Source: Gordius sp. MW1 (Eukaryota > Nematomorpha > Gordioida > Gordea > Gordiidae). Taken from it: a stretch of 64,000 nt of DNA. The notes under the pieces were generated by a model. That model was not told where the DNA came from and did no database searches. It saw nothing but the letters and a program-made list of their open reading frames with translations. Location: assembly GCA_964036665.1 (NCBI GenBank), contig OZ038531.1:15314168-15378167 (forward strand), written 5' to 3'. Both the position numbers and the translations under genes were made by a program. Of this stretch, positions 1 to 64,000 are shown piece by piece; the first letter of the stretch is position 1; each line of letters opens with the position of its first letter.

Positions 1-258
1 AATCTGTTACTTGCTTATTTTAGAATTAATAATGTAAAAAAATAGAATATTTCCTATAATCCCTTTATGGGGCATCATGGATGATATATATAATGCACCA
101 ATAACATTGTTTAAGCCAATGAACATAGTATTTACGTCCAGGTCAAGATTGTAGCGGACGTCAATTTCTGAGAAATAAGTTCCCAACCAAGTTCCGATGA
201 GTCAATCAATCAATTGCACGATATCAATTTATTTTCGTAGAATCGAATCCAATGACGT

Positions 259-450
259 CCTTCATGAAAGCGCATCGATAAATTTAGATCTTCCCAGAAT
301 AATACTATCCTTCATGGAAGCGCATCGATTAATTTAGATCTTCCCAGAATAATACTATCCTTCATGGAAGCGCATCGATTAATTTAGATCTTCCCAGAAT
401 AATAATCATCTTTCATGGAAGCGCATCGATTAATTTAGATCTTCCCAGAA
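259..450. repeat. ~50-bp direct repeat, four copies
   Basis: Four tandem units start near 259, 309, 359 and 410, each opening with CCTTCATGGAAGCGCATCGA or a close variant and containing GATCTTCCCAGAA. The matching LTR at 1475-1757 has only one unit, near 1583, so the expansion happened inside this LTR copy. Confidence 0.85.
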
Positions 451-581
451 GACTATCGATGATTATCTAATTTTTTGATATATAAACGCAATACGCAGTT
501 GTGTAATTGATTCCTATAAATTTCTGTTCTTTTATACAATAAAACTCGGCCTATAAGAAGTGATAACGTATTAAGATATTA

Positions 582-1240
582 TCGTATCCGGAGATACGAG
601 TACGATACAAGGATAATATATCCCCCCCCATGTTCATTTATACAAAGGGACGCCGACGTTACACGTATCTCCCTTTCTAATTGATTTCAGTACGCGTGTT
701 AATTCCCACCCCCCAATGCGCATATACGACACGTATATGTACGCGAGAATGTAGTCTACTACACCATCTGCCTTTCCTGGCCATGCTATTTAATGTGTAG
801 TACATAGAACTCTATTCTTTTACATTTAATTTCTAGTACGCGTATGTTATCCCCCCCTGATTATACGTGTTTGTTATTTGTATCAATACGCATCAGTGAT
901 TTTGATATACGCGTGTGATGGAGTTTGATAATTTTGTGATCGTTCAATTAATATATTTTTGATGTGAGATTGAATCAAATAAAATATGTACTAAAGTCGA
1001 TAAAAGTACATTATATTGAGGCGGTGGAGACGTGTAATCTTGTTGTCCACCGCCGGGGCATCACCCAATTTATTTAGATTCATTTTAATCCAATTGCTTT
1101 ATGATCCCCCCAACAATATTTCCCCCTATCCTTCCTTTAAGTCCCCCAATTAATTCCTAAGTAATCTTCCCTCAAATATTTGTAAATCGTGTTCCGCCCG
1201 GAATCCTTTTTCATTTGTTCCGCGCCGCAGGAACCCGATA
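582..1240. mobile_element. 659-bp insertion inside the LTR, type unknown
   Basis: The segment is bounded by GATATTA at 575-581 and again at 1241-1247, which reads as a 7-bp target duplication. The uninterrupted LTR at 1475-1757 shows the empty state. No coding frame or terminal inverted repeat is obvious. It carries several TACGCG and poly-C stretches. It does not start TG and end CA, so it is probably not a solo LTR. Confidence 0.5.
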
Positions 1241-1249
1241 GATATTACA

Positions 1250-1262
1250 ATTGGTGACCCTA
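1250..1262 (+). promoter_or_regulatory. possible tRNA primer-binding site
   Basis: ATTGGTGACCC follows directly after the LTR end ACA, where retrotransposons place the site that pairs with a tRNA 3' end (TGG...). The matching tRNA is not identified. Confidence 0.4.
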
Positions 1263-1474
1263 TAATAGCTTAGTACGGCTATTACTTTTTGTACGCCGAT
1301 CAAAGACAAAATCAATCAGCATAAACAACTATAGAGGTTAAAAATCCATAGAAAGTGACACGAAAGGGTAGACATGTTCATTGACCGAGGAAACTTCGCG
1401 AATTTTTCACATAATTCACATTTTTTTCCCCTTTTAACCGATACATTAACGAATGTATCTGGGAAGAAAGTATC

Positions 1475-1757
1475 TGTAGCGGATGTCAATTTCCGAGAAA
1501 TAAGTTCCCAACCAAGTTCCGATGAGTCAACCAATCAATTGCACGATATCAATTTATTTTCGTAGAATCGAATCCAATGATGTCCTTCATGGAAGCGCAT
1601 CGATTAATTTAGATTTTCCCAGAAGATTATCGATGATTACTTAATTTTTTGATATATAAACGCAATACGTAGTTGTATAATTGATTCCTATAAATTTGTG
1701 TTCTTTTATACAATAAAACTCGGCCTATAAAAAGTGATAACGTATTAAGATATTACA
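1475..1757 (+). repeat. second LTR copy (283 bp)
   Basis: This copy begins TGTAGCGGA and ends AGATATTACA. It aligns to 150-581 plus the last bases before 1249, without the insertion and with a single ~50-bp unit. Gag-like sequence follows immediately with no primer-binding site, so it is probably an LTR inserted into, or recombined with, the internal region of a related element. It is not the normal 5' LTR of the pol relic downstream. Confidence 0.65.
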
Positions 1758-3660
1758 GATCCATTCAAATGAAACGGTTAGAAGGAGAATCAATAATATT
1801 TGCTCAAAGACTGAAAGAATTGGCTAGAATTCCAACTTTAAAGGTGATATGGCTTAGAGACCAATTTATCGCTGGTTGTCATTTAACAAAGTTGGATATT
1901 CAATTGCGTACGCATTACCACTACAATGAATCCAGATGGTACAAGTATAACGTTTAAACAAGTCTTAGACTTAGCAATGGTAAACCATGGTATTAACTAA
2001 GTACAAAACAGCTACATACGGGGTTATGTTAAGATGACACGGCCCAACAACAGCAAAATCTAACTTTTACCGATACGTAAGGTCACACTTAAAGGCAAAT
2101 TGTCAGGCAATCAAAAACACATGTCATAAATGCAAGAAAATATGACATTTTGCAAGGGCTTGTAAAAGTAAACCTATTTATAATGTCCAGGGTGGAGATG
2201 GAGATGGAAGTTTAGATGCCTTTTAATTAATCAAGTTAGAAGAGTAGGCTCAATAGAGCAACTATAATGGCACGTTTGAATGATATTTCATATTGTCTTG
2301 AATATGACACGGGGGCCCAGGTATCAGTCATTAACAAGAAGATACGGAACCAAGTGGGGAGGCCAAAGTTAAGACGGACTAACATTTTTACCGTGTATGG
2401 TCAAAAGACGCTAGCTGCTATGAGAGAGGTAATTACTAAAGTGGAGGTTGGAAAAAAGGTTAAGAATTTACCTGCAATTGTCACTAAAAGGCATAAACGT
2501 ACTGTTGTTGGAGTTACTTGGATTTTAAAATTTGGTTTGGGGATTGCGAAAAGGATTAACAAAGTCTACATAGAGTCAACACAATTCGTAGCAAGTTAGA
2601 TAATTTAATTAAGCAATTTGCAGAGATTTTGATAAAAGTCACGGAGAAATCAATAGCAATCCAGTTCATCTAAATAAACAGATGCACCAAAAATATTTCC
2701 CGCCCGTCGTGTTCCCTTTCCTTTAAGAAACCCGAATGAATTGGAGCTTGGTTGCGTTAGACATAATTGAAAAGGTGGACCCTTCTAAAACAAGAATTGG
2801 CTGGGCTACACCAACTGTAAATGTGAAAAAAAACAATGGATGTATTAGAATTTGTGGAGATTACAAAAATATTTTAAATATTTAAGACTGCGGGGTTAAG
2901 AGCTAAGCTGGACATTCTTAGAAGAATCATTATAGTTCTTAGGGTATCTTATAGATAAATATGGAATACACCCGACGACAGTTTAAGTGAAGGCAATTAG
3001 AGAAGCGCCAACGCAAAAAGCATTCACGAATTACGAGAATTTTAGGTTTTCCAAATTATCATCAACGAGTCTTCATGGTTTGTGTTCATCGCTTAACTAG
3101 TTCAAAATGTCACTGAACTTGGACTTCGTAAGAACAAGCAGTGACAGAAAAAATATTGTCACGAAAAGATACTGAGACTTTAACCTACCAATTATTTTAA
3201 AATGTGATGCTTCGAATAAGGGGTTAAAAGCAATTTGATAACACAAATATTCTAATGCTTAAGAAAAACCCATTGCATATGCCTCAAGGACACTTTTAAA
3301 TGCTAAGAAAAATTATGCGGCCTTCGACAGGGAGGCAAGAGTTTTGATATTTTGAGTCGAAAATTGTCATCCTTACATATACGGAAGGAAGTTTATATTA
3401 CGTACCGATCACAAACCATTTAAAAGATTGTTCGGAAAAAAAACTTATCCCACATCTGTAACAATCGATTAATTAGATGTGCGTGGTAATTGTCAGCCTA
3501 CGATTATAATTGTCATCCTTACATATACGGAAGGAAGTTTATATTACGTACCGATCACAAACCATTTGAAAGATTGTTCGGAAAAAAAACTTATCCCACA
3601 TCTGTAACAATCGATTAATTAGATGTGCGTGGTAATTGTCAGCCTACGATTATATTTTAG
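1758..3660 (+). pseudogene. Gypsy-type gag-pol relic
   Basis: Decayed pieces appear in the normal order gag, nucleocapsid, protease, RT, RNase H. A gag piece at 1769-1957 contains FAQRLKELA and RDQFIAGC. A zinc-knuckle-like piece near 2118-2170 reads CHKCKKI then FARACKSK. A protease-like ORF at 2267-2599 reads LEYDTGAQVSVINKKI; the DTGA is the aspartic-protease active-site motif. RT remnants near 2790-2890 include RICGDYK. RNase H remnants near 3363-3655 include LRTDHKPF. Stops and frameshifts are frequent, so nothing functional is made. The Gypsy assignment rests on motif order. Confidence 0.75.
3364..3655 (+). repeat. 146-bp tandem duplication in the RNase H relic
   Basis: Positions 3364-3509 and 3510-3655 are almost identical. 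Each carries the YIYGRKF...LRTDHKPF segment of RNase H. A local tandem duplication after the element died is the simplest reading. Confidence 0.85.
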
Positions 3661-4352
3661 AATACAAACCGGGGGATAATTAGATGGCCCATGCGTTATC
3701 GGCATTAACAGTACCAAAAATAATATTGACCCCTCTGATCCCAATGCTGGCTACGCACATAATTGCACGGGTGAAGGTATGCAGCGCACGTCGTTTGTGG
3801 ATGATGCCCTACCTTTCTGTAAGTAAAGTTTTGTTTAAAACTATCATGATTTTAAAGCTGGTTTTTATATCCGGTTCCCGCCTGACGCCATCCCTACACT
3901 TTTTGCACACAAACTCGGGACCGTTATAGGTAGTGTTCACTTATTTAACCTACATTTAATTAATATAAGTATGGTCCAAACTTATCAAATGCTTTAAATC
4001 TAGCTTAATTTTGATACACATTAACTTGTAGAATTTATTATAAATGGTACCCTAAAAACAATGAACTTTTGTTACACAAACACATTACAGTAGTTTCTAA
4101 TATGTTAATTCAAATCAACATTTCTAGCTAGAGATACAATGTGGCAGCACCTTAAAGGTTTCACAGATTTATGAAAATGTTTACAGTTATAATAAAATAA
4201 TTAGCTGAATATGATATTAGTAGTATATGGTGATAAGAAATAATGGTCACATTTAGGTGGAAATATTCTATCACATGCTGTATATATGGTTATTACATCA
4301 ATAAGCAAATCATGTTTCAATAATACTTAAAATTAAATCTAATTAAGCTTGT
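3661..4352. other. intergenic, includes the TFAP4 3' flank
   Basis: No supported gene is seen. The part next to 4353 is AT-rich and should include the 3' untranslated region of the minus-strand gene. The short plus-strand frame at 3684-3929 has no recognisable motif. Confidence 0.5.
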
Positions 4353-6207
4353 TTAACTAATGTTGTTATCAATATTTGCTTGACTTTGGTCTTTATCCAG
4401 CAATGAATTATTCAAAACTTCTTTCAAATCTTCTAATGGCTTATCTTCAAAAAAAGAAGATAAGTCAGCTGATGTTTCTTTTTTGGCAGCAGGCGGTGAA
4501 GTTAACTCATCAACAAACAAATTTTCACCTTCAAGATGTTTTATAGCTTCTACAATGGTTTGAAGATTTCTCCTGGAAGTGGTGGTATAATTTTCTCCTG
4601 ATGAAGTTTGTTCATTGTCTTGATCATGTGGTGGCAAATTCTTTGTAATGTTTTCAAGTTTCTAAAAAAATTATAGAAAATCAAAATAATAAATTACTTC
4701 AATTAAGCTATCATCAGGCAGGCCTGAAGAAGATTGACTCACAACAAGTTCTTCACACTCTTTGATTTTGTTGGAAATAATAATTTGGCTTTTGGACATA
4801 TCTTCATTTTTTCGTAAGTAAATTGTTTGCTTACCATCAATTGTATTAATAAAAGTGGGGAAATTTTTCAAAAACGTAATATTTTGAGAAGTAAGAGAAA
4901 GGGGTATGGTTGTTAGAGATGATGTTGATAAAGTTGAAGTAGATGTTGCAGCAATAAAATTATTAATAATGATAGGCTGTGAAGAATTTGAGATTTGAAT
5001 TATTTTATTTCCTGCAGAAGTGGTGGCTAGAGAAGGTAATTTAAGAAGTTGACCCTTTTGAGGTTGCAAAAATGAATGGGTTTGAATAGAGCTTGTTGAT
5101 AATGTTAAGGGTAGTGGTTCAGGAGCAAAATTGCGAAACATTGGTCCAAGCATCTTAAACTTTTTTCTTAAAATTGTATTACTCCCATTGTCATCATAGG
5201 CAAAACTTTCACCTGATGAACATAAATTATTATTGTGATCTGGGGAACTAAGATAGATACCTTCATCTACAGACACTAAATATAAATATATATAATAAAA
5301 ATATAAAGCTTACATGTATCAACTTTTGTCTTTTTACCTATTTTTTGCAGTTCAGATTTACTAGCATTTTCTGGTAATAAAGGTTTTGTAATATCACTGA
5401 GCTGTAAAACACTAATATTATTTTCATTTGTAGACAATTGCCTTTTTCTTGATGCAATTAATATAGTTTCTGTTGAAAGTGTTTGAATTTTAGTTTTTAT
5501 ATTAGTATCTGAAGTTTCATGTAGGTTTATAGGTGCATTTGAATGCAGGCTCATTTTAATTGAATTTGTAAGTAAAGGGATTTTACAAATTTGTGATGTG
5601 TCAATAGCTGTAAGAATAGTCTTAAAGGCACTTTCTTGATTACTTTTAGATAAATCATTTGAAGTCAGGGTAGACATTTTAATAGGGGTAGGAGGAAAGC
5701 TGAGTATAGGTTGTTGAAGTTGAGGTGATGGTGAAGGGGAGGTATTACTATTTAGAATTAGATTATTACAAGCTGCTTGAAGATTATTTATTTTTAAAAA
5801 AGCTTCAAGTTGAGCATTTCTTTTCATTAAAATTGTTTTTTCTTCTTCCAAAAATCTGATATAATCCGCTGTTTGTTGCAATATAGATGCCTACAAATAA
5901 ATAAATCAAAAAATAACTAAAATACTTTGCTCATTTTCTCCTTGTGCCTAGTGGGGATTAGATTTCTTAAAGTATTAAAACCCGCATTAATGCTTTGCAT
6001 TCGCCTTCTTTCATTGCTGTTTGCAATCTCTCGTCTTATCCTTTTTTCCTTTTCAATTTGGTAACGTGATGAAAATATGTCCTCTTTTGCACTCCTAAAT
6101 TAGGTTTTATAATTATTATTAATAAGTTACTTGTATAGTTCAAGCATGTGATCAAAATTGGTTTGTCTGTCCTTTAATGTGGAATTTTTCATTAGAAGCT
6201 TATCCAT
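4353..6207 (-). CDS. TFAP4: TFAP4 / AP-4 bHLH-leucine zipper transcription factor
   Basis: Five exons on the minus strand: 6207-6131, 6094-5926, 5890-5314, 5275-4698 and 4661-4353. The spliced frame is open for 569 aa. The four GT-AG introns are 36, 35, 38 and 36 bp. The basic region and helix 1 lie at residues ~41-73 (KRIRREIANSNERRRMQSIN), with the E-box-contact Glu at 54 in NERRR. A loop and helix 2 follow (KMSK / ASILQQTADYIRFL, ~79-96), then a leucine-zipper-like stretch (LEEEKTILMKRNAQLEAFL). REIANSNERRRMQSINAGF and ILQQTADYI are hallmarks of AP-4, a homodimer that binds CAGCTG E-boxes. The long Ser/Thr/Ile-rich C-terminal part has no clear domain. The start is ATG 6207, preceded by an in-frame TAA; ATG 6192 is a second in-frame option. 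Its neighbours are mobile elements. Confidence 0.93.
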
Positions 6208-7404
6208 GAATACAAATTAAATTAAGGAACCTATTCAAAAATAAGGAAAAGGTTAGTTTACAAAAGTATTTATTTCACTTCTGAACGGCTGATTAAGAAT
6301 GAAAGTATATGGTGTGGTAGTAACAGCTGTAAAACAAATGGTTTAGCGGATATATAATTTGTATTTTTATTATAAATCATATGATTTGTCATTTATAAAA
6401 TTCTAAAATTACTTACCTTAACTAATTAAGAATAATTTTCCAGAAATGATTGAAAAGTGAAAATCAGATTATAGCAAGAAAACTTGGCGGGACTTAAAAG
6501 CTAGCAAAAATAAAATGGAGGATATCCATTTGAAAATTTTAAAGCAAAAATAAGTTTTGCAAAATCACTAATTCTCTAATTAAATAAGATTAAATTAAAC
6601 TGTTATTTGTTTACCGTTATGAAATTAATACATTAATCTCATAAATAAATGATTAAAAAGTTATATATGGAATTACTTTCTTTCGCGTAGTAATTTAGTA
6701 ATCAGCGGATTTAAAAATGGTCTGATTTGTAATTTAAATAATTAAATTGGATATTAAAAATATTTTTAGAAATAGTAATAAATATCATAGGAAATATAAT
6801 GTACTAAATATGAAACGTTAACAAAAAACTATTAAATTGCCACCAGATGTTTTAAATCTTAATTTGATTTAAATAGAAGAGAGCCATATTGGGTTGTTTG
6901 TATAGTGCAATTCCTCACTTGCCTTATAATTAAAATAAGTAACAAATATTGTTTAATAGATGATGTAAGGACAATAATTAATTATTGCTGTATTTAATTA
7001 CTTTTTGATAATATCACTCTGCCCCTCTCCCATTATTATATAACTTTTTAAATATACAATTATTTATAAAGTCCTTTCAAAAGTAAAGATAAATTCAGCG
7101 AACAAAATATTTGCATGGATATGAGGATTTAATATAACTGGTACATCTTAATATTCATCTTATTTCCATGACAGTCTATCACATAGGCTGGTGGTTAAAC
7201 ATTCCATTTTTCTCTATATTTATATTGATCTATTTATCTTAGATATTAGCATATCGTGCTATTTTTAAAAAGGGAACCGGTCAAAGGAGCACAGAAATAG
7301 CATCGAAACTCGTTATGATTGCTCAGGATGAATTTAACATATTGTCTTAGCACAAAATATTTTATATTAACATGTCCTAGTGAAATCATAACAAGTAAAT
7401 ATAT
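6208..7404. other. AT-rich intergenic, TFAP4 upstream region
   Basis: No gene or clear repeat is seen. The first few hundred bases upstream of 6207 should contain the TFAP4 promoter and 5' untranslated region, but no element can be assigned with confidence. Confidence 0.5.
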
Positions 7405-7440
7405 GGGTTAGGGTAAGTGTTAGGGCTAGGGTAAGGGTTA
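7405..7440 (+). repeat. degenerate TTAGGG-type interstitial repeat
   Basis: About six hexamers near TTAGGG (GGGTTAGGGTAAGTGTTAGGG and onward) lie in tandem with single-base changes. This resembles the common animal telomere repeat. It sits just beyond the 3' end of the minus-strand RTE relic. Confidence 0.55.
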
Positions 7441-7479
7441 TAACAACAAAGTGTGCTCCTTTCCTGATGAGCTTTGATT

Positions 7480-9290
7480 AGCTCCATTGACTCCCACTCT
7501 TTAAAAATACGCATAAGCTTGGGTCTTTCTTTCTCTCTTACGTTTTTCTGCAAGTTTTATCTTCTCAACTTTCTTTTCAGTCTCTCTACATGACTAGACA
7601 ATCTTAGTTACCAGCTTGTCTTTATAGATATTGTATCCAAATTTCTCCTATTTCTTCATTGCATTTATCTTATTTTTGGGTTTAACATCCATTTGAGCAT
7701 TTTCATCCCCATAGACACTACGTGCTGCTCTTCGCTCTTGTGTATAGCCCATGGTTCGGAGCTATACAGAACGATTGGCTGTATGATTGACCTAGAAAAC
7801 TGGCCTTTGGTAGGATCTTTTTGTCACATACGTTTGTTAATTTTCTCTATTTAAGCCATCCAGCATATCTTTGCTCCGACTTTTTTATCCATTCAACCAT
7901 CCCCTGTGCTGATCCTAGATATTTGACTCCATACCTTTAAGTTACAATTCGCATAATGTAAGGAATGCATATTGCCGATTATCATCTTATTTAAACTTTG
8001 TCTTCAAATATTTTGTGTTTTTTGGTTTAATTCATGAACATTTTCTTTTATTGCATTTATTAGAAATATTAGCCTTTATTGTTCACTTTTAGCACAGAGG
8101 ATTATATCGTCTGCAATAATGATTGTTTATTGGTTTCCTCTACCAAAACCTTTGTACTGCTATCATTATCATTTTAAGTTACGAAGGACTAAGAGTTGAC
8201 CCTTGTTTCACTGAAGTGTTAATGGCAAAGTCATTTGTAGTCCCGATGGTAGTTCCAAAAGACGTTCAATTTTCCGTGTATATATCTTTTATGTATATAA
8301 TCAATAATTTTCAATCCGTTTATATAAATTTCATTGTATAAATACGGTGGATTTGGATTGATAGCGTAGGTAGAGGGAAATGGAACGCAATATTTCGGAC
8401 ACTTATAGTCCATCTTCAGAAAAAAAAAAAAAAAAAAAGGAGAAGATGAAGTCTCAAAAAATAAAAATGAAGTAAAGTGATTATAACAACGATGATATAG
8501 ATACAAAAAAAAAAAAAAAAACTCCATATGTATCTACCTATTCTTATAAAAAACATCCATCCCTACAATCGCTATTGTTAATTTCTCGCTATAACCAGTT
8601 TTTGTAATTTTTTTTTTTGTATCTATATCATCGTTGTTATAATCACTTTACTTCATTTTTATTTTTTGACACTTCATCTTCTCCTTTTTTTTTTTTTTTT
8701 CCTGAAGATGAACTATAAGTGTCCGAAATATTGCGTTCCATTTCCCTCTACCTACGCTATCAATCCAAATCCACCGTATTTATACAATGAAATTTATATC
8801 TTTTATGGATCTGACGTATAATTCTAACACCATGTTTTCTTTAAGACTCTCAAAACTAATCTCTTATAAATATGAAATGTTTCTAAATCGATCTAACACT
8901 TGTGAAAATCCTAGTCCCTTTCCCTTCGCTTTTTAATTAGTCTTCTAACATTATTCAAGGCATTTGCTGCAAACTTCTCCGTCATAAATCCGAATCGTCT
9001 GTCTCGAATTTCTATCAAACTCCGAATCCTTTTTTTAATTAATTTATTCCAAACTTTATAAGCATGACTCATAAGCTGTACCCCTCTATAGCTGATACAA
9101 TTGTGAATATCCCCTTTCATTAGGCATTCTACTTTTATGATATTATTGAAAAGATTGACGAGAATTTGGACACCCGTATTTCCTAATGCTTTCCCCCTCG
9201 AAAGCTTTTCCTGAATTTATTTATTTATAGCAACTTGACCTCCGTTACTGAGGTCACATCCGCTGGGTATGATTTTTTAGATTAATCTTC
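7480..9290 (-). pseudogene. RTE-clade LINE reverse transcriptase relic
   Basis: Minus-strand pieces in order match the RT of RTE/BovB-type non-LTR elements. Near 9120-8911: GDIHNCISYRGVQLMSHAYK (motif GD.Q.C.NYRG..LMSH), then a degenerate FGFM block. Near 8250-8200: VKQGSTLSPS. Near 8100: ADDIILCAKSEQ, the catalytic ADD box. Near 7760-7690: IVLYSSEPWAIH and MKMLKWML, the typical C-terminal block after the RT. Frameshifts and stops break it, and a foldback unit (8294-8794) interrupts it between the first and second groups. The sequence before 9120 is shared with the RTE fragment in each unit of the tandem array. Confidence 0.85.
8294..8794. mobile_element. inverted pair of SINE/MITE-like elements
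   Basis: Two ~190-bp arms (about 8323-8516 and 8608-8799) are near-perfect reverse complements, with ~90 bp between them. Each contains ATACGGTGGATTTGG, ATAGCGTAGGTAGAGGG, a poly-A/T tract and GATGATATAGATAC. The whole is flanked by ATATCTTTTATG at 8282-8293 and 8795-8806, which reads as a 12-bp target duplication. A single monomer recurs at 63574-63700. No protein is encoded. Confidence 0.75.
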
Positions 9291-9939
9291 CTCCTTCATT
9301 TGTGTAATTGAAATTCAATAATACTTATTCAATATACATATAAGGTAAATATATATATACGCAAAAATTCGATAAAAGAAATAAAAATGTTTAGAAATTT
9401 ACAAAAATCATAAAAATACATCGTGCGCTTGCTAACATTATCTGCGCTAGCAAGATCAACATTGCGCGTAAATCATTATAACTGGGATAGGAAGCGAACG
9501 AAAGGGAAGATAAGGTCTTCAAAATTACTTCCTCCGACACTGGTGTTGACCTCTCCCAACTGGGTATTTGGATCTGAGTCACTGACATACAGCAAACGTT
9601 TTGCTTCAGGCAGTGTTCGGACATAATCTGTATTTGTATTTTACTTGGTGAGATTTGAGTTCGTCATTCATCGTAATAATCGCACGATTGTCGGGTATCG
9701 TTGTAGCAGTGATCGTAAGATATTATAAACTACGCTTTTGGCGCTAGAATGGTGTCGTGAATAAATTTTCCTTACCCTCTCTATCTCTCTCAATTATAAT
9801 GATTTACGCGTAGTGTTAATTCCGCTTGCTTGCGCAAATGGTGAGCAAGCGCATGATATATTTTGAAGGTTTTTTTGAAACTCTATCCATTATTATAAAA
9901 TTTAACGGATTTTTTAGTGTATAAATTATATGCGTTAAG
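9291..9939. other. intergenic, no gene seen
   Basis: Short frames on both strands overlap and have no recognisable motif. No repeat shared with the rest of the window was noticed. Confidence 0.4.
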
Positions 9940-12500
9940 TGGGGGCCGCCGAGGGTGCGGCTTGGAGCCCGTTATTTCGCCTTGGGACAAGCGCCTATGT
10001 CTGCGGTATTGTTCTTATAAAACTCATTCATATTCCTTACAGCTATGGAATTTATGAGCTGGAAGGTGGAAGGTTTAGGCTATGTATTCTCGATTCAGAG
10101 TGATAAATAACAAAACGTAAAACGCATTTCTTAAACGTTCCATTCCCGAGCGCAATCATCGCGTTCGTTAATTTGTGTGTTATTGTTTACAAATTTTTTA
10201 AATTCGCCATTTTTGCTTGTTCTAATCCATATGGTAACAACAACATTTTGTGGCAATATAAAGGTATGATAAATAGATATATTAACTATTTTCCTAGATA
10301 AATAATTTTGAATTTTTAATCTTTTCAAACAAGATTTGTTCATTAATTTAACATTTTGTGGCAATAAAAAGGTATGATAAATAGGTATATTAACTATTTT
10401 CCTAGATAAATAATTTTGAATTATTTTCTTAGATCAGTTGCAAAAGAGGTGGGAAAAATACATCAACCATTCAAAGGTTCAACATATTTGTCTCATTTAC
10501 TAAAACATCAATCAATAGTTGATTCAAATACATCAACCATTCAAATGTTCAACATATTTGTCTCATTTAATAAAACATCAATAAATTGTTGATTAACCAT
10601 TGTATTTAAGAATTTATAACATATATCTAATAGGTTTTTTTAATGAGGTTGGAAACCTTATTTGTTATCCGTGTAATACAATAAACCTTGTGTTGTTGCT
10701 TATATTATTGTTGTTAGTGTTTCAACATATTAATACTATTTGTGAGTCAGGGAGAGTTACAATTATTAATTGCTATGCAATTTATAGTGATAAGAATGAC
10801 CATTTAAGTATTTTATCAAATTTATAATATGATTTTCATTAGAAATCATTAGTATAACAATTTACAATTTTGCATACATATTCTGACAAATCCTTAAATA
10901 TTAGTTTGTAAAAATCTGAATACATTTATACATATTTCATTAAGAGTCACATAATATAAGTGCTGTTTTCTTATTTTAAGAGTTAATTGGTAGTATTAGA
11001 ATTCCTGTATGTTCTAAAAGTGCAAAAGCTTTGTGCATATGGTTACCAACAATTTATTAATTCTATTTTCAAAACTTATTTTTTAAATGTTATAATCTAA
11101 AAGTTACTCAAGATAGTTACCAACAATCTTCTATTTCATTTTTTATAAAAGGCACATATAAAAATGTCAAAAGCATTTTCAATATTTTTTACCTGATGTC
11201 ATAACCTAAAAGTTACTCAAGATAGTTACCAACAATCTTCTATTTCATTTTTTATAAAATGCACGTATAAAAATGTCAAAAGCATTTTCAAATCTAATTT
11301 TTTATAACATGCTATCTTAAAAAATACAGTTTATTTAAATTTGAGCCAAATTCAGCAAACCTTTTAGGAAATTTATTGAATCTCTAAAAAAACAACACTC
11401 AAATATGTCAGCTGCAGTTTATTATTTTTAAACAATAAGAAACAATGGTGAATCAACTATTGATTGATGTTTTAGTAAATAAGACAAATATGTTGAACAT
11501 TTGAATGGTTGATGTATTTTTCCCACCTCTTTTGCAACTGATCTAAGAAAATAATTCAAAATTATTTATCTAGGAAAATAGTTAATATATCAATTTATCA
11601 TACCTTTTTATTGCCACAAAATGTTGAATAAATGAACAAATCTTGTTTGAAAAGATTAAAAATTATTTATCTAGGAAAATAGTTAATATATCTATTTATC
11701 ATACCTTTCTTTTCCCACAAAATGTTGTTGTTACCATATGAATTAGAACAAGCAAAAATGGCGAATTTAAAAAAATGTAAACAATAACACACAAATTAAC
11801 GAACGCGATGATTGCGCTCGGGAATGGAACGTTTAAGAAATGCGTTTTACGTTTTGTCATTTATCACTCTGAATCGAGAATACATAGCCTAGGCGAAGGG
11901 GGGAAGGGTCGAGCATGCCTATGAAAGGGGAGCGGACAATTGTCAAACTCTAAGCAAGGTGTCAGAGAAATATAAACATCTTTGGCCTAAAATTTAGCCA
12001 CCCACACCAGCAAAAATTCATACAAAAAAATCACAAAAAAATAAGAACAATCATCATTTATTTTCAGCCAAAAAAATTAATTTTCTGCAGGGAAATTGTA
12101 TATTTGAAGCTAAAATAAAATAAATGTAAAAACCTGCAGGCATAAAAATGGATTTTAGCCTTTGGTCGGGGGTCGATCAGATTAGATGTAGGCAACGGTC
12201 CTCGTTAATTTGCCAAGAATTATTTAGCCAATTAAGCAATCATTCGTTATAAGGCAACTATCTAGACAAATTGCCACAAGAAATTAATATATAAAAGGAA
12301 TCCAATAATGAAATTTGGGCACGAACGAGGTCGAAAAAATTAGAGCCAACCAGCAGTCATTAATTAGTCTTTGCGAAGCTAAATAAGGGTCTTTTACAGA
12401 AGAATAAGTCCACAGTTCCCATTGAAAATTACAAGTTGGACAGGACGGACGGACGGACGGACAACCAAAAACGAGCACGTAAATTGCATAGCAATTAATA
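9940..12500 (+). repeat. dispersed repeat A, split by a foldback element
   Basis: The outer parts (9940-10077 and 11890-12500) match 14756-14990 and, in every tandem unit, the segment beginning near 17390 and ending near 17935. Shared landmarks are TTTCGCCTTGGGAC, TCAAACTCTAA, GTCAGAGAAATATA, GGCCTAAA and the end AAATTGCATAGC. No protein is recognised. Near 12437-12461 there is a short (GGAC)n run. Confidence 0.7.
10078..11889. mobile_element. 1.8-kb foldback DNA element with ~500-bp inverted ends
   Basis: The left arm (10078 to about 10590) and right arm (about 11440 to 11889) are reverse complements, starting GGCTATGTATTCTC and ending GAGAATACATAGCC. They are flanked by TA on both sides (10076-10077 and 11890-11891). 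A ~850-bp AT-rich middle with an internal ~110-bp direct duplication (around 11070-11290) encodes nothing recognisable. The TA target and the lack of a transposase suggest a non-autonomous Tc1/mariner-like or similar foldback element. The related repeat at 14756 shows an unoccupied version of the insertion site. Confidence 0.85.
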
Positions 12501-12703
12501 TGTATATTTAAAAATGAAGTAATTGTTATGTTTTTTGATTACTTAAATGTAGGAGGAAGATAATCTACAAAATCGCCAAGTCAAGGGCCTGAAATTTTAA
12601 AAATTACCTGGAATGCCGTTGAACAAGGGACAAAAAATGGATAAATACTAACACACGACGACCATATATTACAAAGATGATGCGACTTTATAATGATCTA
12701 TCC

Positions 12704-12832
12704 AGTGGCGGAGCTAGCCTTTTTGCCTTTGGGGGGGGGCCGAGCTTTTATTTCACACAAGTGGGAAGGGGTCAAACGCAATTGAAAATTTTTTCCGTCA
12801 TAAACGTTGGTCATACTTAAAATTCCGCCACT
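12704..12832. mobile_element. short MITE with AGTGGCGGA ends
   Basis: About 129 bp, beginning AGTGGCGGA and ending TCCGCCACT, with a run of G near the left end. It resembles the other GGCGTAG-type MITEs in this window. A target duplication is not clear. Confidence 0.55.
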
Positions 12833-13229
12833 AATTTGTGTATATTTTCTTATAACATCATACCGGTTTAAAGTTTTATCTAATTAAGCCCTTGTCTCAG
12901 ATCCCTCATGTTTATAGGGCATAAAATCAATAGAGTTTTTCACAAATTGGACAAAGTTATGTAGTTAAAACGATTACATTATAAAAAATTTCACAAAGTA
13001 AAGTAAGTTTGTGTATAAATGAATTTTATGAGCACAAAGTGGAACGGGGATGTTGACAAGAAAACTTTGATATTGCAAAAATTAATACAAATAGTAAAAA
13101 AGCTATCCAACATATTTTTATATATATCTTGTATTGCCATAACCCCCCAAAAATGTATAAAAATAATTTTCAGGCAGCATTTATATCAGGAAAACAATGA
13201 CAACATTTAAAAACCTTTTTTAAGTTTAG

Positions 13230-14560
13230 ATATTCAAAAGGCGAAATTATAACATAAAATATATAAAAACTTAATTGTGAAATCAAAATTCGCATATGCG
13301 AGAATGAGTATTTAAAAGTTGTTGTCCATGATGATATTATAGATTTATTTGCACAAACTACCTTTACACCACATGAACTGATAAATTTCACGGCTAAAAT
13401 TATCCTTAAAAATATTCTGTCAAAATTAAATGAATCAAAATTTTATTTAATAATTTTAGATGAAATTAGAGATGTGAGATGCACAGAACAATAGTGTTTG
13501 TGTACATTTTATTGAATTTAATGACACACATGAAGAATTTCTAGGATTTTTATTCCTTGAAAGTTTTTATGCATTAACAATTGTCAATAAGATTCAGGAA
13601 TTTTTTATTAATAAAAATTTAAAAGCAATATGTGCTGCTCAAATTATGATGGAGTATCACTAATAAAGGGGAAAAAATTTTGTGCAAGCCATTTTCAGAA
13701 ATCATGGGCTTTATATGTGCATGTGGTACATAAAAGTATTCAAGATATGTTAAACAATAAGCACGTGAGATGGACAAAAAATCGAATCCAGGATAAAATT
13801 TTGTGAATTTAATAGTATTCCAATATATTTGAAAGTGTTAAAAAGTTTAAACGAGTTTTAAAAACCAAGATATTTCTTCATTAAACATTAAAATTAATCT
13901 TTAGATAATAGAAGTTCATTACACCCTCCGGGGAAATAGCACCCAAAAAGTCATTTGTTCAATTGTAGATAAGTTTTAATCCGTTTTAGCAATGAAAATG
14001 ATCTTTATGAACATGAAGTTAATGGGATAGTGAAAATTATTTTAATCAAAATAAAATTTGGAAACACTGTTGAGTGTAAAATTTTCAAAGGTGAAAAATA
14101 TCATTGCATTTTATTTGAAGGTAAAGAATTATAATATATTACATATTTTTTTGCAATCATAATTCGGCATCTTGCAGTTCTAACTCATAATAGTCAATTA
14201 CTTCTAATAAAAGAAATTTACTGCAAAAAAAAGGGATGAAGGGCTTAAACCTTCTAAAGACTTATTTAAATTACAATTAATTTCCGAAAGAAAATCTTAT
14301 AATTCTGCTATTATTCTATCGATGGTAGGATAATATAAACCAATTAATGAATTGGTAGATTCTAAAGAGTAAAAGGTGTCTTAATATTTTGATTTTATAC
14401 GTTTAGAAGGTAATAATGAAATATCAAAATTTGAGGTTAATCTTTCGCTCTACAATAAGGAATGGAATTATGTCGATTCAACAATTTAATAATAATTTCT
14501 CCCTTTGTTGTCTTATACAGCATGTTCATTTGTCATATAATTAAAAGTTTTATTCAAATA
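13230..14560 (+). pseudogene. hAT-like transposase relic
   Basis: Scattered plus-strand pieces recall hAT transposases of the ZMYM/DUF4371 type. Near 13430-13500: FYLIILDEIRDV followed by RCTEQ (family form: ...DETTDISRTEQ). Near 13640-13740: a piece like YDGVSLIKGK and YVHVVHKS (family: GQGYDGASNMSG ... HCAAHSLNL). Stops and frameshifts are frequent. The family call is an inference from these blocks. Confidence 0.5.
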
Positions 14561-15298
14561 CAAGTAATTATAATCATCATACTGTTTCTTTAGGAAATAT
14601 TTAAAAAAGACCGTGGGGCCCATGATTTTTTTCATGGGCGGCTCTTAGGGCCCGGTTTTTGCTCTTGGGAGGGGCCTCGACCCCCACGCCCTCCCCCCAA
14701 GAAGCCACATGGATCTATCAATTAAAAAGTTACCCTTAGTCAAATGTCAAAATCAAAAAAGTATGGTAGGGGCTGCGCCCCCAACACTCCTCCGGGCGTC
14801 CGATTTGGAGTTCGTTCTTTCGCCTTGGGACTTGGGCCTAGTTCTGGGGTATTGTTCTTACAAAACTCATCCATAATTCGTATAAACGGAGCACATTTGC
14901 TATGCAATTTATGGACAAGAAAGGGGAAAAAGGTCGAGAATGCCTATGAGGGGAAAGGGGACAATGTTAAAACTCTAAACATTCTTGCCTAATTCATTAT
15001 CTGTTTGATCAACTCACAAATGATCATACGAATAATAAAGAATGAAGGGGATTATGATGACCCCAAATTTTAAATTGCTATAAATTGATTGTATTCAAAT
15101 AAAAATTTAAATTTATGGTTATGTGACGTTTATCCCTAAATTGATTCATTGTTTTGGTTATTTGATCAATTGGATGTAATTTTATATCCATAATACGAGC
15201 TCCAAAATTCTCCTCCATATGACTAATTTGGCTCATAAAAATATCTTCGGTTAACTTTAGGATTATATAAATAAACTACGCAAAAAAACTTTACTGGC
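14561..15298. other. left flank of the tandem array
   Basis: It contains a fragment of dispersed repeat A (about 14756-14990) and then AT-rich sequence with no gene. GGATGTAATTTTATATCC near 15173 resembles, in reverse orientation, the sequence just outside the right arm of the array palindrome. Confidence 0.5.
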
Positions 15299-15350
15299 AT
15301 GGATTCTATTAACATTATATGCTTAGTTATCATTGAGAACAAATTATTGT

Positions 15351-16910
15351 GCTCAGTATTTAATTCAATTTTTGCTCAATAGAATAATCAATTGCTCAGT
15401 AAATAATTTAATGTTCTGTAATTTAATTATTTGCTGAGTAATTAATTCATTTGTTCATTTATTATTTCTATAATGCACAGTAAATTTTTGCTCAGTAACT
15501 GAAATTTAATTTTACCTCTTTCTCACCTGGGGGGAGGGGGTGATTTGCCCCCCCCCCTTTTTCACCCCCCCCCCCCCCACCCCTTATTTTTTTACCCTCT
15601 TCCACACCAGGGAGAGGGAGGGTAGATTTGACCCCCCCCCTTACTCTTTCTCATCCGGGGGGGGGGGGTGATTTGCACCTCCCCCCTATTTTTCATCCTC
15701 TTTCTCATTAGGGGGGGAGGTGATTTGCTCCCCCCCCCCTTTTTTTTGCCCTCTTCCTCACAAGGGGGAGGGGGGGGGGGGTGATATGGTTCCCCCTTTA
15801 TTTTTTTGCCCTCTTTCTCACCAGGAGGGGGGGGGGGGGTGATTTGCCCTCCCCCCTTATTTTTTACCCTCTTTCTCAGCAGGGAGAGGGAGGGGGTGAT
15901 TTAACCCCCCCCCCCCCCCCCTTAATTTTTACCCTCTTTCTCACCCGGGGGGGGGGGGGGGTGATTTGCCCCCCCCCCTTTTCTACCCCCTCTGACAAAA
16001 AGAAGGGGGGTGAGAAAAAAGGGGGGGGGGCACATCACCCCGCTCCCCCTCTGGTTGAGAAAGAGGATAAAAAGGGGGGGGGGGGGGACAAATTACCCCC
16101 CTCCCCCAGAAAAAGGGTAAAAAGGAGAGGGGACAAATCACCCCCCCCCCCCCCGGTGAGAAAAAGGGTAAAAAAGAAAGAGGGTACCCGTGAGAAAGAG
16201 GGTAAAATAGGGGGGGGGGGGGGCAAATCACCCCCTCCCCCATTTAAGAAAAAGGGATAAAAAAGGAGGGGGGGGGGGAGCAAATCACCCCTCCCCCCTG
16301 GTTAGAAAGAGTATAAAAAATAGGGGGGGGGGGTGAAAAGGGGGGAGGTCAAATCACCTCCCTCCCCCCAGGTGAGAAAAAGGGTAAAAAAGAAGGTGGG
16401 GGGGCAAATTACCCCCCTCCTCCCTGGTTAGAAAGAGGGTAAAAAATAAGGGGGGGTGGGGGTAAAAAAAGGGGGGGGGGCAAATTACCCCCCTCCCCCC
16501 TGGTTAGAAAGAGGGTAAAAAATTAGGCTGGGAGTGAAAAAGGGGGGGAAGGTTAAATCACCTCCCTCCCCCCAGGTGAGAAAAAGGGTAAAAAAGAACC
16601 TCTGGTGAGAAAGAAGGTAAAAAAATATGGGAGGGGGGGGGGGAACCAACGGGACAAAAAAAGGGAGGGGGGCAAAGTTCTTAATTTATTTAAAAAAAAT
16701 TGTATGCCAAAATATTATTTATAAAATATAAGCGCAAAATAAATTATTATCACAAATTATGAATTTATATTACTGAGCATTTTAGGAAAAATACTGAGCA
16801 TTTTTTAATTTAAAGCTGAGCATTTTTGAGCAATTTTAAATTTTTAACTGGGCGCTTTAATAAAATACTGAGCACATTTTACTGAGCATTTCTTAATTTA
16901 TTACTGAGCA
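15351..16910. repeat. G/C-tract palindrome, unit 1
   Basis: The left half holds about eight ~60-75-bp monomers of the form TTACCCTCTTTCTCACC, G-run, TGATTTG, C-run. The right half holds about nine monomers in reverse orientation (G-run, CAAATCACC, C-run, GAAAGAGGGTAAAA). The axis is near 15995. The outer arms also mirror each other: GCTCAGTA on the left, TACTGAGC on the right. Confidence 0.85.
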
Positions 16911-17954
16911 TTTAAATTACATCCGTTATAATTTTAGGGAAAACAAGGCGACAAATTCAAATGGTTCTACCTATTCCAGTTAATTTTAGAAATTTGCTAC
17001 AATTTAAGGGGATATGGATTAAAATATTATTTTTATAAAAAGCTGAAAAATAATCCGAATAAACATATTTAACGTTTTTTACTCATACAACTATAAATTA
17101 TCTTAAAACATTGGCCCATTTTAGATGATAATTATTTAGAGAATAATTTTTAGGCTAATCTAGGTATTCCGATTGAGATCTAAATTAATGGTAAGGGGGG
17201 CGAAGGTAGGGGCGACAAAAAGGGGTGGGCAAGGGAGCAAAAGGGGGAGGGACAAGTAACAAGGGGGGCAAGGTGGCAAAGAGGGGGTCAAATAGTGGGG
17301 TGGGAGGGGACAAAAGGGCGAGGGGCAAGGAAGCACAGAGAGGCGAAACGAGGGGGTCAGAAATGGGGCGGACGGGGGCAATGGGGGAGTAAGCAATGGT
17401 CAAACTCTAAACAGGGGGTCAGAGAAATATATACACTTTTGGCCTAAAGGCTACCCGCTCACAATAACAAAAATGCACAAAAAAGGCATAAAAAATTGGC
17501 ACATTAAGATTCAAATGAGGCCCGCAAAAAGAACAAAATGGTTTATCTTTGGCCGAGGAACGGTCATCATTTATTTTCAGCCAAAAAAAATTTTTAAGAT
17601 ATCTAGCTAAGATAGTATAAATGCCAAAACCTGCAGGCACAAAAATAAAAATAAATTTGGCATTTGGCCGGGGTAAGATAAAGAAGAAGTTAGCAACGGT
17701 CCTCATTAATTTGCAATGAATTATTGGACTAGGTCATAAATATAAAGCCAATCAGCGAACATTAGCTAGTCTATTTGCGAAAGCAAAATCAAGTCCACAG
17801 TCAATAAAAACCAGCATAAGTTTCCACGACAATTATTGAAAAATTACTAGTTGGACAGGATAGAAGGACGGACAATGGATGGACGAACAACCAGAAGCGA
17901 GCCCATAAATTGCATAGCGATTAATAATAGGAGGACCCGGCGGATTGATTCTCA

Positions 17955-18250
17955 GTCACGGAGGTCTAAGTTGCAATAAATAAATAAATTCAAGAAAAGT
18001 CTTAAAACGAGAAAAGTGTTGGGAATACTGGTGTCCAGATAGTCGCCAAACTTTTCGACAATATAATGAAAGCGTGTAAAGTGCCGAACAAGTGGGAGAA
18101 TAGCTATTTGATATTGATGGTGATGTTCAGGATTGTAACAACTACAGAGGGGTAAAGCTTATGAGCCATACTTTCAATTGGGATAAAGAGATCAAAAAAA
18201 GGCTCCGGGTTTTAATTAATAATTCGGATTTATGCCGAAGAGTCTACATC
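17955..18250 (+). pseudogene. RTE reverse transcriptase fragment in the array unit
   Basis: Translated pieces resemble KVPNKW, DVQDCNNYRGVKLMSH and KKRLRVLI, the RTE block just before the catalytic motifs. The nucleotide sequence is related to the minus-strand RTE relic at 8911-9290. Copies recur at about 21520-21815, 25118-25415 and 28695-28995. It is cut off on both sides and encodes nothing functional. Confidence 0.75.
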
Positions 18251-18944
18251 AATTGCCCTGACCATTATTGGTATAATATTAGTTTTCTGGACAGATGTCA
18301 AACTTTTAAATTCAACTGCACAAGGAACTTTTCGAAGTCCACGAAGTGGTTTGCCCTGGTAGTGCTCCTGCTCCCCTACACTTCACATCACCCATCACGT
18401 CACCGCGACTATATAAACCGCACGCCTCGCCATTATCGCATTCGCTCATTATCCACCGCACCTTGGCTCTACCTAGAGGCCTGCACGGGTCACCCGAAAC
18501 CCGATCCGAGGTCGGGTTAGGTAAAAAAGCTTTCGGGTCGGTTTCGGGTTGAAAATTTTAGAATGCTTTCGGGTCGGGTAGGGTTGGATTTATAAAGTCG
18601 GGTCAATGGATATGTCTTACATTATAAAATGAACGAAACATATGTTAAATTAATGGTATTATCTATAATTTTTGTAAAACAATATGGAATTGTATAACTA
18701 AATATAATCATTCATTCACTTAATCAATTCTTTTCTATTTTTTTAATTCGTTTAATTTGGAGGCAAATTTAAATTTACAGCTGAATCCCGAAAGGTAAAA
18801 TATTAACAAATGATTATTTTTTATTGTTTATAGTCTATAGTCTACCAGTAGCGAGAGGTCCTTTTCCACTGCTGGGAGAGCTAATTTACGCCCATGGATT
18901 CTATTAACATTATATGCTTAGTTATAATTGAGAACAAATTATTG

Positions 18945-20490
18945 TGCTCAGTATTTAATTCAATTTTTGCTCAATAGAATAATCAATTGCTCAGTAAATA
19001 ATTTAATGTTCTGTAATTTAATTATTTGCTGAGTAATTAATTCATTTGTTCATTTATTATTTCTATAATGCACAGTAAATTTTTGCTCAGTAACTGAAAT
19101 TTAATTTTACCTCTTTCTCACCTGGGGGGAGGGGGTGATTTGCCCCCCCCCCCCCTTTTCACCCCCCCCCCCCCCCACCCCTTATTTTTTTACCCTCTTC
19201 CACACCAGGGAGAGGGAGGGTAGATTTGACCCCCCCCTTACTCTTTCTCATCCGGGGGGGGGGGGGGGTGATTTGCACCTCCCCCCTATTTTTCATCCTC
19301 TTTCTCATTAGGGGGGGAGGTGATTTGCTCCCCCCCCCCTTTTTTTTGCCCTCTTCCTCACAAGGGGGAGGGGGGGGGGGTGATATGGTTCCCCCTTTAT
19401 TTTTTTGCCCTCTTTCTCACCAGGAGGGGGGGGGGTGATTTGCCCTCCCCCCTTATTTTTTACCCTCTTTCTCAGCAGGGAGAGGGAGGGGGTGATTTAA
19501 CCCCCCCCCCCCCCTTAATTTTTACCCTCTTTCTCACCCGGGGGGGGGGGGGTGATTTGCCCCCCCCCTTTTCTACCCCCTCTGACAAAAAGAAGGGGGG
19601 TGAGAAAAAAGGGGGGGGGCACATCACCCCGCTCCCCCTCTGGTTGAGAAAGAGGATAAAAAGGGGGGGGGACAAATTACCCCCCTCCCCCAGAAAAAGG
19701 GTAAAAAGGAGAGGGGACAAATCACCCCCCCCCCCGGTGAGAAAAAGGGTAAAAAAGAAAGAGGGTACCGGTGAGAAAGAGGGTAAAATAGGGGGGGGGC
19801 AAATCACCCCCTCCCCCATTTAAGAAAAAGGGATAAAAAAGGAGGGGGGGGGGAGCAAATCACCCCTCCCCCCTGGTTAGAAAGAGTATAAAAAATAGGG
19901 GGGGGGGGTGAAAAGGGGGGAGGTCAAATCACCTCCCTCCCCCCAGGTGAGAAAAAGGGTAAAAAAGAAGGTGGGGGGGGGCAAATTACCCCCCTCCTTC
20001 CTGGTTAGAAAGAGGGTAAAAAATAAGGGGGGGTGGGGGTAAAAAAAGGGGGGGGGGCAAATTACCCCCCTCCCCCCTGGTTAGAAAGAGGGTAAAAAAT
20101 TAGGCTGGGAGTGAAAAAGGGGGGGGGGTTAAATCACCTCCCTCCCCCCAGGTGAGAAAAAGGGTAAAAAAGAACCTCTGGTGAGAAAGAAGGTAAAAAA
20201 ATATGGGAGGGGGGGGGGGAACCAACGGGACAAAAAAAGGGAGGGGGGCAAAGTTCTTAATTTATTTAAAAAAAATTGTATGCCAAAATATTATTTATAA
20301 AATATAAGCGCAAAATAAATTATTATCACAAATTATGAATTTATATTACTGAGCATTTTAGGAAAAATACTGAGCATTTTTTAATTTAAAGCTGAGCATT
20401 TTTGAGCAATTTTAAATTTTTAACTGGGCGCTTTAATAAAATACTGAGCACATTTTACTGAGCATTTCTTAATTTATTACTGAGCATTTA
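18945..20490. repeat. G/C-tract palindrome, unit 2
   Basis: Same structure as in unit 1. It differs mainly in the lengths of individual G and C runs, most of which are shorter here. Confidence 0.85.
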
Positions 20491-22509
20491 AATTACATCC
20501 GTTATAATTTTAGGGAAAACAAGGCGACAAATTCAAATGGTTCTACCTATTCCAGTTAATTTTAGAAATTTGATACAATTTAAGGGGATATGGATTAAAA
20601 TATTATTTTTATAAAAAGCTGAAAAATAATCCGAATAAACATATTTAACGTTTTTTACTCATACAACTATAAATTATCTTAAAACATTGGCCCATTTTAG
20701 ATGATAATTATTTAGAGAATAATTTTTAGGCTAATCTAGGTATTCCGATTGAGATCTAAATTAATGGTAAGGGGGGCGAAGGTAGGGGCGACAAAAAGGG
20801 GTGGGCAAGGGAGCAAAAGGGGGAGGGACAAGTAACAAGGGGGGCAAGGTGGCAAATAGTGGGGTGGGAGGGGACAAAAGGGCGAGGGGCAAGGAAGCAC
20901 AGAGAGGCGAAACGAGGGGGTCAGAAATGGGGCGGACGGGGGCAATGGGGGAGTAAGCAATGGTCAAACTCTAAACAGGGGGTCAGAGAAATATATACAC
21001 TTTTGGCCTAAAGGCTACCCGCTCACAATAACAAAAATGCACAAAAAAGGCATAAAAAATTGGCACATTAAGATTCAAATGAGGCCCGCAAAAAGAACAA
21101 AATGGTTTATCTTTGGCCGAGGAACGGTCATCATTTATTTTCAGCCAAAAAAATTTTTTAAGATATCTAGCTAAGATAGTATAAATGCCAAAACCTGCAG
21201 GCACAAAAATAAAAATAAATTTGGCATTTGGCCGGGGTAAGATAAAGAAGAAGTTAGCAACGGTCCTCATTAATTTGCAATGAATTATTGGACTAGGTCA
21301 TAAATATAAAGCCAATCAGCGAACATTAGCTAGTCTATTTGCGAAAGCAAAATCAAGTCCACAGTCAATAAAAACCAGCATAAGTTTCCACGACAATTAT
21401 TGAAAAATTACTAGTTGGACAGGATAGAAGGACGGACAATGGATGGACGAACAACCAGAAGCGAGCCCATAAATTGCATAGCGATTAATAATAGGAGGAC
21501 CCGGCGGATTGATTCTCAGTCACGGAGGTCTAAGTTGCAATAAATAAATAAATTCAAGAAAAGTCTTAAAACGAGAAAAGTGTTGGGAATACTGGTGTCC
21601 AGATAGTCGCCAAACTTTTAGACAATATAATGAAAGCGTGTAAAGTGCCGAACAAGTGGGAGAATAGCTATTTGATATTGATGGTGATGTTCAGGATTGT
21701 AACAACTACAGAGGGGTAAAGCTTATGAGCCATACTTTCAATTGGGATAAAGAGATCAAAAAAAGGCTCCGGGTTTTAATTAATAATTCGGATTTATACC
21801 GAAGAGTCTACATCAATTGCCCTGACCATTATTGGTATAATATTAGTTTTCTGGACAGATGTCAAACTTTTAAATTCAACTGCACAAGGAACTTTTCGAA
21901 GTCCACGAAGTGGTTTGCCCTGGTAGTGCTCCTGCTCCCCTACACTTCACATCACCCATCACGTCACCGCGACTATATAAACCGCACGCCTCGCCATTAT
22001 CGCATTCGCTCATTATCCACCGCACCTTGGCTCTACCTAGAGGCCTGCACGGGTCACCCGAAACCCGATCCGAGGTCGGGTTAGGTAAAAAAGCTTTCGG
22101 GTCGGTTTCGGGTTGAAAATTTTAGAATGCTTTCGGGTCGGGTAGGGTTGGATTTATAAAGTCGGGTCAATGGATATGTCTTACATTATAAAATGAACGA
22201 AACATATGTTAAATTAATGGTATTATCTATAATTTTTGTAAAACAATATGGAATTGTATAACTAAATATAATCATTCATTCACTTAATCAATTCTTTTCT
22301 ATTTTTTTAATTCGTTTAATTTGGAGGCAAATTTAAATTTACAGCTGAATCCCGAAAGGTAAAATATTAACAAATGATTATTTTTTATTGTTTATAGTCT
22401 ATAGTCTACCAGTAGCGAGAGGTCCTTTTCCACTGCTGGGAGAGCTAATTTACGCCCATGGATTCTATTAACATTATATGCTTAGTTATAATTGAGAACA
22501 AATTATTGT

Positions 22510-24091
22510 GCTCAGTATTTAATTCAATTTTTGCTCAATAGAATTATCAATTGCTCAGTAAATAATTTAATGTTCTGTAATTTAATTATTTGCTGAGTAA
22601 TTAATTCATTTGTTCATTTATTATTTCTATAATGCACAGTAAATTTTTGCTCAGTAACTGAAATTTAATTTTACCTCTTTCTCACCTGGGGGGAGGGGGT
22701 GATTTGCCCCCCCCCCTTTTTCACCCCCCCCCCCCCCACCCCTTATTTTTTTACCCTCTTCCACACCAGGGAGAGGGAGGGTAGATTTGACCCCCCCCCC
22801 TTACTCTTTCTCATCCGGGGGGGGGGGGGGTGATTTGCACCTCCCCCCTATTTTTCATCCTCTTTCTCATTAGGGGGGGAGGTGATTTGCTCCCCCCCCC
22901 CTTTTTTTTGCCCTCTTCCTCACAAGGGGGAGGGGGGGGGGGGGGTGATATGGTTCCCCCTTTATTTTTTTGCCCTCATTCTCACCAGGAGGGGGGGGGG
23001 TGATTTGCCCTCCCCCCTTATTTTTTACCCTCTTTCTCAGCAGGGAGAGGGAGGGGGTGATTTAACCCCCCCCCCCCCCTTAATTTTTACCCTCTTTCTC
23101 ACCCGGGGGGGGGGGGTGATTTGCCCCCCCCCCCTTTTCTACCCCCTTCCTGACAAAAAGAAGGGGGGTGAGAAAAAAGGGGGGGGGGGCAAATCACCCC
23201 GCTCCCCCTCTGGTTGAGAAAGAGGATAAAAAGGGGGGGGGGGACAAATTACCCCCCTCCCCCAGAAAAAGGGTAAAAAGGGGAGGGGACAAATCACCCC
23301 CCCCCCCCGGTGAGAAAAAGGGTAAAAAAGAAAGAGGGTACCGGTGAGAAAGAGGGTAAAATAGGGGGGGGGGCAAATCACCCCCTCCCCCATTTAAGAA
23401 AAAGGGATAAAAAAGGAGGGGGGGGGAGCAAATCACCCCTCCCCCCTGGTTAGAAAGAGTATAAAAAATATGGGGGGGGGGGGGGGGGGTGAAAAGGGGG
23501 GAGGTCAAATCACCTCCCTCCCCCCAGGTGAGAAAAAGGGTAAAAAAGAAGGTGGGGGGGGGCAAATTACCCCCCTCCTCCCTGGTTAGAAAGAGGGTAA
23601 AAAATAGGGGGGGGGGGGGGTGGGGGTAAAAAAGGGGGGGGGCAAATTACCCCCCTCCCCCCTGGTTAGAAAGAGGGTAAAAAATTAGGCTGGGAGTGAA
23701 AAAGGGGGGGGGGGGGGGTTAAATCACCTCCCTCCCCCCAGGTGAGAAAAAGGGTAAAAAAAAACCTCTGGTGAGAAAGAAGGTAAAAAAAAATGGGAGG
23801 GGGGGGGGGAACCAACGGGAGTAAAAAAGGGAGGGGGGCAAAGTTCTTAATTTATTTAAAAAAAATTGTATGCCAAAATATTATTTATAAAATATAAGCG
23901 CAAAATAAATTATTATCACAAATTATGAATTTATATTACTGAGCATTTTAGGAAAAATACTGAGCTTTTTTTAATTTAAAGCTGAGCATTTTAAAGTTAA
24001 TTTACTGAGCAATTTTGAATTTTTAACTGGGCACTTTAATAAAATACTGAGCACATTTTACTGAGCATTTCTTAATTTATTACTGAGCATT
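22510..24091. repeat. G/C-tract palindrome, unit 3
   Basis: Same structure. Its right outer arm carries an extra short segment near 23990-24010 (an additional TACTGAGC motif) not present in units 1 and 2. Confidence 0.85.
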
Positions 24092-26124
24092 TAAATTACA
24101 TCCGTTATAATTTTAGGGAAAACAAGGCGACAAATTCAAATGGTTTTACCTATTCCAGTTAATTTTAGAAATTTGCTACAATTTAAGGGGATATGGATTA
24201 ATATATTATTTTTATAAAAAGCTGAAAAATAATCCGAATAAACATATTTAACGTTTTTTACTCATACAACTATAAATTATCTTAAAACATTGGCCCATTT
24301 TAGATGATAATTATTTAGAGAATAATTTTTAGGCTAATCTAGGTATTCCGATTGAGATCTAAATTAATGGTAAGGGGGGCGAAGGTAGGGGCGACAAAAA
24401 GGGGTGGGCAAGGGAGCAAAAGGGGGAGGGACAAGTAACAAGGGGGGCAAGGTGGCAAAGAGGGGGTCAAATAGTGGGGTGGGAGGGGACAAAAGGGCGA
24501 GGGGCAAGGAAGCACAGAGAGGCGAAACGAGGGGGTCAGAAATGGGGCGGACGGGGGCAATGGGGGAGTAAGCAATGGTCAAACTCTAAACAGGGGGTCA
24601 GAGAAATATATACACTTTTGGCCTAAAGGCTACCCGCTCACACTAACAAAAATGCACAAAAAAGGCATAAAAAATTGGCACATTAAGATTCAAATGAGGC
24701 CCGCAAAAAGAACAAAATGGTTTATCTTTGGCCGAGGAACGGTCATCATTTATTTTCAGCCAAAAAAATTTTTTAAGATATCTAGCTAAGATAGTATAAA
24801 TGCCAAAACCTGCAGGCACAAAAATAAAAATAAATTTGGCATTTGGCCGGGGTAAGATAAAGAAGAAGTAAGCAACGGTCCTCATTAATTTGCAATGAAT
24901 TATTGGACTAGGTCATAAATATAAAGCCAATCAGCGAACATTAGCTAGTCTATTTGCGAAAGCAAAATCAAGTCCACAGTCAATAAAAACCAGCATAAGT
25001 TTCCACGACAATTATTGAAAAATTACTAGTTGGACAGGATAGAAGGACGGACAATGGATGGACGAACAACCAGAAGCGAGCCCATAAATTGCATAGCGAT
25101 TAATAATAGGAGGACCCGGCGGATTGATTCTCAGTCACGGAGGTCTAAGTTGCAATAAATAAATAAATTCAAGAAAAGTCTTAAAACGAGAAAAGTGTTG
25201 GGAATACTGGTGTCCAGATAGTCGCCAAACTTTTCGACAATATAATGAAAGCGTGTAAAGTGCCGAACAAGTGGGAGAATAGCTATTTGATATTGATGGT
25301 GATGTTCAGGATTGTAACAACTACAGAGGGGTAAAGCTAATGAGCCATACTTTCAATTGGGATAAAGAGATCAAAAAAAGGCTCCGGGTTTTAATTAATA
25401 ATTCGGATTTATGCCGAAGAGTCTACATCAATTGCCCTGACCATTATTGGTAGAATATTAGTTTTCTGGACAGATGTCAAACTTTTAAATTCAACTGCAC
25501 AAGGAACTTTTCGAAGTCCACGAAGTGGTTTGCCCTGGTAGTGCTCCTGCTCCCCTACACTTCACATCACCCATCACGTCACCGCGACTATATAAACCGC
25601 ACGCCTCGCCATTATCGCATTCGCTCATTATCCACCGCACCTTGGCTCTACCTAGAGGCCTGCACGGGTCACCCGAAACCCGATCCGAGGTCGGGTTAGG
25701 TAAAAAAGCTTTCGGGTCGGTTTCGGGTTGAAAATTTTAGAATGCTTTCGGGTCGGGTAGGGTTGGATTTATAAAGTCGGGTCAATGGATATGTCTTACA
25801 TTATAAAATGAACGAAACATATGTTAAATTAATGGTATTATCTATAATTTTTGTAAAACAATATGGAATTGTATAACTAAATATAATCATTCATTCACTT
25901 AATCAATTCTTTTCTATTTTTTTAATTCGTTTAATTTGGAGGCAAATTTAAATTTACAGCTGAATCCCGAAAGGTTAAATATTAACAAATGATTATTTTT
26001 TATTGTTTATAGTCTATAGTCTACCAGTAGCGAGAGGTCCTTTTCCACTGCTGGGAGAGCTAATTTACGCCCATGGATTCTATTAACATTATATGCTTAG
26101 TTATAATTGAGAACAAATTATTGT

Positions 26125-27670
26125 GCTCAGTATTTAATTCAATTTTTGCTCAATAGAATAATCAATTGCTCAGTAAATAATTTAATGTTCTGTAATTAAA
26201 TTATTTGCTGAGTAATTAATTCATTTGTTCATTTATTATTTCTATAATGCACAGTAAATTTTTGCTCAGTAACTGAAATTTAATTTTACCTCTTTCTCAC
26301 CTGGGGGGAGGGGGTGATTTGCCCCTCCCCCCTTTTTCACCCCCCCCCCCCCCACCCCTTATTTTTTTACCCTCTTCCACACCAGGGAGAGGGAGGGTAG
26401 ATTTGACCCCCCCCCCCCCCTTACTCTTTCTCATCCGGGGGGGGGGGGGGGGTGATTTGCACCTCCCCCCTATTTTTCATCCTCTTTCTCATTAGGGGGG
26501 GAGGTGATTTGCTCCCCCCCCCCCCTTTTTTTTGCCCTCTTCCTCACAAGGGGGAGGGGGGGGGGTGATATGGTTCCCCCTTTATTTTTTTGCCCTCTTT
26601 CTCACCAGGAGGGGGGGGGGGGTGATTTGCCCTCCCCCCTTATTTTTTACCCTCTTTCTCAGCAGGGAGAGGGAGGGGGTGATTTAACCCCCCCCCCCTT
26701 AATTTTTACCCTCTTTCTCACCCGGGGGGGGGGGGTGATTTGCCCCCCCCCTTTTCTACCCCCTTCCTGACAAAAAGAAGGGGGGTGAGAAAAAAGGGGG
26801 GGGCAAATCACCCCGCTCCCCCTCTGGTTGAGAAAGAGGATAAAAAGGGGGGGGACAAATTACCCCCCTCCCCCAGAAAAAGGGTAAAAAGGGGAGGGGA
26901 CAAATCACCCCCCCCCCCCCGGTGAGAAAAAGGGTAAAAAAGAAAGAGGGTACCGGTGAGAAAGAGGGTAAAATAGGGGGGGGGGCAAATCACCCCCTCC
27001 CCCATTTAAGAAAAAGGGATAAAAAAGGAGGGGGGAGCAAATCACCCCTCCCCCCTGGTTAGAAAGAGTATAAAAAATATGGGGGGGGGGTGAAAAGGGG
27101 GGAGGTCAAATCACCTCCCTCCCCCCAGGTGAGAAAAAGGGTAAAAAAGAAGGTGGGGGGGGCAAATTAACCCCCTCCTCCCTGGTTAGAAAGAGGGTAA
27201 AAAATAAGGGGGGGGGGGGTGGGGGTAAAAAAGGGGGGGGGCAAATTACCCCCCTCCCCCCTGGTTAGAAAGAGGGTAAAAAATTAGGCTGGGAGTGAAA
27301 AAGGGGGGGGGGGTTAAATCACCTCCCTCCCCCCAGGTGAGAAAAAGGGTAAAAAAGAACCTCTGGTGAGAAAGAAGGTAAAAAAATATGGGAGGGGGGG
27401 GGGGAACCAACGGGACAAAAAAAGGGAGGGGGGCAAAGTTCTTAATTTATTTAAAAAAAATTGTATGCCAAAATATTATTTATAAAATATAAGCGCAAAA
27501 TAAATTATTATCACAAATTATGAATTTATATTACTGAGCATTTTAGATAAATACTGAGCATTTTTTAATTTAAAGCTGAGCATATTTGAGCAATTTTGAA
27601 TTTTTAACTGGGCACTTTAATAAAATACTGAGCACATTTTACTGAGCATTTCTTAATTTATTACTGAGCA
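26125..27670. repeat. G/C-tract palindrome, unit 4
   Basis: Same structure as in the other units, again with different G/C run lengths and a few substitutions in the outer arms. Confidence 0.85.
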
Positions 27671-29233
27671 TTTAAATTACATCCGTTATAATTTTAGGGA
27701 AAACAAGGCGACAAATTCAAATGGTTCTACCTATTCCAGTTAATTTTAGAAATTTGCTACAATTTAAGGGGATATGGATTAAAATATTATTTTTATAAAA
27801 AGCTGAAAAATAATCCGAATAAACATATTTAACGTTTTTTACTCATACAACTATAAATTATCATAAAACATTGGCCCATTTTAGATGATAATTATTTAGA
27901 GAATAATTTTTAGGCTAATCTAGGTATTCCGATTGAGATCTAAATTAATGGTAAGGGGGGCGAAGGTAGGGGCGACAAAAAGGGGTGGGCAAGGGAGCAA
28001 AAGGGGGAGGGACAAGTAACAAGGGGGGCAAGGTGGCAAGGAGGGGGTCAAATAGTGGGGTGGGAGGGGACAAAAGGGCGAGGGGCAAGGGAGCACAGAG
28101 AGGCGAAACGAGGGGGTCAGAAATGGGGCGGACGGGGGCAATGGGGGAGTAAGCAATGGTCAAACTCTAAACAGGGGGTCATAGAAATATATACACTTTT
28201 GGCCTAAAGGCTACCCGCTCACACTAACAAAAATGCACAAAAAAGGCATAAAAAATTGGCACATTAAGATTCAAATGAGGCCCGCAAAAAGGACAAAATA
28301 GTTTATCTTTGGCCGAGGAACGGTCATCATTTATTTTCAGCCAAAAAAATTTTTTAAGATATCTAGCTAAGATAGTATAAATGCCAAAACCTGCAGGCAC
28401 AAAAATAAAAATAAATTTGGCATTTGGCCGGGGTAAGATAAAGAAGAAGTAAGCAACGGTCCTCATTAATTTGCAATGAATTATTGGACTAGGTCATAAA
28501 TATAAAGCCAATCAGCGAACATTAGCTAGTCTATTTGCGAAAGCAAAATCAAGTCCACAGTCAATAAAAACCAGCATAAGTTTCCACGACAATTATTGAA
28601 AAATTACTAGTTGGACAGGATAGAAGGACGGACAATGGATGGACGAACAACCAGAAGCGAGCCCATAAATTGCATAGCGATTAATAATAGGAGGACCAGG
28701 CGGATTGATTCTCAGTCACGGAGGTCTAAGTTGCAATAAATAAATAAATTCAAGAAAAGTCTTAAAACGAGAAAAGTGTTGGGAATACTGGTGTCCAGAT
28801 AGTCGCCAAACTTTTCGACAATATAATGAAAGCGTGTAAAGTGCTGAACAAGTGGGAGGATAGCTATTTGATATTGATGGTGATGTTCAGGATTGTAACA
28901 ACTACAGAGGGGTAAAGCTTATGAGCCATACTTTCAATTGGGATAAAGAGATCAAAAAAAGGCTCCGGGTTTTAATTAATAATTCGGATTTATGCCGAAG
29001 AGTCTACATCAATTGCCCTGACCATTATTGGTATAATATTAGTTTTCTGGACAGATGTCAAGCTTTTAAATTCAACTGCACAAGGAACTTTTCGAAGTCC
29101 ACGAAGTGGTTTGCCCTGGTAGTGCTCCTGCTCCCCTACACTTCACATCACCCATCACGTCACCGCGACTATATAAACCACACGCCTCGCCATTATCGCA
29201 TTCGCTCATTATCCACCGCACCTTGGCTCTACC

Positions 29234-29920
29234 TAGAGGCCTGCACGGGTCACCCGAAACCCGATCCGAGGTCGGGTTAGGTAAAAAAGCTTTCGGGTCG
29301 GTTTCGGGTTGAAAATTTTAGAATGCTTTCGGGTCGGGTAGGGTTGGATTTATAAAGTCGGGTCAATGGATATGTCTTACATTATAAAATGAACGAAACA
29401 TATGTTAAATTAATGGTATTATCTATAATTTTTGTAAAACAATATGGAATTGTATAACTAAATATAATCATTCATTCACTTAATCAATTCTTTTCTATTT
29501 TTTTAATTCGTTTAATTTGGAGGCAAATTTAAATTTACAGCTGAATCCCGAAAGGTAAAACATTAACAAATGATTATTTTTTATTGTTTATAGTCTATAG
29601 TCTACCAGTAGCGAGAGGTCCTTTTCCACTGCTGGGAGAGCTAATTTACGCCCCGAAATTGTAGACGCCACAATATTTATACATAATTATAGTAAATCAA
29701 TTTAATAAATTTATTAATCAAATTTTGTATGATCATTTCTGTCGAAGAAATTTTTTATACTTGGTGGAGTCCAGGTTGAAAATTTAAAAACGCTTTAGGG
29801 TCGGGTCGGGTTCGGGTTGAAATTTAAAAACGCTTTCGGTCGGGTCGGGTTCGGTTTAAAAATTTAAAAACGCTTTCGGGTCGGGTTCGGGTTGAAAAAA
29901 AGTGACTTTGCAGGCCTCTG
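29234..29920. mobile_element. hAT-type MITE with 8-bp target duplication
   Basis: 687 bp, starting TAGAGGCCTGCA and ending TGCAGGCCTCTG, flanked on both sides by GCTCTACC (29226-29233 and 29921-29928). Subterminal CGGGTCGGGTTCGGGTT repeats lie near both ends. This is the only complete copy in the array. Units 1-3 keep only the left ~420 bp (from 18474, 22038 and 25653), because the tandem junction falls inside the MITE at 29653. Confidence 0.9.
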
Positions 29921-29989
29921 GCTCTACCTACCCTGTCCCTCACTTAACGTTTTATTACTCCTCCTTACCTTAAAATTATTTGGCTAGAG

Positions 29990-31450
29990 TAAAATGCCGG
30001 AAACTGGATTCCAAAGTGAGACTGGACGGCAACCAGGTGCTGGCTTAAGTAACTCCCCACTTACACCGGAAAACTCGCGAGACGCTTTTTGGAGCCCTGT
30101 TAGACCAGGGAACCCCAGTGCGGGATCGAAAAATGTTGTCCAACAATCGCTAGAGTTGAAAAGGGAGCAAGCCCGAGCGAATCGTGAAGTCATAGAAGGA
30201 ATGCGAATTATGATGCAGGCCATGATGTTAAATCAAGCTAGACGACACAGCACCCGCCCCTTCTGCGGTCAAAATAATATCGGCCCCTGAGCCACCTAAA
30301 CAGCCAAATGATTGTCTTGCTGATATAAAAAGGCATGCAGCAGGCCTCGAAGCCTTGCAAGACCCGGATCAAAGGGTCCAAACGCGCGACAAGCATAGAG
30401 CCAACTTCGCCATTAAAATGCCTCAACTTGTCTAGAAACTTCGCCAGTCGACCTTTTAACGACAGCCGATAAACAATAAAAACCCTTTGCCTGCCACGGC
30501 AATAAAACACGACACCTGATGGGATACAAAAATGTTAATGTAGCACACCCCACTACATCTGCCAAAAAACAATTTTTCCGAGCGCTAGCAGGAACCGAGG
30601 CCAAAAGCAGAGCCGCAACGTCAAAAAGGAGGGGCCGTGCCGCGCGTTAGAAAATTAATCGCGCACACCGTCGAGCAGTGGGAACAGGGGCTTCCGGGCG
30701 CACTGACTCTCGATGGGGATCAAGATATTAGTTCTCCTCGCTGGTGGAAATTAATCAAAAACTTTCTAAAGGAGCGTGCCGTAGCATCTTCTCACCGCAT
30801 CCCCTTTCCGACAAACCCCTCCCCCCCCCCCCACTAACCCCTTCGCGTCCGCCGCCAATACCCGCGCCTGACTACCCGGAGATACCAGCCGACACCACGG
30901 ACCGCTTTACACCCACTGATGATTCCCTCGGTCGGGGCGCCGGGTCGGGATTCATCCCGTCCATCGTGGACGCTCATCGCGTCAATTCAAATGGGGGAAA
31001 AAGCGTGTGTCTAATAAACCTACAAGGCCTCTAAGTGTCCGCACATCACGCCTCAAACCGCACCCCCTAATGTTTCCTTTCACCTTGATCTAAACAAAAT
31101 TCGCAAAATGACGGCATTTTCAAGCCCGAACACCGCAAAGGATCTCAAAGGGGAGCCCAAACTACTTCACAGAGCTTATTGAAAAGGGAATAGTATCACA
31201 AACCAATCCCTTGCCACCCCTCTGCCATTCTTCATTGCCAAAAGCAACGGCAATGCCAGAGTGATTACCGACTTGTCCCTAGCCTCCAGTATCAATTTTA
31301 AATTGGCCACAATCCCTCTAACAGCCCCCAAACTGTCCAAAGCAAACTATGGGGCCAAAATCAATCTAAAAGCAGCCTTTTTCAGTACAGACAACCTATG
31401 AAGACAACCGACCCCAATTTATAAGAAAAATATTTAAAAATATTGTATGG
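29990..31450 (+). pseudogene. GC-rich retroelement relic (gag-like plus RT)
   Basis: The open frame at 29994-30290 (starting MPETGFQSETG) and short downstream frames look like a gag region without a known domain. Near 31200-31385 the plus strand reads FFIAKSNGNARVITDLS, then LTAPKLSKANYGAKINLKAAFF. This is the N-terminal part of an RT of the LTR/DIRS superfamily, where a (K/R)-IDL-AF motif carries the first catalytic Asp; here that position reads Asn (KINLKAAF), so the site is lost. The region is much richer in GC than its surroundings. Frameshifts break it, and it ends before the catalytic YxDD. Which LTR or DIRS group it belongs to is not resolved. Confidence 0.6.
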
Positions 31451-32815
31451 GGCAATCACGTACACAAGAGAAGAAGCCCCCGTGGATTTGGCAACAAATA
31501 TTGATCAATATATGATGCATTACAAAATAAAATGGCTTAATACGCAGTTTCTGACTTTATTAAACAAAAGAAATTTGTTAAAAATTTATAGATTTTTATG
31601 TGATGATACCTTCTTTTCATATTATAAATTAACGAGAAACCAATGGTTATGTTAGTTTTCAATAGTGATAATATTCGTTACAAAAACTTGTCAGTTTATA
31701 ATTATAGAAGGGCATAGCGTATTAAATAAATAACAATTGTATATACGAAGGAAGAATTAAAAAAATAATCTTATCTATTTTTAGTCCCGAACGAGTTTAA
31801 GATTATTCCAACCAAACTTTTTAAATTATTTTTTTAATAAGAGCCCACTAATTAAGCTTTTCTTGCCCAATTTTAAATATTTTTTATCATTTTGTGTTTT
31901 AGGTTATAAAATTCGCACGCTTTTTTAAATATATCCTTTCTTACAAAATATATACTTTTCCATGAATTCAAAAAAAAATTAAAGCTTATTTAATAATTGT
32001 AAGATAATTTAAATTTTGTGCTTCCATTTATCAAAGTTTTTCATTTTTATTACTAAATAATAGGTATTAATTTATTATATTTCTCTAAAATAAATTTAAA
32101 ATATGTTTCAAAATAAAGATTATCGGCAGTGCTAGGACACGGGTCGGGCTTTGAGCATTAGTTCTAAATTAATGTGAATCTTATCACAACATTAAAAAGT
32201 GTCAACTTATAACTATCGTAAAATTTAAATGCTCGAGATGAAGCGGTAAAACAAGTGAAAAAGAATTTATAAAAGGTTAATGTTAGGTTTAAAAATTAAT
32301 ACATAATGCACAGCCACAAAGCAATTAACCCGACAGGTACCAGAACCAGTTCGGCCGAAAATTTTTTATGAAATTTTCTGGGCTTTCTTACATGCTAAAT
32401 TAAGCTAAACAATTAAAAAATTTTGAAAAAATTATTTACTTTGAGAAAAAAAGGGGTGTCACCTACAGGTTACACTGGGCAGCACAAATATACTCACGTA
32501 TTTATTAAGGATTTATTAAATTTTACAATAATGAGTTTTTTTTGTAAAATACATAAAAATGTGTTAATACGAGATAACATAAAAATGAATTGTTTAGTGT
32601 TTTTGGATAATTTTTTAGAGGAAAAGAATAACAGGTATTTACCAAATTAGCCAATACTTTTCGATTCTCTTCTGTTACACCCTGTTACACTATCAACAAT
32701 GTAAAACTACAAATTTGGATTGACAAACCTTAAACGATGTTATACATATGCATAAATCTATTGAAGCATTAATGTTTTACTTTTAGAGTTTATAAAAAAA
32801 AATTAACCCTCCGCC
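31451..32815. other. AT-rich intergenic, no gene seen
   Basis: Short frames on both strands carry no recognisable motif. Confidence 0.4.
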
Positions 32816-32986
32816 CATGGGCGTAGTCAGCATTGGAATTAGAGGGGGTCAATAATAATTTAGGGAGGGGCAAAATGATCATTTTTTGAAATTTTAGACA
32901 TAATTTTAATAAATTTCAACAAATTTTTGGATCTAGAGGGGAGGGGGGCAGCCGCCCCTCCCTGCCCCGCCTTGGCTACGCCCATG
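32816..32986. mobile_element. GGCGTAG MITE with 8-bp target duplication
   Basis: 171 bp, beginning CATGGGCGTAG and ending CTACGCCCATG, flanked by CCTCCGCC at 32808-32815 and 32987-32994. It is the clearest member of a MITE family with a G-run near one end, also seen at 33467, 50085, 55064 and 60698. Confidence 0.9.
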
Positions 32987-33466
32987 CCTCCGCCCCCCCC
33001 CTTTCCTAATTTGAAATTCTGTCTATGCCCTAGGTATAGAAAATAATATTATTCCTATAAAATCATCACGGGCTTGCAAAGAGATGAGAATCATAAAAGA
33101 AAAGGTATGCGACTACAAAAGCACGAAGGCGAGTCTTCATTGTTTTTACGAAGTTATGAAGAAGTACAAGACAGGCACCTTTAATTCAACCTAGTCCACA
33201 CCTTATAGGATCATTGGACGACATATGAAAACCCTTAAGATAAAGGATTCTTCGGAAAAGTCACAATTGGAAAAGGATGTTAAAATTGTAGAATGAACTC
33301 ATATTAAGTGATTGAAGGCTCAAGAGCTCCTCTTTGAGCAGCCGGTTTGGGTGGAAAGCAAAGCGAGGGAGTGAGGGCTCGAATATAACCTTGGATCATT
33401 ATTAAATTCAGTGGAAGTGGGCAAAAGATTATCTCGAAAGCATGCGCACCAATTAAGGGTAGGGTT

Positions 33467-33621
33467 CATGGGCGTAGCCAAGAGGGGGACAAGGAGGGGC
33501 GGCTCTCCTACTCTAAATCCAAAATTTGTTAAAATTACGGCTCAACAATTTCAAAAAATTATTGTTTAGCATTCCCCTAAATCATTAGTGCACTCTAATC
33601 CTAATGCAGGCTACGCCCATG
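33467..33621. mobile_element. GGCGTAG MITE, second copy
   Basis: 155 bp, beginning CATGGGCGTAGCCA and ending GGCTACGCCCATG. The flanks (GTAGGGTT and GTAAGGGT) are similar but not an exact target duplication. Confidence 0.8.
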
Positions 33622-34157
33622 GTAAGGGTTACTTACAAGTTCTGGTACAACCTCCCCCCGCAAAGTCAGCTTAACCTAATGAAGAGGCTGATCTAACCAA
33701 AAGTCATAGCAAAGCTAATCTCTCACCCTAAAAGAGACGTTTAACACTTTTAAGACCTATGGAAAATTTAAGATTGTTAACGAAGATGAAAAGTAGGGCA
33801 TATATTATATACATAAGTATTATTGTACAATCATTTTTACATGTTCTTTATATAAACAATAAATTTAACCAATATAATATTTATGAGGTTATTCTCACTC
33901 CATTTTTAAGCCTTAGTTTTATAGGGTGGTTAACTTAATTAATTTTTGATATTTAATAGCCTGACAAATAAATAAATTATAAGTCAATATTAATTATAGA
34001 ATAAAAATTTAATAAAACATCTGCTAAATAATTAACATAGACATATTTATTATATGAATAAGATTATTTCATAATTATTCAAAAAAATACAATGCATATT
34101 TTCATATTAATTATGTTTATGAATGTATAATAAATTACCACAAATAATTAATAGCTA
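33622..34157. other. intergenic, NDUFA8 3' flank
   Basis: AT-rich and without a supported gene. The part next to 34158 should be the 3' untranslated region of NDUFA8. Confidence 0.4.
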
Positions 34158-34767
34158 TTAAGAGGATTGATCTGTTATTTCAGGGTTTAAGATGTCTGAT
34201 GGCACTTCTTTATAATAATCATCTGGATAAGTTCTCCCCTGATATAATTTTGGTATTGGCCTCATACTATCATGAATGTGAGGCCTTGACAAATATCCTT
34301 GGGGAAACCTTGTAAGTCCAAGCTTTTTATACATACAATAATCAAAGCCTAACTCCTTTTTCTTACATCTACAAAATACATTTACATTATTCATATTTTT
34401 TGATACAAACCTATAAAATTCTTTTGAAGACGAGTACCAATCTAAGCAAGAATAAAATTTTTCAAATTCCTTTGGGCAATTTTCCTTAACTTTATCAAAA
34501 AATTCTAAAGCACATAGAGTTAAAAATTTTCCCTCTTTAATACACTTTCTAGGGTCTCTAGTTTCCTGCCTACATAACCAAAATTCCTATTATTTAATTT
34601 TAATTTAAAGTTATGTGTTTTACATTATTTTGGGCATAACAATGTTTAATAAAATGTCTGGCACCAGCAAATAATGGAACAGATGTCAATTTTATCTCAG
34701 GGCAATCTAAATCTTCATCCGTTGGCAATTGTGATTTGTCTGTGACTGAACCATGAATACCCGCCAT
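34158..34767 (-). CDS. NDUFA8: NDUFA8, complex I 19-kDa CHCH subunit
   Basis: Three minus-strand exons, 34767-34624, 34586-34411 and 34368-34158, encode 176 aa (human protein 172). The introns are 37 and 42 bp, both GT-AG. The second has a length divisible by three and no stop, so an unspliced reading would wrongly add 14 residues; removing it restores alignment (FYR-CKKKELGFDYC). Four CX9C motifs are visible: CYAQNNEFWLC, CIKEGKFLTLC, CPKEFEKFYSC and CKKKELGFDYC. This is the family's twin-CHCH signature for disulfide-dependent import by Mia40 into the intermembrane space. Conserved features include SVPLFAGARHFIKHCYAQN, the ETRDPRKC block and KLGL. It is an accessory subunit of NADH:ubiquinone oxidoreductase. 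The start is the first ATG of the conserved frame. Confidence 0.95.
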
Positions 34768-35214
34768 CAGTTTATTTTAAATCTTAATAAAACATGATAA
34801 CCAGCTGTTCGACAATGAAGGAGCAAATGAGTAAGTAACAAAAAAAAAGTACAAATACGGTTGCTATTTCGATTACTTTTTTGCCTTGATCCTGTAAATT
34901 TTTGTAATTAATCAAAGAGTTTATGGTAGGCTTAGAATGAGTATAACGATTAAATATAAAGAAGGTGTTATGCTTGATATAGAGCAATTTATAAAATCAA
35001 TTGGAAACATCTGCTGCGTTTTGTAAATATTTTGCATACAATAACTAGTCACGTAATTATAAGCGCAGAAGATTTAATACTTTGTTTGTGTTGTAATTGG
35101 TTTATTCCCACGTTCTTCCTCCCTCTCCCTCTGTAAAATCGAGCGAACATTTAATTATTTTTTATAACTAATTATGGTGTCAGTTAAAAATACTCGTTTA
35201 GTTTTGCAACTAAT

Positions 35215-36208
35215 TTGGCGAATTCAAGGAAAAGTTTTTTCTGAGTTTATACATTTGGATTCATTTAAAATGTCATCTATTGATATATGCTCCACTTCAC
35301 TATTTTCTGATGAATTCTCATTATAGGCAAATAACCTAAAGATGTTTGAGTTAGAATTGTAACTTATAATACCTAAATGCTTTAACAAAGTTGGTTGCAT
35401 TATCGGTTATCGTGCATACATTTTTATTCTGTATTTCATATTCTTTGAATATTGAAATCAAAGTCGTGCATAAAACATCAAAAGTATGTCTGCCCTCTAA
35501 TCTTCTACAGGCCAAAATGGCAGTAACCCTTCTAGAGTTTTGTCATCTATCCAATAAACTGTGACTCCTATAAATGAGCTAATAATTATAAAGAGACTCT
35601 TTAAATATAATTACCGGTTATATGCAGTCCAACAATCAGCAGTTGTACAAACATGAGAAACTACAAGGAGTTTTTCTTTAATTAACTCTTTCATTTTCAT
35701 TACATATATTTGGATTCTGGATGTTAATGTTTGTCTACATAGGATTTTAATATTGGGTTTAAAAGTTGCTAGAAGTTTTAGAAAGTCCTCATTATCTACC
35801 AATGAAAATGGATGATTTCCATTTATTATAAATTTAATGATAGCATCATTAATCTTCTCTTTAGTAAGTGATGCTGATGACGATTTGATAGTTAGCTGTT
35901 GTAATTTATCTTTCTCACTACCATTAACTTGTTGTTGCTTTAACTTCACATATTCGATTATGCAATCTCTAAAATATAATTTATAATAAATACATAAAAT
36001 TATTGACCTTGAGGTGACGCCAAATATTTGCGGTAGATGATATCGACGTAGATATACTTCTGGGTTTTGGAGAGCATAATTTGCATTTGAGAGTTACTGA
36101 TTTTGCATCCTTTTGAATAAGCGTAAAAATATTCTCAAATAAAGGCCAGGATATATTTTCAGGTTTAATTATGGTAATGTCACTCTCACTCATAATATCT
36201 AAACTCAA
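35215..36208 (-). pseudogene. hAT transposase, N-terminal half (inverted)
   Basis: Reading on the minus strand from about 36193 (MSESDITII), a BED-type zinc finger has a W-x2-F start and C-x2-C spacing (CKLC), followed by WRHLK. Further exons read FIINGNHPFSLVDNEDFLKL, TTADCWTAYNR, YWIDDKTLEG, LACRRLEGRHTF and TITDNATNFVKAF, all core blocks of the hAT/ZBED transposase. GT-AG introns of about 36 bp fit (for example 35614-35579). Frameshifts break it. The frame ends near 35215 just before the expected LPxHxRC block, which is found on the other strand at 38515. A single element cut by an inversion explains this. Confidence 0.85.
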
Positions 36209-36399
36209 AAGATTATATATTTAATATTTATAATATAAACTCACTATTACTAGGAATATGATAAAAATTAAAAACTAAATGAACTTTATATAAATTACCA
36301 TATGTCGAAAAATTTATTTAACAAACACTACCGTGAATCAAATACTAAATAATATTTAAATTATAAATTAATTAAAAAAATTTTAATGCAAATTGAAAT

Positions 36400-36573
36400 T
36401 GGCAAAAGGAACTTAAAAGGAACTTGTAAATAGTTCCTTTTGCAATAAATTGAGAAAAAAAGGAACTAGTTCCAGTTCCTCATTTTAAAAAGGAACTTAT
36501 TAGTTCCTTTTTTTTAAAAAAGGAACTAGTTCCAGAAAGTAGTTCCTTGGAACTAGTTCCTTTAACAGCTCTA
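36400..36573. repeat. hAT 5' terminus with GGAACTAGTTCC subterminal repeats
   Basis: The segment ends TTTAACAGCTCTA at 36573, the same terminus seen at 39777. Several copies of the palindrome GGAACTAGTTCC and half-sites lie inside it, a likely transposase-binding array. The next eight bases are CAAATAAC (36574-36581). Confidence 0.85.
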
Positions 36574-36581
36574 CAAATAAC

Positions 36582-38480
36582 CAATTGATTTTTATTTGTA
36601 TAGGATTAGTTAACTGGCAATGCCCAATTGTCTATGTGTCCTTATCATGTCTGTAAATACCTTGGTGCGCGAATGAAAATCTTTTTATTTATTATGGCAA
36701 AAATCTTTTTGAGTAACAGCATAAAAAATGAACTGAGTATCCATCGGATGGCACTTATACACAAAATTTAACACAGATCAAAAAAACTGTAATCGGACCA
36801 ATATTGAATACAATGTATGTACTCTAATGTACTCTCAGATATTGTGGGACGAATTTTGAGAAGGATTTACTAACGTATAAAATTTAATATAGAGGTGAAT
36901 CTAAGGGAATTGATTAATAATTTTTAGTAGTAATTAAGATTGCCGTGGCAATATAGCTTCAAAAAAGGTTAAAAGGGGAATTTTTGCACCTTCAACCTCG
37001 TTTATCTAAAAAACTGGGTTTTGGGAAAAAAACTAAAATCAGATTTTGTTCAGCGCAAAATTCTCTATCATAATTAGAGTTATTAAATTGCTATATGCTA
37101 CTGTTCTGCCTAGTGCACCTAACAGCTAGCACATATTGTGCTAACGCGCATATTAAACAACTCAGTGTGCGTGCTTGCATCTGGAGTTTGAAGCAAGTTA
37201 GCAATTTAACAACTCTAATCATAATTATTGATCTGATTGCGGGATGAGATATGCCAATATTTGTAGATTTGTGTAATTAAAATCCCTTTACAAGCTTGTG
37301 CCATTGACTAATAGGTTATTTATACTTTTATATATAAACCAATGACAACTTGCTTAATAACTTTAATCAACGTATGATAGCTTTTAATTAGTTTGTAAGA
37401 AAGTAATGTGGCCGTTAGGGGTGTTGTAATATGGTTATGATATATAAAGAATAATTTAATTAATGTAGCGAGGAGATAAAACAAAAGCAAGTTAGGATAG
37501 GAAAATAAAAATGAAACTAAAAATGAATTAGAATGACTTGTTATTGTAATAATGAAAGCATTAAATCTTCTGATTCTATAATTACGTGATTTATTATTAT
37601 GTGCAATGTATTTTTAATACCGAACAAATAACTCCCTCGTTCTTTCAATAGAGTAAAGCCCTAATTGTAATTTAGTGAAAAATTTATTTGGGGCAGTAAA
37701 TTCTTTGGCCAGACTTGGTGGTATTGTTTAAAGTTTGGTCAGGTTGGAGTATGACGATTTGTTTGGTTGTTTTAAAGCTAGGAGAGTTTAAAAACTATTC
37801 AATCAGTTTGTTGTTCGTATGCCATGGTAGTTATTGTGGTTAAGTGATTGCTGAGCAGGGTGTTGAAATAAATAATATGCTATCCAATGTGTAAATAAGA
37901 AATGTGTGATGGTCAATTTGGATTGATGATAGTAGAGGTGACATGTTTTAGGAACCGTCTCATAAAATGTTATTTGATTTGAGTCATGCATTGTCTTGCC
38001 AAAATTGCTTAAATCCGTGCTTATTATAAGAAGCCATGCAGGTGTTGATAATCTTGTTGTTGTGATTGCGGCCATGCGGAACAGTGAAAAATTTGATTGG
38101 TCCACAGATGTTGCAATCGCTGATTATGGTAGGAGTGAATTAGGGCGGCGAGGTTGTCACCGTATTAGCAACCAGGCAGATAGGCAGCTTGTTTCGCTCA
38201 CAACATTGACACGTATTGGTCGCGGTTAGGTTTGAGGTCAAAGGAATTGATGGTTGCATCTCAATCCTGTCTTTGCAATTAATAAATATAACGCATGCGA
38301 AAATACCTACGAAAAAAACATGAATTATAAATGAAAAGTTTATCTTCGTCATATGGGATTTGAGAACTAGCTAACCTGCCATTTTATTTAAAAATATTGC
38401 CTACCCTTATTATACCCAATTTTAAGTTGAAAAATTCAAATAGACCTTATGACGATATTTAAATATTATTAAAATTTAAG
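36582..38480. other. host flank inverted together with the hAT half
   Basis: About 1.9 kb of AT-rich sequence lies between the inverted 5' half and the 3' half of the hAT element. In the proposed ancestral order it lay to the left of the intact element. Its only notable content is a possible small secreted-protein frame (37984-38352, minus). Confidence 0.55.
37984..38352 (-). CDS. possible small secreted Cys-containing protein
   Basis: From ATG 38352 the minus-strand frame starts with a hydrophobic stretch (FSFIIHVFFVGIFACVIF) that could be a signal peptide or membrane anchor. A Cys-rich part follows (TCQCCERNKLPIC), then a stop near 38140. After that stop the same frame continues ISDCNICGPIKFFTVPHG and ends FKQFWQDNA with a stop at 37984. 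A short intron covering the internal stop is plausible in this genome (an AATCAG acceptor lies at the right place), but no donor I tested keeps the frame. It may be a broken gene or chance. No family is recognised. Confidence 0.25.
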
Positions 38481-38489
38481 GTCTGGTTG

Positions 38490-39590
38490 ATCATAATCCC
38501 TTGGATTATGACTTTCTTCCTACACATAGAAGGTGTGCTTGCCACACGTTGAATTTGATTGCTACAACTGATGTGACGAAATACATAAATACCCATGAAA
38601 AGTATAAAAAATATGCTTATTGGTAGTGCACAAATGCCACCATTTGTGGAACTTGCAAGGTAGATCAACTCATTCTGCTGAGTTGATTAAAAAACAACTT
38701 GGTTGTTATTTTATATGTCCTGTAATTACAAGATGGAAATCCTTATATAATTCGATGAGGCACATAACTTCTATTATAAAGGGACAATTTGATGGGTGAC
38801 AAAGTGTATGTGACAAGCTGAATCTTCAAAAGTTCACATCAGTTGAATGTGATTTTATTGCAGAATATTGCGATGTAAAATTTTATTTTAATTTAAACAT
38901 TAGCATTATTTTAAAATGGTTTTTAAAGGTCATGGAATTAATTGCAAAGGCAATTCAGTTTTTGGAAGGGCAAAACTATATGTATCTTGCATATTATACC
39001 CCAACAATCACTCAATTATTGATGAAAATTGAATCTATGGGCTCATTGAAATGGTGTAAGCCATTAAAAGATGCTATTAATCAAGGCATTAATAACAGGT
39101 TTAATATTATTTATAACGTCTAGTCTAGCTAATTAATAGATTTTTGGATCTTTTTAGCAAAGAAAATCTGTCGGCGGCTATTCTCCATCCTGCTTTTAAA
39201 ACAGATTGGAATTGGATTCGCAAAGAATGCGCTGCGAACATGAAAGCAAATATTTTAGAGGATATCAATTTGTTTGTTCCTAAATCTCAACAGGCTGGAC
39301 CTAGTTCATCAGAAATGGATTTTTTTGAATTAAAAAATGATGAAAAGAATGAACCAATTGAACGTTTTTTGCTTTCTAATAACCGAAATTTAAGTCTTTT
39401 AGACAGTTTTCCCCATTTAAAAAATTATTTATTAAATATAATACGCCACTACCATCAAGTGCCCCGGTGGAAAGATTATTTAGCTTGGGAAAAATTTTAT
39501 TTGGAGACAAGCGAACATGTCTTTTTCGAAAATAATATTTTGTTAAAATCAAATAAACATTTATTACCTGATGATTTTTATAAATTGTAA
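38490..39590 (+). pseudogene. hAT transposase, C-terminal half
   Basis: Plus-strand blocks continue the transposase exactly where the minus-strand half stops. They are LPTHRRCACHTLNLIATTD (38515 on), CPVITRWKSLYNSMRH (about 38725), KLNLQKFTSVECDFIAEYC, VMELIAKAIQFLEG, YTPTITQLL, then the dimerisation region at 39144-39590 with VPRWKDYLAWEKF and LLPDDFYKL at the C-terminus. Stops and frameshifts interrupt the first part. The 3' terminus follows at 39777. Confidence 0.85.
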
Positions 39591-39644
39591 TATATAATAT
39601 ATTGTTTTATGAATTAATAAAAGATGTTTGTACATTTTAAAAAA

Positions 39645-39777
39645 AATTAAAAAAGGAACTGAACTGGAACTAGTTCCTTTTTAAAATGAGGAACTAGGAA
39701 CTGGAACTAGTTCCATTTTAGACAAAGGAACTGGAACTTGGCAAGTTCCTTTTTAAAAGGAACTTTTAACAGCTCTA
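39645..39777. repeat. hAT 3' terminus with subterminal repeats
   Basis: Repeats of GGAACTAGTTCC and AGTTCC half-sites end in TTTTAACAGCTCTA at 39777. The next eight bases, GTTATTTG (39778-39785), are the exact reverse complement of those after the other terminus. Confidence 0.85.
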
Positions 39778-39785
39778 GTTATTTG

Positions 39786-41241
39786 ATAACCTTTTTAACG
39801 TTGTAACATATATCTATAATACAGTTGTGAAAAAGTGAGCGTAGGTGTTTTTAGGCATACATCCTCTTAAGTATTGATCATTTTAAACTTTTAGTACCGC
39901 TTTTGAATTATCATAATTATTTATATCATTACATAAATTTATAGGTCCAATGTCTTTGATTCACTTCTGACAACCAACTTAAAGATTGTAAAGAAAAGTT
40001 TAACAGTAGTCGGAGCTGATTTAATAAGTCCTTAAAATCTTATTATTACCACATGTAGCAAATATTAATTTTTCATCAATTTTTAAAACCGTCTTATAGA
40101 TTCGTCTGCTGCATGTGATGTGGCCAAAAAATGGGAGATATCTTTATTGTTAGGTTCTGTCGCTTTACTTTTTGAGTTGTGATACCGACCATCATTACAA
40201 TCTAGGTTTACAATTATAAAATAAATTAGGCAGTTGCTCCCAGGATTTGTGTATACAAATTTGTAAACAATTTGCAGCGAAATATTAAGCAAATTGTTAC
40301 TTAAGCCTTTAAACGCTATTATGAGGTAATAAATATCGTGTAACGCCACCAATTGATCCGCCTTTTCATGCTGTTTAAAATGAAAATTGGCTTACTCATG
40401 AGTCTTAACTCTAGATGACACAATACGTCTTAAGCCTCTATAGGTCCCTGGCGTAGGATTAAGCTCCTAGTTAGGGACTTTGTCTGAATAAATTTATTCG
40501 CGCCTGCAAATAAAAACGTGCCTGGATAAATATTTTAGCGCCTGCGAATGAATAACAACCATAATCAAACATCTTTGGATGAGGATCTATGAATATACAA
40601 GAAACAGTTATAAATAAAATTCCTTAAATAACTTCCTCATAAGGGTTATTGAAAATGATAGGAAAAAGAATCCCTGAAGCTGAATACTGACCCAGTTCTT
40701 GCTTAAAAGATTAGGTATCTCGTTAGCTAAGCAGGGCTAAAAAACTCTGCCAGCCATTTGGCCTTTGCCATCATATCTTATACAATTATTTTAGCCATAG
40801 ACTAGATAGACTGCTCATCAACGCATTAAATGTGTACCCTTATTTCCACCATTTTAATGATAACATAATAAAGTAGTGATTATATATATTAGTAATTTTT
40901 GTAAATTAAATGATTTTAAGAGGGTAAATAAAAAAATAATGAATTGGGTGGATATCAAAAACAGCATTCTAAAATAAATATCTTGTTGAAATTTTTAAAC
41001 TAGTGTGGAAGGTAATAAAAAATTCGATTTAAAAGATTAAGTCTAAAGACTTAAGCTAAGATTTTTTCTCTATTCGATCCCGCTAATATATTAATCGAAT
41101 CAAAAATATATATTATTTTATAATACCCATATTAGCATAGGCTAATGATATTTAAAATCCTATTTAATACCCTAGAAAAGGATACTAGAATATTTAGTCT
41201 TTTACAACCCGACTAAGTTCCACTTTTAGTCGCTTTAGATC
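39786..41241. other. AT-rich intergenic, no gene seen
   Basis: Short frames carry no recognisable motif. No repeat shared with other parts of the window was noticed. Confidence 0.4.
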
Positions 41242-41502
41242 AATTTAGCTGCTCCCCACGGGACTTAGAAATTTAATTCTTGATAATAACAATGGGAATG
41301 ACTTAATTATTGGGGAAACCACTTCTCAATAGATGCCACTTTTTAATATACGAATAACAGTGTCAGTGGGATCGAGGGGCTAGTGGCTCCCGTTGTAGAA
41401 CAGCCCGATTAATTAAACTCGCTGAAGGGGATTGAATCATGATGCCCTCAGCAGTAATATTGCTAGAGTGGACAGAAGGTAAAAAATAGTTTTGAAAAAA
41501 TT
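41242..41502. repeat. 261-bp direct repeat flanking the LINE, left copy
   Basis: By eye this is identical to 44140-44400. The right copy starts at the end of the LINE poly(A) tract. The left copy stops where LINE sequence begins and the right copy continues into unrelated DNA. This is the layout of a target-site duplication, here unusually long. Confidence 0.85.
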
Positions 41503-44139
41503 TATAAATTTGATAACCTCCATAACTAATGATCCTATGAACCTTGCTAATTGGGACAAAATCCTTAAATTCTCATACCACACTCTCTTTATCAGGCCTC
41601 CCGAAGACTTAAACCTATCTAAACAGATAAAAGACTCCATCGTTACTTTTGATATCAATAAACCCTTATGTTCTTCCCATACAAAACCTGGTTTTGCATC
41701 ATCACTGAAACATACTGCAAAGCTAGTATCTAACAAAATTAACCACTTTAATCCAAAAGGAGCTCTGAGGGTGTTTTATGGCAACGATACAATCGCCCCA
41801 AGCACACAGGAAACTTACAACCAGCTTATACTAAAACATCCTCCTTCTTCATCCTCAGATAAATATCCCCACTCTAAATCCAACATATCCTTAGATTCCG
41901 CTGAGGTCGCCGAAGCCATTAACTCATTTCCCCTAGATTCTGCAGCTGGCCTAGACGGAATCCGCCCTATATATCTCCAAGATTTACTTAAAATGAATAA
42001 CCTTAACTCAACATGCCTCTTAAAGGCCATAACATCTTTATGCAACCTTATTGTTAATGGGAACATACCTTATGAAATAATACCTATTCTGTTTGGCGCC
42101 AAATTGATAGCGATTAAGAAGCCAGATAATTCCCTAAGACCTATCGCTATTGGCGGAGTATTTAGGAGGATTATTTCGAAAATAAAATGCAATAAAATTA
42201 AACCGATTCTTTCCATCAACTTAAGTCCACACCAATTAGGTTTTGGAATAAAGGGAGGCTGCGAAGCTGCTAGTCATGCCGCTAGGCTAGCCCTCGAATT
42301 CATACCATCGGACCATTGCATGGTCAAATTAGACTTTGCTAACGCTTTCAATTGCATTCGTAGAGACGTCCTTATTAAAAATTTTCTCGAGGATTTTCCA
42401 GAGTTCCATAACTACATCCTATTAAGTTATGGCTCAACATCCTTTTTAAGATTTGGGGATTTTACAGTTAAATCAACTGAAGGTATCCAACAGGGTGACC
42501 CATTGGGTCCGCCATTATTTTGCTTAGGTATTCAAAGTTTAGTAGAAAAAATATCGCACGAATGCGACCTATCATTAAATATATGGTACTTGGACGATGC
42601 CACCCTTTGTGGCCGTCCTCGCGAAGTTTTTAAAGCTATCAAAATTATAAAAGAATTCGAACCAATTTTAAAACTTAGACTAAATGAGACCAAATGTGAG
42701 ATCTTTCAACCCCCTGACTACACATTATATCCCCACGTTACCCCTTTTTTAGCAATCAAGAAAGACGCTATGTGCCACCTTGGATCGCCCATAGGCGGTA
42801 GGACTCGCTACTTATTTGGAGAAAAATCTCTCTATTTTAAAGTCAAAATTAGATCTCTTAAAGTGTCTGCCTTCACATCACGCTTTTTACATAATAAAAA
42901 ACTATTTTAATATTTCAAAGATTCAGCACTGTTTTCGCTCTTCAAGTGCTTTTTTACACTCGGAAATTTTAAACCTCTTCGAACAAAATATTAAATCTAT
43001 TTTACAATCTATTTTAAATATTAAATTCAATACTCATAGCTGGTTACAAGCTTCCCTACCAACCAAATCGGGTGGTTTAGGGATTCGCTCACCGGCCTCA
43101 ATATCTCTAGTCTCCTTTATTTCATCTTATAAATCCGTACAAGATACCATTTTTAAGTTGTATCCGGTTAAAGAAGACCCGCTTCTACCCATTGCTTTAG
43201 CTACTTGGGAAAACAACACTAATCCCGAAACACATTTGCCACAAACCTCACGACAAAGAGATTGGGATGCCGGACTTGTGTTGCACTCCGTTGATTATCT
43301 AATTTCGAGTAGCGATGCAAGTCAGTGTTCTAATTTAAGGTCGTTTTTGTTTGATGGCTCAGGTCACGAATGGCTAGAGGCCTACCCAAGCTGTCTCACC
43401 GGGATGATGCTGGAGGACTCGGAGCTTTCGTACTCCATAGCACTCCGGCTAGGGGTGAAATTTTCGAAGACATTTACTTGCCGAAATTGCAGCATACTCG
43501 TAGACGAACAAGCCAGGCATCCCTTACACTGCCTGGCAAACAAATTCAAATATGCTAGACACAATAAGGCCAACGCCTTAATTCAAAGTGCCCTGAAGAG
43601 AGCAAAGATTCCATCCATCTTGGAGCCATCGGACCCCGCCTTGGAGGGACGTATGCGTCCTGATGGATCTTCTTTAGTCCCATGGAGCAATGGTCTTCAC
43701 CTTAAATGGGACTTCACATGTATTGACCTATTTGCCCCCTCTAACTGCAACAATGATTCTTTAGCTGTTGCAGAGGGGCGGAAAACCAATAAATACAAAG
43801 CTTTATTATCCTCAAATATTTTTATTCCATTGGTTGCTTCGTGTTCAGGCACCTTTGGCAAACAGGCCTTAGCTTTTTTTAAAGAGGTTGGAAGACGTTC
43901 TCCCCCGTCTAAACATTCGGTACCCTTTTTACTAAAACAAAGACTTGGTATTCTTATAGCCAAGTACAACTTTAAATCGTTCGCGGATTCTTGGCCAATT
44001 TTGGAAGATCCCCTCGATGATGTTATATCCGAATAGTGTATTATTTTATTCGGCGCATTTTGCCTTTTATATTTCATGTATTTATATTATATTACTGTCA
44101 GCGGATTTTTAACAAATAAACTTTTTAAAAAAAAAAAAA
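41503..44139 (+). pseudogene. 5'-truncated LINE: RT plus restriction-like endonuclease
   Basis: Two overlapping frames (open from 41492 to 42910 and from 42816 to 44036) are one protein split by a single frameshift near 42830-42850. The first is RT: GLDGIRP, a LRPIAIGGVFRR block, KLDFANAFN with the first catalytic Asp (codon at 42332), QQGDPLGPPLF, and WYLDDATL with the Asp pair at 42593-42598. The second holds a thumb region, a CRNC...HPLHC zinc knuckle and RPDGSSLVPW...LKWDFTCIDLFA, then AEGRKTNKY. That is the CCHC plus RPD...D layout of the restriction-like endonuclease of R2-type elements. No ATG opens the first frame; it begins at TTG inside the flanking repeat, so the N-terminal DNA-binding part is missing. 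A poly(A) tract closes the element. Confidence 0.88.
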
Positions 44140-44400
44140 AATTTAGCTGCTCCCCACGGGACTTAGAAATTTAATTCTTGATAATAACAATGGGAATGAC
44201 TTAATTATTGGGGAAACCACTTCTCAATAGATGCCACTTTTTAATATACGAATAACAGTGTCAGTGGGATCGAGGGGCTAGTGGCTCCCGTTGTAGAACA
44301 GCCCGATTAATTAAACTCGCTGAAGGGGATTGAATCATGATGCCCTCAGCAGTAATATTGCTAGAGTGGACAGAAGGTAAAAAATAGTTTTGAAAAAATT
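44140..44400. repeat. 261-bp direct repeat flanking the LINE, right copy
   Basis: It follows the poly(A) tract without a gap and matches 41242-41502 along its length, then diverges at CATAACTAAGG. Confidence 0.85.
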
Positions 44401-44961
44401 CATAACTAAGGGGACTGGGTACACACTAGTTTAACTAAGCATGCTGATAATACGCACTCGCTCTTGACATCGAATAAAATTGATTGAATTGTCTGGCATT
44501 CAAAATCAGCGTCACATTGGCGCCCACTAAATAAGCATTGATTAAGGAAACTAAACACCATAATGGTCTTTCAAAAGTGACGTTAAATCTGAAAACAATC
44601 TTAAATTTGTATTTAACAATAAGAAAGCCAAGTCTTTTATAAAAAAATCATTCCTTAATCCATAAAAAAGCTAAAATCTATTTATCAAAAGTGCCCGCAT
44701 TGAGGCGACCACGGAATAAAAATATTAGGGCTTGCCAGGGTGAGTCAGGGAAAGGCGGCTCCCCCCCCCCCCTTTATCGATTTTTTTATATTCATAAAAT
44801 TTTGGTTTTCAAATATTATATCATTTTTCCCTTTCCTTAATCATTACCAAACTTTATGCCTCCAGCCAAATTTATTTTTAGGCTCCCCTGATAAGGATTG
44901 ATATCAGATTACTATAGAGATTGTTAATTCTACAATCTCTATGCATTCTAAGGTGGCTCTT
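44401..44961. other. intergenic between the LINE and the duplication
   Basis: No gene is seen. A C run near 44761-44773 lies within sequence resembling the GGCGTAG-type MITEs, but the ends are not clear. Confidence 0.4.
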
Positions 44962-45493
44962 TAATTTAAAATATTTTAACATAGCCATGTGTGTAACTTC
45001 TTAATTTATTACCTTTTAATTTTGTTCTACTATGCGAATATCTATACTTAAATTTCAATAATTTAATTTATATCAAGGTTTAGATAAATATATGTTAGAA
45101 TGATTAATGAAGATATCATTTCTTAAATTTGAACAAACATTGAGTGATATCACAAATAATATTGGTTTAAGGAAAAAGTGGTGATATCAAGTTTGTAATC
45201 AATAAATCTAATTGAAGATGTATAAAATGCCTTGTCTTGTGTGTAAATACTAAAAATAAAATACTCCTAAGTCATCAAAAGAGAACTCTGATATAGATAC
45301 TATTTATATAACTTTTGCTTTGCCTTCCTTCAATCTTTTTTAGCTATCTAACTCGACAAACAAAACAAATTATTCAATTCAACAAATAGTGGTGACCTAC
45401 TTTAACAAATATAAAAACAGTAAATTAATATGAACATCCATAATTATTAAACAAAAAAAAATTAAAATACACCATAAAGACTTTGTTTAGCTA

Positions 45494-47478
45494 ATGATCA
45501 ATTATCTTAAAGCAAGCTTTTTTCTTTTTTATCTTCTATCATTTGCCATTGCAAGTATAATACCTAATATTAAATTATTTTAAACTCATTTGAACATTTG
45601 AAATTTTGATAAAATGTTTAATTTATTTGGTAGATGAGCAAGAAATTGAAGAGGTGGGTGTTTTAGCAAATGACGGTAAGTCAGGAAATACTTTTATAAT
45701 AATACTTTAAGATTTTGAAGCCGAAATTATTCCAGGATATAATGTTTGTAAGCTTTTATATTGACCCTTATAATAATATTAAAAAATTTTAAATAGCCAA
45801 AGGCCCATCTCATTTGGATTTAAATAAGAGTGTCGACAATGGTAAATTATATATGCATTTAGAAATAAATCGTAAATAAATACATATAAACATTCATTTA
45901 TTATTATTTTAACTTTAAGATTTTTACTATAATTTTTTCTATAAAAATATAAGTGAGCTAATTTAAAATTTAAAATGCGTCTTTCTGTTTAGTTAATGTG
46001 TCTAAAGAATGGGTTAATGTGGAAACCATACCAGGGCATAATCGCTGTAAGTCTCAAAATATTTCTGCTAATTAAATTTAATTAAATAAATGTAAGAATG
46101 ATATTGCCTTTCAATTTTTTTTAACGACCAAGTTTAAATTGTTAAAAACAGCAATTCATCCAAATTACCTTGAAAATGAAGAAAATCTAGAAATCGGTAA
46201 AATTATTAAAAATATAATATCTTTTTCTACCATTTTATTATATTTGTTTAGAGCCTAAACTTGGAAGTAATAAAGTTTTAAATACTTTGAATACTATAAA
46301 TATTAATTTTTATAGACGTAGCCAGGATTTGGAAAAAGGGGAAGGGGGATATAAAACGATTAAAAATTTTGTTTTGAAATTAAATTTTTTTATTTTTTAC
46401 TATTCTTTCTCAAATGCGGATGACTTGGCCCTCAACTCCAATTAAAACTCAACATTATTTAATAGGGACTAATAATAAATTACCCAACATTTTTTTAATG
46501 TTAAATTTGAAATTAAAATTCGTATCTTAGCCAACCCCTCAATGATCTTGCTCGGTCTTATTATTGTGCATATTTTTATTTAACAGCTACTTGTGACACA
46601 CAATAAAGGCAAAACAGATCTTTTGGCTATGTCGAACTATTTCTTGTGTCCATTTAAATACACATTTGGGCAATAGGAAAAGAAAGCCTGATAATGCAGA
46701 AACGCTATTAATAATTTAAAATTACCGGTTATCGTTATTAATGTTAGTCTATATAAGTTGAAGTTGAGTTTCGAGAAAAGAGACGAGACAAAATGCAAAT
46801 TATTTATATTTTTAGCGCTATTTAAGTGTTTGTTAGATTTTTTGTCCTTTAAGGGAGGACAGCTGGCTCTCGGTCTCCATTTTGGCAACGCTCATGTTAA
46901 TTAGTATCACATAATTTTGTTAGGATAATTTTATCTTTGTTGTCGCATAAAAAAACAACAAATCATTTTAATAATAAATTATAATTAAGGTGATTTTGTA
47001 TAACATTGTTCATAGAGCGTGGTGGATTCCGAAGAAGTAGCATATATAAAATAATCATTAATTATCTATGAAACCAAATAATTTTTTACAAATATTTTAT
47101 TAAAACTTATTTTATTATAAAATTATAATTTTGTAAATGAGAATAAATGTGACAACATTTATTATATAAAGAGGTATAGAATTATATTTATGTGTATTTT
47201 ATTATTCAAAAGACTACTTTATAAGAAGACTAGGAGGATGGTGTGGTCGAAGAATAGGTAAACTAGCTTAAAACGATATTTTAATAATGTGTGTAGTAGC
47301 TAAGGAATTTTTTTAGACATCTAATCATAGCTAAGAATTTTACATTAACCATCTTGAATAATTACTGATCTTGACTTCCTCCTTATATATCTACAGCAAT
47401 GCTGGCTACGCCTTTAATATATCTAAATGGTCCTGTTTCTTGAACATTTTTAAAATTAATCTTATTTATTTAGGTTAA
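45494..47478 (+). CDS. secreted micro-exon protein, paralogue 1
   Basis: Ten exons: 45494-45554, 45634-45675, 45712-45747, 45797-45841, 45993-46046, 46152-46196, 46252-46266, 47016-47036, 47234-47257, then the stop exon at 47474 (GT plus TAA 47476-47478). Every junction is GT-AG. All eight internal exons are phase 1-1 and 42, 36, 45, 54, 45, 15, 21 and 24 nt long. The product is 115 aa. Residues 1-20 are a signal peptide (MINYLKASFFLFYLLSFAIA) with an A-x-A cleavage site. An acidic stretch follows (NEQEIEEVGVLAND), then two IPG(Y/H)N motifs (residues ~42-45 and 75-78). The tail is basic (EPKLGKRGGFRR, RGWCGRRIG). A splice-acceptor-like TTTGTTTAG ends 3 nt before the ATG. The function is unknown. 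The layout resembles schistosome micro-exon genes. The last two exons are the least certain. Confidence 0.78.
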
Positions 47479-50084
47479 AGAGACAGGCAAAATAGATAGG
47501 TATTTGTATATTTGTAATACCTAGCTTTAAAATGAATATAATCATTTTTTTGTATATTAGATACCAAATTAGCTAGAAAATATTTGTGTCCTAGTTTCAG
47601 TTTATGTCAAATATGAATATTATAAAACTATTTAGAATAAACCACTATGATAGTAGATGAGTAAAATGGATTTCATCAAATATTTATGAATAATACAGGC
47701 GTGTTGTTTAGGAATAAAATAGCAAAAGATACGTTTTTAATGTTATTTAATAATAATCAAAGACTGGCGGACAAATTAAATTTTATATGTGGCACACCCA
47801 ACTGGCAGGATATATGGCGTTAAATAAGTATTAGGCATAACAAATGGTGCATTAGTGTTAAAAGTTGCGGTCTTATATTAGTTCAAAAATATTAAATAAA
47901 ATATTATCTTTACTTTGTAAGTTATCCATTACCAGAACAAAGTAGCTGGAGGGGAGTTGAGCCCTCCGCGTTTTTATAAGTTAATTTAGAAAGTGATTTC
48001 TATTGCATTCAAAAATTGAACAGTTTACACTTTAAATCTAATAAAACCAAATGTTTTGTACAAAAATGACTTTATTGACAAACTATGTTAAAAAATCATG
48101 ACTTCGAAACGGTGTCAAGAAAAGTTTTAATGGTAATCATATCACGTTCAGTCCTTATTTCGAAAAATAACAATTTTTGGTGCAAGTTAAATATAAAAAA
48201 AGTAGTTGTTATATAATGATTATCGAATTTTAATCTGCTTTTAAGAAATTAAATTTTCCATTATTATATGGTCTCCCTTAATGTAGTTAAATTATTATCC
48301 CTATTTTAAAAACAAAGTATTATTTAGAATTAAACATAATTTTTATACAACTCTTACACATATTTGTGAATGGGCTGATAATGAATTATCTACCGATGCT
48401 ATGTTTAATTTAACTCAGGCCATATTACTGGCATTTAGTGATGCGGAAAATTTAATAAAAATCTCGATACTTTGAAAAATTGAGTTGAAATCGAGATCAG
48501 AATTTCGACCTTGAGGCAGGACGATACGAGAATCTATCAACGAGAGCTCGGCTTTAAAATTCCTTTATTGACCATCAGAATCTAAATATACTAAATTAGT
48601 GTATGTTTTAATTTGTGATTCACATTTAGGATGTTAAATGTAAATTAATATAATTGGAATACATTTGATATTGGCGAATTTGCACAATCGATAGCCGCGT
48701 AAATTTAAATTTTTTAGCTTATTTAATAAAACTTGAGTGGCCCTTAGGGCATGGTAATTATTTTTTAATATATCTATTGCATATATGTCCTTAGCATTAA
48801 TATGTAATATAAACATAGAGACTTAAAATGTCTGATGAAGTAGTAAATTTAATAAAGTATCTTCAACTTTCGCAACATTTACATCATCCTGTTTGATGGG
48901 ATGGTACTTTTTATAGGTAGTTATTTAAAATTACTTATATAAAAAAAATTCCCAATAGCGTTTGTCACACTAAGGTTGTCAGCTTCTTTATATATTTGGA
49001 TGAGGGTCCAGGCCTGACAGCCGTGTTGATGATGTGGTATATTTTACCTTTTAAAAACAAAGTTCTAAAAGCGTGATTTGAACTCGCCGGCTTTTTCAGA
49101 GACAAATATGCCAACTACGCCCCCACGCCCCATAATTAAAAATACTTATATAAATCTAAAAAAAATTTGAGTATCACTTCAAAGGCATTAGTTTAGATCA
49201 TGACTCAACCAGAAGTTAGCTATGCTTAATCTCAAGGTACTACCGCTCCAAGCCATGATCACATAATGTATGTGTTTTGCCATTAATATTACCTTTCACA
49301 TCAGTAGGGTTGGCAAGTAAAATATAATAATCTGAGCTTTCTATGCTATTTTCCACATCATTAAAATATATGAGCATAAGCTATTAAAAAATATTTTATG
49401 GTTAAATTATTTAAAAAATGGATCAAATAAATAGTTGGGACAGAATATGAGTTGTGCCACTATAATAGAATCTTTTACTTTTAGAACAATTGTTATAAAA
49501 ATATATAGGCGTAATTTACTGAAAAGCTAAAAACTTTCATATTCCAATTTCAACAAGTACGCCACTTTTATTGGTGTTTTTAAAACGTTGTAATGCCTGG
49601 GACTATTTACACATGTTATGAATAATGATAAAAAGTATCCACAAGTACCTTTCAGGCTTCTATATCAATATAATGCGACATATTGATAACTCAGAAACGT
49701 TCTATCCATTGTATAAGTTTTTCTCTAGAAACAAACTGATGACGATTATTATATTAGAGGGCTAAAACTCTTGTCTTAGATTACTTATCTAACGGCTTTA
49801 GTTATGTTTGCCAATACTAACTAAGGGTACCACCTAGTTCAAATATTAAATTACATGTTTATAACGGTTTTTAAATAAAATGGTTTGCCATTTTTATTTT
49901 TAAATAAAAAGTGAGATAGTTTAAAAATTACATAAAAGTCGAGACATGCAAAGATTTCTAGTGGAGACGAGATCAAGATTCTCACAATGGCGCCCAAAAC
50001 GAGACAAAATTTTGATTTCGAGGACGAGATGAGATCGAAACACTACCATATATAATCAAAACAGGTTTATTCATCTACTATTAA

Positions 50085-50254
50085 CATGGGCCTAGCGAGG
50101 GAGGGAGGTGCAGGGCGCCCCCCCCCCCCTAATGGACGAAGCAAAAACCCTTAAAAATTAAAAAAAATTATGTTTTGCCCCCCCCCCCTCTAATTAAACT
50201 TTTAAACGTTTCGCCACCCCCCCCCCCCCTAATCTAAACCCTGGCTACGCCTTG
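50085..50254. mobile_element. GGCGTAG MITE, recent insertion in copy 1
   Basis: 170 bp, from CATGGGCCTAGCGAGG to CTGGCTACGCCTTG with several C runs, flanked by ACTATTAA (50077-50084 and 50255-50262). The paralogous site near 57288-57300 is empty (CCAATATTAATAAGATG), so it entered after the duplication or was lost from copy 2. Confidence 0.9.
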
Positions 50255-50345
50255 ACTATTAATAAGATGTTAATTGGAGTGGATCCATCGCAGTCATAAA
50301 AGCTGCCAAGTTCTTTTTTAAAGTATTCAATTATTAGGGTAACAA

Positions 50346-50646
50346 TATAATTTTGAGTCTTTACAATTGATAGTAGGGAGGGAGGGTGAGAGGCGTAGTA
50401 GTATTAGTAATAGATCGTATTACGCCACTACTCTTACACACACCACACATTATCAATCACTCACATGCACTAAGGGTATAGTGGTGTTATATAAGCATAT
50501 TACCCAATTAGATATAGAGGGAGGGAGGCTTAAAGGATGCCGCGATATCGCATAGGGACTAATTGATATGTATGAAAAAGTAATAAAAATAGAGGAAAAA
50601 ATCATTTCTTAATGTTTTACCCTAAGTTGGTTTTACCACTTAGAGG
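50346..50646. other. spacer after duplication copy 1
   Basis: GAGGGAGG-rich stretches and a short open frame (50367-50555) without recognisable motifs. Confidence 0.4.
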
Positions 50647-51610
50647 TAGAGCACTTCACGGGTGACCCGAAACCCGATCCGTCAGGTTTGGGTTGAAAAT
50701 TTTAAAATGCCTTCGGGGCGAGTCGGGTTTGGGTTGAAAATTTAAAAGCTTTCAGGTCGGGTTCGGGTTGAATTTTAAACTCGGGTCCGGGTCGGGTTAA
50801 AGGTTATAAATTTTATATTGGATAATAGACATATCTTTTAAATTAATGTAATTATATATAATATCTCTCATTAAGATCAAAATATATGATTAATTTATCT
50901 CATACATTAATTTAAATTAATTTCTTTTATGCTATATCTGAATTTTGGAATCGCGCAATTTTGAACTCAGAAGGTAGAATATCTATGGATGCTATAAATT
51001 ATGATAAACATATAATTGGTATCACAAAATTTATGATTTTCTGTACTCCTATTTTTCTTTTTAAATATTAATGTCTCAAATAAAATTATCATAATTATTT
51101 AAACGAATGATTTGAATGTATAAAAACATTATTTTACGAACTTGATTTAAATAGAGTTTTTGATAATTAAATTTCTCCTTTCATTTTCGCACAATTTTGC
51201 CACTACCATTATTAGCCTTAAGATCAAAATTGCTTGATAATACAGACAGACTTATTTTAATTAGAATATCTGCATTTTTTATGTGAAATTAATTAATAAA
51301 TTGCTTTTATATTTTGAAGATAATAATAATAACCCCATTTAGGAGTGCCGCTTTTACTTTATATATATTCTTATCTTTGTAAGCATGTGACCCGAAAATG
51401 ATAGATATATATCGTTTTGTCTTTTGTGGGAGTGAATATTTTGTTGCCATTTAAAACCATTAAAATCAATTTTACAATATTAACTTTTCACTTTCGGGTC
51501 GGATCGGGTTCGGCTTAAAACGCTTTCGGGTCGAGTTCAGTTCAAAAAATTTACATGCTTTCGGGTCGGGTCGGGTTTGGGTTGAAAAAAAGTGACTTTG
51601 CAGGGCTCCA
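50647..51610. mobile_element. hAT-type MITE, second copy (964 bp)
   Basis: It starts TAGAGCACTTCA and ends TGCAGGGCTCCA, flanked by CTTAGAGG (50639-50646 and 51611-51618). Subterminal CGGGTCGGGTTTGGGTT repeats and the AAAGTGACTTTGCAGG right end match the MITE at 29234-29920, while the middle differs. No transposase is encoded. Confidence 0.88.
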
Positions 51611-51618
51611 CTTAGAGG

Positions 51619-52190
51619 TTTAAACAAATTCTATAGAGCGTCAAAAAGGGCCAAAAACGGTAATTTCGCAACTTTGAATCAAAATAATTCAAAAACTTGA
51701 CGTATTGGAAAAAAACGAAAAACATATTTGTGTTCATCACAAATAACTTTATCAGAATTTGTTGACCGTTTCCAGGTGGATTTTTTTTGTAGACCTGTAA
51801 TATAGGCTTTTTGGCCGGCTGCTGGCTATTGACCAATGGAAAAAATCGCCACTCGACAAAGTGTGATTATTTTCTAATATTTGGCCCTTGTGTATTTATA
51901 ATATTTTTTAAATATATTTTGTATACTTAGAAAATTTAAATTTAGTGATAGGCGAAAACAACTAATTTGCGGAAAGGTAAAAACAGCTTAATTATATTCG
52001 CCTTGTATATTTAAAATAACTATCAAGTTTAAATAAATTTTCGAATCCCATTTTAAAGATTCATTTCGGATTTTCGAATCTCACCAGGTAAATATTCGAT
52101 TCGGAATTTAGACTTAAGGATTCGGATTCGATTCAAAAATCCGAATTCTAACCGAATCTCGGATCGAATCTCGAATATTTCCCAGAGGCG
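51619..52190. other. spacer before duplication copy 2
   Basis: No gene is seen. Near 52040-52160 there is a cluster of short GATTCGAAT/TCGAATC repeats. Confidence 0.45.
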
Positions 52191-52750
52191 TAATTTAAAA
52201 TATTAACATAGCCATGTGTGTAACTTCTTAATTTATTACCTTTTAATTTTTTTCTACTTTATGTATTTCTATACCTAAATACCAATAATAATTTGATTTA
52301 TATCAAATTTTAGAGAAATAAACTTTATGCTAGAATGATTAATGAAGATAACATATTCATAAATTTGAACAAACATTAAGTGGTATCACAAAAAATTGTG
52401 GTTTTAGATAAAAAATGGTAATATCAAGTTTGTAATTTTAATTAATAAATCTAAATTTGGAAACCTAAATTTAAAGGTGTACAATTTGCTTTGTCTTGTA
52501 TGTAAATACTAAAAACAAAATACGCCTAAGTCATCAAAAGTCTGAGAACTTAATATATATATATATAGATACTATTTATATAACTTTTGCTTTGCCTTCC
52601 TTCGATCTTTTTTGCTATCTAACTCGACAAACAAAACATATTATTCAACTCAACTAATAGTGGTGACCTACTTTAACAAATTAAAAAAGACTAAATAAAT
52701 ATGAACATTCATAATTTTAAAAAGTACACCATAAAGACTTTGTTTAGCTA

Positions 52751-54686
52751 ATGATCAATTATCTTAAAGCAAGCCTTTTTCTTTTTTATCTTCTATCATT
52801 TACCATTGCAAGTATCATACCTAATATTAAATTATTTTAAACTCATTTGAACATTTAAATTTATGATAAAATGTGTAATTTATTTGGTAGATGAGCAAGA
52901 AATTGAAGAAGTGGGTGTTTTAGCAAATGACGGTAAGTCAGGAAATACTTTTATAATAATACTTTAAGACTTTGAAGGCAAAATTATTCCAGGATATAAT
53001 GTTTGTAAGCTTTTATATTGAACCATATATAATATGATTAATACTATTTAAATAAGCCAATGGTCCAACTATTATGGATTTAAATAAGAGTATCCCCGAT
53101 GGTAAATTATATATCCTTTTAGAAATAAATTGTAATAAATGCGTATAAACATTTATTTATTCTCATTTTAACTTTAAGGTTACTATTAAAATTTTTCCTA
53201 TAAACAATAAGTGTGAGCTCCTTTAAAATTCATAATGAGTCTTTCTGTTTAGTTAATGTGTCTAAAGAATGGGTTAATGTAGAAACGATGCCAGGACATA
53301 ATTGCTGTAAGTCTCAAAATACTTCTGCTAATTAAATTTAATTAAATAAATGTAAGAATGATATTGCCTTTAAATTTTTTTTAATAACCAAGTATAAATT
53401 GTTACAAACAGCTATTCATCCAAAGCACCTCGAAAATGAAGAAAAGCTAGAAATCGGTAGATTGATTAAAAATATAATCTCTTTTTCTACTAATTTATTA
53501 TATTTAATTAGAGCCTAAACGTGGAAGTAATAAAGTTACAAATACTTTGAGAAATATAAATATTAATTTTCATAGGCGTAGCCAGGATTTAGAAAAAGGG
53601 GGGGGGGAATAAAATGATTAAAAATTTTATTTTAAAAATTAATTTTTGTAATTTTTTATTAATCTTTCTCAAACGCGTGTTCCTCAACTCCAATTAAAAC
53701 TTAACATTAACTATAAGGGATTAATAATAAATGATCCAACATTTATTTATTTTTTAATGGTAAATTTGAAATTAAAATTTGTATCATAGCAAACCCCTCA
53801 ATGATCTCGGCCTCATTATTGTCCATAGTTTCATTTAACAGCTACTTGTGACACACATTAAAAGCAAAACAGATCTTTTGGCAAAGTCGATCTTAACCAT
53901 GTTTTATTTATTTCTTGTGTCCATTTAAATCCACATTCTAGGGATAGGAAAATACGTGAAATGCAGAAACGCTATTAATAATTTATAAATACCGGTTAGA
54001 GTTATTAATGTTAGTCTGTATCAGTTAATTGAGTTTCAAGAAGGGGGACGGGGCAAATTACAAATTTTTTATATTTTTAACGCTATTTTTGTGATTTTTT
54101 TGTTTTTTGAGAGAGTACAGTTGGCTTCCTGTCTCCTTTTGGCATTTAATTAGTATCACATAATTAACTATAATTTTGTCTTTATTGTCGCATAAAAAAC
54201 AAAGCAACAAACCAATTTAATAATAAATTAAAATTAAGGTGATTTTGTATAATATCGTTTACAGGGCGTGGTAGAAGTTCAGGAAGTAACATATTTTAAA
54301 TAATATTATTTTTACATGAAACCAAATAATTTTTACAAATATTTTATTATAGGAAGAGGTATATATTATTTATAACTTATTTCATAATTAACATGATAAC
54401 TTTGCAAATGGGAATAAATGTGACGAACATTTATTATAAAAAGAGGCATATAATTATACTTTTATGTGTATTTTATCGTATAAAAGACTATTTTTTTAAG
54501 GAAGAGGATGGGGTCGTGGAAGAAGAGGTAAACTAGCTAAAAAAGATATTTATTATATTGGTTGCGGCTAAGAATTTTTTTATACATATAATATAGCTAA
54601 GAACAGTATATATCTACGGCAAAAAAAAATCTAAATAATACTGTTCCCTAAATACCCTTAAAATAACTTATATTTATTTAGGTTAA
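52751..54686 (+). CDS. secreted micro-exon protein, paralogue 2
   Basis: Exons: 52751-52811, 52891-52932, 52969-53004, 53057-53101, 53253-53306, 53412-53456, 53512-53526, 54265-54285, 54501-54527, then the stop exon at 54682 (TAA 54684-54686). The product is 116 aa. The layout equals paralogue 1 exon for exon, apart from 27 instead of 24 nt in the last small exon. The signal peptide is MINYLKASLFLFYLLSFTIA. The acidic exon is unchanged in protein sequence. The fourth exon is strongly altered (NGPTIMDLNKSIPD against KGPSHLDLNKSVDN). The tail is even more basic and Arg/Gly-rich (KRGRRGRSSG, then RRGWGRGRRG). Conservation of exon lengths, phases and splice sites in both copies, while the introns have drifted, supports a real gene. 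Confidence 0.78.
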
Positions 54687-55063
54687 ACAGACAGGTAATA
54701 CATAGGTTTTTTTTACTTGTATATTTGTAATACTATCCTTAAAATTCATATAATCACTTTTTTGTTTATCAGATACCAACTTAGCTAGAAAATATTTGTG
54801 CCCTATTTACCTATAAAAGTTTTAGTTTATGTCATATATGAATATTATAAAGATTATTTAGAATAAACTAATATGATATTAGATGAATAAAATGGATTTT
54901 ATCAAATATTTATGAATAGCACAGGCATGTTGTTGTTTAGAAATAAAATAGCAAAAGATACGTTTTTAGTGTTATTTAATAATAATCAAAACGCTGTCCG
55001 GACAATTTAAATTTATATGGGGCACAACTGGAATGATATATGGAGTTAAATATGTATTGAACA

Positions 55064-55319
55064 CATAGGCGTAACTAAGATTTCCTCAAGTGGGGGGGGG
55101 GGGTATAAACTTTTCAGGGTAAATTTTTTTGTAACTATTTTATAGGATAAAAATGTTTTTTTTCCTAAAAGTCTAAAGTAACAAAAGCGTACAAATAATA
55201 AAATACTAAAAGTAAAATTCCAACAAATATTAGTTTTTATTAAATATACAATATAAAAATTATGTAATTTAAAAATCATGGGAGGGGTTCTACCCAAAAA
55301 CAACCCCCTCCCTACAATG
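55064..55319. mobile_element. MITE, insertion specific to copy 2
   Basis: 256 bp, starting CATAGGCGTAACTAAG, with a G run near 55091 and ending CCCTACAATG, flanked by ATTGAACA (55056-55063 and 55320-55327). Copy 1 shows no insertion at the matching place near 47830. Confidence 0.85.
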
Positions 55320-57541
55320 ATTGAACATTACAAATATATGGTGCATTCGTGTTAAAAGTTGCGGTCTTTTAATAGGTGAAAAATTTTAAATAAAATATTA
55401 TTTTTACATGGCAGGTTATCCAATAGCGGAAAGAAAGAAAAGGGGGTTGGGCCCTCCGCGTATTTTAGGGAAAGATAGTTTAAGAATTGATTTCTATTGC
55501 ATTACAAAACTGAACAGTTAATTATTGCACACTTTAAATCTAATAAATACCATTTATGCAAAAATGACTTTATTGACAAAAATTCCTTGCGATGATAAGT
55601 TACGTTAAGGTTATAATAATCATGACTTTTCATTTTAACGAAGCGGTTTCAATGAAAGTTTCACTGGGAATCATATTACGTTTGAAACCTCCGTCCTAAA
55701 CTTTCGATAAATTGCAACTTACGATTATGATGCAGATCAAAAATTATGTAATGATTATTAAATTTTTATCTACTTTTAAGAAATTTAATTCTCCATAATC
55801 ATTTAAGGTTCCTTTTAACGTGATTAAATTATTATGCTTTTTTTAAAAAATTTGAACTAAAACATCATTTTTATACAACATTCACACAGATTTGTGAATC
55901 GACCGATACTATGTTAACAATCCAACATTTAACTAGGGTATTTTCACTGGCATTTAGTGATGCGGAAAATCCAATAAAAATCTCGATCTCGTCTGACGAG
56001 ATGAGATTTTAAAAATTGACCCGACTTCGAGGAATTTTGACCTTGAGGCAGAAAAATACGAGATTCTATAAGCGAGATCTCAGCTTTAAAATTCTTTTAT
56101 TGGCTATCATAATCTAAATATAGTAAATTAAGATGTGTATGTTTTAATTTGTGATTCACATTTAGGATGTTAAATGTATATTAATATATAATTGAATTAC
56201 ATTTGATATTGGCTAATTTGCAAACTCAGTAGCCGAGTAAAATTTAAAATTTTTAGCTTCTTTAATAAAATATGAGTAACCCTTAGGGCATGTTGATAAT
56301 TTTTTAATATATCTATTGCAGAGACTTAAAATGTCTGATGAAGTGACAATTATTAATAAAGTATTTTCAAATTTCGCAACAATTACATCACCCTGTTTGA
56401 TGTCGGTAGTTAATTAAAAATACTTAATAATTATAAAAAAATTTGAGTAACACTTCAAAAGCATTACTTTAAATCATGACTCTACCAGAAGTTAGCTTCA
56501 CGGTACACAGCTTTTAGTCAAGCCACAATCACATAACGCATGTGTCTTGATAGTTACATTACCTTTCACATTATAAAGGTAGGGCTGGCAAGTAACTCTG
56601 AGCTTTCTATGCTATTTTCCACTACATTAAAATATATATGATCATAAGCTATTAAAAAATATTATATGGTTAAATTATTTAAAAAATGGATAAAGTAAAT
56701 ATTTTGGGACATAATATGAGGTGTTGCACTATAATAGAATTGTTTACTATTTACGTTTGTTATAAAACTATATAGGCGCAATTTTTTGAAAAGCGAAAAA
56801 TTCTCATATTCCTATTTTAGTAAGTATGCCACTTTTATTGACGCTGTAATGCCTACGACTAATTACACATGATAAAATATATCCACAAGTACCTTCCAGG
56901 TTCTTATAACAATATAATAAAGATGCGACATATTGATAACTCAAAAAAGTTCAATTAATTGTACAAGATAGTTATTTTTTAGGAACAAATTGATAACGGT
57001 TAAATTATTAATATAAAAGCAGTCACACTTATTTTCTCCAATGCTAACTAAGGGTAACACAACACCTAGTTCAAATAAGTAAATGACATGTTTATAAAAG
57101 TGGTTCACCATTTTGATTTGTTAAAAATTAAAAGTCAGATATTTAAAAAAAAAGTTGAAAGGCGAGACATTTCAAGATTTCTCGTCGAAATCGAGATTCT
57201 CACAATAACGCCCGAGACAATATTTTGGTTTCGAGACTGAAACGCGATACATTACTGGAATTATATAAACCAAAACAGGTTCTTTCATCCAATATTAATA
57301 AGATGTTTAACTGGACTGGATCCATCGCAGTCATAAAAGCTGCCAAAAATGTAGTAAAGAGATTAAAACTGAGAAATAATTCTTCAACATAATTTTATGT
57401 TATATTTAAAAGTATTTAATTATTAGAGAAACAATAATTTTCAACAATGTTTTATAGTGTGAAAATTCATATTTTTAAGTGCAATTATTTTGAATTAATA
57501 TGAAAATCAGCTAAACACTAGAAATTATGTATATCATGATA

Positions 57542-58287
57542 TCATCCCCATGAATTCAACAATTTTAGCATGTGTTTTTGGTTTGCTGAATCCAATGCTT
57601 TACAACGTTCGTTATCTAAAATAGGAAACAATTCGTCCTTTTTAATTAGTTGAATATGTGCTTCGCTATTCAGATTTAATATACCAATAACATCTTTTCT
57701 CAAATTGTCTTTCAAATAACTGCATCATATATATGTATTTAATAATAAACATAGATAAAGGGTAATTAAAAATGCAATTTTAAATAGTGCAAAAAATCTA
57801 TTATTTATATATAAACCTCTTGGCTGAAGTGTTTGGTTGTTTAATACACTTTTCTTCGTGTTTTAAATTTTTCGTACAGTGCTTCTTGACATTTATTATA
57901 GCTTTGCCCTGCATAAAAAATTAAAATAACTTATGTAACATTTACTTTTTTATTATTAGAAACTTTCATGCTTTGGTTTGATTCAAAATGATTAGACACT
58001 TTATCCTTATGAGGCTGACCATTTATTAAATTAATGGGGGTTCCTTGACTGCTCAAGATTGTTGTAAATCTTGGTAAAATAGTGGTTGTCAAGCATGGTA
58101 CAACATTTTGTTTTAAAGAATTACTGCCGTTCATAATTTGGCCGAAGCTCGTAGAGTTCGTCAAATTAATTGATTTTTTCTTTTGTGATAAATCCAACGG
58201 AAGATCAGGAATTAAAATTGCATTCTCTGAATTGGTCTTGATTAATTCTTGATCAAATTCAATTGCATCTGAGTCAAACTCTTCCAT
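57542..58287 (-). CDS. protein of unknown function with PLDLS motif
   Basis: Three minus-strand exons (58287-57946, 57908-57817, 57719-57542) give a 203-aa open frame. The introns are 37 and 97 bp, both GT-AG. The N-terminus is acidic (MEEFDSDAIEFDQEL). PDLPLDLSQKKK near residue 30 contains PLDLS, the docking motif that CtBP corepressors bind in many transcriptional repressors, followed by a lysine cluster. The C-terminal part is charged and helical-looking (YLKDNLRKDVIGILNLN ... QKHMLKLLNSWG). No family is recognised. A nuclear corepressor-linked role is an inference from a five-residue motif only. A splice-acceptor-like CTTTTTAG ends one base before the ATG, so a 5' exon or a trans-spliced leader is possible. 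Confidence 0.7.
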
Positions 58288-59569
58288 GCTAAAAAGCAGA
58301 CAAAAATTACAATTTATTACACTTAAAATTAAAGCAGACGAACTTTTTAAAAAAGGCTTGAAATAGAATGCAAATTGAATATCAAAAAATTTTTATATGT
58401 ATTTAAAATTATAAATTTCTAATATCGCCTTTCAAATAATTATGACAATTATAAATACTGTCATCAATGTTATTATGAGGCATGATAAGTTGAGCTAGAG
58501 TCAAGTGAATTTGTATAAAATTTTAAACGCGGCATTTTATACGAAGCAACAAATTAAAAAAAAAACATTTTTTATTTGATAAGATAGCAAAGTTCGAAGA
58601 GTTTTAAGATTTAATGTTTAATCCTTTTGATAAAAATGCTTAAGGCGATATTCAGCTAACAATAAAAACGTTCTGATAAAAAACAAGATATTGTGGACCA
58701 TAGTTATAATAGATAACTTTTATTCAAACCAACGTTTAAAAAATAAGGACTAACAAACTTTTATAACAGGAAGTGCTTATTAAATTCAGCTCAAAATTTT
58801 GATTTTTATATATTTTACTTAATAAAACCGTTAAATGATACGAAATACGGCATAATGTTCTAATAAAAAATAGTGTATAAGGTAAATTGATAATGCTATT
58901 ATTTTTATTAAAAGTCTACTAAAATTCAAAGTTAGAGGGCCCAAATTGGCCCACTTTATTTAAATTTTGGGCCGCCTTCCTCTCTATTATTTTTCATAAA
59001 ATATCCAAGTTAAAATTAAAAACTGTCAATAAAACTGTTGAGGATTTTCTTAATTTTACTAAAATTTAATAATTTTGCAATTAATTTATAATAAATGCTG
59101 CTTTTAATTTCAATGGGCGGAAAGGCCAGGGTAGGGCAGGTTTTATTTGCTTAGGTGGATTTGTCCGTTCGGGGGCTTGTTCTCTTAGGGGAAACTTACG
59201 GCTTGTATATGATTAAAGAAATTTGTTTATATTTGTTTATAGCTGCGTATAAAAAAACAAATTAACATGACCAAATTTGCCATTTTTTAATACAATTTTT
59301 AAGAATTCTATGTGGTAGGGACAGCTAAATTTTTAAAAGCAATAAATAATGTCCTTTTATACATTGAAAAACGTATGAAACAAATTAAAATAGGCAAAAA
59401 AACGAAACCCCATTTATTATTCAATTGAAGGTGGGCTATTTGGTATCACTGCAACATGTATATAAATGAGGACCTCTTTAAAAATTATTAAATATTTCTG
59501 GATATTTTATTCCGTCTTTACCAAGATAAATGGGCCATTGATGTTCAACAAAAATTAACTAAAGCATTA
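58288..59569. other. AT-rich intergenic, no gene seen
   Basis: No supported gene. It should hold the promoter of the minus-strand gene at 57542-58287. A short inverted motif (GGGCCCAAATTGGCCC near 58938) is the only notable point. Confidence 0.4.
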
Positions 59570-61410
59570 TCAAACCTAGTCAAATTGATACTTTAATTCC
59601 CCATAAATTAAAATTTGGGGTAAAAGGCCGTTGTGAGATTGCTAGCCTTGCAGCACCGATAGCCTGCAACAAATCTTCCTAGTCGCTAAATTGGACTCTG
59701 TCAATGCCTCTAATATTACAGAGAAATGTAAATTAACACTTCCTTGATTAATAGAATCTTCGAATTACATTTAATACGATTGTATATCATGTCACAAGTG
59801 TAAGAAATCTTAATCGCATTCACCGAAGGTATCAAACATGGTGACTCTTTTGGCCCATCTCTCTTTTGTCTAGAGATAAAAAATTTAATTCAATCACTTC
59901 CTAGTTTACTAAATGCGCTTCAACATTAATATGTTTAATACTTGATGCTATCTTATGTGGCCCCGAAATTTCCAAGGCAATACGGCTAATCCACTTAAAT
60001 TGAATATCTTCAAATGCGAGATATTGCATTGTCCGGACACCAAAGAATATTCCACTTTTAAATCTATTTTAAAAGTTGATATGACTAATATCACCCACCT
60101 GGGCTCTCCAATAAGTGGCCAAGCCGCTTTAAAAGTTTTTTTTTACAAAATCACTTATCTGTTCTCAATTTAAAAATGAAACTCCTTAAAACCCTCCCCA
60201 AACATCATGCTTTTTTGATAATAAAAAATTATTTAAAAATTTCTAAAATTTAACACTGTTTCCCTTTTTAGGCTGCTTTCCTGCTACCCAAAATAAAGAG
60301 CTAAGTTCTTACATCGCTTACTCTAAATATGTCCATCGCTTAATCGACAGGCTTACAACACCATATAATGACCCTTCCATTGGGCTAACTTAAGTTGACC
60401 GGTCCGTCAACTTCAACCTAGGGACCCCATTTCCTATAGCCTAAAGACAAAAATTTAAATACTGGACTCGGATCGCCCTCGGTTTAATATCTTTAATCGA
60501 GCTGCTATGCCGTCACCACCTCAAACTAGAATCTTTTATTTTTGATGGATCGGCTGCCTGTTCACTTTCTGGATTGATGTTAGAGGATGTTGCACTCATA
60601 CGCCATTGTCCTTATACTAAAACCTTAATACGAATCGTTCACAATTGCTCCCAACCGGTGGATTTTACTTAGTGCATCCCCTACATTGCCTATAATACAG
60701 GCGCGTAGCCAGTTTTCTCAAGGGGGGGGGGAAAATTTTCAAAATTTTAAGAACTTCATCGGGAGTAGGAGCTAATTACCGATGAATTGTCAATAAAGCC
60801 AATCCATTTAATCTATTCTTGGACATGGCATTTCTAATGTAAGTTTTTAGCCTCCTCAGCGTTGAGAAGCTATAAAAAAATTTTTAAATTTTTGCCGGGG
60901 GGGGGGAATTTCCCGTTTCCCCCCTCCCCTTATTTACGCCACTGCTATATTATAACAAATATAAATATACAAGGCACAAAAAAGTTAATTAACTTATCCA
61001 GGCTGCTCTTAAAAAAGCCAACCAACCATCGCTCCTAGAGCCTTCCGACCCTTCCTTGGACCGAAGAATGAGTGACGTCTTGAATCTAATCTTCTGGCAA
61101 AATGGTCCACCCCTTAATTGGGATTTTACCTGAATAGACATTTTCGCCCCTTCTAGCCAAACCTATAAAGTAACTCTCGCAGTGGACCGCATGACGGCCA
61201 AATACCAGGCTTTCTTCCCAGTTTACATATTCACCCCCATTGTCGCCTCATGCTCTGGGACTTTCAAACCACGCAGTTAACCTTTCGAAAATCGGCGGGC
61301 GTTGCCCGATTCCTAATATCACCTTAATTTTTTGCTATAAAAAAAATTGCCAACAATCCCAGGCCAACTGCTGGCCGCTCCTCGCTTGATGAGACTTGTG
61401 ATGCCTTCGA
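59570..61410 (+). pseudogene. decayed LINE of the 41503-44139 family
   Basis: Plus-strand remnants follow the same order as the better copy: LKFGVKGRCEIASLA near 59610, a GD-x-GPSLF-like block near 59840, ITHLGSPISG near 60090, SLLEPSDPSLDRRMS near 61030, LNWDFT-IDIFAPS near 61115-61160 and IFTPIVASCSGTF near 61230. Many stops and deletions, and a MITE at 60698-60944, show that it is old. Confidence 0.8.
60698..60944. mobile_element. GGCGTAG MITE inside the LINE relic
   Basis: 247 bp, starting CAGGCGCGTAGCCAG with a G run near 60721 and ending TTTACGCCACTG. The flanks CTATAATA and CTATATTA differ at one base, consistent with an old 8-bp target duplication. Confidence 0.75.
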
Positions 61411-63573
61411 GCTCTGTATATTTATATATTTTATCCGTTTTTTATTTATATCGGTTTTTTAAAATGTTTATAACTTCAAATCAAATTAAAGATTAGAAAA
61501 AAATTTGATGCCCAACAAAATTGACAATTTGTGAATAGGGTTTGAAGTTGATACAAACACAAGTCACAGGGTGTTTTATACCTCTTTTGTCATGTGATCA
61601 CGTCACCTGTAATGGTTAGGGGAATGCCTTCACTGTTATAAAAATTAATCATCCTTGACGCATTGACCTGTATGACCTAGTTAATAGATAAAGGAAAGGG
61701 AGACTAGTTTCAAGTTAGTTTACGAATTATAACTGTTTGATTTCATTTCACATAATTTATTATTTATTTTTAAAACACCTATGCTTGAGAATTCTATCCA
61801 GCATTCGCGGGGATTATAAATTCCGGTTGAGCACTTTAGCGCAAGTATGTAACAACACAATTTCTAATTTTTATATATTTCAACCCTTATATAATGCATT
61901 AAAACTATATGACATTGTTTTTGTTGCACTTGAGGCTAGCCAGGCAGGAAGCTGTCCTTAGATTACTATATATTTCACGAAATTTAGATTAAAAGTTAAT
62001 AAAATTATCATTTTGCTTCTTCCTATATCAATATGAAACACTCCCCCAGTTAATTTCTATCTTGTCTACCCCTATGATTTTGCTTTAAGTTTGGTCTCAT
62101 AACTATATTAAATAAGGATTATGTACAATGGACAAATAATAACATTGACGCATGCAACACATTTTTTAGTAAATTTATAAAATTTAATGCATTAAATAAT
62201 TTTATAATTAATATATTTATAAACTTAATTTTAGATAATAAATCAATTTTATAGATAAATTGATTTAAAAAAAAATCCATAAAGTTAAGATTTAAAGCTA
62301 TTAAATATTTTCATTCAAATACCGAGGAAAAAAATCGTAGATTTAACATCAAATGATAATATTATTTTTAAAAACATCTTGAATTCAATGTTAATAATTA
62401 AGTGGTACACAAATTCTCTCTGAAAAATGTCATAGCCCTTAGAAAATTTGTTTAGTTTTATTTTTATAAAATTTGTTTGATTATCAGTTTTTCTCCCCCT
62501 TAATATTTTATTTAAAAGCGTTTAGTTCTTTCCTAAAGGCTCAGTATTTATTTTGTTCTGCTCAATTTTTTTTGTTAGAAATTCCTGGACACAGTTTTTC
62601 TATAAAAAACTTACTACTTATTAAAGTTAGGAATGTTTAATTATTTTATTTAAGGACATTCAGTATTTTATCCGTTCTTAAACAAATTTTAATCTATGTT
62701 GAATAGGTATAGAAGGCCTGATTTAATTAAAGTATACTAAATTTTAAACCTTGACAAAGTAAACGATCTCTTAAATTATTACTTCAACTTCAACCTTGTT
62801 AAGTAATTCTATTTCTTATTGGTCTAATACGTTGGCGGATACCTCATAGTGCGAAAATTTAGTTCTTATAATAAAAATTGATGACAGGAAATCGAAACAA
62901 TACACGTCTGGCTTTTATCCACATAATGATTATTTAAATCTGGTTCCTGCCAATTTTTTGATTTACAGCTAAAAAAACTTGGAATTAAATTTGCAAGCTT
63001 TACTGAGCGAATAATTAAAAATTCAATGGAAATGTGCATTTAATATTGAAAAACATTACATTATAAAAAAGGGAACATATAATTTGTTTGCTTTATAATT
63101 TGAAAATGAGTAAGGTAATAATTATAAAATAAATTTTATAGTTATTTTAAATCATGGAGCCGTTTGAGAACCGACCCAGATCAAAATGAGTCCGGACTTT
63201 AGGGGATTGAATAGCTTTAAAGTATTGAATATTTTGATTATAAAACAATTACTTTATTATAAAAAACAAAAAATTTAAACGTAATATAGTTATATTTAGC
63301 CACTAATTATATAAAATGGTTCATGACAACCTGACTTTTGTACCCATAAAAGACGGACTCTACAAGGGAAAAGGTCTTTTAATAGTAAATTAATGGATAA
63401 TTAAAATTTAAATTATTATTTTTATAAAGAGAATTATACATATTTTGTGAAGGTGAAATAAATAAATTAAAAAATTAAGAATCGTAAATATTGGGAAACA
63501 TTCCGCTATGGCTAATTATAGTTTATCCCTCTTCCAAATTTCAATAATTAATTAAACAAACATTTTGTTTTTT
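61411..63573. other. AT-rich intergenic, no gene seen
   Basis: The frame at 61737-61961 starts with a hydrophobic stretch but has no other support. Nothing else is recognised. Confidence 0.4.
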
Positions 63574-63700
63574 TATAAATTTCATTGTATAAATACGGTG
63601 GATTTGGATTGATAGCGTAGGTAGAGGGAAATGGAACGCAATATTTCGGACACTTATGGTCCATCTTCAGGAAAAAAAGGAGAAGATGAAGTATCAAAAA
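63574..63700 (-). mobile_element. single copy of the SINE/MITE-like element at 8294-8794
   Basis: From TATAAATTTCATTGTATAAA to GAGAAGATGAAGTATC this matches one arm of the inverted pair at 8323-8450, with a much shorter A tract after CATCTTCAGG. The strand given follows the right-hand arm of that pair and is arbitrary. Confidence 0.75.
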
Positions 63701-64000
63701 ATAAAAAATAAATAATTTTAATTTGTCTTTATGGGTATGATACAATGAGGAATGGCTAGCAATAGCCCTCTCCTACTAATCCCGACCCCTAATTTTTTCT
63801 ACAAATAAATACTAATTTAACACGTTAAATTCCAAAAAAATTAATTATTAGTCGGTTTTATAAAAAATCGCTTTATAAAATAAAACTTATATCAATTTAA
63901 AATATGCAACCAAAAAAAATTATGTGAAAAATACAAAAAACCGTTTTTCCTCTATAAAATTTTTAATATTTTCAATTTATAAATTTTTTACTAAACCCAT

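Follow-up and report, generated by a model that had tools for sequence, protein, structure and literature searches.

Does the locus at 45494-47478 carry a spliced gene for a small secreted protein, built from symmetric micro-exons, or is the chain of exons that can be drawn there one that such DNA offers by chance? The locus lies in a window of 64,000 nucleotides, by which we mean the whole stretch of DNA that was analysed. An earlier note had described, without an exon list, a signal-peptide exon followed by eight in-frame internal exons, and the ten exons treated here are the set that was found to fit its stated properties. Such a set does exist: from the ATG at 45494 to a stop codon ending at 47478, exons of 61, 42, 27, 45, 54, 45, 15, 21, 24 and 5 nt can be joined, in which all eight internal exons (15-54 nt) are multiples of three in length, are phase 1-1 and have AG...GT borders, with GT...AG introns, the first six of which measure 45-151 nt. 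The joined product had been put at 115 aa; it comes to 112 aa at this locus (copy A) and to 113 aa in a tandem paralogue (copy B). Splice sites were ranked in copy A with our own generic splice-site weights, donors among 89 GT and acceptors among 105. The generic weights were used throughout because the kinase-derived splice set, with 15 introns, was small and noisy. The exons of copy A are as follows.

45494..45554, plus strand: exon 1, the ATG and a signal-peptide-like MINYLKASFFLFYLLSFAIA; its phase-1 donor, gtataa, is weak (rank 60/89)
45634..45675, plus strand: exon 2, 42 nt, phase 1-1, supported; donor rank 1/89, acceptor 6/105
45721..45747, plus strand: exon 3, 27 nt, phase 1-1, encodes EIIPGYNV; donor rank 3/89, acceptor weak (65/105)
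45797..45841, plus strand: exon 4, 45 nt, perhaps a cassette exon
45993..46046, plus strand: exon 5, 54 nt, phase 1-1, NVSKEWVNVETIPGHNR, supported; donor rank 1/89, acceptor 1/105
46152..46196, plus strand: exon 6, 45 nt, phase 1-1, supported; donor rank 21/89, acceptor 34/105
46252..46266, plus strand: exon 7 as drawn, 15 nt, present in some best chains and absent from others
47016..47036, plus strand: exon 8 as drawn, 21 nt, doubtful in the drawn frame
47234..47257, plus strand: exon 9 as drawn, 24 nt, doubtful in the drawn frame
47474..47478, plus strand: exon 10 as drawn, GTTAA, with two coding bases before the stop; acceptor rank 4/105, little support

The candidate signal peptide of exon 1 was judged from its hydrophobic stretch alone, and the exon, if left unspliced, forms a 29-aa ORF that is open in both copies. 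Exons 3 and 5 share the motif IPG[YH]N, and both end in E-x-I-P-G-[YH]-N followed by gtaag. These like ends suggest an old exon duplication.

The recurrence of the exons in a paralogue had been counted in favour of the gene. We found the same junctions in copy B, which belongs to the second unit of a tandem duplication:

44962..50084, plus strand: duplication unit 1, which holds copy A and aligns with 52191-57298 as seven pieces, 74-89% identical
52191..57298, plus strand: duplication unit 2, which holds copy B and is the counterpart of 44962-50084
52751..54686, plus strand: copy B, the tandem paralogue, 7.3 kb downstream, with the same junctions
52751-52811, 52891-52932, 52978-53004, 53057-53101 and 53253-53306, plus strand: exons 1-5 of copy B
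53412-53456, 53512-53526, 54265-54285, 54501-54527 and 54682-54686, plus strand: exons 6-10 of copy B

Since the paralogue lies within a duplication of about 5 kb, its sharing of the exons is to be expected and carries little weight, and the introns are nearly as similar between the copies (86.5% identity) as the ten drawn exons (88.8%). Exon 9 is 27 nt long in copy B and 24 nt in copy A. Exons 1-8 align with zero gaps and, taken jointly, give a dN/dS of 0.87 (8 silent and 26 replacing differences). The 3′ half of the alignment has many gaps, and the 5′ half shows lower divergence.

It had also been argued that eight in-frame, phase-matched exons would not readily arise by chance. This argument did not hold, as 464 of 500 pieces of 1,920 nt, taken at random from the window and from four neighbouring 10-kb stretches of this genome, permit a chain of eight or more in-frame phase-1 GT-AG micro-exons. 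The longest chain had a median of 11 exons in the random pieces and has 13 at the real locus, and 2.2 kb of copy A hold 49 open symmetric phase-1 candidates of 12-60 nt. The exon count alone is thus no evidence for a gene. In AT-rich DNA of this sort, in-frame micro-exon chains are nearly always available by chance, and genes of this kind therefore need transcript or multi-species evidence.

We then scored the two copies together by joint dynamic programming (DP), which combined codon use, the generic splice weights, a frame open in both copies and conservation, and which was given no exon structure. Codon use was trained on kinase exons of the same genome (36 stop-free stretches from 30 kinase loci, five of the stretches lying in one ORF), and intron costs of 8, 10 and 14 were tried. 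At every intron cost the top joint chain contained exons 1, 2, 5 and 6 together with a version of exon 3, always in phase 1, with best scores of 60.5, 46.5 and 25.2, respectively. Exon 2 was present in every joint chain reported. Exon 3 kept its drawn donor in these chains, while its acceptor was always other than the drawn one, 45712 or 45736 being preferred. The codon score was 0.127 bits per codon in copy A and 0.164 in copy B, resembling that of kinase exons of the same genome (-0.031 to 0.175 at eight held-out kinase loci). On the minus strand, no chain with a signal-peptide exon was found.

The observed score was compared with matched nulls, in which exon 1 was fixed, random sequences were placed downstream and the real differences and gaps between the copies were transferred site by site. 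When exons were limited to phase 1 and to 66 nt, none of the 9,501 matched nulls attained the observed score; with any phase allowed, 28 of 9,501 did so at intron cost 10 and 21 of 9,501 at cost 14. When exons of up to 250 nt were permitted, the nulls attaining the score rose to 57 and 256 of 8,050 in phase 1, and to 319 and 563 of 8,050 in any phase; real coding and transposon sequence makes up some of the null pool and raises null scores once long exons are allowed. Under plain random divergence with exon 1 fixed, the score was attained by 70 and 9 of 2,498 nulls in any phase and by 0 and 0 in phase 1. When exon 1 was left free and whole 2.5-kb pairs were used, 18 and 2 of 7,168 attained it in any phase, against 0 and 1 when phase 1 was required. 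A first null set had given 0 of 300 pieces. The window, on its two strands, offers about 50 pieces of 2.5 kb to choose among.

The evidence gathers on the front half of the chain, namely exons 1, 2, 3, 5 and 6. For exons 2, 5 and 6, as well as for exon 4, the phase-1 frame alone is open in both copies, and in exon 5 the ratio of silent to replacing differences is 3 : 2 in the phase-1 frame, as against 1 : 4 and 0 : 5 in the other frames. This core, an exon set chosen after these divergence data had been viewed, differs between the copies at 15 of 229 sites, compared with 208 of 1,538 intron sites (Fisher p = 0.002); its dN/dS, with 6 silent and 9 replacing differences, is 0.36. Neither the silent excess of the core by itself (p = 0.07) nor its contrast with exons 4, 7 and 8 (2 silent, 17 replacing; p = 0.10) is significant. 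Part of the conservation of the core is regional, because introns 1, 2 and 5 beside it are as conserved as the core itself (94%, 98% and 94% identical between the copies). Altogether, the earlier reading of the locus as a spliced, secreted micro-exon gene is supported for exons 1, 2, 5, 6 and, with a provisional acceptor, 3 by the joint DP, the open frames, the donors and the dN/dS, but weakens over the 3′ half. The evidence backs only the front half, and the ten-exon version lies mostly within what chance allows.

The weakening begins with exon 4, which is absent from all joint chains reported and differs between the copies at 10 of 45 sites (1 silent : 9 replacing). Pooled, exons 4, 7 and 8 have 19 differing sites out of 81 (23.5%), more than the introns at 13.5% (p = 0.02). 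When the drawn chain was imposed on both copies (forced scoring, intron costs 8, 10 and 14), exons 4 and 8 reduced the score at all three costs and exon 9 did so at costs 10 and 14, though exon 9 is slightly underrated here because its acceptor in copy B lies 3 nt away. At cost 8, exons 7-10 lifted the forced score from 43.1 to 52.7; at cost 10 they left it nearly as it was (33.1 without them, 34.7 with them), and at cost 14 they brought it down from 13.1 to -1.3. Exon 8 differs at 8 of 21 sites, with 3 silent and 5 replacing differences in frame 0 against 1 and 6 in the drawn frame as counted there; exon 9 has 3 silent and 1 replacing in frame 0, which brings a stop in copy A, against 0 and 4 in the drawn frame. 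By their silent differences, exons 8-9 appear to fit frame 0 better than the drawn frame. Joint chains at cost 8 likewise picked exon 8 in frame 0, and DP on copy B alone picked it in the drawn frame. In phase 1, copy B alone gave exons 1, 2, 5, 6, 7, 8 and 9 as drawn with a different last exon, and copy A alone gave exons 1, 2 and 5 and then others than those drawn. Exon 10 occurred in one joint chain only, ranked fourth at cost 8 in phase 1, and the donors of exons 6-9 rank 15-29/89 in copy A.

Other 3′ ends can be drawn. Exon 6 is a possible terminal exon, since reading on past its donor leads to a TAA at 46256-46258 through a frame that is open in both copies. At costs 8, 10 and 14 this read-on, scored to 46256, reached 42.7, 34.7 and 18.7, and the drawn ten-exon chain reached 52.7, 34.7 and -1.3. 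An AATAAA follows at 46269, one of nine listed in 1.9 kb. An alternative last exon, proposed by the single-copy DP on copy B, lies at 47559-47615, where both copies have a T-rich acceptor and a similar frame, x-T-[KN]-L-A-R-K-Y-L-C-P.

The plan of the locus had been likened to that of schistosome micro-exon genes (MEGs). As described in a 2023 review (PMC10526429), MEGs of Schistosoma mansoni combine a signal peptide with a run of very short exons whose lengths are mostly divisible by three, and are hard to annotate; they have 10-20 exons of 6-81 bp, mostly 15 bp, with introns of 0.1-5 kb, and they number 35 genes, with verified proteins and a hydrophobic motif with Trp after the signal peptide. 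The locus has a candidate signal peptide in exon 1, as MEGs do, and the drawn model would share the short exons that follow. It differs in having five supported exons, introns of tens of nucleotides up to 151 nt among the first six drawn and two tandem copies, in being known from DNA alone, and in its host, which is very probably a hairworm and not a flatworm. Ten short exons, the lower end of the MEG range, are allowed by the sequence, but random pieces allow chains of that kind as readily. The hydrophobic Trp motif was absent from both products, as read by eye, and in place of a multi-gene family two tandem copies were found among the best candidates scored in DNA, motif and protein searches. 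The resemblance thus stands for the form of the architecture and extends to form only, in another phylum and with no further members found in the genome.

A second comparison is with the bicycle genes of aphids. Excerpts of the report on these (PMC9168663) describe putative gall effectors with a signal sequence, many short internal exons and fast protein change; the internal exons nearly all begin at codon position 2 (intron phase 1), and the genes are detectable by structure and not by sequence. They average about 17 exons and, in the same excerpts, are recorded from aphids, phylloxerids and scale insects but were missing from three outgroups, and putative homologues outside aphids also lack the CYC motif (PMC9168663). 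The drawn model, and the core as picked, would likewise have short internal exons starting at codon position 2, and the CYC motif was absent from the products of copies A and B. The published bicycle structure classifier, whose cut-off is given as 0.72 in the excerpted text (PMC9168663), returned P = 0.998 for the drawn model and 0.926 for the core; such values are near-automatic, because the chain was picked for short phase-1 exons. By analogy, the locus may work like MEGs or bicycle genes; we mean by this a resemblance of plan, and claim neither homology nor membership.

Searches of the genome for relatives led back to the two copies. A whole-locus DNA search for a larger family returned copies A and B and one 105-base match on contig C7. 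A motif search for IPG[YH]N with gtRAG directly after it, at most one mismatch being allowed, found four places in A and B and one isolated match elsewhere in the genome (2 matches in the reversed control), and a protein search of the genome to E = 10 gave six places in A and B and one noise match. No retrocopy or further relative was present among the best-scoring candidates of these searches, which diverged members could escape. One Pfam match (E 0.039, below its cut-off) and one PDB match (E 0.048) were both taken as noise. Chitin_bind_4 had zero matches in the genome, a weak result, since the control set gave none either. Among the literature matches listed, no paper joined hairworms with micro-exon genes, and none on worms generally dealt with micro-exon or bicycle genes.

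The host was assigned from its mitochondrial DNA. The genome spans 211.8 Mb in 12 contigs, one of which (C12, 14,798 bp) is mitochondrial. AAA and AGR codons in its COX1 fall on sites that we take to be conserved Lys and Ser, and a flatworm origin was dropped because of the AAA codons on the presumed Lys sites. Of the 23 inverted-repeat pairs on the contig that are 30 nt or longer, 16 are 100% complementary; many of the pairs lie inside frames that we read as nad1, atp6, nad5 and nad6, the ORF names except COX1 being our own reading of the translations, and none lies inside the Pfam match of cox1. A+T is 66% in the 10 kb of the contig that were measured. Excerpts of a study of Nematomorpha (Mikhailov et al. 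2019, PMC6649704) describe mitochondrial genomes of about 15 kb, using the invertebrate mitochondrial code, with long perfect inverted repeats inside protein genes, never in cox1 as there reported; repeats in atp6, nad1 and nad5 are common to four species, and A+T is near 65% in Gordionus (PMC6649704). With inverted repeats of this kind in its mitochondrial DNA, the host can very probably be placed in Nematomorpha, the hairworms. An aphid or insect origin, suggested by the architecture, was dropped as well, on the zero Chitin_bind_4 matches, in themselves a weak argument, and because the mitochondrial genome fits Nematomorpha. A tandem repeat array stands right before COX1 on the mitochondrial contig (L008 3690-4005). 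Nuclear copies of COX1 also occur: one is full-length (C8:2829490-2830827), with frame length and TGA count as in the mitochondrial gene, and several more are partial or broken.

On balance, we lean slightly towards the view that the locus is a tandem-duplicated gene for a small secreted protein of a hairworm, with a 3′ end that is probably other than drawn. The sequence features and the two-copy statistics are what has been shown; splicing, secretion and site of action are inferred from them. In this gene, exon 1 would encode the signal peptide and be spliced in phase 1 to the short symmetric exons 2, 3 (with a provisional acceptor), 5 and 6. The predicted mature chain, about 56 aa up to exon 6, would be acidic and carry the repeated IPG[YH]N motif; the signal peptide would direct it out of the cell, and it would probably be released inside the host or on the body surface. 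Skipping an exon keeps the frame because the exons are symmetric, and splicing could drop or add pieces without loss of frame. The 3′ end may be formed by read-on of exon 6 to the stop at 46256-46258, or by further exons other than those drawn. If the exons outside the core are real, their mainly replacing differences between the copies would point to fast change.

A rather unlikely but serious alternative is that there is no spliced coding gene, the chain being a chance selection of AG...GT segments in AT-rich DNA that recurs through the duplication, with at most the 29-aa ORF, open in both copies, as a coding sequence. The ease with which random pieces yield eight exons, the 49 candidates in 2.2 kb of copy A, the dN/dS of 0.87 over exons 1-8 and the closeness of exon and intron identities are all as this alternative would have it, as are the 319-563 of 8,050 nulls that attain the score under the loosest settings. 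It sits poorly, however, with the phase-1 micro-exon score that none of the 9,501 matched nulls attained, and with a core less divergent than the pooled introns at a dN/dS of 0.36.

Two further accounts accept a gene and differ from the reading we favour over its 3′ half. That both copies derive from a once functional secreted gene and are decaying in their 3′ parts, with constraint visible only in the 5′ exons, would explain the lower divergence of the 5′ half, the many gaps in the 3′ half and the finding of two copies only, but we judge it very unlikely, given the same open core in both copies and exons 1-8 without a gap. That the full ten-exon gene is correct as drawn, ending in an Arg/Gly-rich C-terminus, is in our view very unlikely indeed. 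Both copies have every one of its junction dinucleotides, phase-1 DP on copy B recovered exons 1, 2 and 5-9, exons 7-10 raised the forced score at cost 8, and the classifier value was high, as it was bound to be for such a chain. Against it stand the loss of forced joint score caused by exons 4, 8 and 9 at costs 10 and 14, the excess of silent differences in another frame for exons 8-9, the greater-than-intron divergence of exons 4, 7 and 8, the middling donors of exons 6-9 and the best joint chains, which end elsewhere.

Beyond the single locus, one may speculate that hairworms independently evolved secreted proteins from symmetric phase-1 micro-exons, reshuffled by splicing and acting at the interface with the arthropod host, and that the tandem pair is the first to be seen; we regard this as improbable. 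If true, a third parasitic lineage would show this unusual gene design, after schistosomes with their MEGs and aphids with their bicycle genes, and its phylum is one noted for altering how hosts behave.

Other features were noted in the window. A reverse-transcriptase element at 41242-44405 comprises a pair of overlapping ORFs (475 and 413 aa), the first with an RVT_1 match. Direct repeats of 266 nt, 99.6% identical, stand on either side of it, which is odd for an element of LINE type. The G+C-rich repeated region at 15700-30000 carries proline/glycine-rich ORFs on both strands, and a nearly identical 138-aa ORF at 18104, 21668 and 28864. On the minus strand, 34158-34586 is an exon resembling NDUFA8, a complex I subunit (best PDB match 2e-19), and has 14 extra residues at one place relative to that match.
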